Below are positions 1 to 64,000 of a DNA stretch of 64,000 nt, in pieces. Location of the stretch: assembly GCA_034522055.1 (NCBI GenBank), contig JAXHLS010000006.1:831643-895642 (forward strand), written 5' to 3'. This DNA is from Gammaproteobacteria bacterium (lineage in GTDB: Bacteria > Pseudomonadota > Gammaproteobacteria > JAABTG01). Made by a program: the position numbers and the translations under genes. Below the pieces are notes generated by a model, which was not told the origin of the DNA, did no database searches, and saw only the letters and a program-made list of their open reading frames with translations. Position 1 is the first letter of the stretch; the number at the start of each line of letters is the position of its first letter.

Positions 1-40
1 GGCGACGGAAACCCGGCCCCGCACCCCACCGGCTGCCGGA

Positions 41-469
41 TCAGCCGATGCTCACTTCAAACCGCGAGTCGAAATTCATCCTGCCTATCATCTCCACCAT
101 GGCATCCCATTCCGTTGTCTCTATGCCGGAAATATCCACCTCATAACGCCGCCTCGAGGTAGTAATGCGAGCCACCTCCCTGTCGACGCTTATGGCCATG
201 AGCATATCATCTTCTTCATCCGCATCCCCCTCCATGGACACCCTGACGCCACGTGCCTCCTCCTCAAGCAGCATCTCGAACGCCGGTGTCCTTATGAGCC
301 CCAGGGTTTTTATGTCCATCTCCCCGTCGTCCAGGGCGAAGGACAACACCAGGTCCGGGCCTTCGTCATAGATGCCTAAGAATTGTGCCGTATCCATTGC
401 CCTTCGAACGTCATAGTCGAATCCCCTTGGCTGCCGTCCAAACCACCCCTTCATTACAGAATAGTTCAT
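41..469 (-). CDS. Small acidic hypothetical protein (142 aa)
   Basis: I do not recognise this family. The start is the ATG that gives MNYSVMKGWFGRQ; a longer frame upstream would run into the end of the cytochrome gene and reads as low-complexity sequence, so I rejected it. The protein has no signal peptide or membrane segment. It is acidic, with a Glu/Asp run (EGDADEEDD) in its second half, and alternating hydrophobic and charged stretches suggest a small alpha/beta domain. It is the last gene of the long minus-strand metal-efflux block, 134 nt after the cytochrome gene, so it may be co-transcribed. Function unknown; that it is a real gene is supported mainly by amino-acid composition and position. 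Confidence 0.6.
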   Translation of the reverse strand: MNYSVMKGWFGRQPRGFDYDVRRAMDTAQFLGIYDEGPDLVLSFALDDGEMDIKTLGLIRTPAFEMLLEEEARGVRVSMEGDADEEDDMLMAISVDREVARITTSRRRYEVDISGIETTEWDAMVEMIGRMNFDSRFEVSIG

Positions 470-603
470 GGATACGACGCCGCCACCCGGCAGAACCGGA
501 ATCGCACTCGATGCCGGCGCTGTTGCCGGGGCGACGCCGGAAGGGACTTTGGCGCCCGGGGACGAGCCTGCGGATGGCCCCTCGGGATCAGTAGCCCTTG
601 GGA
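470..603. repeat. Short spacer with a duplicated 11-bp end of the cytochrome gene
   Basis: The 11-mer GGGATCAGTAG occurs twice about 17 bp apart, at roughly 584-594 and 600-610. The second copy overlaps the stop codon of the cytochrome gene, so the first looks like a small local duplication of that gene's 3' end. No gene is visible in the spacer. Confidence 0.5.
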
Positions 604-2286
604 TCAGTAGATGTTGGCCTGACGTTGCAGCCAGCGAACGTAGCTGATGATCTCGCCCACCTGTTCCCGATTGACGTGGGGTAGCGGAGGCATGTCGCCG
701 TAGTCCCACAGGTGCTGTTGGGCGCCGTTGGCCACGGCGTTATAGAAGTAGTCGTCGCCGTGGAGGTTGGGGTCATAGTAGGGGTGGAGCAGGGGCGGGG
801 CGTTATCGCTGCCCGTACCGCGGTCGCCGTGGCAGGACTCGCAGTGGGCCTGATAGAGATTCCTGCCGGGGTGATACTTCTCAGGCGCCGGATACACGGG
901 TGGATCGATGCGCAGGTGGCTGAGGTCGGTATGCCGGCCGGCCTTCATCTTCGCCACATGCCTGGAATGGTCCTCCGGGGCGGACTCGCCGCCGCCAGGC
1001 GCCGTGTCGTGATCGTGTTCGATGCCTTCCTTATGCTGGTGTTGGTGGCGTTCCCGTGGTGCGGCGGGGACGCCGTCGTCCATGGAGGCGGCGAGCCTCG
1101 CGGTTAAGGACGGCGGCGGGCTCTGGGTTTCCCCGGCGCCGCGCATGATGCGCCGGGTCACGGGGGAACCGTCGTCCAGGCTGGAGGCCAGCAGCGGGCC
1201 GCCGCCGGTGGAGCGCCGGCTCTGCTCTGTGGCGGTCCCGGCCTTATCCTGCGGCGGGATGGCACGGTCCGCACGTACGGTCTCGAGGGTGGCGCCCTCG
1301 TTCACCCCACCGGTGGGTACGGATGGGCGCGCAGGGGCAACCGCCCGGGCAGGTGGTCCCTTGAGGCAGGGGTTGGCTCCCCGGGTGGGGGGCGACACCC
1401 TCGCCGATTCCCCTGGAGGCGCCGGGGTCGCTTCGTCTGCCCGCGGGGCCGGGGTGTGGAGCGGTGCCGTGGCGGTATGGGCGACCGGTGGACCCTTGGC
1501 ACCGGGGTTGGTCAACCTGGCGTAGGGCATCACGCTCACCGATTCCTTGGGCGCCGTTCGGGTGTCTGCCGGGACCTCGAGCGCGCGGGATTGCCTGGGC
1601 CTGGCAGGGGCCACCGGCTCCCTCTCGCCGGCCTCATCAGACGGCGCCGGGGAAGGTGCCACGGGGGAAGATGCCACGGGCGTGGGGCTCTGCCTGATGC
1701 GGGGGCTGCCCCCCGTTTTATAGGGCATTACGCTCACGGATCTTTTGGGCGTCGCTGGAGTCTTTGCCGGGGCCTCGGCCACCCGGGGCTGCCCGGCCGT
1801 AGCCGCCTCCGGCGAACTCTTATCGCCGGCCTGCTCCGCAGGCGCCGGGACAGATGCCACGGGCGTGGGGCTCTGCTTGATGCATGGCTTGCTCCCCTTG
1901 GCGTAGTGCCTCCCGCCTGCGGATCCTTTGAGCATCGCGCGGGTTTCTGCAGGTGCCACGGTCGCCGGGGGGGGGGCGGCCGTAGCAGGGGCCGCCGGTT
2001 CCCTCTCGCCGGCCTCCTCAGCCGGCGTGGGGAACGATGCCATGGGCGCGGGGGCGGGACTCTGCTTGATGCACGGGTTGAACCGGATGGCAGCCTTGGT
2101 CTTCTGCGGTGCGAGTTCCGGAGCGGCGGCAGACGGTTCCACCGGGGCCGCCAGGGGAGCCTCCGGGATCCGTTCTTCGGCGGGCAACTCCGACTCGTGG
2201 TCGCCATCGCAGCCGCGGGCGACGAGGGTCAGGACCAGGGCGATGAGGACGATGAGGGCGATATGTACGGCGGGGTGTCTCATCAT
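604..2286 (-). CDS. Exported monohaem cytochrome c with a long repeat-rich Pro/Ala linker (560 aa)
   Basis: An N-terminal hydrophobic segment (about residues 8-23) acts as signal or anchor. Residues about 60-410 form a low-complexity Pro/Ala/Glu region built of roughly 62-residue units. Each begins with a motif related to NPCIKQSP, at 70, 133, 194, 260 and 305; the third and fourth copies have lost the Cys. A His-rich stretch (413-451) follows. The C-terminal 95 residues are a class I cytochrome c with the haem site C482-E-S-C-H486 and M532 (GDMPPLP) as likely axial ligand. The start overlaps the RND pump stop by 4 nt (ATGA), so the two are translationally coupled. The likely role is periplasmic electron carriage and possibly metal binding. 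The linker looks lineage-specific and fast-evolving. Confidence 0.8.
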   Translation of the reverse strand: MMRHPAVHIALIVLIALVLTLVARGCDGDHESELPAEERIPEAPLAAPVEPSAAAPELAPQKTKAAIRFNPCIKQSPAPAPMASFPTPAEEAGEREPAAPATAAPPPATVAPAETRAMLKGSAGGRHYAKGSKPCIKQSPTPVASVPAPAEQAGDKSSPEAATAGQPRVAEAPAKTPATPKRSVSVMPYKTGGSPRIRQSPTPVASSPVAPSPAPSDEAGEREPVAPARPRQSRALEVPADTRTAPKESVSVMPYARLTNPGAKGPPVAHTATAPLHTPAPRADEATPAPPGESARVSPPTRGANPCLKGPPARAVAPARPSVPTGGVNEGATLETVRADRAIPPQDKAGTATEQSRRSTGGGPLLASSLDDGSPVTRRIMRGAGETQSPPPSLTARLAASMDDGVPAAPRERHQHQHKEGIEHDHDTAPGGGESAPEDHSRHVAKMKAGRHTDLSHLRIDPPVYPAPEKYHPGRNLYQAHCESCHGDRGTGSDNAPPLLHPYYDPNLHGDDYFYNAVANGAQQHLWDYGDMPPLPHVNREQVGEIISYVRWLQRQANIY

Positions 2287-5200
2287 GGCTGGTAGGCCTC
2301 CTCCAGCAGGCGATCCTCACTCTTCAGGGCGTCCCGGTCACGCTGCCCCATGAGGTGGAACCAGGCGGGCACCACCACCAGGTTGAGCAGTGTGGATGTG
2401 GTCAGCCCGCCCAGCAACACCCAGGCCAGGGGCTGCTCCATCTCCTTGCCGACGGGGGAGCCGAACAGCAGGGGCAGCACCGCCAGGGCCGCGGTGCCGG
2501 CGGTCATGAGGATGGGCGCCATGCGTTCCACGGCGCCGTCGGTGACTATCCTGTCCATGGCCATGTCGGGGTGTTCTCTCAGCATGCGCTGGTAGCGCGA
2601 TACCAACAGGATACCGTTACGGGTGGCGATACCGAACAGGGCGATGAAGCCCACCATGGAGGAAACGTTCAGGTCCACCCGCGCCAGCGCCAGGACCAGC
2701 ACCCCGCCGATGAGGGCGAGGGGCAGGTTGCTGAACACCATGAGGGCCAGGGGCAGGCTGCGGAACACCTGCACCAGCAGGGCGAACACCAGCATCACCG
2801 CGAGCCCACCGAACAGCAGCAGGGTGCGGGAGGAGCGCTGTTGGCCCTCGTATTCCCCGCCCAGCTGCCAGGTGTAGCCCGTGGGCATGTCGAGATCGGC
2901 GAGGGCCCGCTGGACGTCCGTGGCCACGCCATCGAGGTCCCGGCCCTCCACATTCCAGGCCACGGTGGCCCGGCGGTTGCCGCCCTCACGCTCCACGAAG
3001 AAGGGTTGCTGCACCTGGACCACCGCCGCAACGTCCGCCAGCCGCACCCGGGCACCATCGGGGGTGCGCAGGGGCAGGTCCTCGAGATCCGCCACGTGGT
3101 CACGGCTGTACTCGTCCATGCGCACCAGGATATCGAAGCTGCGCCCACCCTCCTCCAGTACCTGGCCTACCACCACGCCGTTGATGGCGTTCTCCACGTA
3201 GCGTGAGATGTCCGCCGGCTTGAGGCCGTGGCGGGCGGCGGCGGCGCGATCCACGCGGATGTCGATGCCGGGCACGGTCACCCGCTGCTCCGTCTGCAGA
3301 TCCACCACCCCCGCCACCCCATCGATGCGCCCCCGCACCTCCCGGGCCAGTTCCAGCAGGGTGTCCAGATCGCTGCCGTAGATCTTGACCGCAAGCTGGG
3401 AGCGTACGCCCGAGAGCAGTTCGTACATGCGGTGGGCGATGAACTGACCCACGTTCACCGTGATGCCGGGCACCGAGGCGAGGTCCTCCCGCAGGGCGGC
3501 CATGAACTCGGGACTGTTCTCGTGACCCGGTTTCAGGGTGATGTCGAACTCGCTGAAGTTCACCGGCATGGCGTCCTCGTCCAGGCGCGAGCGGCCGGCC
3601 CGTTGCACCACGGTGCGGATCTGCGGGTGGCGTTCCCGCAGCATGGCCTGGATGTAGTCGCCGGTGCGCACGTTCTCCTTCAGGGAGGTGCCCGGCAGGT
3701 GGGTCACGGCGATGACGATGTTGCCCTCGTGGAAGGCCGGCAGGAAGGAGCGCCCGAGGAAGGGCAGCACCACCAGGGCCAGGACCAGCAACCCGCCGGC
3801 CCCCATGAATACGACACGGGGCCGGGCGAGGGCCTTCCCGAGCAGCGGCCGGTAATGGCGCTCCAGCCACACCAGTACGGGGCTCGGATCCAGGGCGATG
3901 CGATTGGCCTTGCAGCACAGCAGCAGATAGCACAGCACCGGCGTCACGGTCACCGCCACCACCAGGGAGGAGACGATGGCGGCGATGTAGGCCCCGGCCA
4001 GGGGGGCGAATATGCGCCCCTCGATACCCTGGAGGAAGAACACCGGCAGGAACACCACCACGATGATGAGGGTGGCGTAGACCACGGCCGAGCGGATCTC
4101 GATGGACGCGGCCATCACCACTTTGAACTGGGCCAGGGGCTGGCCGGCGAGGATATTCTCCCGCAGCCGGCGGTAGACGTTCTCCACGTCGATGACGGCG
4201 TCGTCCACCACCTCGCCGATGGCGATCACCAGCCCCCCCAGCACCAGGGCGTTGAGCCCCACGCCGAACAGCCACAGCACCACGATGGCGGCGAGCAGGG
4301 ACAACGGGATGGCGATGAAGCTGATGATGGTGGGGGTCCAGCGGAACAGGAACAGCAGCAGCACCGTGGCCACCACCGCCGCCGCCTGCATCATGGCATC
4401 GCTCATGTTGCCGATGGCGGCATGGATGAAGCTGGCCTGGCTGAAGGTGTCGGGCACCAGCCGCGCCCCCTCCGGCAACGCCTGGCGCAGGTTGGCGAGA
4501 GTCTCTTCCACGCCCTCGGTGGTACGCACGGTATCGGCGCCGTAGAGCTTGGACACCGTGCCCACCACCGCCGGCCGGCCATTGAAACGGGCATCGCCGC
4601 GCTTGATGGCGGGACCCACCTTCACCTTGGCCACGTCCCCCACGGTGATGGGGGTGCCGTCCCGCAGGGTCACGGGGACCTGGGCGATGTCCGTGGTGTC
4701 ATCCACCTGGGCGTCGCCGCGCACCGTGAGTTCCTGCTGGCCCCCCGGATAGATGAAGGCGCCGGGCCGGATGTCGCTGGCACCGGCGGCCGCCGCCACC
4801 ACATCCGTCAGTGCGACGTCGAACTGGTTCAGCTTCAGGGGATCCACCAGCACCTGATACTGCTTCACGTCGCCGCCCTGGCTCACCACCGAGGCCACCC
4901 CCTCCTGGGCCAGCAGGCGATAGCGGAACACCCAGTCCGCCAAGGTGCGCAGTTCGAGGCCGCGGAAGTCAGGCCGGCCGTCGATGAGGGCGAACTTCTG
5001 GAGCCAGGAGATGGCCGAGGTGGCGGGCATGGCCTCGGGGGCCTGGACCCCCGGCGGCAGGCGGTCCTGGATGAGGGCGAGGCGCTGGCCCACGATCTGG
5101 CGGGCGTCGTAGATGTCGGTGCCCCACTGAAACACCACGATGACGCGGGACAGGCCGATGGAGGATTCGGAGCGCACGGCATCGATGCCGGGGGCACCCA

Positions 5201-5420
5201 GCACCAGGCTCTCGATGGGCACCGTCACCAGCTGCTCCACGTCCTCGGGGGAGAAGCCGGGGGCCTCGGTCTGGATCACCACCTGGGTGGGGGCGAACTC
5301 CGGGAACACGTCCAGGGCCATGCGACTGGCCGCAAACAGCGCCAGTCCCGTCACCACCAGGGCGGCCACCATGACCGTGACACGGTTGTTCAGGGACCAG
5401 CGGATGATCGCGTTAACCAT
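2283..5420 (-). CDS. Heavy-metal RND efflux permease, non-Cus type (1045 aa)
   Basis: This is an inner-membrane proton-driven pump of the RND superfamily. The N-terminus (RWSLNNRVTVM), the periplasmic porter domains and twelve membrane spans fit the CzcA/CusA family at normal length. The TM4 motif is AIGEVVDDAVIDVEN, with the paired Asp used in proton relay. The three porter-domain methionines that define Cu/Ag pumps are missing: the first site reads VTHLPGTS rather than LYMPTTLPG, and the third region reads HRMYELLSGV. It probably exports another substrate or works by another route. It lies 111 nt after its adaptor gene and overlaps the cytochrome gene. A GAGG ribosome-binding site precedes the ATG. 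Confidence 0.85.
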   Translation of the reverse strand: MVNAIIRWSLNNRVTVMVAALVVTGLALFAASRMALDVFPEFAPTQVVIQTEAPGFSPEDVEQLVTVPIESLVLGAPGIDAVRSESSIGLSRVIVVFQWGTDIYDARQIVGQRLALIQDRLPPGVQAPEAMPATSAISWLQKFALIDGRPDFRGLELRTLADWVFRYRLLAQEGVASVVSQGGDVKQYQVLVDPLKLNQFDVALTDVVAAAAGASDIRPGAFIYPGGQQELTVRGDAQVDDTTDIAQVPVTLRDGTPITVGDVAKVKVGPAIKRGDARFNGRPAVVGTVSKLYGADTVRTTEGVEETLANLRQALPEGARLVPDTFSQASFIHAAIGNMSDAMMQAAAVVATVLLLFLFRWTPTIISFIAIPLSLLAAIVVLWLFGVGLNALVLGGLVIAIGEVVDDAVIDVENVYRRLRENILAGQPLAQFKVVMAASIEIRSAVVYATLIIVVVFLPVFFLQGIEGRIFAPLAGAYIAAIVSSLVVAVTVTPVLCYLLLCCKANRIALDPSPVLVWLERHYRPLLGKALARPRVVFMGAGGLLVLALVVLPFLGRSFLPAFHEGNIVIAVTHLPGTSLKENVRTGDYIQAMLRERHPQIRTVVQRAGRSRLDEDAMPVNFSEFDITLKPGHENSPEFMAALREDLASVPGITVNVGQFIAHRMYELLSGVRSQLAVKIYGSDLDTLLELAREVRGRIDGVAGVVDLQTEQRVTVPGIDIRVDRAAAARHGLKPADISRYVENAINGVVVGQVLEEGGRSFDILVRMDEYSRDHVADLEDLPLRTPDGARVRLADVAAVVQVQQPFFVEREGGNRRATVAWNVEGRDLDGVATDVQRALADLDMPTGYTWQLGGEYEGQQRSSRTLLLFGGLAVMLVFALLVQVFRSLPLALMVFSNLPLALIGGVLVLALARVDLNVSSMVGFIALFGIATRNGILLVSRYQRMLREHPDMAMDRIVTDGAVERMAPILMTAGTAALAVLPLLFGSPVGKEMEQPLAWVLLGGLTTSTLLNLVVVPAWFHLMGQRDRDALKSEDRLLEEAYQP

Positions 5421-5531
5421 CGAATACCTCGTTATTTGTTATTCGTCCCTGGTCATTTGTTCCCGGTACGGCGCTCATGGGGCTCCTGCATTCAACAAAC
5501 AACTAAAGAACGAAAAACCAACAACCAGAGA
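5421..5531. repeat. AT-rich spacer with imperfect microsatellite-like repeats
   Basis: The spacer between adaptor and pump contains TTATTTGTTATTCG and CATTTGTTCCCGG on one side, and CAACAAACAACTAAAG and AAAAACCAACAACCAG on the other. These are roughly inverted and could fold. The style resembles the degenerate tandem repeats found elsewhere in this window's spacers. Confidence 0.45.
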
Positions 5532-6758
5532 TCAGTGATGATCGTCCCCACCGCCCGGGCCGCCCGGGCCGCCCCCAAGGAGGCGCTTGCCTTCCAGCAA
5601 CTGGGAGCCCCCGGTGACCACGGCCTCACCGGCCGCCACACCCTCCCTCACCTGCACCCAGCCCTGGTCCCGGGCCCCCAGGTCCACGTAGCGGCGTTCG
5701 TATATATCGACATCCTTCTGGACGTAGACGTAGTGGGCACCGTCCACGGTGATGACGGCCTCGCCCGGCACCCACACCCCATCCGCCTCCGGGGTCTCCA
5801 CCAGCATCTCCAGGGGGGCGCCGAGGCCGTAGGCGGGAGGGAAGTGGTCCAATGTGACATAGAACCGGCCCCGCCCATCGTCGGGGTCCACCATGGGGTC
5901 CACCAGCACCACCTCGCCGCCGTACCACCTGATGGTCCTGCCCACCCGCATGCGGACCTTCTGGCCCACGGTGATCTCATGGAGGCGTTCGGGGGCGACC
6001 CGTCCCTCGGCCCACAGGCCGTCATCGAGCACCACCCGGGCCACCGGCGCGCCGGTGATGACGAAGGTGCTCATGCCGCGATCGCCGGCATTGATGAGGG
6101 CACCGGGCTCCACCAGCACCGCCGTGACGATGCCCGAGATGGGAGTCGTGGCCGTGAGGGTCTCCTTCACCGTGCCATCCTCCACCAGGGCCTCCACCTC
6201 GCCTTCCGTCATGCCCCACCACAGCAGGTTCTCCCGCGCGTCCTCCAGGTAGTCCGGCAGATTGCCCAAGGTGCGGATCTGCTCCAGGCGCACTTCATCC
6301 TCCATCATGGCCAGATAGCCCCGCTGGGTGAGCATGAAGTCGGGGCTGAAGACCCTCACCATGGGCTCTCCTTCCGCCACCCGCTGGCCGCGGCGGATGA
6401 ACACCTCGCGCACGGCGCCGCCGGTGTTGATGGTCACCTCCTGTTCACGATCGGGGCGCGCCGCCACCCGGCCGTCGGTGCGCAGGGTGGTGATACGATC
6501 CTGGGCGATGGCCTGCTCGGTGGTGATGAGACCGGGGTGGCCTGCCATGGCCTGGGGCAGGCCCACGTGGATGGTGCGGCGGCCCTCGCCTCCCTCGCTG
6601 CCGAAGGCACTGAGTTCGCCGTGGCCGTGGGCGGCACCGGCGACCAACAGTGCGACGACGGCCGCCAGTTGGGGGACGATGGAATGATGGATGAATTTCT
6701 TCATGGCCTGATGGATACGGGGCATAGGCGTGTCGCCGTCAGTGGTGGTGTCCGGCAT
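5532..6758 (-). CDS. RND periplasmic adaptor (HlyD/CusB-like, 408 aa)
   Basis: A membrane-fusion protein linking an RND pump to an outer-membrane channel. I chose the ATG giving MPDTTTDGDTP because GGGAGG lies 7 nt upstream; starts at 6725 or 6704 are possible. The signal segment is FIHHSIVPQLAAVVALLVAGAAHG. It is followed by the barrel-sandwich half (DGRVAARPDREQEVTINTGG), an alpha-hairpin, the second lipoyl half (TPISGIVTAVLVEPGALINAG) and a beta-barrel. The tail is Gly/Pro-rich and ends GGGDDHH, a likely metal-binding end. It overlaps the preceding adaptor gene by 20 nt and probably partners the downstream non-Cus pump. Confidence 0.85.
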   Translation of the reverse strand: MPDTTTDGDTPMPRIHQAMKKFIHHSIVPQLAAVVALLVAGAAHGHGELSAFGSEGGEGRRTIHVGLPQAMAGHPGLITTEQAIAQDRITTLRTDGRVAARPDREQEVTINTGGAVREVFIRRGQRVAEGEPMVRVFSPDFMLTQRGYLAMMEDEVRLEQIRTLGNLPDYLEDARENLLWWGMTEGEVEALVEDGTVKETLTATTPISGIVTAVLVEPGALINAGDRGMSTFVITGAPVARVVLDDGLWAEGRVAPERLHEITVGQKVRMRVGRTIRWYGGEVVLVDPMVDPDDGRGRFYVTLDHFPPAYGLGAPLEMLVETPEADGVWVPGEAVITVDGAHYVYVQKDVDIYERRYVDLGARDQGWVQVREGVAAGEAVVTGGSQLLEGKRLLGGGPGGPGGGDDHH

Positions 6759-7569
6759 GGTCATCCTCCCGGGTGGACGCGGGCAGCGGCCGGGAGGGGG
6801 TATCCCCCGGCAGGCGCACCAGCACGCGCATGCCGGGATGCAGGCCGGCTCGGTCCACCGGCCGCACCACCACCCGCTGGCGGGGCACGCCGGCGTCCGC
6901 CAGGGGCAGCACCTGTTCCACCTGGCCATCCAGCCTCCCCGCCCGGGTTTCTATGACGAGGGGCATGCCGGCGCGAAAATGCACGGCGTCGGCGGGGGGC
7001 ACCCGGGCCTCCACGAGCATCCGCCGATCATCGGCGATGCGCAGCACCGGCACCCCCACGGCGGCGAACTGGCCACTCTGCACCCCCGCGTTCACCACCT
7101 GGCCGACGCGGATGTCCACGCGGGTGATGACGCCGTCGACCGGGGCCTTCACGGGTACCGCATCCAGGGGCTCGGCGGTCTCCTCGATGCGTTCGATATC
7201 CTCTTCGCTCATGCCCCGCCACAACAGGGCCAGCTTGTTCTGGGTGACGTTCTCCTTCACCCGCGGCGTGATATCGCCGATATCCCCCAGGTTGCGATGG
7301 GTGGTGAGATAGCTCTTCTGCAGGGTGCGCAGTTCGGCACTCTCGAAGGTGAACAGGGTGTCCCCCGCCGCCACCCGGCGCCCGGGATTGAGGTCCTCCA
7401 TGTCCACGATGCGGGCGTTGGTGCGCAGGGTGACGGTGTGGATGGCCCGCGGGTCCACCACCACCTCGGCGGGGTATCGGCCCGGCTCGGCGCCGGCGCC
7501 GGCAGTGACGAGCAGCAGCCCGATCGCCAACAGCAGGCCCAGGTTGCGTCGAACATCAGGGATCTTCAT
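6739..7569 (-). CDS. Short RND periplasmic adaptor (276 aa)
   Basis: A second, compact membrane-fusion protein. It has a signal peptide (GLLLAIGLLLVTAGAGA), a first barrel-sandwich strand (DMEDLNPGRRVAAGDTLFTF), a short hairpin, and the second half (VKAPVDGVITRVDIRVGQVVNAG). A beta-barrel follows, then the His-rich end EDDHAGHHH. It is shorter than typical adaptors (350-450 aa) because the hairpin and membrane-proximal parts are reduced. It overlaps the CusA-like gene by 14 nt and the next adaptor by 20 nt. Pairs of unequal adaptors are known for some RND pumps, which use heterologous adaptors; whether this pair forms a mixed ring is inference. Confidence 0.82.
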   Translation of the reverse strand: MKIPDVRRNLGLLLAIGLLLVTAGAGAEPGRYPAEVVVDPRAIHTVTLRTNARIVDMEDLNPGRRVAAGDTLFTFESAELRTLQKSYLTTHRNLGDIGDITPRVKENVTQNKLALLWRGMSEEDIERIEETAEPLDAVPVKAPVDGVITRVDIRVGQVVNAGVQSGQFAAVGVPVLRIADDRRMLVEARVPPADAVHFRAGMPLVIETRAGRLDGQVEQVLPLADAGVPRQRVVVRPVDRAGLHPGMRVLVRLPGDTPSRPLPASTREDDHAGHHH

Positions 7570-10500
7570 GGGTCGCTCCTGGCTGCACCGGGGCCGCGCC
7601 CAGACGCCTCTGTTCGATCCAGCTGTATACCGCCGGGATGATCAGCAGCACCAGCACCAGGGAACTGGCCACGCCCCCCACCATGGGGGCGGCGATGCGC
7701 CGCATCACGTCGGCTCCCACCCCATCGGACAGCATGAGGGGCATGAGGGACAGGCCGATGGTGGCCACGGTCATGATCTTGGGCCGCAGGCGCAGCACCG
7801 CCCCTTCGTGGATGGCGTCGAACAGGTCCTGCCTGGTCCTCAGCGTGCCCTCCTGCCGGCGCCGTTTCACCGCCGTCTCGAGGTAGATGATCATCACCAC
7901 CGCGGTCTCCGCCGCCACTCCCAGGAGGGCCAGCAAGCCCACCACCACCGCCACGCTCAGGTGATAATCCAGCAGGGCCAGCAGCCACACGGCGCCGATG
8001 AGGGAGAAGGGAATGGCCACCATCACCAGCAGGGCCTTGGTCAGGCTCTGGAACACCAGATAATAGAGCACCAGGATCACCAGCAGGGTGAGGGGGATGA
8101 CGTAGGCGAAGGTGTCCCATGCCCGTTCCAGGTTTCGGTAGCTGCCGCTCCATTCGTAGTAGACCCCCTCCGGCAGCGCCACCCCATCCGAGATGGCGGC
8201 CTCGGCCGCCGCCACATAGCTGCCGGCATCCCGGCCGGCGAGGTCGATGTAGACGTAGTTCACCAGCAGGCCGTTCTCGCTCTTAACCTCGGTGGCCGCC
8301 TGGGTGACGCGGATGTCCGTCACCACCCCCAGGGGGATGTAGTCGCCGTCGCCGAAGGGCACCATCACTTCGCGCCGCAGGGCGTCGATATCGTCCCGGT
8401 GGTCGGCCTGGTAACGCACGTTGATGGGGTAGCGCTCCCTGCCCTCCACCGTCCAGCCCAGATTCGCCCCGCCCACGGCGGTGCGCAGCACCTCCTGCAC
8501 GTCCGCCACGTTGAGGCCGTAGCGGGCGGCCTGCCGGCGGTCTACGGTCACGTCCACGTAGTAGCCCCGGGTGGTGCGGTCGGCGTAGACATTCTCGCTG
8601 CCGGGCAGGTTCGCCAGAACCCCCTCCATCTGGCCGGCCACACGGTCCAGCACCTCCAGGTCGCTGCCGTACACCTTGATGCCCAGGGGCGTGCGAATAC
8701 CGGTGGTGAGCATGTCAATGCGCCCGCGGATGGGCATGGTCCAGCCGCTCACCAGGCCCGGGATGCTCACCGCGGCGTCCATCTCCCGCACCAGTTCGTT
8801 CGCCGTGAGGCCGGGGCGCCACTGGTCCCGGGGCTTCAGGGTGATGACGGTCTCGATCATGGACAGGGGCGCCGGGTCGGTGGCGGAATCGGCACGCCCG
8901 GCCTTCCCGAACACCGTCTCCACCTCGGGGATCCTCTTGAGTTCCCGGTCCTGGTTCTGCATCACCCGGCCGATCTCGCTCACGGACACCCCGGGCAGGG
9001 TGGTGGGCATGTACATCAACGAGCCCTCGTAGAGTGGCGGCATGAACTCCTTGCCGAGGCCGTTGAACACCGGCACCGTCACCAGCCCGAGGGCCACGAA
9101 GAGGCCCACCGTGGCCAGCCGCAGGCGCAGGGTAACCTCGAGGATGGGCCGGTAGAGGCCGATGAGCGCGGTGCTGACGGGGTTGGACTGTTCGTTGAAG
9201 ATGCGGCCACGGACGAAGTACATCATCAGGGCCGGTATGAGGGTGATGGACAGCAGGGCCGCCGCACCCATGGCGAAGGTCTTGGTCCACACCAGAGGCG
9301 TGAACAGGCGGCCCTCCTCCCCCGTCAGCATGAGCAGGGGCAGGAAGGACAGGGTGAGCACCACCAGGGAGACGAAGATAGGGGTGGCCACCTCCTTCAT
9401 GCCGGCCATCACCGCCGCCGCGTGCTCGGCGGGGTCCGGGTCCCGGCCCAGGCGCTCCACATGCTTGTGGGCGTTCTCCACCATGACGATGGCGGCGTCC
9501 ACCATGGCCCCGATGGCGATGGCGATGCCACCCAGGGACATGATGTTCATGGTGATGCCCATCCAGCGGGTGAAGATGAAGGCGATGAGGATGGCCACCG
9601 GCAGGGTGAGGATGATCACCAGGGTGCTGCGCAGATGCCACAGGAACAGCAGCACGATGGCCGCCACCACCAGGGATTCGTACCACAGGGCATGGACCAG
9701 GGTGGCGACGCTGGCGTCGATGAGGGGTGCGCGGTCGTAGACGGGCACCACCCCCACCCCCGCCGGCAGCCCCTTCTTCGCCTCGCCGAGAGCCGCCTTG
9801 ACGTCCCGGATGACCCGGGAGGCGTTGGCGCCGTGCTGCATCACCACGATGCCGCCCGCCACCTGGCCCTCGCCGTTCAGTTCCGCGATGCCTCGCCGCA
9901 CGTCGGTGCCGAAGTGGACGCGCCCGAGTTGACCGATGGTCACCGGCACCCCCTGTTCCCCCATCTTCACCGGCACCTGCTCCAGGTCGGCCACGCTGGT
10001 GACGTAGCCGAGACCGCGGATCAGGTATTCGGCGCCGCTGTGCTCGATGAGCCGGCCACCCTCGTCGCGGTTGCTGCGCTCCACCGCCGCCACCACGTCA
10101 TCGAAGGGGATGCGGTAGGCCCGTAGTCGGGCGGGGTCCACCTCCACCTGGTACTGGCGCACGTATCCCCCCACGGAGGCCACCTCGGACACCCCCGGCA
10201 CGGCCTCCAGGGCGTAGCGCAGATACCAGTCCTGGAGGCTGCGCAGTTCCGCCAGGTCATGGCGCGCCGAGCGCAGGGCATACTGATACACCCAGCCGAC
10301 ACCGGTGGCGTCCGGCCCCAGGCTGACGTCTGCCGCCGCCGGCAGCTTGCCGCGCACCTGGTCCAGGTATTCCAGCACCCGGCTGCGAGCCCAATAGATA
10401 TCCGTGCCCTCCTCGAACAGGACGTAGATGAGGGAATAGCCGAAGGCGGAGTAGCCCCGAACATCGGCGGCCCCGGGCACGTGGAGCATGGTGGTCAGCA

Positions 10501-10702
10501 GGGGATAGGTGATCTGGTCCTCGATGACCCGGGGCGACTGGCCGTCCCACTTGGAATAGATGATCACCTGGGTGTCCGAGACGTCGGGCACCGCATCCAG
10601 GGCCGTGTGCTTGACCGACCAGTAGCCCGCGCCCGCCAGCACCAGGGCCACCAGGATCACCAGCACGCGCTGGCGGGCACAGTATTCGAGGATGGCATTC
10701 AT
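7556..10702 (-). CDS. cusA: CusA-type Cu(I)/Ag(I) RND efflux permease (1048 aa)
   Basis: An inner-membrane RND pump that moves monovalent copper or silver from the periplasm to an outer-membrane channel, driven by protons. The TM4 motif AIGAMVDAAIVMVEN (D402) is the Cus signature. The three methionines of the E. coli CusA metal site (M573, M623, M672) have counterparts here at M565 (SLMYMPTTLP), M615 (PLSMIETVITLKP) and M664 (RIDMLTTGI), all at a constant offset of 8. Length matches the family. It shares one base with the end of the upstream CusB-like adaptor gene and overlaps the following adaptor by 14 nt, so the block is one transcription unit. Substrate assignment is well supported by these residues. 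Confidence 0.93.
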   Translation of the reverse strand: MNAILEYCARQRVLVILVALVLAGAGYWSVKHTALDAVPDVSDTQVIIYSKWDGQSPRVIEDQITYPLLTTMLHVPGAADVRGYSAFGYSLIYVLFEEGTDIYWARSRVLEYLDQVRGKLPAAADVSLGPDATGVGWVYQYALRSARHDLAELRSLQDWYLRYALEAVPGVSEVASVGGYVRQYQVEVDPARLRAYRIPFDDVVAAVERSNRDEGGRLIEHSGAEYLIRGLGYVTSVADLEQVPVKMGEQGVPVTIGQLGRVHFGTDVRRGIAELNGEGQVAGGIVVMQHGANASRVIRDVKAALGEAKKGLPAGVGVVPVYDRAPLIDASVATLVHALWYESLVVAAIVLLFLWHLRSTLVIILTLPVAILIAFIFTRWMGITMNIMSLGGIAIAIGAMVDAAIVMVENAHKHVERLGRDPDPAEHAAAVMAGMKEVATPIFVSLVVLTLSFLPLLMLTGEEGRLFTPLVWTKTFAMGAAALLSITLIPALMMYFVRGRIFNEQSNPVSTALIGLYRPILEVTLRLRLATVGLFVALGLVTVPVFNGLGKEFMPPLYEGSLMYMPTTLPGVSVSEIGRVMQNQDRELKRIPEVETVFGKAGRADSATDPAPLSMIETVITLKPRDQWRPGLTANELVREMDAAVSIPGLVSGWTMPIRGRIDMLTTGIRTPLGIKVYGSDLEVLDRVAGQMEGVLANLPGSENVYADRTTRGYYVDVTVDRRQAARYGLNVADVQEVLRTAVGGANLGWTVEGRERYPINVRYQADHRDDIDALRREVMVPFGDGDYIPLGVVTDIRVTQAATEVKSENGLLVNYVYIDLAGRDAGSYVAAAEAAISDGVALPEGVYYEWSGSYRNLERAWDTFAYVIPLTLLVILVLYYLVFQSLTKALLVMVAIPFSLIGAVWLLALLDYHLSVAVVVGLLALLGVAAETAVVMIIYLETAVKRRRQEGTLRTRQDLFDAIHEGAVLRLRPKIMTVATIGLSLMPLMLSDGVGADVMRRIAAPMVGGVASSLVLVLLIIPAVYSWIEQRRLGAAPVQPGATHEDP

Positions 10703-12066
10703 CAGTGGTCATGCCCCCCTCGGGCGCCGCCACCGCGGCTGGTGCGCAGGGCCACCTCGGCCTGGAGGAAGAACTGCCCCTGCACCACCACCTCCTCGCC
10801 CGGATGCAGGCCGCCGTAGACCGGCACCTCGCGGCCTGCCGGGGCCCCCAACTCCACCGGCCGCGCGGTATAGGCATCATCCGCCGACTTCACGAACACG
10901 AACTGGCCATCGCCGTCGTCGATGACGGCGCTGGCCGGGATGGCCAGCACCGTGTCCACCTGCGGGGCGCCTCCGCCACCCGTCTCATCGCCGTCCCCCG
11001 CATCGAGGGTCCCCACCAGGTCGCGGTGGGGTGGTGCCGGCGTACCGGGCACCGGCAGCATGAAGATCACGTCGGCATACATGCCCGGCACCATGGCCAG
11101 GTCCTCGTTGGGCAGCACGATGCGGGCGATGCGGGTGCGACGCCCCTCGTCCACCACCGGGTAGACGAAACTCACCGGGGCCTCGAACATCCGGGCCGGT
11201 CGGCCGTGGACGCGCACGCGGGCCATGTCCCCGACTTTCACCCGGTCCAGGTCCGGGCCCAGCAGCTCCGCCTGCACCCACACCGTGGACAGCTCGGCCA
11301 CCTTGACGATGGTCTCGCCGATGGCCGTGAACTGACCGCCTTGCACCCCGGCGTTCACCAGGGTGCCATGGTTGACGTTCTGCTCCACCACCAGGCCGCT
11401 CACCGGGGTGCGGATGGCGAAGTGCTTCATGAGTTCGCCGCTGCTGGCGACGCGCTTGATATCGTCTTCGCCGAGGCCGCGCCACAGCAGGGTCACGGTG
11501 GAGGTGGCATTGATGTGGGGCATGTCGCTGCCCAGGCGCTCCACCCAGCCCTGGGACCGCATGGCCTGTGCATAGTCCTGCACCACTCGCATGAGTTCGG
11601 GGCTCTTGAGGTCGATGAGCACGTCCCCCGCCTCCACCAGGTCACCCTCGAAGAAGTGGTAGTAGTTCTCCACTTCGCCGTTGACCCGGGCGGTCACCTC
11701 CACCAGATTGCGCTCGTCGTAGGTAATCTCCGCCACCGTCTTGAGGCGCCACAGCAGTGGCTTCTCCCGGGCCGTCACGGTACGCACGTCCAGCACTCGC
11801 TGCTGCTGGGGCGAGAGCCTGACACGTCCCGCCTCGCCCACGTGGCGCTCCATGGGGATAAGGCCCATGCCGCAGATGGGACAGTTGCCGGGCTTGTCGC
11901 TGCGCACGTGGGGGTGCATGGGACAGGTGTAGGTGGGGTCCATGTGTTTGCGGGCATGCTCCAGGGCGCTCTCCGCCCAGGCCCCGGGCACCGTCAGGAC
12001 GAGAATCGCCAGCAGCCAGGCCACCGCGCCTGCGGCCACGTGCATCCTGTGGGCCACGAGGATCAT
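10702..12066 (-). CDS. cusB: CusB-like periplasmic adaptor with N-terminal heavy-metal-binding domain (454 aa)
   Basis: A membrane-fusion protein for the adjacent CusA-type pump. After a signal peptide (residues 10-31) comes a small heavy-metal-binding domain, with YTCPMHP at 46-52 and NCPICGMG at 61-68; its Cys and Met residues are candidate Cu(I) ligands. The usual barrel-sandwich, hairpin and beta-barrel parts follow (EVTARVNGEVENYYHFFEGD; IRTPVSGLVVEQNVNHG). The C-terminus ends GGGARGGHDH. It overlaps both neighbours: the 563-aa adaptor by 4 nt and cusA by 1 nt. E. coli CusB binds metal through N-terminal methionines; here the extra domain probably does this or works together with them. 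Confidence 0.9.
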   Translation of the reverse strand: MILVAHRMHVAAGAVAWLLAILVLTVPGAWAESALEHARKHMDPTYTCPMHPHVRSDKPGNCPICGMGLIPMERHVGEAGRVRLSPQQQRVLDVRTVTAREKPLLWRLKTVAEITYDERNLVEVTARVNGEVENYYHFFEGDLVEAGDVLIDLKSPELMRVVQDYAQAMRSQGWVERLGSDMPHINATSTVTLLWRGLGEDDIKRVASSGELMKHFAIRTPVSGLVVEQNVNHGTLVNAGVQGGQFTAIGETIVKVAELSTVWVQAELLGPDLDRVKVGDMARVRVHGRPARMFEAPVSFVYPVVDEGRRTRIARIVLPNEDLAMVPGMYADVIFMLPVPGTPAPPHRDLVGTLDAGDGDETGGGGAPQVDTVLAIPASAVIDDGDGQFVFVKSADDAYTARPVELGAPAGREVPVYGGLHPGEEVVVQGQFFLQAEVALRTSRGGGARGGHDH

Positions 12067-13754
12067 TGGTCACCTCCGGCCTCGGCCCACAGCAGTTCAC
12101 GATCCGGATCCACCATCATGCGGGCGCGCTCCACCACCCGGTCGCCGGCGGCGAGGCCCGCCAGCACGGCCACCCGGCCATGGGCGCGCGCCCCCGTCAC
12201 CACCCGGGTCAGCCGATAGCTCCCGGCACCGGCCTCCACCAGCACATAGCTGTGGCCCTCGGCATACAGCAGGGCGGAACGGGGTACCCGCAGCATCTCC
12301 GGCAGCGCCACGGTGAGGGACAGGGCGGCGTACATGCCGGGCAGCAGCCGCAGGTCCGGGTTGTCCAGCACCACCCGCAGCCGCGCGCGCCGGGTATCAG
12401 GACGGATCTGCGCGAACACATGGTCCACCCGCCCCACGAAGCGCGGATCCCCTGCCAGTTCGCGGATCACCACCTCTACCGGCTGTCCCTTCTCCAGGGC
12501 ACCGAAGGGCAAGAGAAAGGGCACCTCCTCCAGGGGCAGTTCCACCGTCACCCACACCCGGGACAGGTCCGCCACCCGCGCCACCGTCTCCCCCACCAGG
12601 GCCCAGTTCTCCATCTCCCGGGCCCCGGCGTTGATGAGGGAGCCGCGGTCGGCACGCCGCGCCAGCACGTAGCCACTGCGGGGGGCGGTAATGACGTAGT
12701 CGTCCAGTACCACCTTCGACCGTTCCAGCAGTTCGATATCGTCCGCGTCCATGCCCCACCAACGCAGATTGGATCGGCTGTCCTCCATGAACTGGCCCGG
12801 CGCGAAAGAATAGGTGAGGCGGTCCTCGTTGCTGATGTTGGCGAGATGGTTGAACTGGGCCAGCAGGCGCTCCGGGGCGAACATGTTCATGAGGGGCTGG
12901 CCTTTCTCGATGATCATGCCCTCGAAGAAATAGAGGTCCCGCACGAGACCGCTGGCGGTGATGTTCACGTCATGGACCGCGGTGGGGTCGTAGTCCACGG
13001 TGCCCACCCCCTCCAGCACGACGTTGCCCCCCGCCGCTTCGACGGTGACGGTGGGCGTGCCCCCGTGGTGGCGGATGACGAGGCGCTCGGCGGACTCCGC
13101 CGCCAGCAGGTCCGCGGGCGCCAGCAGCCGCGTGCGGTCGGCCACGTAATCGGGGTCCCGCTCCCGGGAGCGGGCCTGATCCACGCGCTCGGCCCGTGCC
13201 TCCAGGCGAGCCTTGATCTCCGGAGAAAGCTCTTCGCTGACCGTAGGGTCCACCACCGCCGTGGATGTGGGGGAGCGCACCGCCGGCTTATCCGCCCGGG
13301 CATAGGGCTCCGGGCCCTGTTCTGCCGGGACAGCCGCGGCGTGATGGAGCGGTTCGTCGCCAGCGGCTTCACCGGAGGAGGTAATCGCGGCCGCTTTCGG
13401 TTCGGCGCGGGTGACGGCCGCTCCGCCATCCGGCGGGAGCGGCCGCCGCGGGCGCCCATCAGCCACGGCTGATGAGGGGCGGCGCTCCATGGCCGCCGAG
13501 TCATGGCCCGGCACCAGGATGGTGGGAGGGACGTTGAGCCGGATGGTCCCGCGATCCGCGCGACGACCATCTCCTGCGGGGCGGAACGTCTCTATGGGAT
13601 CGGTACCCGTATCCGAACCGTCCGCAGCCGGCGTCGTGGGCGCTACGGCGGCAGGCGGGTCCATCCTCGCGGGACCTTGGTCGTCGCGCCCGCACAAGGT
13701 CAACAACGCGGCCACGGAGACCACGACGATGAGAGGAAAGATGAACCCGCGCAT
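12063..13754 (-). CDS. Large RND periplasmic adaptor with disordered N-terminal extension (563 aa)
   Basis: The N-terminal segment GFIFPLIVVVSVAALLTLCG is a signal or anchor. Residues about 25-230 are Pro/Ala/Arg-rich and probably disordered. They include PYARADKPAVRSPT, a weak echo of the VMPYARLTNPGAKGPP unit in the cytochrome linker. From about residue 235 a normal adaptor begins (GNVVLEGVGTVDYD; PRSGYVLARRADRGSLINAG), with beta-barrel and C-terminal domains. It overlaps the CusB-like gene by 4 nt, so this is the first gene of the adaptor-pump block, 134 nt after the thiocyanate-dehydrogenase-like gene. It may serve as a second CusB-type partner for CusA. Confidence 0.82.
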   Translation of the reverse strand: MRGFIFPLIVVVSVAALLTLCGRDDQGPARMDPPAAVAPTTPAADGSDTGTDPIETFRPAGDGRRADRGTIRLNVPPTILVPGHDSAAMERRPSSAVADGRPRRPLPPDGGAAVTRAEPKAAAITSSGEAAGDEPLHHAAAVPAEQGPEPYARADKPAVRSPTSTAVVDPTVSEELSPEIKARLEARAERVDQARSRERDPDYVADRTRLLAPADLLAAESAERLVIRHHGGTPTVTVEAAGGNVVLEGVGTVDYDPTAVHDVNITASGLVRDLYFFEGMIIEKGQPLMNMFAPERLLAQFNHLANISNEDRLTYSFAPGQFMEDSRSNLRWWGMDADDIELLERSKVVLDDYVITAPRSGYVLARRADRGSLINAGAREMENWALVGETVARVADLSRVWVTVELPLEEVPFLLPFGALEKGQPVEVVIRELAGDPRFVGRVDHVFAQIRPDTRRARLRVVLDNPDLRLLPGMYAALSLTVALPEMLRVPRSALLYAEGHSYVLVEAGAGSYRLTRVVTGARAHGRVAVLAGLAAGDRVVERARMMVDPDRELLWAEAGGDQ

Positions 13755-13804
13755 GGTCTGTAGGATGTGAGCGGCTCCCTGGGATCGTGATGGCTTGTGA
13801 TAGT

Positions 13805-13868
13805 CCGTGAGTCACGGCTCACGGAGGGGCGTCCCTGAACGAGGGGGCCGCCGGCGCACCGGCGGTCC
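13805..13868 (-). terminator. Two GC-rich hairpins after the Tat copper-enzyme gene
   Basis: Immediately downstream of the copper-enzyme gene stop lie two perfect 7-bp stems: CCGCCGG/CCGGCGG (13848-13865, 4-nt loop) and CCGTGAG/CTCACGG (13805-13824, 6-nt loop). Neither has a clear T-tract, so they may be attenuators or RNA-end stabilisers that lower expression of the efflux genes relative to the enzyme. This is inference from structure only. Confidence 0.45.
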
Positions 13869-13888
13869 GCCATGTCAATGCCCCGATA

Positions 13889-15367
13889 TCACACCGAAAT
13901 GGAGCGACTCGCCTTGGCCATCTGCCAGTCGGCGGGTATGACCACGTGGTCGTGATGGCCGTTGGGCGACGGCATACGGGCCACGATCTCCAGGGAGTCC
14001 GCGTTGATGATCACCAGGCCGGACTGGCCGCCCTGGTGCCCGCTGTACACCGCGGAGATGTGCTCGTCGTCATGGAGCACGTCGACGGTATGGGGATCGG
14101 GGCCGATGTCAATCTTGGCATCCAGGGTCCAGTTGCCGGGGGTGCAGCGCACGATATAGCCGCGGTTGGGACGGCGCGCCCAGGCGGTGAAGAAGATGTA
14201 ACGGGAGTCCTGCATGTTGCCGGTGTGGAACGGCAGGTGGGTCCGTCCGAAGCCCTCGATGTAGGCGATCTTCTTCCACCTCCTGGGGTCGTGGTGGGAA
14301 CTGTCCACCACGCCCACGTTGTTCTGCAGCACGTTGTTGCAGCAGAACAGGTACTTGCCGTTGGTGAGGAAGCCGGCCTCGTGCATGGGCGACAGCACGC
14401 TCGGCACCGAGAAGGCCCAGGTGTAGCCCGTCTGGCGCACCAGGGGGAAATGGTCCGGGGCACCCTTGGGCGTGGCGATGACGGTGATGGGCTCCCATGT
14501 CTCGGTATCCACGATGACCACCAGGCCGAGGCGGCGGATGAGAATGGTGGCCAGGGGCAACTCGGGATGCCACACCAGGGTATCGATGAAGCAGGCGGTG
14601 GGATCGGCGGGCATGAGCTCTTCCCCCATGAGGGCTTCATGGGTGATCTTCATGCCCCGCAGGCCCTGGTAGTCGAACTTGCCGGTAGCCGGGTCCGGGA
14701 AGACGCGGCTGCAGTTCAGGGTCTTGGCCACCGGGTCGTAATCGAACTTGTAGGACACGACGATCTTCGGCTGGTCGTCGGTGGTGGTCACCAGCACCAG
14801 GTCCTTCTGGCCGTCGGCGAAGGACACCAGACCCTGGTTGGGCCCGACTCCCAGGGCGGCGTGGACCCCCAGCCCCATGCCCGTGGTGTCGGCGATGTCG
14901 TTCACCAGGATGATGCGGTTCTGCTCGCCGCGCCCGTCGTAGCGTGCCTTCCACATGCCCATGTGGCCGCGCTCGCGCCACTCGGGGGAGTTCTCGTTGA
15001 TGTACGGCGACCCCGGGCGCTGCATGGTGAAGAAGAAATCGAAGGTCTGCCGGGGGTTCTTCGACGGCATCGCGCAGATGTGATGGGGTATCGGGGCGTC
15101 GATACCCGTGAGCATCATGGGCAGCCACGCCAGGGTCTCGGAGGTCCCCAGGTCCACCACCTGCACCAGGCCGGAATACTTGCCGGGTTTCACTACCACG
15201 TTGCCGGCGAAGCGCGCGAGATTGGAATTGTTATAGGATTCGGCGGGGGCCAGATTGGCCGCCGATACGTGGCGGGGCACGGCCCCCATGCCGGCCATGG
15301 AGGCGGCACCCGCCATGCCGGCCGCGCCCGCGCCCTTCAGGAACCTGCGTCGATCGATGTTCATCAT
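13889..15367 (-). CDS. Tat-exported beta-propeller copper oxidoreductase, probable thiocyanate dehydrogenase (492 aa)
   Basis: The twin-arginine signal (DRRRFLKGAGAAG) is followed by blade-like repeats typical of the nitrous-oxide-reductase-like seven-bladed propeller. Candidate copper ligands are H96, H169, H329, H381, H426 and H472. As I remember the Thioalkalivibrio thiocyanate dehydrogenase, its ligands are His135, 206, 381, 437, 482 and 528. Spacings 437-482-528 (45, 46) are matched exactly by 381-426-472, and the others are close. K63 and E249/E250 sit near where its catalytic Lys and Glu would fall. That enzyme converts thiocyanate to cyanate and sulfur in the periplasm. The neighbours (copper pumps, cytochrome, thioredoxin-like protein, SoxXA) fit. 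GGGGAG precedes the start; a second ATG follows directly. The alternative is another propeller copper enzyme or an uncharacterised relative. Confidence 0.65.
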   Translation of the reverse strand: MMNIDRRRFLKGAGAAGMAGAASMAGMGAVPRHVSAANLAPAESYNNSNLARFAGNVVVKPGKYSGLVQVVDLGTSETLAWLPMMLTGIDAPIPHHICAMPSKNPRQTFDFFFTMQRPGSPYINENSPEWRERGHMGMWKARYDGRGEQNRIILVNDIADTTGMGLGVHAALGVGPNQGLVSFADGQKDLVLVTTTDDQPKIVVSYKFDYDPVAKTLNCSRVFPDPATGKFDYQGLRGMKITHEALMGEELMPADPTACFIDTLVWHPELPLATILIRRLGLVVIVDTETWEPITVIATPKGAPDHFPLVRQTGYTWAFSVPSVLSPMHEAGFLTNGKYLFCCNNVLQNNVGVVDSSHHDPRRWKKIAYIEGFGRTHLPFHTGNMQDSRYIFFTAWARRPNRGYIVRCTPGNWTLDAKIDIGPDPHTVDVLHDDEHISAVYSGHQGGQSGLVIINADSLEIVARMPSPNGHHDHVVIPADWQMAKASRSISV

Positions 15368-15418
15368 TTCACTCCCCGGGTATCTGTGTTTTATGAGTCA
15401 GTCCACCGCCGCGAAGGG

Positions 15419-16102
15419 TTACTTCGATTCCTCGATGATCTCCTGGATATCCCGCAACCGCTCCTGGGATGTCCATAACTGAGGCCCCGCGTAGACCCGT
15501 TTCACCACCCCTCTCTTGTCCAGCAAGAAGGTGGTGGGGGCGTTGCGCAGCCCGAAGGTCTGGACGGTGTAACTGTGGGTATCCGAGTAGATGGGATAGT
15601 TGGCACCGGCCTCCCGGGCCACCAGCCGCAGATTGCGCAGCACGTCGGACTCCGCACTTTCCGGGTTGAGCTTGCCACCGACGTTGCCGATATTGATGCC
15701 TATGACCTGCACGTTGGCATTGGTCTTGGACAGTTCCTGCAGGCTCTTCATCTCGTCCACCGAGCGGGGGCTGAACAACAGAAAAAAATTGAGGACCACC
15801 GGACGGTCGCCATCGAGGATGCGGCCGGTAGTAGTGGGCTTGCCATCCAGGGTCTCGATGGGGATATCCTTGGGGATCATCGCGCCCTTGCCCAGGGGGG
15901 CGATGAACACGTCGCCTCCCACCTCGTCCGCGGTGGGGAACTCCCCTCCTTTTTTTTCGTGGGGCGCGGAATAGCCGCCCCCCCCTTGGCCGGAGGCAGG
16001 GCGTTCCTTCAGGCAGGGATTCTGGGCGCCAAGGGCCGTGCCCGCGAGACCGAATACCGCAACCGCAGCCACGACCACGGAAAGAGGCTTATAGCTCCAC
16101 AT
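15419..16102 (-). CDS. Exported thioredoxin-fold protein without CxxC (227 aa)
   Basis: The signal peptide ends at ALGA (residue 26). The mature protein then begins with QNPCLKERP, whose C30 is the only cysteine in the protein. Residues 70-227 form a TlpA/peroxiredoxin-like thioredoxin fold: VVLNFFLLFSPRSVDEM, then a cis-Pro turn (NAPTTFLLDKRG). The usual CxxC is replaced by FSPRS (110-114), so it cannot be an ordinary disulfide reductase. A copper-chaperone, scaffold or redox-dead role is more likely. It is the first gene of the unit with the copper enzyme (51 nt apart) and has a strong AGGAGG site 9 nt before ATG. The NPCLK motif recurs in the cytochrome encoded downstream. Confidence 0.8.
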   Translation of the reverse strand: MWSYKPLSVVVAAVAVFGLAGTALGAQNPCLKERPASGQGGGGYSAPHEKKGGEFPTADEVGGDVFIAPLGKGAMIPKDIPIETLDGKPTTTGRILDGDRPVVLNFFLLFSPRSVDEMKSLQELSKTNANVQVIGINIGNVGGKLNPESAESDVLRNLRLVAREAGANYPIYSDTHSYTVQTFGLRNAPTTFLLDKRGVVKRVYAGPQLWTSQERLRDIQEIIEESK

Positions 16103-16754
16103 CTCGACATTCCTCCTGTAGAAAATCAGTAATTATTAAAATTAACTGGCCACCGGGATGGTCTCGAACCAGTGGTCACCCCCGTGCATGCGCACCGGGT
16201 AAGAATTTCGTCAAATCCGCACGTATCACCGGCCGCAGGGTTGATCCCCCACGTTATGTTTTTAGCAGGCACGCCCGCGAAAACCGGCAAACGTCTCCTG
16301 AATATACGGTTTAAAATCAGCGCGAAACAAGCAGACCCACCGTGGTGCGGGCTCCGATGTGGATGCACCGCCCCGACTCCGCGTGGGCGGGCGCAGACTG
16401 TGGAGCGTGCCGGTGATGATGGGCACGGTGCCGTGCGCTGAACTCTCTGTTCACTGAAGCCTTGTAATGGCGGCTTCTTGCTCAAAAGACTATCCCGGAT
16501 TGCATTCCGAACTCAATGCTTTTTGCCGGCGAAACAGAGCCGGGAAAAGATTACCACCCGTGCGTCCGCTCTGCTGAAGCCGAAACGGTGGATCCGCTGC
16601 GCCTTTTCGAACTGCCACTCCTCCCTGACCTTCTCCCTTTTCGCGTCACTCGCGTCTTTCGCGGTTACGCTTTTTGTAGGGCGGGATTCATCCCGACATC
16701 CTCCCCGCCCCGCGCACCCGCGCCGGGCCGGGCCGGGCCGGAATCGGAGTGGTC
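16103..16754. promoter_or_regulatory. 652-nt leader of the copper-enzyme operon, with a dispersed repeat
   Basis: No gene is visible here. On the minus strand an AT-rich stretch at about 16118-16142 contains TTAATTTTAATAATTACTG, a plausible -10 region just upstream of the thioredoxin-fold gene. Just upstream of it (about 16147-16179) is an imperfect dyad, TGGCCACCGG...CCAGTGGTCA, a possible operator. The distal part holds one copy of the 131-bp dispersed repeat (16545-16675) and a GCGGGATTCATCCCGAC palindrome (16680-16696). No factor can be named from sequence. Confidence 0.4.
16545..16675 (+). repeat. 131-bp dispersed repeat, copy 1
   Basis: Runs from AAAAGATTACCACCCG to GCGGTTACGCTTTT and is nearly identical, in the same orientation, to 60359-60489. 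Differences are a few substitutions and a one-base length change near the end. Its last 45 bp also occur inverted at about 53901-53948, and resemble the units of the 17.2-17.8 kb array. Confidence 0.85.
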
Positions 16755-17198
16755 TCAGACGAGCACTCCGGACAACCACACGTCGTGCTCGTTGCACATA
16801 CTGAGGGCATAGAGGGGACCGCCGTATTCGGTCACCTTAAAATCCGAGACCGGCGCCTCGTCCCGCTCGGGATCGAACATGTGCTCGTCCATGACCTCGA
16901 AGGCCCAGTTGAGCAACTGGTGTTTGATGATGTAATGCTCGTATCCCCGCATCTCATGGGCCGTCAGCACCCGCACGTCGAAATCGTTGCCGTTCGTGCG
17001 ACGGACATCGATCATGGGCACATGCCCACCGGCCTTATCGGGGAAACGCCCCGGCGATTCCCGGGTGAGATACACACCGCCCGCCATGCGGGATTGCAGA
17101 TTGACCGTACAGGGATCGGCGGCTCTGGCGAGCCTTGGCGCCACGAGCCCGGCCGGCAGGGCAAACCCCGCCAGGCGCACCAGATCACGTCGTTTCAT
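16755..17198 (-). CDS. Tat-exported superoxide reductase-like (desulfoferrodoxin/neelaredoxin family) protein (147 aa)
   Basis: A twin-arginine-type signal (KRRDLVRLAGFALPAG) is followed by a small beta-sandwich domain. The iron-centre ligands of superoxide reductases are all in place: H59 (GGHVP), H81 (TAHEM), H88 (EHYI), then C135 and H138 (SMCNEHDVW). There is no N-terminal rubredoxin-like desulforedoxin domain, so it is of the one-iron class. Such enzymes normally reduce superoxide in the cytoplasm of anaerobes; a periplasmic version is less usual. GGAGA lies upstream of the ATG. It sits between the sox genes and the copper-enzyme operon, separated from each by long spacers, so it is probably transcribed alone. 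A different role for the mononuclear site cannot be excluded. Confidence 0.72.
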   Translation of the reverse strand: MKRRDLVRLAGFALPAGLVAPRLARAADPCTVNLQSRMAGGVYLTRESPGRFPDKAGGHVPMIDVRRTNGNDFDVRVLTAHEMRGYEHYIIKHQLLNWAFEVMDEHMFDPERDEAPVSDFKVTEYGGPLYALSMCNEHDVWLSGVLV

Positions 17199-17224
17199 CG
17201 TTCTTCTCCGGATTCAAGGGCAAA

Positions 17225-17765
17225 AATGCAACCACGAAACACGCGAAAGGTGCGAAAAGAAAGCAGCGACGTACTATCGGGCCTACGCGGTTGCAACTTT
17301 CAGGCCTGTCGCGTTTTTCATGGTTCAAAAAAGAAAATGCAACCGCGAAAGACGCGAAATACGCGAAGAGAATCACCGGGGATCCCTTGAATCTGTTTGG
17401 TTGCAATTTTCGCGCATTTCGCGTCTTTCGTAGTTTAAAAAAATAAAATGCAACCGCGAAAGACGCGAAATACGCGAAAAGAGAATCACCGGAGATCCCC
17501 CCGAACCGGCCTGGTTTAAGCTTTAGCGACTCTCGCATTTTTCGTGGTTTAAGAAAAAAATCTAACCGCGAAAAACGCGAAATGCGCGAAAAATGAAATA
17601 ACCGGGGCTTCCCTGAACCTAACTGGTTGAAACTTTCCCGTATTTCGCGTCTTTCAGGGTAAGAAAATAACAATATAACCGCGAAAGTTGCAAAGAGGGA
17701 ACTGCCCACTAAACCCCCAAGTGTTTCCTGAAAGTTTCGCGCATTTCGCGTCTTTCGTAGTTAAT
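17225..17765. repeat. Tandem array of five ~112-bp palindromic units
   Basis: Units begin with AACC[AG]CGAAA at 17230, 17341, 17452, 17564 and 17677, giving a period of 111-113 bp. Within each unit the left arm AACCGCGAAAGACGCGAAA is answered by a right arm TTTCGCGTCTTTCGTAGTT, so each can fold into a long hairpin. Middles diverge more than the arms. The array fills the 651-nt space between the superoxide-reductase-like gene and the sox-coupled gene and carries no credible ORF. Confidence 0.85.
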
Positions 17766-17849
17766 ATGCTCTTTCACCCCTCGAATAATTCCCCCGGGCG
17801 GTTATCCCACGATCCGGGGCACGGCGGCTGGCAGGTATTCTGTCGTGTC

Positions 17850-18608
17850 TCAGTCTCCCGCCACCACGTCCACCGCCCCCAGCCTTGCGAAGTGTGCGCC
17901 CCTCGCCTGCTCGCCCTTGAGCCCGACGGCACCCGTGGCGAGATAGCCTCCGGGCACGCGATACTCGGTGGTCAGCGCCAGGGCACCGTTGATGGAAAGG
18001 CTGTGGAAGGGATTCACGTGGCGCAGATAGACATAGAGCCACTCGCCGGAGGGCAGGACGACTTCCTCCGTCGCCAGTACCTCCCGCATACCGTCCTTCA
18101 CCTTCACCAGGGATACGCTGCCCGCAGCGGGGTCCATCTCCATGCACAGGTAATCCCCCTTCTTCGACGCGCGGTACACGAGGCCGGCCACGCCGGTACC
18201 GAGGCGCACGCTGGAGGCCGCCACGACGTTGGCGAAGCGCTGTCCGCTGAAGCGCAACACGCACCCGGACTCGGGCTCGCCGCGATCCCCGGGAGGATCG
18301 ATAGCGGATGCCCCACCCTCGTCGACGGCTCCAGCCATGGAACCATCTCCGGAGTCGTAGACCGCGCCGCCCAGGGCCTGTTCGGCATCCATATCCTTTC
18401 CGTCCATATCTTCTGGCACCGGCTCGATATTCAGGGTCAGGGCCACGACGTCGTCCGTACACGCCTCGATACACCACGCGCCACCGCCGAGGGGCGTGGC
18501 GAGAGCGGCCAGCCTCTCGTCATCGAGCAGGGCGAACTCGCATTCGATACGCGCCCACTGGATACCCCCGGTGTCGGCATCCGCCTGGGGAGACATATCC
18601 ACCGTCAC
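17850..18608 (-). CDS. Sox-coupled hypothetical protein with a lectin-like beta-sandwich half (252 aa)
   Basis: I do not recognise a named family. The start ATG overlaps the soxA stop (ATGA), so it is translated with soxXA. No signal peptide is visible, although its partners are periplasmic. Residues 1-105 are acidic, with a low-complexity linker rich in Asp and Gly (about 66-108). Residues 110-250 look like a jelly-roll/LamG or DUF1080-type domain: RFANVVAASSVRLG, GLVYRASKKGDYLCMEM, GEWLYVYLRHVN, LSINGALALTTEYRV, GAVGLKGEQARGAHF. It is not SoxK or SoxL by size or motif. Possible roles are assembly or binding of SoxXA, or an unrelated carbohydrate-binding function. Confidence 0.65.
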   Translation of the reverse strand: MTVDMSPQADADTGGIQWARIECEFALLDDERLAALATPLGGGAWCIEACTDDVVALTLNIEPVPEDMDGKDMDAEQALGGAVYDSGDGSMAGAVDEGGASAIDPPGDRGEPESGCVLRFSGQRFANVVAASSVRLGTGVAGLVYRASKKGDYLCMEMDPAAGSVSLVKVKDGMREVLATEEVVLPSGEWLYVYLRHVNPFHSLSINGALALTTEYRVPGGYLATGAVGLKGEQARGAHFARLGAVDVVAGD

Positions 18609-19447
18609 TTGCGGGAACTCGGTCCGTTCAGGGGCACGCCGTTACTCATGAAGGTCATGAAGTATTCCAGATTACGGAAGGTCTCGGACTGCTCGTCGAG
18701 TACCCGTCCACGCAACATCTCCAGGCACCCGGCGAAACGCCGGTGCAGCGTGCCCATCTCTCCCCAGTCGCCGCGGTAGACCGGCCAGTGGCTCGTGTGG
18801 CCCAGGCCGGGACTCAGGACATCGGTTCGCAGCTTCGAACCCGTATAAGCCTTGTGGCAATGGGCGCAGGAGAACTGATACTGGCCCTGGCGCTTATACC
18901 AGTATTCCTTGCCCGCTTCGTAGGCAGCGAGGGCATTCGGGTCGCATGTAGGCGATACGACATCGGTCAGCTCGCCCCGGGATTCGAAGGCCATATAGGC
19001 CATGATGTGAGTGATCTCACCCTTGCCGTAGGGCAGCGCGGGTTCACCGATCTTCGCCCGGCATTCGTTGATGGCCAGGGGCAGGGTGATTACCATTTTC
19101 TTGTCGGTGTCGTAATAGGGGAAGTACTGCACCACGCCCGGGTTGCCGTCGAAACAGTCGGCGTAGGTGTTGCCATTGGCGAAGGGGGTATTCCACGCCT
19201 CCCTGCCCTCGTCGACCATGGGCTCATAGGGTGGGAACTCCTCGGTGGCCAGCCAGTTCTCGCGCATGTCGTCGTTGATGGCATAGGCGCCGTTGCCGAA
19301 CTCCGCCATGGACACATCGGGAAAACGACTCTTGAAGAAGGCCTGGAACTCCTTCAGATCCTCCTGGGGGCCCGCCAGCGCAGGACCCGCGGCCGCCATC
19401 GATGCGGCCAGGAAAAGAAACCTGATACGGTCGGTGAGGTCACTCAT
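18605..19447 (-). CDS. soxA: SoxA, c-type cytochrome subunit of thiosulfate-oxidising SoxXA (280 aa)
   Basis: SoxA with SoxX attaches thiosulfate to the SoxYZ carrier in the periplasm. The signal peptide spans residues 1-26. One haem site is present, C194-A-H-C-H198, followed by GTLHRRFAGC, whose C241 is the conserved cysteine haem ligand (persulfide-modified in characterised homologues). The region of the first haem in dihaem SoxA is NTYADCFDGNPGVVQ and has no CxxCH; C98 and C129 probably form a disulfide. It is therefore the monohaem type. GGAG lies 7 nt before this ATG; the longer frame upstream covers 18-bp tandem repeats and is rejected. The stop overlaps the downstream hypothetical gene. 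Confidence 0.95.
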   Translation of the reverse strand: MSDLTDRIRFLFLAASMAAAGPALAGPQEDLKEFQAFFKSRFPDVSMAEFGNGAYAINDDMRENWLATEEFPPYEPMVDEGREAWNTPFANGNTYADCFDGNPGVVQYFPYYDTDKKMVITLPLAINECRAKIGEPALPYGKGEITHIMAYMAFESRGELTDVVSPTCDPNALAAYEAGKEYWYKRQGQYQFSCAHCHKAYTGSKLRTDVLSPGLGHTSHWPVYRGDWGEMGTLHRRFAGCLEMLRGRVLDEQSETFRNLEYFMTFMSNGVPLNGPSSRK

Positions 19448-19687
19448 GTCTAATCTCCAATGGCGATCTGGTCCAATGGCGAGCTGGTCCAATGGCGAGC
19501 CGGCGTGGTACGCGTCCGGGCTCGCGGATGCGCCGTGGACCTTGGGCCTCGTCATTCGGCGTGTCCCGTGGTCCAGGGATGTACCGTCATTTCCGGCCAC
19601 ATAAGTGGCTGATGAGGAAGCAAAGCGGATTCACATCTTTCGCTCCGCGTGCGTTGAGAGAGCCGGGGTGGCTATGTCAGCGCCTGC
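19448..19687. repeat. soxX-soxA spacer with an 18-bp tandem repeat
   Basis: Between soxX and soxA, close to the soxA start, the unit TCCAATGGCGA(G/T)C occurs three times at an 18-bp period (about 19456-19503). The repeat lies in the soxA leader and may affect mRNA structure. No gene is seen. Confidence 0.6.
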
Positions 19688-20053
19688 TTAAAGGGACCAG
19701 ATGAATTCGGTGACCTTGTCTATCTCGCTCTCCTGGAGCAGGTAGGTGCGGCCATAGGGGGGCATGATGGAGTCCGGGTTCTTCTCGTGGGCGTCCCAGA
19801 TCTGGGCGCGGAGTTCGGACTTGTCGGGATAGCGGGCCTGCATCATCACCAGGGGTGGCCCGATGTTGCCGGGGCTCTCGCCCCCTTCGATTACGTGGCA
19901 GGCCAGGCAGTTGCCCTTTGACCTTTCGAAGGAGAGTTGCTTGCCCTGTTCCAGGACGACGGCGCGGTCTTGGGCCACTGCGGGCAGGGCCGGCAGCAAC
20001 GGCAGAAGTGCGACCGGTCCCACGACCAGTCTGGTGAGGTATCTGAATTTCAT
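19688..20053 (-). CDS. soxX: SoxX, monohaem cytochrome subunit of SoxXA (121 aa)
   Basis: Forms the SoxXA complex with the downstream SoxA. The signal peptide is residues 1-27 (LLPALPAVA). The haem site C49-L-A-C-H53 is followed by GGESPGNIGPPLVMMQARYPDK and the axial M97 in NPDSIMPPYG. The C-terminus IDKVTEFIWSL is the SoxX signature. Length matches the short monohaem type. GAGAGGAG precedes this ATG by 3 nt; the longer frame upstream gives non-homologous sequence and is rejected. The other sox genes (soxB, soxYZ) are not in the window. soxX leads a unit soxX-soxA-hypothetical. Confidence 0.95.
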   Translation of the reverse strand: MKFRYLTRLVVGPVALLPLLPALPAVAQDRAVVLEQGKQLSFERSKGNCLACHVIEGGESPGNIGPPLVMMQARYPDKSELRAQIWDAHEKNPDSIMPPYGRTYLLQESEIDKVTEFIWSL

Positions 20054-20489
20054 AAACTCCTCTCTGGAAGTGTCATTACGGTGTGGACCACCGTTTATCA
20101 ACCGTCGGTCTCGACCCGCTGCGGGCCGGACCCCTGACTTATGGTTATTATTGGTTATGACATATCGGGTTATGGCATATGGGGCTATGGCATCCGGAAA
20201 CCGTTCCTGGCCCATCCGCTATCGCTGCCGCCATAATCGGTGAGAACCTTCGGCCTCGAGGCCCTCTCATCAATCCGCCGGGCGCCCGCCCGACACGGAG
20301 CCGGAGTCCCTTCACCGGCTCCCCGTGGCCGGCGAATCCTCCGATCCCGTGACATCAACTATGACAATACCGCCGTCCCCTGGCAAGCGCCTCCTGGCGG
20401 GCCCGCCATGGCATGGGCGCTACTACCATTCCCTATTCACCATTCACTATTCACTATTCACCGATCCCATCGCCGCCACCCCGCCCCCC
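20054..20489. repeat. 436-nt spacer with a heptamer array
   Basis: No gene is visible. At 20421-20462 is an array of CCATTCA/CTATTCA heptamers, the complement of the arrays at 36607-36764. The rest is ordinary spacer that includes the soxX promoter region and the region downstream of ftsB; TTATGGTTATTATTGG (20139-20154) is locally AT-rich and could be part of the soxX promoter. Confidence 0.55.
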
Positions 20490-20765
20490 TCAGCGTTCCA
20501 CGATGAGGTAGAACTCCTCGCCTTTCCTGATCATGCCGAGATCATAGCGGGCCCTTTCCTCGATGGCGGCGTTGCCTTCCTTGAGATCCTCCACCTCCGC
20601 CGCCAGTTCCGCGTTGCGTCGCCTCAGTTGGGCATTCTCTGCCTCTTGCATGGCGATGGCGGCCTCCAGACGCCACACATCCCGGATTCCGCCATCGCCC
20701 AGCCACAAGCGCCCCTGCAATGCCACCGTGCCCACCACCAATACGGAGAGCAGCAGGTGATACAT
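20490..20765 (-). CDS. ftsB: Cell-division protein FtsB (91 aa)
   Basis: FtsB is a small bitopic divisome protein that bridges FtsL and FtsQ. It has a single N-terminal membrane span (LLLSVLVVGTVALQG), then a coiled coil (about 30-70: AIAMQEAENAQLRRRNAEL). The conserved end is ERARYDLGMIRKGEEFYLIVE. Its length and position directly after eno match other gammaproteobacteria. The gap to eno is 3 nt, so the two are co-transcribed. Confidence 0.95.
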   Translation of the reverse strand: MYHLLLSVLVVGTVALQGRLWLGDGGIRDVWRLEAAIAMQEAENAQLRRRNAELAAEVEDLKEGNAAIEERARYDLGMIRKGEEFYLIVER

Positions 20766-20768
20766 GTC

Positions 20769-22070
<1,302 letters not shown>

Positions 22071-22217
22071 TTAAACTCGTTGCAAAGAAAAAGCTCGTTC
22101 GGGTCCACCGGTAAACCGCTACGCGGTGGGGCCCTTGAACCGTCGACGCCCGTCGCCTATTGAGGCGTAGCGGGAAGATCTCAGGGCATGACCAAAGGCC
22201 ACCCCGGCCCGGGACTG

Positions 22218-25074
<2,857 letters not shown>

Positions 25075-27732
25075 ATGACCGACAGGAAACAGAACTCTCC
25101 CCGCCTCATCAGGCGCGTCGACTACACCCCACCCGCTTTCCTCGTAGAACGCGTGGACCTGCGCTTCGAACTGGACCCCGACGAGACCCGGGTCTCCAAT
25201 GTCCTGCGCATGGCCCGCAATCCCGCGGCGGAGTCCCGGGACGGCCCCCTGACGCTGGACGGCCAGGATCTGACCCTGGACGGCCTGGTGCTGGACGGCG
25301 AGGAACTGGGGGCCGGGGATTTCGACGTCGTGGACGACACCCTCACCATCCAGCGGGTCCCCGATCGCTTCTCCCTGGAGGTGAGCAACCGCATCTCACC
25401 CCGTGCCAACACCGCCCTCGAAGGGCTCTACCTGTCCAACGACATGCTGTGCACCCAGTGCGAGGCCGAGGGCTTCCGCCGCATCACCTATTACCCCGAT
25501 CGCCCCGATGTCATGGCGGTGTTCACCACCACCCTGGTGGCCGACCCGGCCCGCTTTCCCGTGCTGCTGTCCAACGGCAACCGCGACGAGGCGGGCACCC
25601 TGGACGACGGCCGCCACTGGGTGCGCTGGCACGACCCCCATCCCAAACCCAGCTACCTGTTCGCCCTGGTGGCAGGCGATCTGCGGGCGGTGACGGATCG
25701 TTTCGTCACCCGCGGCGGCCGCGACGTCAAGATCAGCTTCTACGTGGAGCCCGGCGAGGAGGATAAATGCGGCCATGCCGTCCAGTCCCTCAAGGAGGCC
25801 ATGGCCTGGGACGAGACCCGGTTCGGCCTGGAGTGCGACCTGGACGACTACATGGTGGTGGCCGTCAGCCACTTCAACATGGGCGCCATGGAGAACAAGG
25901 GTCTCAACATATTCAATTCCAAGTACGTCCTCGCCCGTCCCGACACCGCCACGGACGACGATTACCTGAACATCCAGGCCGTCATCGGCCACGAGTATTT
26001 TCACAACTGGACCGGCAACCGGGTCACCTGCCGCGACTGGTTCCAGCTCTCCCTGAAAGAGGGGCTGACGGTATTCCGCGACCAGGAGTTCACCTCCGAC
26101 CTCAACTCCAGGGGAGTCAAGCGTATCCAGGACGTGCGCTACCTGCGCACCGCCCAGTTCGCCGAAGACGCCGGACCCATGGCCCACCCCGTGCGTCCCG
26201 ACAGCTACATGGAGATCAACAACTTCTACACCCTGACGGTGTACGAGAAGGGGGCGGAGGTGATTCGCATGCTGCATACCCTGCTGGGGGAGGCGGGTTT
26301 CCAGCGCGGCATGGCCACCTATTTCGAGCGCCACGACGGCCAGGCCGTCACCTGCGACGATTTCGTCGCCGCCATGGAGGACGCCAACGGCGTGGACCTC
26401 CGGCAGTTCCGCCTGTGGTACGGCCAGGCGGGCACCCCCGTGGTGGAGGCGGAAGACGACTTCGACGCCGGCGCCGGGGTCTACACCCTGCGCTTGCGCC
26501 AGTCCTGCCCCCCCACTCCGGACCAGCCCGAGAAGGCCCCTCAGCACATCCCGATGGCCCTGGGCCTGTTGGACCCGCGGGGTCATGACCTGCCCCTGGT
26601 GCTGGAGGACGAGGATCCCGCGGCGGCCCCGACCGAACGCGTCCTGGAACTGCGGCAAGAGTCCGCCACATTTCGCTTCACCGGGCTTCGCGAGCGCCCG
26701 ATACCCTCCCTGCTGCGGGGCTTCTCCGCCCCCGTGAAGCTCGAGGCCCGGCAGGATGACGCGGAACTGGCCTTTCTCATGGCCCATGACAGCGACCCCT
26801 TCAACCGCTGGGACGCCGGCTACCGCCTGGCCACCAATGGCCTGCTGGCGGCCATCGCCGCCCATACCCAGGGCATCGAATCGCCACCGCCCGACGCCCT
26901 CATGAACGCCATGGAGCGGGTGCTGGAACGGGCCCTGGAGGATCCGGCCTTCACCGGCGAGGTGATCGCCCTGCCCACCGAGGGTTATCTCTCTGAACAG
27001 GTGGAGGAACTGGACGTGGACGCGGTCCACGGGGCCCGGGGTCGGATCAAGGCCACCCTGGCGGAGGCCCTCGAGGCGCCCATGCTGGACCTCTACGAGG
27101 CCCTCGCCGCCCGGTCTTCGCCGAGCCGCGACCCCGAGGCCGTGGGCCGGCGGCGGCTGAAGAACACCCTCCTGGACTACCTCACTGCCCTGCCCGGCGG
27201 GACGCACCACGACAGGGCCCTTGCACAATATCAGGGCGCGCGGGACATGACGGACGCCATGGGTGCCCTCAATGCCCTGAATCACACCGCATCGCCCCAG
27301 CGGGAGGCGGCCATGGATGATTTCCTCGCGCGCTGGCGCGGCGATCCACTGGTGCTGGACAAGTGGTTCGGGCTCCAGGCCTCATCCACCGTGGGCGACA
27401 GCCTCGCCCGGGTCACCGCGCTGCTGGAACACCCCGACTTCGACCGCCGCAACCCCAACCGGGTGCGTGCCCTCATCGGCGTCTTCTGCCATGGCAACGC
27501 CGTGGGTTTCCACCGCGCCGACGGCGCCGGATACCGCTTCCTGGCGGAGCAGATCCGGCAGTTGGATCCACGCAACCCCCAACTCACGGCCCGTCTGACC
27601 ACGGTATTCCGGCGCTGGCGTCACCACGAGCCGCGGCGCCGCGCCCTCATGGAAGCCACCCTGAGGGAACTCGCCGAGACCCCCGCCCTGTCCCCCGATC
27701 TCTACGAGGTGATCTCGAGGAGTCTCGCGTGA
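25075..27732 (+). CDS. pepN: Aminopeptidase N, M1 zinc metallopeptidase (885 aa)
   Basis: Cytoplasmic broad-specificity aminopeptidase. It shows the bacterial PepN pattern: ISPRANTALEGLY, TQCEAEGFRRITYYPDRPD, the exopeptidase motif GAMENKG, and the zinc site HEYFHNWTGNRVTCRDW with the downstream Glu in LKEGLTVFRDQEF. The all-helical C-terminal domain is complete. I used the ATG giving MTDRKQNSPRLIRR, which lines up with E. coli PepN; an ATG seven codons earlier (25054) is possible, and neither has a strong ribosome-binding site. Monocistronic. Confidence 0.96.
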   Translation: MTDRKQNSPRLIRRVDYTPPAFLVERVDLRFELDPDETRVSNVLRMARNPAAESRDGPLTLDGQDLTLDGLVLDGEELGAGDFDVVDDTLTIQRVPDRFSLEVSNRISPRANTALEGLYLSNDMLCTQCEAEGFRRITYYPDRPDVMAVFTTTLVADPARFPVLLSNGNRDEAGTLDDGRHWVRWHDPHPKPSYLFALVAGDLRAVTDRFVTRGGRDVKISFYVEPGEEDKCGHAVQSLKEAMAWDETRFGLECDLDDYMVVAVSHFNMGAMENKGLNIFNSKYVLARPDTATDDDYLNIQAVIGHEYFHNWTGNRVTCRDWFQLSLKEGLTVFRDQEFTSDLNSRGVKRIQDVRYLRTAQFAEDAGPMAHPVRPDSYMEINNFYTLTVYEKGAEVIRMLHTLLGEAGFQRGMATYFERHDGQAVTCDDFVAAMEDANGVDLRQFRLWYGQAGTPVVEAEDDFDAGAGVYTLRLRQSCPPTPDQPEKAPQHIPMALGLLDPRGHDLPLVLEDEDPAAAPTERVLELRQESATFRFTGLRERPIPSLLRGFSAPVKLEARQDDAELAFLMAHDSDPFNRWDAGYRLATNGLLAAIAAHTQGIESPPPDALMNAMERVLERALEDPAFTGEVIALPTEGYLSEQVEELDVDAVHGARGRIKATLAEALEAPMLDLYEALAARSSPSRDPEAVGRRRLKNTLLDYLTALPGGTHHDRALAQYQGARDMTDAMGALNALNHTASPQREAAMDDFLARWRGDPLVLDKWFGLQASSTVGDSLARVTALLEHPDFDRRNPNRVRALIGVFCHGNAVGFHRADGAGYRFLAEQIRQLDPRNPQLTARLTTVFRRWRHHEPRRRALMEATLRELAETPALSPDLYEVISRSLA

Positions 27733-27944
27733 AAAGCCGATGTAAAACTAGAAGTTTCCATTCTAAGGTACTAAATTTACTAAGCGAGTAAATATTGAGA
27801 AGTCACATGAAGTCGTGACAATTCCCAGGCCCGGGGCAACCCGGATCCGGACGTGACATCGATGGCCCGTTTTTTGCATACCGAGACTACAATCCTAACC
27901 ACGCCGGATGGACCATCAGGATCTCGCCCATGGGGGAACACAGC
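27733..27944. other. AT-rich spacer with a small hairpin
   Basis: 27733-27800 is notably AT-rich for this genome. GTCACATGAAGTCGTGAC (27802-27819) is an interrupted inverted repeat that could fold just past pepN. It lacks a T-tract, so I do not call it a terminator with confidence. The promoter of the following lipoprotein probably lies here. Confidence 0.35.
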
Positions 27945-28469
27945 ATGCCAGCCAGCCACCCGGTCGCGGCCAGAACCTGGCGCGGCCGGTTTCTTTTGCC
28001 CGTCATCGCCGCCGCGCCATTGCTCCTCGGCGGCTGTGCCGGCCTCATTCAGTTGGCGTCCCATCCCGTGATGACCGGCATGGGCCTGGTGTCCGTGGCG
28101 GTCTCCGGCAAGGGCCTCGCCGACCACGCCCTGGACATGGTGACCCGCCGCGATTGCCGGCTCCTCGAGGGGCTCGTCAAGGAGGAACGGGCGCTATGCG
28201 AGGAACCCGGGTCCCTTGCCACCCTCGATGATTTCCGCGGTCTCGGCTGGTTCGCGCGTGACGGAGGCGGCCGCGATATCGCCCTGGCTTTGGATACCCG
28301 CCTCGACGGTAGCAATGGACCACCCTCGTTTACCACCAGCGGGCGCGAGGCTCCCGACGCCGGGATACGGCTCGCCCTCAGCATGACGCCGATCCGCGGA
28401 ACGGAAATCCGCCCCGCCCAGCGCCCGGCCGGCGCGCCCGCGCCCGAAGACGTGGCATTACTACAGTAG
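27945..28469 (+). CDS. Hypothetical lipoprotein (174 aa)
   Basis: The start is the ATG giving MPASHPVAARTWRG, preceded by GGGGGAA; an ATG five codons earlier is less well placed. The signal peptide ends in a lipobox, APLLLGGC, so the mature protein is lipidated. A conserved-looking segment follows: SVAVSGKGLADHALDMVTRRDCRLLEGLV, with C65 and later a second Cys (RALCEE) able to form a disulfide. The C-terminal third is Pro-rich and probably disordered. I do not recognise a function. Stands alone on the plus strand. Confidence 0.7.
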   Translation: MPASHPVAARTWRGRFLLPVIAAAPLLLGGCAGLIQLASHPVMTGMGLVSVAVSGKGLADHALDMVTRRDCRLLEGLVKEERALCEEPGSLATLDDFRGLGWFARDGGGRDIALALDTRLDGSNGPPSFTTSGREAPDAGIRLALSMTPIRGTEIRPAQRPAGAPAPEDVALLQ

Positions 28470-29246
28470 TCATGCCTCACCCGACGCTGGTTCTGGATTT
28501 TTCGGCCACCACAGCCTGAGAGTTTGAGGGTCCCGGGGAGAGCATATTCGTCGCTTCGCCCTTCCTGTGGCGAGGGCGGATCATAGGCTTCGAGACGGTA
28601 TGGCTCGGGGCGTGGTGGACCTGACATATGCGCGGGTCGGTGTGGCGGTGCGCTATGTGCGGGACATCCGCGATCGCTACCAGGCCTGCGCCCGCCTCAC
28701 GGATCCCCGCGCGCCGCTGCCCATCAGGCAGCAGAGGATCCTGGCGAAACGCTTCATGCCTGGGAGACCCTAAAGCCTGCTTGCAGGGTATGGCGACGGC
28801 GGGGCTTGGGATGACCGGCCATGGCCTCATGCCGGGGATCGGAAGGCAAATGGGGCAGACCCATTGTTGCGCAAAAGCGACGCAACTTACATGGATTATA
28901 GCGAAAATATAACAACAATTCTTTTTAACATCCTGTTTTTTTGAGCTATTTTCTTGATCTTCCCGGGGTCCATGGTTTAAGTTAGAAGACGAGGATTAGG
29001 GGTATTCACGCATATCCGGCATTGCATGGGCCCTCGTGGAGAGCCGTTGGTGGCACTCTGAACGCCCACCCGGCACCCATCGTCCGAGGCGATGGTGGGA
29101 AACCGGGGCGCCGGGCGGCGGCTTCTCGGGGCTTATTTCCGAGATACCGCGACCCTTGATGTCCAAGTATCAATCAAGAAGAGTCCCGTTGCGCCGGCTC
29201 TCCGGTTCAGGCGCGAAAAGGACCGATAAAACCAAGCGGGGAATTT
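28470..29246. other. 777-nt region with no confident gene; AT-rich segment and hairpins before a small membrane protein
   Basis: A 57-codon frame from 28600 (MARGVVDLTYARVGVAVRY) shows protein-like composition but no recognisable family or ribosome-binding site; it could be a small gene or a remnant. 28890-28965 is strongly AT-rich and may hold a promoter. Downstream, CACCCATCG...CGATGGTG (29076-29099) forms a hairpin with one bulge, followed by a GC-rich stretch up to the next start. No riboswitch class can be assigned by eye. Confidence 0.35.
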
Positions 29247-29429
29247 ATGCGAAAAATCGATCTCGATGCCGCCGAACGTGAATGGCGTTCCCGCCGGATG
29301 TTCGGTCGAGAAGAGAGAAAGACCGCCGGTTGGGGAACCTTCGTGTTGGCCCTGGCAGCGGTCGTTACCATCACCTTCGTGGCCATGGAACTCGGCAACC
29401 TTGACGTCTGGGCCCTGGTGACGCGCTAG
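29247..29429 (+). CDS. Small single-span membrane protein (60 aa)
   Basis: The ATG is preceded by GGGGAA with 5-nt spacing. A charged N-terminal part (RKIDLDAAEREWRSRRMFGREERK) is followed by one membrane span (FVLALAAVVTITFVAMELG), giving an N-in topology by the positive-inside rule. The family is unknown to me. It is preceded by a long leader with potential structure and converges with nfi 26 nt later. Confidence 0.6.
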   Translation: MRKIDLDAAEREWRSRRMFGREERKTAGWGTFVLALAAVVTITFVAMELGNLDVWALVTR

Positions 29430-29455
29430 CCCAGCGGGCTCACTATTGTCCAGGT

Positions 29456-30139
29456 TCACGACCGCCCCTCCTTTTCCACGGAGGCCAGGCGGTGAGCGGC
29501 CCGTGTGGTCTCCGGCAAGCGAAAGCGTGTAGTGCATGACATCACCAGAGCCACTGCGGTCTCCAGGGAAACGCGATGACCGATGGAGACGTAGACAGGC
29601 TTGACGCCCTGACGGGTGCGTAGCACCGCGCCGATGACCTGGCCATCGTCCTCGAGGGAACACCACCCGCCACGTTCCTGCGGCACCGGCCCGTGGCTGC
29701 CCACCAAGCGCTTCTTGGCCACGCCCACGGCTGGAAGATCCGTGAGGACCCCCAAGTGAGCGGCAAGGCCGAAACGGCGCGGATGGGCGATACCCTGGCC
29801 GTCGCAGAGCAGCACCTGGGGTGGCGTGGTGAGACCGTCCAGGGCCGCGAGGATGGCGGGGATCTCCCGGAACGACAACAGGCCGGGGACATAGGGAAAG
29901 GCGGTCGGACGCCGCACCAACGACCGCTCCACCACTTCCAAGGTGTCGCTATCCAGCACCACCACGGCCGCCCGGGTCACGGCGCCCGCCTCCTCGAACC
30001 CCACGTCCACCCCGGCCAGGCGCTCGGTGCCGGCAAGCCGGTCACGGGTCACCACACGCTCCCGCAGCCGCTCCTGAATGGCCCGTGCCTCGCGGGGGCC
30101 GACTCCCCAGGGGTGATGAAGATCATCGGACTCGGGCAT
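29456..30139 (-). CDS. nfi: Endonuclease V (227 aa)
   Basis: Cuts DNA (and in some organisms RNA) one bond 3' of deaminated purines such as inosine. Diagnostic blocks are ERLAGVDVGFEEAG (catalytic Asp), FPYVPGLLSFREIPAIL (wedge motif PYVP), LCDGQGIAHPRRFGLAAHLG and GVAKKRLVG. Normal length with an intact RNase-H-like fold. Its promoter is in the repeat-rich spacer towards lexA. Confidence 0.95.
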   Translation of the reverse strand: MPESDDLHHPWGVGPREARAIQERLRERVVTRDRLAGTERLAGVDVGFEEAGAVTRAAVVVLDSDTLEVVERSLVRRPTAFPYVPGLLSFREIPAILAALDGLTTPPQVLLCDGQGIAHPRRFGLAAHLGVLTDLPAVGVAKKRLVGSHGPVPQERGGWCSLEDDGQVIGAVLRTRQGVKPVYVSIGHRVSLETAVALVMSCTTRFRLPETTRAAHRLASVEKEGRS

Positions 30140-30621
30140 GGCTCAGCCTCATCGAAGCCCCCCCCCCAGGCAGGGGGGTGCATAGCAACGCCGTCTCTCG
30201 CCAAGGCCAAGCAGGCTGTCGGGCTGAAGCCCGACCTACAGCCCGACCTACAGATACATCGCCACCGCCCGTTCCGGCGGCACGGATGTAGGTCGGGATT
30301 CATCCCGACATTAAAGCCCGCCGCGCACGCCACAGGCCGGGCCGGAATCACCACCGTCGGGTGTCGGGCTGAAGCCCGACCTACAGCCCGACCTATAGCC
30401 CAACTTACAATCTGTTTGAGAACCGAGTCATTGTCGAACTGTTCCCTTGGCGTTCCTGGCGTCTTGGCGAGAGGAAATTCTTCTCCCTACACCCACGAAT
30501 TCTGCTGACGAGCCAGAATCCTTTTCTCCGTGTCTTGGTATCTCTGTGAGAGGGGCTCTGTTTCTGCCTTTTTGTCTCTCACGGAGGCACGGAGTCGCCG
30601 GGAGCATCGCTTGCAAGCCCC
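30140..30621. repeat. 482-nt repeat-filled spacer between nfi and lexA
   Basis: Contains several GTCGGG(A/C)TGAA(T/G)CCCGAC palindromes (around 30219-30235, 30293-30310 and 30363-30378). A 104-bp block (30212-30315) recurs inverted at 60135-60239. A 70-bp block (30446-30515) recurs inverted at 53794-53863. No gene is present. Runs of C and G at 30162-30178 are notable. Confidence 0.8.
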
Positions 30622-31236
30622 TCAATAGGCCCGCATCTGGCCCACCAGGACCCCCTGGACGCGCACACTGGCGGCCGGGTACTCCATGGAACTCATGGCG
30701 GAGTTGGCCGGATGCAGCACCACCCGGTCACCCCGGTGCTCCAAGCGCTTCAGGGTGGCCTCGCCGTCGTCGATGAGGGCCACTACGATGTCGCCGTTGC
30801 GGGCCTGGTCCCGGCGCTCGATGACCACCCAGTCGCCGTCCAGGATCCCCTCGTCCACCATGGAATCACCCCTTACCTGCAGGACATAGGTCTCGCCCCG
30901 GCCCCGCAGGAACTGTGGCACCTCCATGGGCTCGGGATTGGGGATGGCCTCGATGGGACGGCCGGCGGCGATATAGCCCAGGAACGGCACCTCGTCTTCG
31001 TCAAGAAGGCCCTCACAGGCCCCTTCGTTGACCCGCACCCCCCGCTGCTTGCGGTCCATCGGTTCCACCAGACCCGCTACCACCAGGGCCTGGATATGCT
31101 TGTGCAGCGAACCCCGGGAACTCAGATGCAATGCCGTGCACAGCTCATCGAGGGTGGGGGGATGGGCAAACTGGCAGCGGTGACGACACAGGAATTCATG
31201 GATCGCCTGTTGCTTGCGGGTAAGGGGCTCCGGCAT
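30622..31236 (-). CDS. lexA: LexA-type SOS repressor with divergent DNA-binding domain (204 aa)
   Basis: Self-cleaving SOS repressor. The C-terminal S24 peptidase half is canonical: cleavage at A91-G92 (IAAGRPIEA), catalytic S125 (RGDSM) and K163 (ATLKRLEH). The N-terminal winged-helix half (TRKQQAIHEFLCRHRCQFAHPPTLDELCTALHLSSRGSLHKHI) departs from E. coli LexA in the recognition helix, which reads SSRGSLHKHIQAL instead of the RSPNAAEEHLKAL type. The operator is therefore probably not the CTGT-N8-ACAG box. GGAGG precedes ATG by 6 nt. Confidence 0.88.
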   Translation of the reverse strand: MPEPLTRKQQAIHEFLCRHRCQFAHPPTLDELCTALHLSSRGSLHKHIQALVVAGLVEPMDRKQRGVRVNEGACEGLLDEDEVPFLGYIAAGRPIEAIPNPEPMEVPQFLRGRGETYVLQVRGDSMVDEGILDGDWVVIERRDQARNGDIVVALIDDGEATLKRLEHRGDRVVLHPANSAMSSMEYPAASVRVQGVLVGQMRAY

Positions 31237-31266
31237 GGTGGGCCTCCACGGTATGGGGATGCCTGT

Positions 31267-31295
31267 AGTCTAGGAAACAAATAGAGAACATACAA
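31267..31295 (-). promoter_or_regulatory. Putative lexA promoter with possible operator half-site
   Basis: On the minus strand TTGTAT (31290-31295) and TAGACT (31267-31272) are separated by 17 bp. They lie 31 nt or more upstream of the lexA ATG. Between them is GTTCTC, and GTATGTTC spans the -35, resembling half of a GAAC-N4-GTTC type box. No CTGT-N8-ACAG box is present. Confidence 0.45.
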
Positions 31296-31335
31296 GACGA
31301 ATTCGGACCCACGACCCCCACCGCCGCGGACCCCT

Positions 31336-31758
31336 TCACGGCGCCAGGATCACCTCCGGCAGCCGTCCATCCAGGAACCAGCGCCGGGCATCGGCGTCAT
31401 ACCACCAGCGCTGGCTATCCTCCACCGCGGTGATGCGGCCCGTCTGATTCGACATGTACTCCAGGCGGGCCTCGACCTGGACGTGGGTCTCGTCCACCGG
31501 CGCCTGACTCAGGACCTTGTAGGCCGTGACCCGGATATCGTCGCGAAAGGCCTCGGCTCCCGCCAGCGGCGTGCCGTCCGGCGCCCGCCGGTAGCTGTTG
31601 GCGGTGTTGATGTGGCCCCAGCGCATGGCCGACGCATACTGGAACAACGCATCGTTGAGCAACAGCGCCCGATCCTTCGACTTCATGGAGGTGCAGCCAC
31701 CCAGCAACACGGCACCCAACGCCATCACCATACATCTGCGGGCGAGCCGGCTATTCAT
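31336..31758 (-). CDS. Hypothetical lipoprotein, ilvD-coupled (140 aa)
   Basis: The signal peptide with lipobox VLLGGC indicates an outer- or inner-membrane lipoprotein. The mature part is a small alpha/beta domain ([68 protein letters not shown]). A WW-containing C-terminal strand suggests an NTF2-like or cystatin-like fold; I know this only as a conserved hypothetical type. It overlaps the ilvD stop by 8 nt, and so is co-translated with it. Confidence 0.75.
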
Positions 31759-33436
31759 CCGTCACGCAGCCTTCGGAGGCGTTCTTCACCACCTTGATGT
31801 ACTTGAACAGGGTGCCGCGCTCGGCCTTGTAGGGTGGCATGCGCCACGCCTCGCGCCGCCGCGCCATCTCCTCGTCATCTACATCCACGGCCAACAGCCG
31901 GCTCTCGGCGTCGATGGTGATCACGTCGCCGTCCCGCACCAGGGCGAGGGGCCCACCCTCCTGGGCCTCGGGCACGATATGGCCGATGATGAAGCCGTGA
32001 GACCCCCCCGAGAACCGGCCGTCCGTGAGCAGGGCCACGCTGTCCCCCAGCCCGGCCCCCATGATGGCGGAGGTGGGCGTGAGCATCTCCGGCATCCCCG
32101 GGCCGCCCTTCGGGCCCTCATAGCGGATCACCACCACGTCCCCTCTGCCGATGCCGCCCGCCTCCAGGGCCGCCAGCATGTCTTCCTCGGAGTCGAAGAC
32201 CCGGGCCGGGCCGGTGAAACGTAGTCCCTCCTTGCCGGTGATCTTGGCCACCGAGCCGCCGGGGGCGAGATTGCCTTTGAGGATCTGGATATGCCCCGTG
32301 GCCTTGATGGGGGCGTCCATGTCGTGAATAACATCCTGCCCCGCCTGCAGGCCGGGCAGGCCCTCCAGGTTCTCGGCCACCGTCCGGCCCGTCACCGTGA
32401 GGCAGTCCCCCGTGAGCAGCCCCTGTTCCAGCAGGTATTTCATTACCGCCGGGGTGCCGCCGACGTTGTGCAGATCCTCCATGACGTAACGGCCACTGGG
32501 TTTCAGATCCGCGAGAAAGGGCACCCGGTCGCTGATGGCCTGGACGTCGTCGATGGTGAAGGGCACTCCCACCGAGCGGGCCATGGCAATGAGGTGGAGC
32601 ACCGCGTTGGTGGAGCCTCCCAGGGCCACCACCATCACCATGGCATTCTCGAAGGCGGCCCGGGTCATGATGTCCCGGGGTCTGATGTCCCGCTCCAGCA
32701 GATGGCGCACAGCCGCCCCCGCCTGCCGGCACTCCTCGAGCTTGCCGGGGTCCACCGCAGGGGTGGAAGAGCTGTAGGGCAGGGACATGCCCATGGCCTC
32801 GATGGCCGAGGCCATGGTGTTGGCGGTATACATGCCGCCGCAGGCCCCGGCCCCGGGGCAGGCGTGACGAACGATGTCCCGGCGCTCCTCCTCGTCGATG
32901 ACATGGGCCAGGTACTGGCCGTAGCTCTGGAAGGCGGAGACGATGTCAATGGACTCGTGACCGTGGTCGGTATAGCCGGGCTTGATGGTGCCGCCATAGA
33001 CCATGAGGGACGGCCGGTTGACCCGCCCCATGGCCATCAGCACCCCCGGCATGTTCTTGTCACAGCCGGGCAGAGAGATGTTGGCATCATACCACTGGGC
33101 CCGCATGACCGTCTCCACCGAATCGGCGATGAGGTCCCGCGACTGCAGGGAATAGCTCATGCCATCGGTGCCCATGGAGATGCCGTCCGACACGCCGATG
33201 GTATTGAAACGCATGCCCACCAGGCCCGCCTCCTCCACCCCCGCCTTCACCTGGGTGGCGAGATCCATGAGGTGCATGTTGCAGGTGTTACCGTCGTACC
33301 ACACACTGGAGATCCCCACCTGCGCCTTGGCCATATCCTTGTCCGTGAGGCCGGTGCCGTAGAGCATGGCCTGGGAGGCGCCCTGGGCCTTGGGCTCGGT
33401 GATGCGGGCACTGACCCGGTTCAGCTTGTCGGTCAT
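31751..33436 (-). CDS. ilvD: Dihydroxy-acid dehydratase (561 aa)
   Basis: Iron-sulfur dehydratase of valine, leucine and isoleucine synthesis. Cluster cysteines lie in [21 protein letters not shown] and [18 protein letters not shown]. The substrate region [19 protein letters not shown] is intact. The start giving [11 protein letters not shown] has GGAGA 6 nt upstream; frames reaching back to 33718 overlap the divergent cupin gene and are rejected. Normal length for the ~560-residue type. Confidence 0.96.
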
Positions 33437-33551
33437 CCGGTTCTCCGTGGGTGGTTGCATGAGGGAAACCCGGTGATTGTACGCGGCCCGCCGCCCCCGC
33501 CAAAGCCCGGGCTGCAGGTCGTGGTTTCGAACGCGAACGAGGGGGGCAGAG

Positions 33552-33914
33552 ATGCGGGAAACGGTGACGCGGGGCTCCGCGAACAGCGAGTACTGGTTCC
33601 ACGAGGGTTGCCACATCCTGGAGTTCTCCAACCGACCGGAGGATCCGGCGGTCTCCATCACCCGCGCCCGCGTGGCACCCGGCGGGACCACCCGCTGGCA
33701 TCGCCTCCACGGCATCACCGAACGCTACCTGGTACTGGAGGGCGCGGGCCTGGTGGAGGTGGGTGAGGGGCTGAGGGAGGCCGTGGGCCCCGGGGACACG
33801 GTCCATATCCCGCCCCTGGTACGCCAGCGCATCACCAACACCGGTGATACCGATCTGGTGTTCCTGGCCATCTGCACGCCCCGTTTCGAGGAGACCGCCT
33901 ACGAGGCCTTGTGA
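33552..33914 (+). CDS. Cupin-domain protein (120 aa)
   Basis: The start has GGGGGG upstream ([15 protein letters not shown]). A single small cupin barrel shows the metal motif [16 protein letters not shown] (two His and a Glu) and the second motif [19 protein letters not shown], with His. Probably a mononuclear metal protein, whether enzyme (isomerase or dioxygenase) or sensor; the specific function cannot be read. Divergent from ilvD with a 115-nt spacer, 94 nt ahead of argE and possibly co-transcribed with it. Confidence 0.8.
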
Positions 33915-34008
33915 ATCGCTGGCCGGCTGCCGGGAGCAACCGACCTGCGGGCAGGTCGCCGCCGCAAGCCACTTGCGGTCGGCCGCGCCCTGTCCGCAGA
34001 ATGCGGCA

Positions 34009-35157
34009 ATGAACACCCTTCTTCCCCCCTTCAGGGAGCTGCTGGAACGGCTCATCGCCCTGCCCTCGGTGAGCAGTGCCGACGGGCGCCTGGACATGTC
34101 CAACCGGCGGGTGATCCACTTGCTGGCGGGGTGGCTGGGGGACCTGGGCTTCCGGGTGGAGGAGAAAGCCCTGGCGGGAGACAAGGCGAACTTGGTGGCG
34201 GTACTGGGCGGCGGCCCCGGTGGGCTGGTGCTGGCGGGTCATACGGACACCGTGCCCTGGGACGATGCCCTGTGGACCAGCGACCCCTTTCGTCTGGCCG
34301 AACGCAATGGGCGTTTCTATGGCCTCGGCACCAGCGACATGAAGGCCTTCTTCGCGGTGGCGCTGGAGGCGCTGCGGGATGTGCGGGAGCAGGACCTCAC
34401 CCACCCCGTCATCGTGCTGGCCACTGCCGACGAGGAGACCTCCATGGCGGGGGCCAAGGCCCTGACCGGCTATCCGCTGCTTCATAACCGCGCGGCGGTG
34501 ATCGGAGAGCCTACGGCCTTGAAACCGGTGCGCATGCACAAGGGCATGATGATGGAGGCCATCCGGGTCGTCGGCCGCTCCGGCCACTCCAGCGACCCAG
34601 CCCTGGGCAACAATGCCCTGGAGGGCATGCAGCGGGTGATGGGAGCCCTGCTGCGGTGGCGTGGCGAACTCCAGGCCGCCCATCGTGAGCCCCTGTTCAA
34701 GGTGCCCCACCCCACATTGAACCTCGGGCACATCCATGGCGGTGACAACCCCAACCGCATCTGCGGCCAGTGCGAACTGCACATCGACCTGCGTCCCACC
34801 CCCGGCCTGGGGGTGGACGCGCTGCGCCGGGAGATGCAGCAGCGGGTAGCGGACGCGCTGGCGGGCAGCGGCCTGGAGCTGGTCTTCGAGCCCCTGTTCG
34901 ATGGCATCCCCGCCTTTGCCACCGACGGCGCCGCGGCTATCGTCAAGGCCGCCGAGGAATTCAGCAGGGCCCCCGCCGAGGCGGCGGCCTTCGCCACCGA
35001 GGCGCCCTACCTGAGCGCCCTCGGCACCCCTACCGTGGTCCTCGGACCCGGCGACATCCGTCAGGCCCACCAGCCCGACGAGTACCTGGCGATGGAGAAC
35101 GTCACCCCCATGGTGGACATCCTGCGCGGTCTCGTACGCTGCTTCTGCATGACCTGA
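34009..35157 (+). CDS. argE: Acetylornithine deacetylase (382 aa)
   Basis: M20 zinc hydrolase that releases ornithine from N-acetylornithine. Metal and catalytic residues: VLAGHTDTVPWD (His, Asp), GTSDMKAFF (Asp), ATADEETSMAGAK (Glu pair), GEPTALKPV. The dimerisation domain contains the conserved GGDNPNRICGQCELHIDLRPTPG. Normal length. argA follows 77 nt later, so two arginine-pathway genes are adjacent. Confidence 0.94.
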   Translation: MNTLLPPFRELLERLIALPSVSSADGRLDMSNRRVIHLLAGWLGDLGFRVEEKALAGDKANLVAVLGGGPGGLVLAGHTDTVPWDDALWTSDPFRLAERNGRFYGLGTSDMKAFFAVALEALRDVREQDLTHPVIVLATADEETSMAGAKALTGYPLLHNRAAVIGEPTALKPVRMHKGMMMEAIRVVGRSGHSSDPALGNNALEGMQRVMGALLRWRGELQAAHREPLFKVPHPTLNLGHIHGGDNPNRICGQCELHIDLRPTPGLGVDALRREMQQRVADALAGSGLELVFEPLFDGIPAFATDGAAAIVKAAEEFSRAPAEAAAFATEAPYLSALGTPTVVLGPGDIRQAHQPDEYLAMENVTPMVDILRGLVRCFCMT

Positions 35158-35234
35158 CCACCCCCTCATGACACGATGATATGCTTCGTTCAGCGTGACT
35201 AGTCGACCATGACGAACAACGGTACGGGACCCTC

Positions 35235-36548
35235 ATGACGGATCAGTTCACAGCGTGGTTCAGGGGCGCATCCCCCTACATCAATGCCCACCGCGGCCGC
35301 ATCATCGTCCTCCACGTCGGTGGCGAGTTGGTGGAGCACGCGGGCTTCCCCCATCTCATTCACGACATCTCCCTGCTCAACAGTCTCGGCATCCGCCTGG
35401 TGCTGGTGCACGGCATCCGCCCCCAGGTGGAGCGGCGCACCACCGAACTCGGTATCGCGACGCGGCTGCACAAGGGCCTGCGGGTCACCGGCGACGCGGA
35501 GCTGGCGGTGGTCAAGGAGGCGGCAGGCGCCGTGCGGGTGGAGATCGAGGCCCTGCTCTCGATGGGGCTGGCCAACTCGCCGATGGCGGGGGCGCGCATC
35601 CGCGTCACCTCGGGCAACTTCATCGTGGCCCGCCCTCTGGGCGTCATCGAGGGGGTGGACTTTCGCCATACCGGCGAGATCCGCCGGGTGGATGTGGGGG
35701 GTATCCAGGACCAGCTGAACCAGGGGGCCGTGGTGGTGGTCTCGCCCATCGGCTACTCGCCCACGGGTGAGGCCTTCAACCTGTCCGGCGAGGCCGTGGC
35801 CACCGCCCTCTCCCTGTGCCTGGGGGCTGCCAAGCTGATGCTCCTGGGTAGCGGCGAGGCCCTGACGGACGGCATCGGCCGGCCCCTGCGGCAACTCAGC
35901 CTGGAGCAGGCGCGGGCCCTGCTGGACGCCGACATCCCCGGCCTCGGGCCCACGGAGCGCCACCACCTGGAAAACGCCATCCATGCCGGCGAATTCGGTG
36001 TGGAACGGGTGCATCTGCTGGATGGCAGGACCGACGGCGCACTGTTGAAGGAGCTGTTCACCCGCGACGGTGTGGGCACCCTGGTGAGCGCGGACCGTTA
36101 CGAATCCCTGCGCCCGGCCACCATCGAGGACATCGGCGGACTGCTGGAGCTGCTGGAACCCCTGGAACAGGACGGCACCCTGGTGCGGCGCCCGCGGGAG
36201 AAGCTGGAACAGGAGATCGACCACTTCGTGGTCATGGAGCGGGACGGCACCATCATCGGCTGTGCCGCCCGTTATCCCAGCGACAGCGTGGAGGCCCAGG
36301 AGCTGGCCTGCCTGGTAGTCCATCCGGACTACCGCCGCGGCGGCCTGGGGGAGACCCTGCTGGATCGGGTGGAGTCCGACGCCGCGGCGGCGGGGGCCGG
36401 CCGCATGTTCGTGCTCACCACCCGCACCGCCCACTGGTTTAGGGAACGGGGCTACGAGAGCGGCGAGGTGGACGACCTGCCGCTGGCCCGCCGTCAGGGC
36501 TATAACCAGCAGCGGAATTCGAAGGTGCTGATCAAAGCGCTGGGTTAG
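35235..36548 (+). CDS. argA: N-acetylglutamate synthase (437 aa)
   Basis: First step of arginine synthesis. It has the classical two-domain form: an amino-acid-kinase-like arginine-binding domain (residues 1-285, IIVLHVGGELVEH, GIRLVLVHGIRPQVE) that gives feedback control, and a GNAT acetyltransferase domain (about 295-437, ACLVVHPDYRRGGLGETLL). Normal length. It converges on pyrF across a heptamer-repeat spacer. Confidence 0.97.
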   Translation: MTDQFTAWFRGASPYINAHRGRIIVLHVGGELVEHAGFPHLIHDISLLNSLGIRLVLVHGIRPQVERRTTELGIATRLHKGLRVTGDAELAVVKEAAGAVRVEIEALLSMGLANSPMAGARIRVTSGNFIVARPLGVIEGVDFRHTGEIRRVDVGGIQDQLNQGAVVVVSPIGYSPTGEAFNLSGEAVATALSLCLGAAKLMLLGSGEALTDGIGRPLRQLSLEQARALLDADIPGLGPTERHHLENAIHAGEFGVERVHLLDGRTDGALLKELFTRDGVGTLVSADRYESLRPATIEDIGGLLELLEPLEQDGTLVRRPREKLEQEIDHFVVMERDGTIIGCAARYPSDSVEAQELACLVVHPDYRRGGLGETLLDRVESDAAAAGAGRMFVLTTRTAHWFRERGYESGEVDDLPLARRQGYNQQRNSKVLIKALG

Positions 36549-36606
36549 GCCCCGCCGCCGGCGGTAGGACAGGGCACCGTGGTTCCAACAAGCGCCGGTG
36601 GGATCA

Positions 36607-36764
36607 GTGAATAGGGAATGGTGAATAGTGAATAGTGAATAGTGAATAGTTAAGAGCAAAACCGGCTCGGTTGGTCAGTGCGCTTCTAACTGGGCGCTTT
36701 TACCATTCACTATTCACTATTCACCATTCACTCATTTTTCCTATTCCCTGATCACTATTCACTT
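36607..36764. repeat. Inverted pair of GTGAATA heptamer arrays
   Basis: 36607-36650 is (GTGAATA)n with variants such as GGGAATG; 36702-36764 holds the complementary heptamers TATTCAC/CATTCAC. The two arms can pair over dozens of bases with a ~50-nt loop. The structure sits between the convergent argA and pyrF genes, where it could act as a two-way terminator. A single-arm relative is at 20421-20462. Confidence 0.8.
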
Positions 36765-37456
36765 TCTTTTCCACCCATCTCCCCCTCAATCGCCGCCAGG
36801 GCCGCCATGGGATCCCGGGCGGCCGTTATCGGCCGGCCGATCACCAGGTAGGAACTGCCGGCGGCCATGGCCTCGGACGGCGTCATGACCCGGTGCTGAT
36901 CGTCATGGGCGGTAGCGGCCGGACGGATCCCGGGGGTTACGAGTTGGAAATCCCGGCCCCGCTCCCGGCGCAGCTCGGCGAGTTCCCGGGGTGAGCACAC
37001 CACACCGTCGAGGCCCGCCGCCTCGGCCAGCGCCGCCAGCCGCAGCACCATATCGCCGGGCGAATCCATCATGCCCAGATCCACCAGATCCTCGGTGCCC
37101 AGGCTGGTGAGTACCGTGACCGCCACGAGCGTGGGACCCCGATCCCCCACGGCCTCGCGGGCGGCCTCCATCATGCGCCGCCCGCCCTGGGCGTGAACAT
37201 TCAGCATCCACACCCCGAGGTCCATGGCGGCGCGACAGGCGCTGGCCACGGTGTTCGGTATATCGTGGAACTTGAGGTCCAGAAACACCTCGAAGCCGCG
37301 CTCCAGCAGGGTGGTCACCGCCGCCGGGCCACTGCGGGTGAACAGCTGCTTGCCCACCTTGAGGCGGCAGCGTGCCGGATCGATGCGGTCCACCAACCCG
37401 AGGGCCTCATCGAGGCCGTCATAATCCAGCGCCACGATGATGCGCGTCTCACTCAC
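36755..37456 (-). CDS. pyrF: Orotidine 5'-phosphate decarboxylase (233 aa)
   Basis: Last step of UMP synthesis. The start is a GTG ([12 protein letters not shown]) that overlaps the lapB stop by 8 nt; the upstream frame lies in lapB and is a shadow. Catalytic region: [14 protein letters not shown] (Asp-Lys-Asp-type site); phosphate-binding end: [19 protein letters not shown] and YLVIGRPIT. Normal length. Confidence 0.96.
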
Positions 37457-38630
37457 CTTCCACCCCCTGGATGGGCTTGACGGCGCCCCAGGCCTTGCAG
37501 CTCGGACACTGCCAATGCAGGGTCTTGCCGCTGAATCCACAATGATGACATTTATACACGGGCCTGTCCTCCAGGAGATTGCCGGTGAGGTCCTTGAGTA
37601 TGGACAGATACTCCTCGGCCTGACCGTCCACATGCTGGCGTGCCAGCGCGATGAGATGGTCGAGGCCGCGCACCGAGGGGCGGCGGCGCATCTGCTCCGT
37701 AAGAAAGTCGATGGCGGCTACATCGCCCTCCTCCCGTGCCTTGAGATTCGCCAGGGTCAGGGTCGCCGTTATGCCGCCATAGCGCTCCAGGACGTATTCC
37801 AAATAGGCGCTCATCTCCGCCGGCTGATCCAGGGCCTTGAAGCATTCGTTCATGGGCCCGATGACCTCGGGGAGATAATCGGCGCATTGGCGTTCCACCC
37901 GTTTGTAGGCCCGTAAGGCGGCCTTCGGATCTCCCTTCTCGCAGTAGATGCGGCCCTCTACCAGGCTCGCACGCACACACTGGCTGCTGATGTCTACGGC
38001 CCGGCCGATGCATTCGAGGGCATCATCCAGGGCACCGCGACGTGCCGCCTCCTCGGCCTTCTCGCAAAAATAGTGGGCAATAACGTGATTGTAGGAACGT
38101 CCGGTGGCCAACTCCAGCTCGCGGGTGGATTCCACGGCGCGGTCCCAGTCCTTTTCCTGCTGGTAGATCTCCGTCAGACGCTGGAGGGCGCGTTCCCGCA
38201 CGGGGAATTCCTGGATGAGTTCCCGGAACAGTGCCTCCGCCCGATCGAGGAGTCCGGCGCGCATGTAGTCATCGCCGAGTTCCAGCAGGGCCTCACCGCG
38301 CTCCTGCGGTGACAGGCCGTCGCGGGCCACCACATTCTGATGAATACGAATGGCGCGGTCCACTTCCCCCCGGCGGCGGAACAGACTGCCGAGTGCCATA
38401 TGGGTCTCGACGGTGTCCGAATCCACCTCCAGCATCTCAACGAAGACCTCTATGGCCTTGTCCGGCTGCTCGTTGAGAAGAAGATTCAGCCCTCGGAAAT
38501 ATTCCGCCCGCGAGAGGTTGCCATCATCCTCATCCGCGAGCCTGTTGCGGGCGCTACGACTGGCAGCGAGCCATCCAGAGGCGGCCGCTACCGGCAGTAA
38601 CAACCATACCAACTCATAGAACATCGGCAT
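37449..38630 (-). CDS. lapB: Lipopolysaccharide assembly protein LapB/YciM (393 aa)
   Basis: Inner-membrane-anchored TPR protein that helps FtsH degrade LpxC. One N-terminal span ([19 protein letters not shown]), a run of TPR motifs (about 60-350, for example [19 protein letters not shown]), and a C-terminal rubredoxin-like zinc site ([10 protein letters not shown]...[10 protein letters not shown]). Length as in E. coli. It normally follows lapA, which is absent here. Confidence 0.95.
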
Positions 38631-38641
38631 TCACCCCACGG

Positions 38642-38789
38642 GTCGCCATGTTCATTTCCTCACCCCATCCCTGTACTCCGGGCATCCTACCCCTCGCCCT
38701 GCGGGCCGCGCCAAGGCGCGTTCAAATCCGTTCCCGACGGATTTGTCCCAGAGGGAGAGGGGGAGTTCGTGCTTCGCGACTTTCACGTT
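38642..38789. repeat. Interrupted dispersed repeat in the lapA position
   Basis: GTCGCCATGTTCATTTCCTC plus CACCCCATCCCT (38642-38672) and CCCAGAGGGAGAGGG...TTCGTGCTTCGCGACTTTC (38747-38789) match one continuous element at 56031-56104. In this copy about 70 bp of other sequence separates the two parts. CACGTTAACGTG (38784-38795) is a perfect palindrome at its end. No lapA-like ORF is present. Confidence 0.7.
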
Positions 38790-38852
38790 AACGTGAGTCC
38801 CTGACGGCATCCTCGCCATTTCAATAAGGGACCGCCGCCTCCGGGCTGGGGC

Positions 38853-39191
38853 TCAGTCCTCGTCGGCCGATGTCCCGGCGACGCGTTCACTGTCCACGCG
38901 CTCCCGCAGCTGCTTGCCCGGCTTGAAGTGGGGCACGTACTTCCCAGGCAGGGATACCGGCTCGCCGGTCTTGGGGTTGCGACCCACGCGGGCCGGCCGG
39001 TGGTGCAGGGAAAAGCTCCCGAAGCCCCTGATCTCGATGCGTTTCCCGGTGGCGAGTGTGAGCGCCATCTGCTCGAGAATACTCTTAACGGCCAGTTCCA
39101 CGTCCTTATAAGCAAGCTGGGACTGCCGTTGGGCAATCCGCTCGATGAGTTCAGACTTGGTGACCGTTCCCTTCTTTTCAGAGGACGACAT
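38853..39191 (-). CDS. ihfB: Integration host factor subunit beta (112 aa)
   Basis: DNA-bending HU/IHF-family protein, partner of Ihf[22 protein letters not shown], the beta-ribbon arm [30 protein letters not shown] and length fit IhfB, with an additional ~9-residue N-terminus (SSSEKKGT) and short acidic tail. An internal start at VTK is excluded because that codon is GTC. Lies downstream of rpsA as in most gammaproteobacteria. Confidence 0.93.
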
Positions 39192-39529
39192 GGTGACAGT
39201 TCACCCCCCAACCGTCAGCATCGTAATTGAATGTACCCTGGCACGACGAACCATCGACGTCTCCTGCCAGAGCACCCCATCAAGGCCTGAACGACGCGGG
39301 TCGTCCATCGACGCACGGCTAAAACCCGCGGCCTGCCACCGCCCCGGGGGGCGGCATCTATCCATATATCCCCGCCGGGGAGACACCAACCCGCGAAGGG
39401 CTTCTCCCAACGGCCCATGAAAGGGCCGCCGCATCGACCATCCGAAGGGTCGAGATGCGAGACCCCGGCCGGCTGCAACGGACTGGATGTCGACGATTCG
39501 AGCCGTTGAAGACCTGTGGCAACCGTTCC
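39192..39529. other. 338-nt spacer between rpsA and ihfB
   Basis: No gene. GC-rich with several small inverted repeats: GGCCCATGAAAGGGCC (39411-39426) and CGACCATCCGAAGGGTCG (39435-39452). These may terminate or attenuate after rpsA; the ihfB promoter should lie nearer 39200-39260. None has a T-tract on the minus strand. Confidence 0.4.
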
Positions 39530-41212
39530 CTAGTTATTCTCGTTATCCAGTTGCTCCTTCAGCAGATCACCCAGCGTGGTGCCGCCCGATGTAGAGGTGG
39601 CACTGTAATCCTGCAGCACCGCCGCCTCCTCGTCGGACTCCTTCGCCTTGATAGAGAGAGAGATCACGCGCTTCTTGCGGTCCACGCCGACGAACTTGGC
39701 CTCCATCTCGTCCCCGACGTTGATCACTGTGCGGGCGTCGTCGACACGGTCCCGGGCGATCTCCGATGCCCGCAGGTAACCTTCCACGCCATCCTCGGTG
39801 AGTTCCAGCACGGCGCCCTTGGCATCCACCTCGACCACCTTGCCCTGCACCAGGCTGCCCTTGGAATACTCGGCGAGGAAGCGCGAAAAAGGATCGTCCG
39901 CCAGTTGCTTCAGGCCCAGGGAGATGCGCTCACGCTCGGCATCCACCGCCAGTACGACGGCCTCGATTTCCTCACCCTTGGAGAATTCCCGCAGGGCTTC
40001 TTCGCCGGCGGCGCTCCAGGAGATATCGGATAGATGAATGAGACCATCGATACCGCCGTCCAAGCCGATGAAGACGCCGAAATCGGTGATGGACTTGATG
40101 GCACCAACCACCTTGTCACCCTTGTTGTGGGTGGCGGCGAACTCCTCCCACGGATTGGGTACGCACTGCTTGATGCCCAGGGAGATGCGGCGGCGGTCCT
40201 CGTCGATGTCGAGCACCATGACCTCCACCTCATCCCCCACCTGGACCACCTTGCTGGGATGCACGTTCTTGTTGGTCCAATCCATCTCGGACACGTGAAC
40301 GAGGCCTTCGACGCCCTCCTCGATCTCCACGAAGCAACCGTAATCGGTGAGGTTGGAGACCTTGCCGAATAGTCGGGTACTCACCGGATAGCGGCGGCTG
40401 ATGTCCACCCACGGGTCCTCGCCCAACTGTTTGAGGCCGAGGGAGACACGGTTGCGTTCGCGATCGAAGCGCAGCACCTTGACCTCGATCTCGTCGCCCA
40501 CGTTCACCACTTCGCTGGGATGCTTGACGCGCTTCCAGGCCATGTCCGTGATGTGCAGCAGGCCGTCGATGCCGCCGAGATCCACGAAGGCCCCATAATC
40601 CGTGAGGTTCTTGACCACGCCCTTGAGGACGACGCCTTCCTGGAGTGACTCCAGCAGGGCCTCCCGTTCGGCGCTGGTCTCCGCCTCCACCACCGCACGC
40701 CGGGACACCACCACGTTGTTGCGCCGCTGATCGAGCTTGATGACGGCGAATTCGAGGGGCTTGCCTTCCAGGTAGGTGGTATCGCGCACGGGGCGCACAT
40801 CCACCAGGGAGCCGGGGAGAAAGGCGCGGATGTCGTTCAGATCCACGGTGAAGCCGCCCTTGACCTTGCCGTTGATGATGCCGGTCACGTGGCGCTTCTC
40901 TTCGTAGGCCTTTTCCAGTTCCGTCCACACCTGGGCGCGCTTCGCCTTCTCGCGGGAGAGGATGGTCTCGCCATACCCGTCCTCGAAGGCGTCCAGTGCC
41001 ACATCCACTTCGTCACCGACATTGACCTCGATATCGCCGCTCTCGCCCCTGAACTGGGACGAGGGGATCATGCCTTCGGACTTCAATCCGGCATTGACCA
41101 CCACGAAATCGGGCCTGACCTCCAGTACGGTGCCCTTGACAATGGAGCCGGGACGCATGTTCAGTGCGGCCTGGCTCTCCTCAAACATTTCAGCAAAGCT
41201 TTCGCCCATCAT
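39530..41212 (-). CDS. rpsA: 30S ribosomal protein S1 (560 aa)
   Basis: Binds mRNA and the ribosome through six S1 (OB-fold) domains. The repeats are visible as, for example, [60 protein letters not shown] and [20 protein letters not shown]. Two ATGs are adjacent (41212 and 41209); AAGG lies 7 nt before the first. Longer frames are rejected. Length as in E. coli. Confidence 0.97.
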
Positions 41213-41394
41213 TCGGTTACCTTGCCCCGGCCGTCGCCGGGACCCCAAAAATAAAAAGCACGCCCTACGATCACGCTGCGCGCCATCATGTGTATGTATG
41301 GTCCCCACCGACCCTGCGGTGTCGGACCCCCAAGTTGTCCGGGGAAAGGCCCCTGGCTTCCTCTCCCCGATCCCGCCCTGGGGCGGGCCCTGCT

Positions 41395-42102
41395 CTATGT
41401 CGCATCGTCCGTGACGCCTTTCGCCGCCATCAGGGATACCACCTTTTCCAGTACCTCGCCGATGCTCATGCGGGTGGAATCCAGCCGGTAGGCATCGGCG
41501 GCCGGTACCAGTGGGGAGGCGGCCCGATTGCGATCGCGCTCGTCCCTGGCTTCGATTTCTGCCACGAGGGCCGGAAGGCTAGCACCAATTCCTTTTTCCC
41601 TCAACTGCTTATGACGCCTTTGGGCCCTTTCTTCCGGCGCGGCATCGAGAAAGATCTTCAACGTGGCATCGGGGAAGACCGTGGTACCCATATCCCGGCC
41701 GTCCGCCACCAGTCCCGGGGGGCGGCGAAAACTCCGTTGCATGTCCAACAAGGCCGCCCGGACCTCGGGCAGGGCGGCCACCCGGGACGCCGCCGCGGCG
41801 CAGTCTTCCGTCCGGAGGTCCATCGAGACGTCCTCACCGTCCAGCAGGGTCACCACCTCCGCGCGTCGCGGATGAAGCCGGAAATCCACATCCATCGAGC
41901 CCACCAGGGCGGCCACGGCGGCCTCGTCCGCGAGATCCGTGTCGGCACGCAGCGCGGCCAGGGCCGCCAGCCGGTAGAGGGCGCCGGAATCCAGCAGGTG
42001 CCAGCCCAGGCGCTCCATGATCAGCCGGCTGATGGTGCCCTTGCCGGAACCGCTGGGGCCGTCGATGGTAAGCACCGGTGCCGGGTTGGTGTCCTGTGCC
42101 AT
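41395..42102 (-). CDS. cmk: Cytidylate kinase (235 aa)
   Basis: Phosphorylates CMP and dCMP. P-loop [18 protein letters not shown]; substrate-binding [15 protein letters not shown] and [20 protein letters not shown]; lid AQRRHKQL. Normal length. Lies 3 nt after aroA and upstream of rpsA in the conserved order; 182 nt separate it from rpsA, where the main rpsA promoter would sit. Confidence 0.97.
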
Positions 42103-42105
42103 GAG

Positions 42106-43422
42106 CTAGGTTACCTCCGCGATGGCCAGTCCCGCCCTCGCGGCGAGGCCGACGAAGCCAGGAAAGGATGTCGCCACGTTGGCGACGTCATGAACGGTGA
42201 TGGCCTCCCGCGCCCGCAATGCGGCCATGGCGAAGGCCATGGCGATACGATGATCGCCGTGGCTCTCCACCACGCCCCCGCCAGGCTCGCCACCCTCGAT
42301 GACCATGCCGTCCGCCGTCGCCTCGGCGGTGATGCCCAGCACCGCCAGGCCGTCGGCCATCACCTGGATGCGGTCGCTCTCCTTGACCCGCAACTCCGCG
42401 GCCCCGGTGAGCACCGTGGTGCCCCGGGCACAGGCGGCGGCGATGAACAACGCGGGAAACTCGTCGATGGCCAGGGGTACCTGATCGGCGGGGATGACGA
42501 TACCGTGGAGGGGGCGGTATCTGACGCGCACCGCACCCACCGGCTCGCCACCCACCAGTCGCGGCTCACCGGTCTCGATATCCGCCCCCATGGCGCGCAG
42601 GATATTGATGACGCCGGTGCGGGTGGGATTCAGGCCCACATGCTCGAGGGTCACGTCCGAACCGGGGGCAATGGCCGCCCCCACCAGGAAGAAGGCGGCG
42701 GAGGAGATGTCACCGGGCACCTCCACCGGGCAGGCCCGCAGCCGGCCGCCGCCCCGCAGGCAACGGCGACCGCCCTCCTGACGCACCGCGTAGCCGAAAC
42801 CCACCAGCATACGCTCGGTGTGGTCCCGGGTGGGCGCAGGCTCGGTCACACAGGTCTCACCCTCGGCCCACAGACCGGCCAGCAGCAGCGCGGACTTCAC
42901 CTGGGCCGAGGCCACGGGCATGTCGTAGTAAATGCCGGTGAGGGTTCCGGCGGGATGGATGCGCAGGGGCGCGGTGCCCTCGGGCGATGCCTCGATACGG
43001 CCCCCCATGGCGGCGAGCGGATCCATGACGCGCCTCATGGGGCGGCCCGACAGGGAGACGTCTCCGGTGAGGGTCGCCTCCACCCCCGCGCCGGCCAGGA
43101 GTCCCGCCAACAGGCGCATGGAGGTGCCGGAATTGCCGACATACAGGGGCCCGTCGGGCGACTCGAGACCGTCCACGCCGACCCCGTTCACTACCACCCG
43201 CCCCTCCTCCGGTCCCGCGATATGCACCCCCATGCGCCGGAAGGCCGCCAGGGTGGCCAGGCTGTCCTCGCCCTCGAGGAAACCGCTGATGCGGGTCACG
43301 CCGTCGGCCAGCGCCCCCAGCATGATGGCCCGATGGGATATGGATTTATCCCCCGGCACTCGCAGGCATCCTGTCAGGGCGCCGCCGGGATCGATGCGAA
43401 ACGATGGGCGGGGTGAGGTCAT
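42106..43422 (-). CDS. aroA: 3-phosphoshikimate 1-carboxyvinyltransferase (EPSP synthase, 438 aa)
   Basis: Sixth step of the shikimate pathway. GDKSISHRAIMLGALADG, NSGTSMRLLAGLLAG, the class-defining region around RPMRRVMDPLAAMGG, and RVKESDRIQVMADGL are all present. The GNSGTSMRL loop and length fit the class found in Pseudomonas relatives and Gram-positives. Not fused to tyrA, unlike in Pseudomonas. 39 nt after tyrA. Confidence 0.96.
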   Translation of the reverse strand: MTSPRPSFRIDPGGALTGCLRVPGDKSISHRAIMLGALADGVTRISGFLEGEDSLATLAAFRRMGVHIAGPEEGRVVVNGVGVDGLESPDGPLYVGNSGTSMRLLAGLLAGAGVEATLTGDVSLSGRPMRRVMDPLAAMGGRIEASPEGTAPLRIHPAGTLTGIYYDMPVASAQVKSALLLAGLWAEGETCVTEPAPTRDHTERMLVGFGYAVRQEGGRRCLRGGGRLRACPVEVPGDISSAAFFLVGAAIAPGSDVTLEHVGLNPTRTGVINILRAMGADIETGEPRLVGGEPVGAVRVRYRPLHGIVIPADQVPLAIDEFPALFIAAACARGTTVLTGAAELRVKESDRIQVMADGLAVLGITAEATADGMVIEGGEPGGGVVESHGDHRIAMAFAMAALRAREAITVHDVANVATSFPGFVGLAARAGLAIAEVT

Positions 43423-43461
43423 GGGGTGCGTGGATGATCCATGGCGGGATACAACGACCGG

Positions 43462-44340
43462 TCACTCGGGCCTGTTCGGGATGCCGCTTACATAATGGTC
43501 ACGGGCCTTCTTGGCGCGCTGGAATATGGCGAGCAGCCGTTCACCGTCACCCCGGCGGATCACCTCGGCCAGGGCCACCATCTCCGAGGAAAAACGCTCC
43601 AGCATGGTCACCAGGGCATCCTGGTTGGCGATGCAGATATCCCGCCACATCTCGGGATTGCTGGAGGCAATGCGGGTGAAGTCCCGGAAGCCCCCCGCGG
43701 CGTAACGAAACACCTCGTTGTTGTCCTTCATGGCGGCCAGCATGTCCACCAGACCGAAGGCCAGCATGTGGGGCAGGTGACTGGTGGCCGCCAGCACCTC
43801 GTCGTGGTGGGCCACGGACATATAAGACACCTCGGCACCGCACAATCGCCACATGGCCTCCGTTCGCGCGGTGGCCGCGGGATCCGTGTCTCGGCCGGGG
43901 GTGAGAATGACACGGCGATCCCGATACAGGGTGGCGAAGGAGGCCTCCACGCCGCTGTGTTCCGTGCCGGCGATGGGATGCCCTGGTACGAAGCCGGCAG
44001 GTGGGGTGCCGAAGGCCGCCGCGCAATCGGCCACCACACTGGCCTTGGCACTGCCGGCGTCGGTGATCACCGCATCATCGGCGAGGCGCCCCCGGATGGC
44101 CTCGAAGGTGCCCCGCATCGCCCCCAGGGGCACGGCCAGGAACACCATGTCGGCTCCCGTCACCGCGGCGCCTGCATTCAGGGTGCCTCGATCGATGACC
44201 CCCAACTCCATGGCCTTGTCCAGATTCGTCTGAGAGCGGGCGCAACCCACCACCTCTTCCACGCCATGGGCGGCACGCAAGGCCCGGGCCAGGGAGCCGC
44301 CGATGAGTCCGACGCCGATCACCGCAAGACGCCTGATCAT
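43462..44340 (-). CDS. tyrA: Prephenate/arogenate dehydrogenase TyrA (292 aa)
   Basis: NAD(P)-dependent step to tyrosine. The N-terminal Rossmann motif LAVIGVGLIGGSLARAL, ITDAGSAKASVV, GHPIAGTEHSGVEA (catalytic His) and SHLPHMLAF mark the monofunctional type without chorismate mutase. Its ATG overlaps the hisC stop (ATGA). Belongs to the aromatic amino acid block with pheA, hisC and aroA. Confidence 0.93.
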   Translation of the reverse strand: MIRRLAVIGVGLIGGSLARALRAAHGVEEVVGCARSQTNLDKAMELGVIDRGTLNAGAAVTGADMVFLAVPLGAMRGTFEAIRGRLADDAVITDAGSAKASVVADCAAAFGTPPAGFVPGHPIAGTEHSGVEASFATLYRDRRVILTPGRDTDPAATARTEAMWRLCGAEVSYMSVAHHDEVLAATSHLPHMLAFGLVDMLAAMKDNNEVFRYAAGGFRDFTRIASSNPEMWRDICIANQDALVTMLERFSSEMVALAEVIRRGDGERLLAIFQRAKKARDHYVSGIPNRPE

Positions 44341-45470
44341 TCCGTGCCGCCCCCGTAGAGCACCTTCTCGAGGCCCTTGAGAAAACGCCGGTTCTCCCGC
44401 TCCCGTCCCACCGTCACCCGCAGGTGGCGGGGCAGACCATAGCCCGCCACCGGCCGCACGATGATGCCTTCCTTCAGCAACGCCGCGTAGACACCGGCGG
44501 CCGGCCGGCCCACGTCGATGGTGACGAAGTTGGCCACCGACGGGATATACTCCAACCCGAACTGCTCGATACCGAGGATGAGCTGACGCAGTCCGTGGTC
44601 GTTGATCTCCACGGAGCGGCGGATGTGCTCCTCATCGCGCAACGCGGCCTCGGCGGCCGCCAGCGCTAGGCTGTTGATATTGAAGGGCTGGCGTACCCGG
44701 TTCAGCAACTCCGCCACATCCGGTTGGGATACCCCGTAGCCCATGCGCACGCCGGCCAGACCATGGGCCTTGGAGAACGTGCGGGTGACCACCAGGTTGG
44801 GAAAGTCCGCCAGCCACGTGGTGCAATCCGGATAGTCCGGCAGCCCCACGTACTCGAAGTAGGCCTCGTCCACCACCACCAGCACCTGGGCCGGCAGTGC
44901 TGCGATGAAGGACCGCAGACGCTTGGCATTGAGCCAGGTGCCCGTGGGATTGTTGGGATTGGCGATGAATACCATCCGGGTACGGTCCGTCACCGCCGCC
45001 GCCATGGCATCGAGGTCGTGGCCATGATTCCTCGCCTTCGCCACTACCGCCGTAGCCCCCACCGCCTGGGTGACGATGGGGTAGACGATGAAGGCATGTT
45101 CGGAGAACACCACCTCGTCCTCCGGGGTCACGAAGGTGCGCGCCAGCAGTTCGAGCACGTCATTGGAGCCGTTGCCCAGAGTGAGTTGGGATGGGGCGAC
45201 GGCCAGCCGCTCCGCCAGCACGGCCTTGAGGTGATAGCCCCCGCCATCGGGATAGCGGCCGAGGCCTGCCACCGCGCCGATGATGGCATCCCGGGCCCCG
45301 GCACAGGGGCCCAGAGGATTCTCGTTGGATGCCAGCTTGACCGCGCCGCTGATGCCGAGTTCGCGTTCCAGTTCCTCCACCGGCTTGCCGGGCTCGTAGG
45401 GGGTCAGGCCCGCCACCCCGGGCGCCGTCCGCTGAGTCCAGGCCGACAGTTTACTGTCCCCGCGCCGCAT
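44337..45470 (-). CDS. hisC: Histidinol-phosphate/aromatic aminotransferase (377 aa)
   Basis: PLP-dependent class I aminotransferase. SNENPLGP, NGSNDVLELLARTF, FIANPNNPTGTW, VVVDEAYFEYVG and the lysine region VTRTFSKAHGLAGVRMGYG. Placed among aromatic genes, it probably works on phenylpyruvate and hydroxyphenylpyruvate as well as, or instead of, histidinol phosphate. The ATG at 45470 shares a base with the pheA stop; a GTG one codon earlier is possible. Confidence 0.92.
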   Translation of the reverse strand: MRRGDSKLSAWTQRTAPGVAGLTPYEPGKPVEELERELGISGAVKLASNENPLGPCAGARDAIIGAVAGLGRYPDGGGYHLKAVLAERLAVAPSQLTLGNGSNDVLELLARTFVTPEDEVVFSEHAFIVYPIVTQAVGATAVVAKARNHGHDLDAMAAAVTDRTRMVFIANPNNPTGTWLNAKRLRSFIAALPAQVLVVVDEAYFEYVGLPDYPDCTTWLADFPNLVVTRTFSKAHGLAGVRMGYGVSQPDVAELLNRVRQPFNINSLALAAAEAALRDEEHIRRSVEINDHGLRQLILGIEQFGLEYIPSVANFVTIDVGRPAAGVYAALLKEGIIVRPVAGYGLPRHLRVTVGRERENRRFLKGLEKVLYGGGTE

Positions 45471-46570
45471 CACATCACCGCTCGCGGATAGGAGCCCAGC
45501 ACCTTCAAGAAGCTGGCCTGGCCACCGATCTCATCGAGGGCCGCATGCAGGTTGGCGTCGTGCTGGTGACCCATGAGGTCGATGAAGAACACGTAGTCCC
45601 AGATGGCGCGCCGGGACGGCCTCGATTCGATACGGGTCATGCTGACGTTCTGCCGGGAAAGGGGTTGCAGCAGGGTGGCGAGGGCACCCGCACGGTTCAC
45701 AGTGGATAGAATCACGGTGGTCTTGTCGTTACCGGTGGGGGATACCTCGCGGTTGCCCACCACCAGAAAGCGGGTGGTGTTATTGGGCTCGTCCTCGATA
45801 TTGGCTGCCACCGCCCGCAGGCCGTAGATTTCTCCCGCCACCTCACCCGCCACCGCCGCCGCACCCGGCTCGGCCGCGGCCCGACGCGCGGCGTCGGCGT
45901 TGCTGCCGACGCCCATGCGCACTACGTTGGGCAGATTGTCGTCCAGCCAGCGCCGGCACTGGGCCAGGGACTGCTGGTGGGAATAGATAACGGAGATATC
46001 CTCCTGGCGGCCATCCATGGACCACAGATAATGATGGATCCGCACGCTCACCTCGCCGCAGATCTTGAGGGGCGAACTGAGAAAGGAATCCAGGGTATGG
46101 GTGACCACGCCCTCGGTAGAGTTCTCCACCGGCACCACGCCATAGTGAGCCTCTTCCGCCTCCACTTCCCGGAACACCTGGTCGATAGTATCGAGGGCCA
46201 CGGTCGACACGGAATGACCGAAGTGCTTCAGGGCGGCCGCCTGGGTGAAGGTGCCGGCGGGCCCGAGGTAGGCAATCCGCAGGGGACGCTGGAAGGCCAG
46301 ACAGGCGGACATGATCTCTCTGAACAGGCGGGCCATCTCCTCATCGGGCAGGGGACCCTCGTTGCGCTCGATGACCTTCTGCAGTACCGCCGCCTCCCTC
46401 TCCGGGCGATAAAAGTCGGCGATCTCACCATTTGCGAACTTGGCCCCGGCGATGGCCTTGGCGAGGCGGGCGCGCTTGTTCAACAGGTCCTGGATAGCCT
46501 GGTCCACGCCATCGATCTCGGCGCGCAACCCCGCCAACGTGGACTCCGCGTCACCTTTGCTGTCGCTCAT
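45470..46570 (-). CDS. pheA: Bifunctional chorismate mutase / prephenate dehydratase (366 aa)
   Basis: Two steps to phenylpyruvate. AroQ-type mutase domain, residues 8-95 (EIDGVDQAIQDLLNKRARLAKAI). Dehydratase domain about 96-275 (IAYLGPAGTFTQAAALKHFG; VPVENSTEGVVTHTLD; TTRFLVVG). ACT regulatory domain about 288-366 with the Phe-binding GALATLLQPL and ESRPSR. Normal length. Confidence 0.97.
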   Translation of the reverse strand: MSDSKGDAESTLAGLRAEIDGVDQAIQDLLNKRARLAKAIAGAKFANGEIADFYRPEREAAVLQKVIERNEGPLPDEEMARLFREIMSACLAFQRPLRIAYLGPAGTFTQAAALKHFGHSVSTVALDTIDQVFREVEAEEAHYGVVPVENSTEGVVTHTLDSFLSSPLKICGEVSVRIHHYLWSMDGRQEDISVIYSHQQSLAQCRRWLDDNLPNVVRMGVGSNADAARRAAAEPGAAAVAGEVAGEIYGLRAVAANIEDEPNNTTRFLVVGNREVSPTGNDKTTVILSTVNRAGALATLLQPLSRQNVSMTRIESRPSRRAIWDYVFFIDLMGHQHDANLHAALDEIGGQASFLKVLGSYPRAVM

Positions 46571-46631
46571 GTCGTCGTGTCACTTGCCAAGGGTGGCGGA
46601 ACCCGATGTTCGCGGTCGGTGCGGCTTGGGG

Positions 46632-47795
46632 TCACAGCGCCCGCACACCCAGTACCCCTTCGATACCCGCGATCTCCTGGATCACGGCGTCGGTGATGGG
46701 TTGTTCCACATCGGCGATGGTATAGGCGATCTCGCCCTTGGACTTATTCACCATGTCGATGATGTTGAGTCCCGCCTGCGCCAGATCGGTAGAGATCTGG
46801 CCCAGCATGTTCGGTACGTTGGCATTGACCACCGTCAGACGGTGCCCTCCGTTGCGGGGCATCTCCACCGCAGGAAAATTCACCGAATTGACAATGGTGC
46901 CCTGCTCCAGGTAATCCCGCACTTGGTCCACCACCATGACCGCGCAGTTTTCCTCCGCCTCGATCGTGGAGGCGCCGATATGGGGCAGGGTGATGACCCT
47001 TTGGTGCTGCTTCAGCAGGTTCGAAGGGAAGTCGCAGACGTAGGCCCGTACCTTGCCGGCGTCGATAGCGGCACATACTGCCTCGTCGTCCACGATGCCG
47101 TCGCGGGCGAAGTTCAGGATCACTACGCCGTCCCGCATGTAGCGCAGGCGCTCGGCATTGATCATGTGGCGGGTGGCATCCACCAGCGGAACGTGGAAGG
47201 TGACGAAGTCGGCCCGTGCCAGCAAGTCGTCGGCGCTGGTGGCCTTCTGCACGTCGGCCGAGAGCTGCCAGGCGCGGCCTACGGTAATTTGCGGATCGAA
47301 GCCCACCACGTTCATGCCCAGGGCCTTGGCGGCGTTGGCCACCTGCACACCGATGGCGCCGAGGCCAATGACCCCCAGCGTCTTGCCGGGGAGTTCCGTA
47401 CCCACGAAGTTCTTCTTGCCGCTCTCAACCTGAGTGTTGATCCCGGCGTCGTCACCCGTCAGGGTGCGGGCGAAGTCCCAGGCCTTGCAGATGTTGCGTG
47501 CCCCCAGCAGCATCCCCGCCAACACCAGTTCCTTGACGGCGTTGGCGTTGGCCCCGGGGGCGTTGAACACGGGGATCCCGGCGGCGCTCATGCGCTCCAC
47601 CGGGATGTTGTTGACACCCGCCCCGGCCCGGCCCACGGCCTTCAGGCTCTTGGGGATCACCATGTCGTGCATCTTGTGGGAGCGCAGGAGGATGGCATCG
47701 GGAGCGCTGAACTCTGAGGCGATCTCGTAGTGGTCCCGCGGCAGACGTTCCAGGCCGGCCAGGGAGATGTTATTGAGGGTAAGGATTCTGTACAT
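46632..47795 (-). CDS. serA: D-3-phosphoglycerate dehydrogenase family protein with ACT domain (387 aa)
   Basis: First step of serine synthesis. Starts MYRILTLNNISLAGLERLP; Rossmann motif GVIGLGAIGVQVANAA; catalytic Arg, Glu and His in NFARDGIVDD and ITLPHIGASTIEAEENCA; C-terminal ACT domain with GQISTDLAQAGLNIIDM. It is the short ~390-residue form, directly next to serC and upstream of pheA, so serine and aromatic synthesis are linked. The longer frame to 47906 lies in the serC tail and is rejected. Confidence 0.93.
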   Translation of the reverse strand: MYRILTLNNISLAGLERLPRDHYEIASEFSAPDAILLRSHKMHDMVIPKSLKAVGRAGAGVNNIPVERMSAAGIPVFNAPGANANAVKELVLAGMLLGARNICKAWDFARTLTGDDAGINTQVESGKKNFVGTELPGKTLGVIGLGAIGVQVANAAKALGMNVVGFDPQITVGRAWQLSADVQKATSADDLLARADFVTFHVPLVDATRHMINAERLRYMRDGVVILNFARDGIVDDEAVCAAIDAGKVRAYVCDFPSNLLKQHQRVITLPHIGASTIEAEENCAVMVVDQVRDYLEQGTIVNSVNFPAVEMPRNGGHRLTVVNANVPNMLGQISTDLAQAGLNIIDMVNKSKGEIAYTIADVEQPITDAVIQEIAGIEGVLGVRAL

Positions 47796-47835
47796 GGGGA
47801 AACCTGTTTCTCCTGTTGGCGGAACAGCGATGGCA

Positions 47836-48918
<1,083 letters not shown>

Positions 48919-48948
48919 GATTATCCTTTGGTTTGGGTTTTGATGGAT

Positions 48949-51516
48949 TCATTCAGGGGTCACGTCCGCGCCGGCCGCGGGGTCCACCTCGGCCTCATCC
49001 ACCACGCGCTCCGCCGCCACCAGCTTCTCGCCCTTGGCCATGCTCATGACCCTGACGCCCTGAGTAATGCGACCGAGACGGGAGATCTCGCCGGCACGGA
49101 TACGTACCAGGGTGCCGGCGTTGGAGATGAGCATGATCTCGTCGTCCTCGCCCACCTGGATGGCCGACACCAGGGCGCCGTTGCGGGGGCTGGACTTGAT
49201 GGCGATGAGGCCCTGGCCGCCGCGCCCCTGGGCCCTGAACTCCTCGAGGGCCGAGCGCTTGCCGTAGCCATGCTCGGTGACGGTGAGGATATCACCCTCT
49301 TCGGGGATGATGATGGCGATGATGCGCTGGCCGGCGGGCAGGCGCATGCCCCGCACGCCGCGGGACACGCGGCCCATGGAACGCACTTGGCCCTCGCCGA
49401 AGCGGATGGCCATGCCGTCGCTGCTGAACAACATGATGTCCTGCTCGCCGTCCGTGATGCGGGCTCCCACCAGGGCATCGTCGTCCATCAGCTCGATGCC
49501 GATGATGCCGGAGCTGCGGGGACGGGAATAGTCCTTCAGGGGGGTCTTCTTGACGATACCCTTGGCGGTGGCCAGCAGCACGTAGCCGGGCCTGTCGAAA
49601 TCGGTCACCGGCAGCACGGTCTGGATGCGCTCGCCCTGCTCCAGCTGCAGCAGGTTGACGATGGGCATACCACGGGCGGAACGCCCGGCCTGGGGGAACT
49701 CGTAGACCTTGAGCCAGTACACGCGGCCGGAGCTGGAAAAGCACAATACAGTGTCGTGGCTGTTGGCGACGAACATCTTGTCGACGAAGTCCGCCTCCTT
49801 CACCGAGGTGGCGATCTTGCCCTTGCCACCGCGGCGCTGGGCGGAATAGACACCGGCGGGCTGGGCCTTGACGTAGCCGGCGTGGGACAGGGTCACCACC
49901 ACCTCCTCCTCCGTGATGAGATCTTCGAGGCTGAGGCGCAGGTGGGTGTCGATGATCTCGGTGCGACGCTTGTTGCCGTACTCGTCCCTTACCCGCTCCA
50001 ATTCCTCTCGAATCACCTGGGTCATGCGATCGGGGTTCTGGAGGATCTCGAGCAGATCGACGATCTGGCCGATGATGCCACGGTACTCCTCGAACAGTTT
50101 GTCCTGCTCCAGGGCCGTCAACTGATGGAGGCGCAACTCCAGGATGGCCTGGGCCTGGTTGATCGACAGCCGGTAGCCGGCCTCGCCGAAACCCATGCCC
50201 TCCGCCAGGCCGTCGGGCCGCGTGGACTCGGCATCGGCGCGCTCCAGCAGGGCCGCCACCTCACCGGGGGCCCACACCGTGGACACCAGGCGTTCCCTGG
50301 CCTCGTCCCGCGACCTGGAGGTGCGGATGAGTTCGATGACATCGTCGATGTTGGCCAGGGCCACCGCCAGCCCTTCCAGGATGTGGGCCCGGTCCCGGGC
50401 CTTGCGCAGCTCGAAGACACTGCGCCGCGTCACCACCTCGCGGCGGTGGCGGAGGAAGGCGTCCAGCAGGGCCCGCAGATCGAGCAGGCGGGGCTGGCCG
50501 TCCACCAGGGCCACCATGTTGATGCCGAACACCACCTGCAACTGGGAGTGCTGATAGAGATTGTTGAGCACCACCTCCGCCATCTCGCCCCGGCGCAGCT
50601 CGAATACCACCCGCATGCCGTCCTTGTCCGATTCATCGCGGATCTCGGTGATGCCCTCGAGCTTCTTCTCCTTCACCAGCTCGGCGACGCGTTCCTGGAG
50701 GCGGGCCTTGTTAACCTGGTATGGGATCTCCGTAGTGACGATGCGCTGGCGCCCGGATTCGGGAACCTCCTCGATGTGGCAACGCGCCCGCACGTAGATG
50801 CGGCCACGCCCGGTCTCGTAGGCCTCGCGAATGCCATCGGCGCCGTTGATGAAGCCCGCGGTGGGAAAATCCGGCCCCGGGATGTATTCCATGAGCTCGG
50901 CCACGGAGATCTGCGGGTTGTCCAGCATGGCCAGCACACCGTCCACCGTTTCGGCGAGGTTGTGGGGCGGGATGTTGGTCGCCATGCCCACGGCGATGCC
51001 CGTGGCGCCGTTCACCAGCAGGTTGGGGAACCGATTCGGCAGGACCGTCGGTTCCTTCTCTTTCTCGTCGTAGTTGGGCACGAACTCCACGGTCTCCTTC
51101 TCGATGTCCTCGAGGAGGGCCGTGCTGAGTTTGGTCATGCGACATTCGGTGTACCGGTAGGCCGCCGGGGGATCGCCATCCACGGAGCCGAAGTTGCCCT
51201 GGCCGTCGATGAGGGGGTTGCGCATGGCGAAATCCTGGGCCATGCGCACCAGGGCATCGTAGGTGGCGGTGTCACCGTGGGGGTGGTATTTGCCCAGCAC
51301 GTCACCCACCACGCGGGCGCATTTCACGTAGGGCCGATTCCAGCTGTTGTTGTTCTCGTGCATGGAGAACAGGATGCGCCGGTGCACCGGTTTGAGGCCG
51401 TCGCGCACATCCGGCAGGGCCCGGCCCACGATTACGCTCATGGCGTAATCCAGGTAGGACTGGCGCATCTCCTCCTCGATGTTGATCTGGAGGACTTCTT
51501 TGGCAAAATCGACCAT
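48949..51516 (-). CDS. gyrA: DNA gyrase subunit A (855 aa)
   Basis: Breakage-reunion subunit. Catalytic Y122 ([10 protein letters not shown]) falls at the same number as in E. coli. The quinolone region reads [13 protein letters not shown], so residue 83 is Thr and 87 is Asp. The C-terminal beta-pinwheel contains the GyrA-box-like QRRGGKGK. The upstream in-frame start at 51540 is TTG; the ATG at 51516 gives [16 protein letters not shown] and is preferred. No intein. Confidence 0.97.
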
Positions 51517-51786
51517 GGTTCTGGGGGGCTCCGGCGACAAATCTATGCAGCAATAAAGCCGCGAAATATATCACATTTCGCCTTGTCTGAGCATACTTCA
51601 GGCGGTCTGGGCGCCGCCTTCCCTTCAGGGAACACCCCAACCATTGGCTGTTTCCCGGCCCCCCCGGGCGGACCACCCCATCGATCACGCAAGTGGTTGA
51701 AATCCGTGGGTGCCGGGCCAGGCAGGGGACGGAATCACCGGCCCCTGAACGGCCCGGCGAGAGGCCGCCGGGCGGCGGCAGAGGGA

Positions 51787-52506
51787 TCAGGAACGGCCGT
51801 AGACGGGGATCGCAGCGCCGTTGATGGCGCGGCTCTCCTCGGCCGCCAGGAACAGGATGACATCCGCCAGGGCAGACGGTGTCACCCAGGCGGCGAAATC
51901 GGCATCGGGCATGGATTCCCGATTGGGCGGGGTGTCGATGGTGCCCGGCAGGATGCAGTTGACGTTGACCGGAGAGTCCCAGTTCTCCCGGGCCAGGCTC
52001 TCGGTGAGGGTGATGACACCCGCCTTGGACGCACAGTAGGGTCCCATCTTACCCTTGCCCTCCCGGGCGGCTCGGGCGGAGACATTGATGATGCGCCCGA
52101 AACCCGCCTCCAGCATGTGGGGCACCACCGCACGGCAGGTGTTGAACACGGATCGCAGGTTGAGATCGAACATGCGTTGCCAGGTGGCATCGTCCGTGTC
52201 CTGGAGCAGCGGCCCCATGGCGAAGCCGCCGGCGATGTTGGCCAGGATATCCACCCGGCCCATGTCATTCAGGATCCGTTCCATGGCTTCCTTGACCACC
52301 CCCGCGTCGGTGATGTCGAGGACATAGGGACGGGCGCCGTCGAGCCCTCCCGCCACCTCTCGCAACCCCGCCTCGTCGAGATCCAGCAGGGCCAGGCGGG
52401 CGCCGGCGTCGTGGAAGGCCCGGGCCGTGGCCCGCCCCAGAGTTCCGGCGGCACCGGTGACCATCACGTTCCTGCCCTCGAACCCGAAGTTGCTGCGCTC
52501 AGCCAT
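51787..52506 (-). CDS. Short-chain dehydrogenase/reductase (239 aa)
   Basis: Classical SDR Rossmann enzyme. Cofactor loop MVTGAAGTLGRATARAF, acidic residue LLDLDEAG (suggesting NAD preference), ILANIAGG, and catalytic Ser/Tyr/Lys in INVSARAAREGKGKMGPYCASKAG. Short C-terminus, GAAIPVYGRS. Substrate unknown; could be an acyl-carrier-protein or quinonoid reductase. Stands alone between gyrA (246-nt spacer) and the diguanylate cyclase. Confidence 0.88.
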   Translation of the reverse strand: MAERSNFGFEGRNVMVTGAAGTLGRATARAFHDAGARLALLDLDEAGLREVAGGLDGARPYVLDITDAGVVKEAMERILNDMGRVDILANIAGGFAMGPLLQDTDDATWQRMFDLNLRSVFNTCRAVVPHMLEAGFGRIINVSARAAREGKGKMGPYCASKAGVITLTESLARENWDSPVNVNCILPGTIDTPPNRESMPDADFAAWVTPSALADVILFLAAEESRAINGAAIPVYGRS

Positions 52507-52576
52507 GGACCTGCCTCTCTCGCGTCATAAGCCAGGGCGCAGGTTACCAGAGGGCGCGGGGATATCGGAACCGACG

Positions 52577-53599
52577 TCAGGGCGCGACCGTGACCCGGTT
52601 GCGGCCGGTCTCCTTGGAACGGTAGAGGGCAGCATCTGCGCGGCCGATGAGGTCGAGGGCGGACTCGTGGCCATTGTGGCAAGCCACGCCGATGGAGATG
52701 GTGACATTGCCGATGGAGCCACCGGTATCCAGACGCTTTATCTTGCCGCGACCAATGGCCAGCCGCATGGTCTCGGCCAGACTCTCGGCACCAGCGAGAT
52801 GGGTCCCCTGCAGCAACACGGCGAACTCCTCACCGCCATAGCGGGCGGCGGTATCTTTGCCCTTGATATTATCCGCGATGGTCTTGGCCACCATGCGAAT
52901 GACCTTGTCACCGAACAGGTGACCGTAGTTGTCGTTGACGTCCTTGAATTCATCGATATCGAGCATCAGCAGGCAGATGGGCTGAGGGCTTCCGTCGGAA
53001 CAGGCGGCGAGAGCCTGGTCCAGGGCGTCCGCAAGCCCTTTGCGGTTGATGAGGCCGGTGAGGGGATCCGTGAGAGCCTCCATGCGGGCCTTGTCGAGTT
53101 CCTGGCGCAGATCCTCCACCTCCCGCATGGTGGCCGACAACTGGCTCTGGAGCATTTCATTGGCCATCTTCACCGAATGGGTATCGCTGGCCAGGCCATC
53201 CACCACCGTGCGCAACTCGTCCATGGTGATATTGGGCGCCAGACGCTCGCGGCAGTTGCTGATGGAGCTGTTGAGGAAAGAGGCCTGATTGTTGGCCTCC
53301 CGCACCGATTCAGTGACGTCCGTGAGGACCGCCCCCATCTGGTCCTCCACGGACTGGATGTGGTCGATGTTGCAGGGTGACACATGGCACAGGTAAAGCT
53401 GCTCCATGGCATCGTCGTCCAGTTCGTCCTTGGACAGCAGGTCGTCGAAAGCCTGTTTCAGCTTCGGGTTGATGCCCGTGACGTACTCATAGCAGACGGT
53501 GTAATTGACGGGGTTCGCCGCCAGACCGTTGCGCGAGATGATGGGCAGGACCAAGCGCAGACACTCGGCACTGAGGTCCCGTGATTCCTTGTACAACAT
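52577..53599 (-). CDS. GGDEF-domain diguanylate cyclase (340 aa)
   Basis: Cytoplasmic (no membrane span). Residues 1-170 form an alpha-helical sensor region ending in a coiled coil (MREVEDLRQELDKARMEALTDPLTGL). The GGDEF domain spans 171-340 with active site ARYGGEEF (GGEEF at 255-259), LDIDEFKDVND and SIGVA. The inhibitory-site RxxD position reads KGKD (246-249), so product inhibition is probably weak. The N-terminal half resembles those of other soluble gammaproteobacterial cyclases but has no named sensor domain I can identify. Confidence 0.93.
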   Translation of the reverse strand: MLYKESRDLSAECLRLVLPIISRNGLAANPVNYTVCYEYVTGINPKLKQAFDDLLSKDELDDDAMEQLYLCHVSPCNIDHIQSVEDQMGAVLTDVTESVREANNQASFLNSSISNCRERLAPNITMDELRTVVDGLASDTHSVKMANEMLQSQLSATMREVEDLRQELDKARMEALTDPLTGLINRKGLADALDQALAACSDGSPQPICLLMLDIDEFKDVNDNYGHLFGDKVIRMVAKTIADNIKGKDTAARYGGEEFAVLLQGTHLAGAESLAETMRLAIGRGKIKRLDTGGSIGNVTISIGVACHNGHESALDLIGRADAALYRSKETGRNRVTVAP

Positions 53600-54197
53600 A
53601 TGAAGTGCCGCCTCCGCTCCTCGTCACCGTTGCCACCGCCGCCCCCCCCGGCGTCGCAGTGGCATCCCCATTCGGGGCACATTGCCTGCCCTTCCGTTCC
53701 CGGGAACGACCAATAACTAAGAGTGTGTCGGAAGCATTGGGAAAAACTTGACACGTTTCACGCCCGGTATGGGACATCCGCCGCAAAACCTTTTGGCTCG
53801 TCAGCAGAATTCGTGGGTGTAGTGAGAAGAATTTCTTCTCGCCAAGACGCCAGGAACGCCAAGAAATCAGCAGGTTGAATGTCGGGATGAATCCCGACCT
53901 ACAAAAAGCGTAACCGCGAAAGACGCGAAATGACGCGAAAAGGGAGAAGGACAGAGGCGTAGGTCGGTTGCCGAGAGCAACCTACCTACAGACTGTTTGA
54001 CAGGAAACGGAGTATCTACATCCGTGCCAAAGGAATGGGCGGTGGGGTGTGTTGCGTAGGTCGGGCTTCAGCCCGACAAAGGAAGCGCCTTCACTGGCAG
54101 GGGTGGCAACTCAACGGGGCAGATAAAGCCTGCAAACACGCCGTGCCATGGCACTTCCCTGTGCATGTGCAATGGTCCGGAGGCTATGTGAGCGGAA
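53600..54197. repeat. 598-nt spacer of mosaic repeats
   Basis: 53794-53863 is the inverted partner of 30446-30515. 53881-53898 is a GTCGGGATGAATCCCGAC palindrome. 53901-53948 is an inverted partial copy of the 131-bp repeat end. 54016-54076 is a diverged copy of the element at 60158-60235. A mosaic of several short families; no credible gene. Confidence 0.8.
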
Positions 54198-54719
54198 TCA
54201 GAACTCGCCGTTGGCGCCTGCGTACATGATGGCCTTCAAGGTATCGTTCACGCTCTCCGCCACTTCCATGACATCGGGTGGGAGAGGCGCGGCGTTGATA
54301 AGCATGTCGAGGTTCATCATCATCAGCCACATCCGGCCGTCACCATCCTCCACCAGGGCGATGCGACACGGCATGTAGGCGGCGAAGATGATGTTATGGG
54401 TCACCATCTTGTGGGCGTCGCTGGGGTTGCAGAACTGGAAGATCTCGAGACGTCCCGAGTCGACGCCGCGGGCCTCGAGTTCCTTGGACAGGGGTTGGTG
54501 GGCGACGAACTTCATATTCAGGGCGATGGCCTTGGATTGCAGGGCATCGATGGCATCGTCCGCGGACACGTCCTCCGCCAGGGGCACCTTGAGCACCGTC
54601 TGGTTGATATCGAAGGCCTGCATGCCCTCCGGCATGCCCTGGGCCGATCCGCTATCGGCGGCTACTGGACCCGCGGATGCGAGTGCCATCATAAAGACCA
54701 TAGACAATAATCTTTTCAT
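54198..54719 (-). CDS. Exported DUF302 protein (173 aa)
   Basis: The signal peptide is MKRLLSMVFMMALASAGPVAA. The mature part is a DUF302 domain: VPLAEDVSADDAIDALQSKAIALNMKFVAHQPLS, LEIFQFCNPSDAHKMVTHNIIFAAYMPCRIALVEDGDG. Two cysteines (FCNP, MPCR) may be redox or metal ligands. Such proteins are common in sulfur oxidisers, but the function is not established. The upstream frame (MNHQRSKHS) is possible; GAGGAG lies 11 nt before the chosen ATG. Confidence 0.85.
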   Translation of the reverse strand: MKRLLSMVFMMALASAGPVAADSGSAQGMPEGMQAFDINQTVLKVPLAEDVSADDAIDALQSKAIALNMKFVAHQPLSKELEARGVDSGRLEIFQFCNPSDAHKMVTHNIIFAAYMPCRIALVEDGDGRMWLMMMNLDMLINAAPLPPDVMEVAESVNDTLKAIMYAGANGEF

Positions 54720-54815
54720 AGAATGCTTGCTCCTCTGGTGATTCAAAGATTGCCCTGTACCCAGGGCGCGCGGCGGGCGGTCATTAGAACATAGGGCCCG
54801 CAGGGTGCAAAGCTA

Positions 54816-54843
54816 TTGACTTTCCATCCATGGGTTTTATTTC
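54816..54843 (+). promoter_or_regulatory. Candidate sigma-70 promoter ahead of the small conserved gene
   Basis: TTGACT (54816-54821) and TATTTC (54838-54843) with a 16-bp spacer, in a locally AT-rich stretch about 120 nt before the 54963 start. Prediction by eye only. Confidence 0.4.
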
Positions 54844-54962
54844 CCACATCGAAAGGGAGACACTAAAACCCTGTCTTCCATCGGGAATTCGGGGTGGCGG
54901 CAGTGCTATCCGCAGGCCATCACGGGCCGCCGGCCATGTGCTGCGGTGGCCGTTTCCTGACC

Positions 54963-55202
54963 ATGAGTGAGAACCAAACCATGCCCTACTACATCTACCA
55001 ACAACGCCCCGGCAAAGACTTCGATCGGGTGGCCGAATTCGCCGCCTATCGTCCGGCCCGGGAAGAAGTCCGCAGGCTTCGTGCCGCACTGCCCGCGGAT
55101 GCCGATTACACCCTGCGCATCATCCATGCCCGCAACACCGACGAGGCCGTGGGCCTGATGTCCGAGACCCGGGAGCCGCGGCCCCTGGGAGAAGACGCCT
55201 GA
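54963..55202 (+). CDS. Conserved small hypothetical protein (79 aa)
   Basis: MSENQTMPYYIYQQRPGKDFDRVAEF: the MPYYIY opening followed by YRPAREEVRRLRAALP and YTLRIIHARNTDEAVGLMSE fits a small alpha/beta protein family I have seen annotated only as hypothetical in gammaproteobacteria. The start could be the second Met (54981), which matches the typical family start better. No signal peptide. It lies 18 nt before the Sel1-repeat gene, so the two probably form an operon. Confidence 0.7.
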   Translation: MSENQTMPYYIYQQRPGKDFDRVAEFAAYRPAREEVRRLRAALPADADYTLRIIHARNTDEAVGLMSETREPRPLGEDA

Positions 55203-55220
55203 GCCCCGGGGCCGGCCACC

Positions 55221-55859
55221 ATGGCTGAAGACATGCAGCAAGTTGTCGCCCTGCTCACCCGCGCGGCGGAACAGGGCAATACCCAGGCCCAGTTCCGGCT
55301 CGGCGTCATGTATGCCAACGCCGACGAAGTAGCCCTGGACTACATCGAGGCGGCCCGCTGGCTGGGCCGCGCCGCCGCCCAGGGACTGGCGGAGGCCCAG
55401 TCTCTTATGGGCTGGCTGTGCGCCAACGGCTACGGCGTGCCCCAGGATGACGCCGAGGCTGGGCGCTGGTACCTGCGGGCGGCAGAGGCCGGCCGGGCTC
55501 GGGATCAATACACCGTGGGCGCCATGTATCGCTGGGGACGATACGGGGTAGCGGCGGATCCGGTCCGCATGCTGGACGGGTACCAGCGCAGCGCCCAGCA
55601 ACAATTCGGGCCGGCGCAACTCGCCCTGGGGCAGTTGCTCATGAAGGACGAGTATGGCATCGAAAAGGACTACGTCCTGGCCTACCAATGGCTGTCTCTG
55701 GCGGTGGTCAACGGCGCCGAGAACGCCGGCCAGGTATTGGAGTCCCTGACCCGGGAGATGTCGCCCGAGCAATTGGCTGAGGCCCAGCGCGCCATGCTGA
55801 GTGACGCCGCGCCCGATGCGACGGGCCCGTCCACCGGCGGCATGGGACACGCCCTGTGA
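55221..55859 (+). CDS. Sel1-repeat (TPR-like) protein (212 aa)
   Basis: No signal peptide. Four to five Sel1 repeats with the G/A pattern: AAEQGNTQAQFRLGVMYANA, AAAQGLAEAQSLMGWLCANG, AAEAGRARDQYTVGAMYRWG, SAQQQFGPAQLALGQLLMK. The end, YVLAYQWLSLAVVNG...LTREMSPEQLAEAQR, is typical of such proteins. A cytoplasmic scaffold of unknown partner. Probably co-transcribed with the preceding small gene. Confidence 0.88.
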   Translation: MAEDMQQVVALLTRAAEQGNTQAQFRLGVMYANADEVALDYIEAARWLGRAAAQGLAEAQSLMGWLCANGYGVPQDDAEAGRWYLRAAEAGRARDQYTVGAMYRWGRYGVAADPVRMLDGYQRSAQQQFGPAQLALGQLLMKDEYGIEKDYVLAYQWLSLAVVNGAENAGQVLESLTREMSPEQLAEAQRAMLSDAAPDATGPSTGGMGHAL

Positions 55860-55987
55860 ATGCGGGTTAAACTCCCGCCCCGATGACAACGCCTCGCTGG
55901 GCCGTTGCCGCCCGGGCCATTCGATGATAAAAAGCTTTAGAATTAATCGGGTTGCAAGCCAGTTAATTCTTATGGCGATACGGGCTC

Positions 55988-56037
55988 ATGGCGATACGCG
56001 CCGCCCGAGATGATGAAAGAGGAGCGCGTATCGCCAT
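55988..56037. repeat. Perfect 14-15 bp inverted repeat upstream of the FadL gene
   Basis: ATGGCGATACGCGC (55988-56001) and GCGCGTATCGCCAT (56024-56037) are exact complements with a 22-nt loop; one more C-G pair extends the stem. A third partial copy, ATGGCGATACG, lies at 55972-55982. The structure is followed by the dispersed element 56031-56104 and the fadL-like start at 56143. Confidence 0.8.
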
Positions 56038-56104
56038 GCTCGTTCCCTCACCCCATCCCTCTCCCAGAGGGAGAGGGGAGTTCGTGCTTCGCGACTTTCA
56101 CGTT
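56031..56104. repeat. Dispersed intergenic repeat (intact copy)
   Basis: TCGCCATGCTCGTTCCCTC, CACCCCATCCCTCTCCCAG and the tail TTCGTGCTTCGCGACTTTCA match the interrupted element at 38642-38789. CTCTCCCAGAGGGAGAG inside it is a near-perfect hairpin. Confidence 0.75.
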
Positions 56105-56142
56105 TTAAAGATCAGGTTGACACCAACGGAGAGCAGGACCGC

Positions 56143-57528
56143 ATGGCCACCATCAAACGAATCACGGCCCTCTGGGTCGCCGGGGTCCTGGCCGTGGGCA
56201 GCCAGCAGGCTTGCGCTGCGGGCTTCATGTTGTTCGAATACAGCGTCAGTGGCTTGGGCAATGCCCTGGCCGGCGGTGCCGCCAGTGCCGAGGATGCCTC
56301 CACCATCTACGCCAACCCGGCCGGCATGACGCGCCTCGGCAATTCCCAGTTTCTGGGCGGCGCCCATGTCATCCTGCCCTCCACGAAGTTCAAGGACAGC
56401 AATTCCCAAACCGCCGGTGGAGCGTCGCTTGAGGGCGGCGATGGCGGCGACGGTGGTGTGAACGCGGTGGTGCCCAATCTCTTCTACTCCCACGCCATCG
56501 ATGATCGCTGGACCGCGGGTCTCGGCATCACGGTGCCCTTCGGGCTGTCCACCGACTACGACGACGGCTGGCAGGGCCGCTACCACGCCCTGGAAAGCGA
56601 CCTGCGCACCGTGAACATCAACCCCTCGGTGGCCTTCCAGGTGACACCGCGCTGGTCGGTGGGGCTGGGAGTCAGCGCCCTGCACGGGGACCTCAAGGAG
56701 TTCTCCAACGCCATCGACAACTTCGGGGTGTGCGGCGGCCTGCTCCAGCAAGGCGTCTCTGGCGTGACCTCTGGCACCTGCGGTGCGCTGGGCGGGCCGG
56801 CCAACGCGACGGTGGACAGCCGCGTCAAGCTTGAGGGCGACGACTGGGGCTACGGCTTCAACGTCGGCGTGCTGTTCCAGCCTGACTCACGGACCCGTAT
56901 CGGCCTCTCCTACCGCTCCAAGGTGGAACTGGAACTGGATGGCTCTGCCGACTACCGGCTGCCCGACGCGGCCGCCGCCGCAAGCTTCCGTAACGCCGTG
57001 AACGCCCTTCCCACCGTGCTCTCGGACAGTGGGGCCAGCGCCGACCTCACTCTGCCGGAGATCGTATCCATCTCCAGCTTCCAGCAACTGAGCGACCGCT
57101 GGTCCCTCATGGGGGACATCACCTGGACCCGCTGGAGCCGTTTCGACAGCCTGGTGGTGGAATTCGATAACGGCGCCCCGAATCTGGTGATAGAAGAGGA
57201 CTGGGACAATTCCTTCCGCGTCGCCCTGGGCATGACCTACACCCCCTCACCCACGTGGACATGGCGCTTCGGTGTCGCCTACGACCAGGCGGCGGCCAAA
57301 CGCAATGACCGGGTGAGCCCGCGCATCCCGGACGAGGACCGCACCTGGGTGACCGCCGGCTTCAGCTTCGCGGCCACCCCGTCCATCAACCTGGACGTGG
57401 GCTACGCCCATCTGTTCATGCCGGATCGCAAGATCCGGCTGACGAACGCCACCACGGGCCACGTGCTAGAGGGCGAGTTCGAGTCGGAAGTGGATATCCT
57501 GAGCGCCCAGCTCAACTGGACCTTCTGA
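56143..57528 (+). CDS. FadL/OmpP1/TodX-family outer-membrane transporter (461 aa)
   Basis: A beta-barrel for uptake of hydrophobic compounds. The signal peptide ends SQQACAAG. The mature N-terminus FMLFEYSVSGLGNALAGGAASAEDASTIYANPAGMTRL has the family's hatch motif (NPAG). Barrel strands alternate throughout, ending ILSAQLNWTF with the aromatic terminal Phe. GGAGAGCAGG lies upstream of the ATG. It ends 1 nt from the convergent acyl-CoA ligase gene, and the pair fits uptake and activation of fatty acids. Confidence 0.93.
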   Translation: MATIKRITALWVAGVLAVGSQQACAAGFMLFEYSVSGLGNALAGGAASAEDASTIYANPAGMTRLGNSQFLGGAHVILPSTKFKDSNSQTAGGASLEGGDGGDGGVNAVVPNLFYSHAIDDRWTAGLGITVPFGLSTDYDDGWQGRYHALESDLRTVNINPSVAFQVTPRWSVGLGVSALHGDLKEFSNAIDNFGVCGGLLQQGVSGVTSGTCGALGGPANATVDSRVKLEGDDWGYGFNVGVLFQPDSRTRIGLSYRSKVELELDGSADYRLPDAAAAASFRNAVNALPTVLSDSGASADLTLPEIVSISSFQQLSDRWSLMGDITWTRWSRFDSLVVEFDNGAPNLVIEEDWDNSFRVALGMTYTPSPTWTWRFGVAYDQAAAKRNDRVSPRIPDEDRTWVTAGFSFAATPSINLDVGYAHLFMPDRKIRLTNATTGHVLEGEFESEVDILSAQLNWTF

Positions 57529-57529
57529 T

Positions 57530-59341
57530 TCAGCGCCCCACCGCCCCCTCTTCGTAGACCTCCTCGACTTCATCCGCGAAACGCTCCAGCACGAGATTCC
57601 GCTTGACCTTCATGGTGGGCGTGAGCAGTCCCGAATCGATGGTCCAGGGCTCCAGGGTCAGGAGCACCTTGCGGACCCGGGCATAGGCGGGGAAGTCCTT
57701 CAACTGCGCCGCGACCCGTTTCACTACCAATTGATGGGCCTTGGGATCCTCGACGGCCTTGGGGTCGTCCGTCGCAAAACCGTGCGCGGCCGCGAATTCA
57801 CGCCAGGCATCCGGATTGAGCACCACGATGGCGCTGAGGAAGGGCCGGCCTTCGCCGATGATGATCGCCTGGTCGAAGAGTTCATCCAGGCAGATGGCAC
57901 TCTCCATGTCCCCAGGCGGCACCTTTTCGCCGTTGGACAGGACCAGGATGTCTTTGATTCTACCAGTGATATAGATGTGGCCGTTCTCGATGCGCGCCTG
58001 ATCGCCGGTGTGGAGCCAACCGTCTTCGTCGATCATCTCACGGGTCCATTGATCGTTGTTCCAATAACCCAACATGACACCCGGGCCGCGCACTATCAAC
58101 TCATCACTGTCGCCGACGCGCACCTGGATCCCTGGCAGCGTCACCCCGACACTGCGCGGCTCGTTATCCTCCAGGGCATTCACGCTGATCACGGGGCTGG
58201 TCTCGGTCAGACCGTAGCCTTGGAGGATGGGGACGCCGAGGGAGATGAACATCCGGGCCACCGTATCATTCAGCGGCGCCCCACCGCTCACGGCCAGCCG
58301 CAGGCGCCCGCCCAGCTTACCCGTCACCTTGCCGGCCACCAGCTTCTCCAACAGCGGCCATGCCAACAGGGACGGGGTCCATCCCTGTCGTCCCTGCTGG
58401 TAGCAAAAACGCCGCCAGCCCACGGCCACGGTGAGGTCGAACAGGCGGCGGGCCAGCGTACCTTTGTCCTTCATCTGCTGCTGAATGCGGCCATAGACCC
58501 GCTCGAAGATCCGCGGCACCGCGATCATCAAGGTTGGCCGTATCTGCTGCAGGTCGGTGGCCAGCTGGGCGATGGAACGGGAGTAGGCTACGCAGGACCC
58601 CGCCATCATGGGCAGATAATAGCCGCCGGTCCGTTCCAGGGTATGGGACAGGGGCAGGAAGGACAGGAACAGGTCCTCGGTATCCACATCCACCAATTGT
58701 AATCCGCCGTAGGCCACGGACATCATGTTCATATGACTGAGCATGACCCCCTTGGGTCTGCCGGTCGTGCCGGAGGTATAAACGATGGAGGCCAGCTCAT
58801 TGCCGTCCGCCGACTCTGAGGTCCAGGCATCGGCCTCGCCGGGCAGCCACTCCTGCACCGACCGGACCCTCGAATCCTCTTCTGCTCCGCTGTCCTGACC
58901 TCCCTGCTGCAGCAACACCCGCTGCAGCGGCGAATCCCCATGCACGGCAGGCGCCAGGCGCGTCCAGAATTTGGCGTCCTGGATCAGCAATACTCTGCTC
59001 TGAGCATCCTCAAGGATATATGCCGTATTCTCCGGGCGGTCATCCGTGTAGAGCGGCACGACCACCAGGCCGAGGCTGAGGGCCGCGATATCGAAGTACA
59101 CCCAGTCTGGACAGTTACGCAGGGCCACCGCCACGCGATCGCCGCGGTTCAGGCCCTCTGCCGCGAGCGCCGCGCGCCAGCGGCACACCTCGTCGAAGGC
59201 CCCGCGCCAAGTGATCTGTTGCCATTGGCCGGTCGATTTCTGGAAATAGCGGTAGGCCGCCCCGGCAGGGCTACGCCGGACCCGCTCGAGGAACAACCGC
59301 TCGAGGGTGAGCACTTCCTGAGGATCGATCACGTCCTTCAT
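57530..59341 (-). CDS. Long-chain acyl-CoA synthetase, AMP-forming (603 aa)
   Basis: Activates long-chain fatty acids. Adenylate-forming motifs: SIVYTSGTTGRPKGVMLSH, GYGLTETSPVISVN, WLHTGDQARIENGHIYITGRIKDILVLSNGEKV. Cytoplasmic or membrane-associated; the length (about 600) fits the ACSL/FAA-like class rather than E. coli FadD. Convergent with the FadL-type gene. Confidence 0.92.
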   Translation of the reverse strand: MKDVIDPQEVLTLERLFLERVRRSPAGAAYRYFQKSTGQWQQITWRGAFDEVCRWRAALAAEGLNRGDRVAVALRNCPDWVYFDIAALSLGLVVVPLYTDDRPENTAYILEDAQSRVLLIQDAKFWTRLAPAVHGDSPLQRVLLQQGGQDSGAEEDSRVRSVQEWLPGEADAWTSESADGNELASIVYTSGTTGRPKGVMLSHMNMMSVAYGGLQLVDVDTEDLFLSFLPLSHTLERTGGYYLPMMAGSCVAYSRSIAQLATDLQQIRPTLMIAVPRIFERVYGRIQQQMKDKGTLARRLFDLTVAVGWRRFCYQQGRQGWTPSLLAWPLLEKLVAGKVTGKLGGRLRLAVSGGAPLNDTVARMFISLGVPILQGYGLTETSPVISVNALEDNEPRSVGVTLPGIQVRVGDSDELIVRGPGVMLGYWNNDQWTREMIDEDGWLHTGDQARIENGHIYITGRIKDILVLSNGEKVPPGDMESAICLDELFDQAIIIGEGRPFLSAIVVLNPDAWREFAAAHGFATDDPKAVEDPKAHQLVVKRVAAQLKDFPAYARVRKVLLTLEPWTIDSGLLTPTMKVKRNLVLERFADEVEEVYEEGAVGR

Positions 59342-59656
59342 TGGGCACTGGTCTCGTCAGGGTTGTCAGAACGGCTTCGCCAGGTTCGGACGGAACGCCG
59401 GCCGTTGGGGCCACGGACGGCGGCAGTCGAATACCGCCCGAAGTATCCCACGGGCGTTGCCCTATTGCACTTCCGTGAAGCCTAGACGACCCGGCATGTC
59501 GTGCTCATCAGGGCGCAGTCGAGGGTACTCAGGGGTTGGCACAGACATGGCGGAGTTCTCCCGGCGCCCGATATCCGCATCGAAAAACTGCTATCCTGAT
59601 GCTCCCCGTGCGGGTGCTCCTCTCATGCCCCTGCTGACCGCGAGAGATTATCGATC
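59342..59656. other. 315-nt divergent spacer
   Basis: Between the acyl-CoA ligase (minus) and the DUF2939 gene (plus). No repeats, gene or clear promoter found by eye. Confidence 0.4.
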
Positions 59657-60133
59657 ATGCGTTTCCTTTTTTCCCTCCTGCTGGTTGCGGCCCTGGCCTA
59701 TGGCGCCTGGCCCTACCTCCACGTCTACCGGCTGGACACCGCCGTGGCAGAGGATAATACGGGCACCATCCGCGCCCTGGTGGACTTGGAGGCGGTGCAG
59801 CGCCATCGCACGGCGCAGTTGGAATGGCACCTGGAGAATCGCATCGACAACACGGTCGGGCAGGAGGGGACCCTGTCGGACATGGTCAAACGGGGCGCCC
59901 GCTGGGTCCGGGACAGAGGCGGCAGCGGGGATATCGACCCCGTCTGGGTGCGCCAGCGCCTGCTGGAGGCCCGGGTCAACGACGTGAGCGGCCTGCTCCA
60001 GAGCATCGATTTCGCCTTCTTCGAGGGACCCAACCAGTTCCTGGTGCGTCTGGGCGAGTTGGGTGAGGGACCCACCCACCTGCGTTTCGAACGGCGGGAG
60101 TGGCGCTGGTACCTGACCGGGATCTACGACTGA
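59657..60133 (+). CDS. DUF2939-family protein (158 aa)
   Basis: One N-terminal hydrophobic segment (FLFSLLLVAALAYGAWPYL) is signal or anchor. DUF2939 features follow: YRLDTAVAEDNTGTIRALVDLEAVQRHRTAQLE, and the C-terminal FEGPNQFLVRLG...LRFERREWRWYLTGIYD. Length usual for the family; function unknown. Weak ribosome-binding site. Confidence 0.85.
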   Translation: MRFLFSLLLVAALAYGAWPYLHVYRLDTAVAEDNTGTIRALVDLEAVQRHRTAQLEWHLENRIDNTVGQEGTLSDMVKRGARWVRDRGGSGDIDPVWVRQRLLEARVNDVSGLLQSIDFAFFEGPNQFLVRLGELGEGPTHLRFERREWRWYLTGIYD

Positions 60134-60510
60134 GCTTTAATGTCGGGATGAATCCCGACCTACATCCGTGCCGCTGGAACGGGCGGTGGTGCTATCTCTG
60201 TAGGTCGGGCTGTAGGTCGGGCTTCAGCCCGACAGCCTGCGGTGCATTCCCACCCGGCCCGTGGTGCGTGCGGCAGGGTTTAATGTCGGGATGAATCCCG
60301 ACCTCCAGGCTGACCCCTGGCGCTTCTGTCCTTCTCCCCAGGGGAAATGGGAAAGGAGAAAAGATTACCACCCGTGCGTCTGCTCTGCTGACGCCGAAAC
60401 GGTGGATCCGCTGCGCCTTTTCAAACTGCCACTCCTCCCTGACCTTCTCCCTTTTCGCGTCATTTCGCGTCTTTCGCGGTTACGCTTTTACGCTTTTAGT
60501 AGGTCGGGCT
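60134..60510. repeat. 377-nt repeat-filled spacer between DUF2939 and hrpA
   Basis: 60135-60239 is the inverted partner of 30212-30315. GTCGGGATGAATCCCGAC occurs at about 60143 and 60286. 60359-60489 is copy 2 of the 131-bp repeat. GTCGGGCTTCAGCCCGAC ends the region at 60505, directly at the hrpA stop. No gene. Confidence 0.85.
60359..60489 (+). repeat. 131-bp dispersed repeat, copy 2
   Basis: Near-identical to 16545-16675 in the same orientation, 44 kb away. Shared core includes GCCGAAACGGTGGATCCGCT and CACTCCTCCCTGACCTTCTC. Confidence 0.85.
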
Positions 60511-63500
60511 TCAGCCCGACAGCCCCAGCTCCAGTTCGTCCAGGCGCCTTTCCAGCTTCTTGATGGACACCGGCACGCTGGTCTTCAACTCCTGGGCATA
60601 CAGGGATACTCGCAGTTCCTCCAGCAGCCAGCGCGTTTCGGCGACATCCGCACCATGGCCCGGGGTCGTCGCCTCGCGCTCACGCAGGGCCAGGTAACGA
60701 GACTCCAGGGGAGTCAGGCGGGCGCCGAGTCGGCTATCGCGGTCCGGCTGTTGCAGCAGCCGCTGGGTCCGTACTTTCATGGCATGCAGGAAACGGGGCA
60801 GATGCCCCAGCCAACGGGCCGAGGTATGAAGCAGGAAACCGGGATACACCAGGCCCTCCAACTGGCCCCGGAGGTCTCGCCGCGCGTCTTCCATGGCGGA
60901 GCGGGGCATGTCGTCGATGGCTAGTGCCACCTCGCGCGCGAGGCGCAGGATCTCCACTACCATCGCCCCGGTATCCTCGAGATGCTTGACCAGCCGCCCC
61001 TGACCGGCGCTCGCCCGGCGCTCGAACTCGGCCTGGCTGCGCACCGCCGTCCCCTCCGCCATGAAGGTGCGCTCCACCGCCGCCAGCACCAGGGCCGTGC
61101 GCAACTCGTCGCAATCGGCGGCGTGGCGGGTGGTACCCAGGGCCGCGTACAGCAGGCACATCTGTTCCCGGTCCCCGATGCGCCGCGCCGCCTGCTTGAG
61201 CTGGGGCGCGAAGCGCAGGGCGAAGAGCCGCCGCAGCCCGCGGCGGTGTTCCTGATGGGCGGTCGCCGCGCGGTCGAACAGCCGCAGGGCCACGCGGTCA
61301 CCGCGATCCACCAGGGCGGGATAGCCCCTTAGGGTCAGGGAGCCCCGTACCTCCTCCACTACCTCCGGGAGGTCGCCGAAATCCCAGTGGGTGATGTCCT
61401 CCCGCCCCCAGCCCGCCGGCCCCCGGCCACCGAAGGCCGCCGAGGCCCGGTCGGCCCAGCGGGCCTTGAGGACGGCGAGGTCGCGCCCCGTATCCAGCGT
61501 CCCGCCGTCTTCGTCCACCAGCTTGAAACGCATGCGCAGGTGGTCCGGCAGGCCGTCCCAACGCCATTCCTCTTCGGGCACCTCGGTACCGGTCATGCGT
61601 TTGAGCTCCGCGGCCAGGGCCGGGCCCAGGGGTCCCTGGCCCCAGGGCAGGGCATCCGCCGCGGCGCGGGCGAAATCCGGCACCGGCACGAAACGCTTGC
61701 GATAGTGCTTGGGCAGGGCCCGCAGCAGCTGCTCCAGGAGTTCCCGGAACAGCCCCGGCACCAGCCAGCGCACCCCCTCGGTATCGACCCGGTTGAGCAG
61801 GGGCAGGGGCAGTTCCAGGGTCACTCCGTCCTCCTCGGCGCCGGGCGCGTGGCGGTAGGTCAGGGGCAGACGCTGGCCATCCACCTCGAGGTATTCCGGG
61901 AAACGCCGGGCATCCACTCCCTCCGGCATGGCTTCGACCAGGTCCTCGCGGGAGAGGTGAAGGGCCCGGGAACCGCCGCCGTTCTTTGTCCCGAGCCAGC
62001 GGTCCAGGGCACGGTTGCTGGCCACGTCGGCCGGCACCCGGGCGTCGAAGAACTCGAACAGACGCTCCGGCGTGACCACGATATCCCGGCGCCTGGACTT
62101 GTGCTCCAGCTCTTCCAGCTCCGTCACCAGCAGCCGGTTGTGGGCCGCGAAGGCGCCCCGTCCCCGGTAGCCCCCCGCCACCAGGGCCTCGCGGATATAG
62201 ATGGCGCGGGCCTCGGGCGAATCGATGGACTGGTAGTCCACCCGCCGCCCGCTGGCCAGCGGCAGGCCGAAGAGGGTGACCCGTTCGAAGGCCATCACGC
62301 GGCCGGCACGGGGCTCGAAGTGGGGGTCGTGGTAACGGCGGCGCACCTCGTGGGCCCCCGCCGCCTCGATCCAGGGGGGCTCCACCTGGGCCACCACCCG
62401 GGCGTAGATGCGATTGGTCTCCACCAGCTCCCCCGCCACCACCCACTTGGGCCGGCGTTTGCCCAGCAGGGTGCCGGGATGGATCTGGAAAGTGGTGTTG
62501 CGGGCACCCTGGTAGCGTTCGTCCCGCTCCTTGAAGCCGATGTTGCCCAGCAGGCCCGTGAGCACGGCCCGGTGGACGGTCTCATAGTCCGCCTCCGCCG
62601 CCTCCACCTGCACCCCCTGATCGTGGAGCAGGCCCAGCACCTGTTGATGGACATCGTGCCACTCACGCATGCGCGAGGCGTTCAGATAACGTTCCCGGCA
62701 CAGGGCCCGCAGCTTGTTGCGGGACAGGTGGCGGGCCTGTTCGTGGTAGAAGTCCCACAGGCCCACGTAGGACAGGAACTCGGAGCGCGGATCGGCCGAC
62801 TCCCGGTGCAGGGCATCGGCGGCGGCACGCTTATCCCGGGGACGCTCCCGGGGATCCTGCACCGACAGGGCGCTGGTGATGATGAGCAGCTCCCGCAGGC
62901 CGCCACCCTCCTGGGCCGCCAGGATCATGCGCCCCAGCTTGGGATCCAGGGGCAGGCGCGCCAGGCGCCGGCCGAGGGCGGTGAGACCCTTGGCGCGATC
63001 CATGGCCTGGAGCTGCTCCAGCAGCCGGTAGCCGTCGCGGATGTAACGGCCATCGGGCGGGTCCACGAAGGGAAAGTCCTCCACCCGCCCCAGGCCCAGG
63101 GCCGCCATCTGGAGGATCACGGCGGCCAGGTTCGTGCGCTGGATCTCGGGCTCGGTGTGCTCCCGACGCGCCTCGTAATCAGCCGCGTCGTAGAGCCGGA
63201 TGCAGATCCCCGGTCCGAGGCGCCCGCAGCGCCCCTTGCGCTGGTCGGCCGAGGCCCTGGACACCGCTTCCACCGGCAGCCGCTGCACTTTGCTGCGATG
63301 GCTGTAACGGCTGACGCGGGCGCGGCCCTCGTCCACCACGTAGCGGATCCCCGGTACCGTGAGGGAGGTCTCGGCCACGTTGGTGGCGAGCACGATGCGC
63401 CGCTTGCGGCCGATGGCGAAGACGCGGGCCTGCTCGGCGACGGACAGGCGGGCATACAGGGGCAGGATCTCCACCCCCGCGGGATGGTGCTTGCGCAGGG

Positions 63501-64000
63501 CTTCCTCGGCATCCCGGATCTGGCGCTCGCCGGGCAGGAATACCAGCACGTCCCCCGGGCCCTCCCGGGACAACTCGTCCACCGCCTCCACCACCCCCTG
63601 GGTGTAGTCCCGACCTTCATCCTCCCCGTCACTGCGTCCCAGGGGCCGGTAACGCACCTCCACGGGATGGCTGCGCCCCTCCACCTGGACTACGGGGGCG
63701 TCGTCGAAGTGCCGGGACAGGCGATCGGGATCGATGGTGGCAGAGGTGATGATCACCTTGAGGTCCCGGCGGCGCGCCAGCAGCCCCTTGAGGTAACCGA
63801 GGAGGAAATCGATGTTGAGGCTGCGCTCGTGGGCCTCGTCCAGGATGAGGGCCTCGTACTGCAGCAGGTCGGGGTCGCCCTGGGTCTCGGCCAGCAGGAT
63901 GCCGTCGGTCATAAGCTTGATATGGCCATCCGCCCCCACGCGGTCGTGGAAGCGCACCTTGAACCCCACCCCCTCCCCCACCCGGGTATCGAGTTCCTCG
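60511..64000 (-). CDS. hrpA: ATP-dependent RNA helicase HrpA (partial, 5' end outside window)
   Basis: DEAH-box helicase that resolves stalled ribosomes. Visible: DEAH motif (ALILDEAHERS, at about 63829-63840), SAT motif (ITSATIDPDRLSRHF), motif VI QRKGRCGRLGPG, the ratchet and OB regions, and the long bacterial HrpA C-terminal extension ending IKKLERRLDELELGL. The Walker A motif and start lie beyond 64000; the frame is open to the window end (EELDTRVGEGVGF). About 1160 of the expected ~1300 residues are present. Confidence 0.96.
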   Translation of the reverse strand, partial: EELDTRVGEGVGFKVRFHDRVGADGHIKLMTDGILLAETQGDPDLLQYEALILDEAHERSLNIDFLLGYLKGLLARRRDLKVIITSATIDPDRLSRHFDDAPVVQVEGRSHPVEVRYRPLGRSDGEDEGRDYTQGVVEAVDELSREGPGDVLVFLPGERQIRDAEEALRKHHPAGVEILPLYARLSVAEQARVFAIGRKRRIVLATNVAETSLTVPGIRYVVDEGRARVSRYSHRSKVQRLPVEAVSRASADQRKGRCGRLGPGICIRLYDAADYEARREHTEPEIQRTNLAAVILQMAALGLGRVEDFPFVDPPDGRYIRDGYRLLEQLQAMDRAKGLTALGRRLARLPLDPKLGRMILAAQEGGGLRELLIITSALSVQDPRERPRDKRAAADALHRESADPRSEFLSYVGLWDFYHEQARHLSRNKLRALCRERYLNASRMREWHDVHQQVLGLLHDQGVQVEAAEADYETVHRAVLTGLLGNIGFKERDERYQGARNTTFQIHPGTLLGKRRPKWVVAGELVETNRIYARVVAQVEPPWIEAAGAHEVRRRYHDPHFEPRAGRVMAFERVTLFGLPLASGRRVDYQSIDSPEARAIYIREALVAGGYRGRGAFAAHNRLLVTELEELEHKSRRRDIVVTPERLFEFFDARVPADVASNRALDRWLGTKNGGGSRALHLSREDLVEAMPEGVDARRFPEYLEVDGQRLPLTYRHAPGAEEDGVTLELPLPLLNRVDTEGVRWLVPGLFRELLEQLLRALPKHYRKRFVPVPDFARAAADALPWGQGPLGPALAAELKRMTGTEVPEEEWRWDGLPDHLRMRFKLVDEDGGTLDTGRDLAVLKARWADRASAAFGGRGPAGWGREDITHWDFGDLPEVVEEVRGSLTLRGYPALVDRGDRVALRLFDRAATAHQEHRRGLRRLFALRFAPQLKQAARRIGDREQMCLLYAALGTTRHAADCDELRTALVLAAVERTFMAEGTAVRSQAEFERRASAGQGRLVKHLEDTGAMVVEILRLAREVALAIDDMPRSAMEDARRDLRGQLEGLVYPGFLLHTSARWLGHLPRFLHAMKVRTQRLLQQPDRDSRLGARLTPLESRYLALREREATTPGHGADVAETRWLLEELRVSLYAQELKTSVPVSIKKLERRLDELELGLSG

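Follow-up and report, generated by a model that had tools for sequence, protein, structure and literature searches.

The 492-amino acid protein specified by nucleotides 13889–15367 of the window, by which we mean the whole 64,000-nucleotide stretch of gammaproteobacterial DNA analyzed here, is almost certainly a thiocyanate dehydrogenase (TcDH), and judged by its sequence it falls as an early branch within the already published neutrophile group of these enzymes. Thiocyanate is a pollutant of mining and coking, and TcDH is a known copper enzyme through which sulfur bacteria make use of it. We consider it highly probable that the gene product is a periplasmic member of the neutrophile group (EC 1.8.2.7) functioning by the mechanism set out below, making the gene a new lineage in a known thiocyanate-removal route. 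Of interest are the strict pairing of TcDH with a thioredoxin-fold protein across this group, and the unexplained inactivity of an isolated relative. The gene and its neighbours are:

604–2286, minus strand: large single-haem c-type cytochrome (Cytochrom_C, 1.6e-8)
2283–5420, minus strand: CusA/CzcA-family RND metal pump 2 (TIGR00914, 786 bits)
5532–6929, minus strand: HlyD/CusB-like adaptor (Pfam; the called start is probably too far upstream)
6739–7569, minus strand: HlyD/CusB-like adaptor (Pfam)
7556–10702, minus strand: CusA/CzcA-family RND metal pump 1 (TIGR00914, 1086 bits)
10702–12066, minus strand: CusB-type membrane-fusion protein 2 with a heavy-metal-binding domain (domain searches)
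12063–13754, minus strand: CusB-type membrane-fusion protein 1 (HlyD_D23, RND_mfp and CusB matches)
13889–15367, minus strand: TcDH gene, 492 amino acids, Tat-exported seven-bladed propeller (homology, active-site alignment, fold model)
15419–16102, minus strand: exported thioredoxin-fold protein without CxxC, 227 amino acids, directly upstream of TcDH (Pfam AhpC-TSA/Redoxin; FPTADEVGG motif), hereafter the redoxin
16755–17198, minus strand: desulfoferrodoxin/superoxide-reductase-like protein with a Tat-like signal (PF01880, 1.1e-7)
17850–18608, minus strand: protein of no recognized family, 252 amino acids (no Pfam, NCBIfam or PHROGs match)
18605–19600, minus strand: SoxA (TIGR04484, 209 bits; 4-base overlap with the next gene)
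19688–20215, minus strand: SoxX (TIGR04485, 88 bits; the likely start is an internal Met near 20053)

A phmmer search of the PDB with the 492-amino acid protein returned nine distinct TcDH sequences (E 2e-69 to 1.3e-66), after which nothing scored below E 0.6. All significant matches are thus to TcDH and far above chance, as the first-pass annotation had suspected. Against characterized TcDHs the matches reach E 2e-69 and 9e-69 over 435–485 residues, and the protein shares 34–35% identity with the enzymes of T. paradoxus (5F75) and Pelomicrobium methylotrophicum (8Q9X); that identity to the structurally characterized enzymes reaches only 35% counts against the assignment. The published active-site set of TcDH (K103, H135, H136, Q156, H206, E288, D314, H381, H437, H482, H528, D529 and R544; PMC6504805 Fig. 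4) is retained at all 13 positions, as K63, H95, H96, Q116, H169, E244, D262, H329, H381, H426, H472, D473 and R488; copper-ligand details were taken from PMC6504805 and from PDB titles. In the alignment with 5F75 and 8Q9X the T. paradoxus histidines 135, 136, 206, 381, 437, 482 and 528 correspond to residues 95, 96, 169, 329, 381, 426 and 472, respectively. The six histidines earlier proposed as ligands all belong to the active site, with one correction at the first position: H135 is matched by H95, while H96 aligns with the active-site residue H136. The spacing of 45 and 46 residues noted for the last three (437-482-528) is real and falls on 381-426-472; since the histidines correspond one by one, it reflects true alignment rather than coincidence. 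The protein had also been described as short, which it is, mostly on account of the leader (the T. paradoxus preprotein has 548 residues and the Pelomicrobium chain 489) and of two loop deletions of approximately 10 and 8 residues.

The twin-arginine signal is recognized by both PF10518 and TIGR01409 above their cut-offs. The first 37 residues, which constitute this leader, share 73% identity with the leader of an unrelated small Cys-rich protein at another place in the genome (L002 1501–1611; G000:C6:328921–329031), suggesting that the leader was copied between genes. That locus was considered as a second TcDH of the genome and rejected, the match being only the common Tat leader on an unrelated protein.

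An AlphaFold2 model built from 31 aligned sequences (pLDDT 85.6, pTM 0.86) is poorly predicted only in the leader (residues 1–47). Its top Foldseek and VIA-align matches are all TcDHs (TM 0.85–0.90, Z approximately 56, 1.9 Å over 439 residues), and it superposes on the seven-bladed TcDH crystal structures. Other propellers, including nitrous oxide reductase, score far lower (Z 28–33). The latter shares the seven-bladed propeller (Z approximately 29), but has only 14–16% structural identity, its CuA domain would not fit in 492 amino acids, and it is absent from the PDB sequence matches up to E 10. Homology, residue conservation and fold superposition all lead to TcDH and to no unrelated family. 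Conservation and the 1.9 Å superposition also support the prediction that the copper-site histidines lie in the propeller channel.

Relatives were gathered from 84,980 genomes (80 loci kept) and by class-wide searches, and a tree of 85 proteins was made by quick search. Set I comprises proteins of Thioalkalivibrio, Pelomicrobium, Sulfuritalea and Nitrospirota. Set II, the neutrophile group (n=33, SH-aLRT 100), contains the window protein and those of Thiohalobacter, Guyparkeria, Thiobacillus, Paracoccus thiocyanatus, Afipia and Rhodoplanes; its named members include Thiohalobacter thiocyanaticus, Guyparkeria SCN-R1, P. thiocyanatus and Afipia of thiocyanate reactors. The branch is known from the thiocyanate-oxidizing Thiohalobacter and Guyparkeria (PMC6504805) and, as “thiocyanate desulfurase”, from thiocyanate-reactor Afipia (PMC8061750). 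Together with its congener L018 (97% identity) and L008 (67%) the window protein forms an early branch of set II, with moderate support: the trio has an SH-aLRT of 94, the remainder of the set 82. Members outside the window genus are 54–66% identical to it. The whole active site is kept in sets I and II. No relatives were found on viral contigs, and on plasmids they occur in two Methylocella records only, at 30% identity. In Guyparkeria (L020 12260–12610) a TcDH fragment, in a 117-amino acid frame, lies beside the intact gene; such a fragment was reported earlier, there placed upstream (PMC6504805). The TcDH of Paracoccus sp. S-4012 (L046 9859–11318) is split across two frames of 319 and 258 amino acids, through a frameshift or an assembly error.

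Set III (n=40) consists of alphaproteobacterial proteins of Methylocystis, Reyranella, Ancylobacter and others, with Gln at the H482 position. This is the site mutated to Gln in PDB entry 6SJI and, by alignment, in 8YU5 and 8YU6 (PDB titles). Some 40 alphaproteobacterial homologues, Methylocella among them, carry naturally at a copper ligand the residue that is artificial in 6SJI (L005, L052, L053, L055–L069, L071–L074, L076–L078, L080–L085, L088–L097); their copper site, or their function, may be a different one.

A hallmark of neutrophile TcDH loci is a CxxC-less thioredoxin-fold gene just upstream, with CusA/CusB-type genes nearby (PMC6504805). The redoxin gene lies directly upstream of, and on the same strand as, the TcDH gene in all 31 testable set II loci, the other two being cut at 102 and 307 bases. 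Among the loci sampled from sets I and III, none showed it beside TcDH at the threshold used. Within the class, the TcDH search and the redoxin profile picked out the identical six of 369 genomes (five genera) and none besides. The loci of Thiohalobacter thiocyanaticus and Guyparkeria sp. SCN-R1 (PMC6504805), whose TcDHs fall in the same tree group with 57–58% identity and the same active site, share this upstream redoxin and nearby CusA/CusB. They differ in having a sigma-54 regulator and a GAF kinase, whereas in the window, whose TcDH belongs to an early offshoot, SoxXA, the 252-amino acid protein and the superoxide-reductase-like gene lie upstream, and the Cus genes downstream. The putative thiocyanate desulfurase of Afipia from thiocyanate bioreactors (PMC8061750) is a 489-amino acid group member (L027, L029; approximately 59% identity) also accompanied by redoxin and Cus genes, but it comes from an alphaproteobacterial host and has no SoxXA within 10 kb. 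The enzymes of T. paradoxus and Pelomicrobium, for all their low identity, resemble that of the window in fold, Tat export and the 13 active-site residues. The neighbours of Thioalkalivibrio TcDH are copCD, ABC and fcc genes (PMC5328954), those in the window Cus and redoxin genes.

It had been proposed that the protein might be a new branch acting on selenocyanate, cyanide or another sulfur anion. However, this branch has been described before, none of the catalytic residues is lost, and we find no feature which indicates another anion. A TcDH-fold copper enzyme which moved to such a substrate, or to polythionate, in the early branch of the window genus and L008 might be argued from the divergence of the trio before the known thiocyanate users of the group, from the loop deletions relative to the T. 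paradoxus and Pelomicrobium enzymes, and from F380, conserved in the trio where other set II members have L or M. Against this, the T. paradoxus enzyme, an authentic TcDH, likewise has Phe at this position (F436), the redoxin–TcDH pairing and the Cus genes are the same as elsewhere in the group, and the genome has a cyanase. Because the active site is unchanged and the locus is of the same type, we regard a change of substrate as very unlikely; the idea has no positive support, though the sequence by itself leaves it some room.

The preferred reading, oxidation of thiocyanate, agrees with the rest of the genome, which contains one TcDH, one cyanase, SoxB (on another contig) and DsrA. A search for the alpha subunit of nitrile hydratase-type thiocyanate hydrolase was negative in this genome and positive in the control, Thiobacillus thioparus. 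Cyanase, SoxB and DsrA without a detectable thiocyanate hydrolase are as expected of a thiocyanate oxidizer using the cyanate pathway, and the gene set fits conversion of thiocyanate to cyanate and sulfur, and then to ammonia and sulfate. We infer the substrate, the products and the copper count from these comparisons. The enzyme would be exported folded through the Tat system, and within the propeller channel H95, H169, H329, H381, H426 and H472 would hold the copper, three ions being expected of a TcDH. Thiocyanate would there be oxidized to cyanate and elemental sulfur, with cytochrome c as the acceptor expected of such an enzyme, the cyanate passing to the genome's cyanase and the sulfur to the Sox/rDsr systems. 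The Cus-type genes could provide copper supply or detoxification, and the adjoining redoxin might be an assembly or product-handling factor.

An enrichment of Thiohalobacter FOKN1 degrades thiocyanate, accumulates cyanate and has abundant TcDH and no thiocyanate hydrolase, while against this TcDH isolated from it failed to oxidize thiocyanate (PMC6934394). Cyanate as the product is also called into question by the enzyme of strain THI201, which is reported to be a near relative of the set II protein of Afipia (PMC8061750) and was filed as a solo-subunit nitrile hydratase (PMC7193024). Hydrolysis to COS and ammonia in the manner of this single-subunit enzyme, as classified, could draw on that relationship and on the inactive FOKN1 protein, but is scarcely credible given a fold and copper site of the oxidoreductase type, the lack of any resemblance to nitrile hydratase in the PDB sequence and fold matches, no nitrile hydratase alpha domain (PF02979) in the Pfam search of the 492-amino acid protein, the cyanate accumulated by the FOKN1 cultures and the cyanase in the genome.

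The thioredoxin-fold protein of neutrophile TcDH loci has been called a “putative zero-valent sulfur acceptor” (PMC6504805). Its thioredoxin domain has no cysteine in any set II locus, nor has the mature part in nearly all members; the window genus alone has one, in an N-terminal extension. A cysteine-based acceptor role is consequently unlikely, a persulfide carrier is disfavoured for the same reason, and cysteine chemistry can hardly account for the published part in sulfur uptake. The N-terminal FPTADEVGG-like motif is conserved. We infer that the redoxin is an assembly or protein–protein factor. Rather tentatively, copper loading or catalysis in the neutrophile TcDHs might depend on this CxxC-less partner, perhaps with SoxXA or another dedicated cytochrome in place of CytC552; such a need, if true, would account for the inactivity of the TcDH isolated from Thiohalobacter.

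The setting of copper-handling and sulfur-oxidation genes noted in the first-pass annotation is borne out, with CusB-, CusA- and HlyD-type genes downstream of TcDH, and SoxX and SoxA upstream. Both Sox genes occur within approximately 10 kb of TcDH in 15 of 33 set II loci; SoxXA was on this account rejected as a constant component, and as the loci are mostly from Thiobacillaceae they perhaps represent three or four independent cases. In L013, which represents the closest genus apart from that of the window, a relative of the 252-amino acid protein adjoins the redoxin. Among the loci examined the superoxide-reductase-like gene stands between SoxXA and TcDH in the window genus only. The intergenic regions 16530–16700 and 17200–17790 contain a CGCGAAA-rich repeat element of approximately 160 bp, of which the genome has about 44 longer copies (84–98% identity); there is also a local array with approximately 110-bp spacing upstream of the superoxide-reductase-like gene. 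A promoter scan was negative.

In T. paradoxus the electrons have been proposed to leave TcDH via Y164 to CytC552 (PMC9456337). The equivalent residue is N124 in the window protein, and set II has N throughout except for D in one member, a difference that also counts against the assignment. With Y164 replaced, the exit route or the partner should differ in set II, so that electrons would leave neutrophile TcDHs otherwise than in the crystallized enzymes. The leads in the window are SoxXA and the 604–2286 cytochrome, which has a long low-complexity N-terminal extension with a His-rich stretch and is a candidate acceptor by analogy with the His-rich tails of CytC552 (PMC9456337). Lastly, this cytochrome contains repeated PCIKQSP/PCLKGPP segments, and a similar segment, NPCLKERP, follows the signal peptide of the redoxin (15419–16102).
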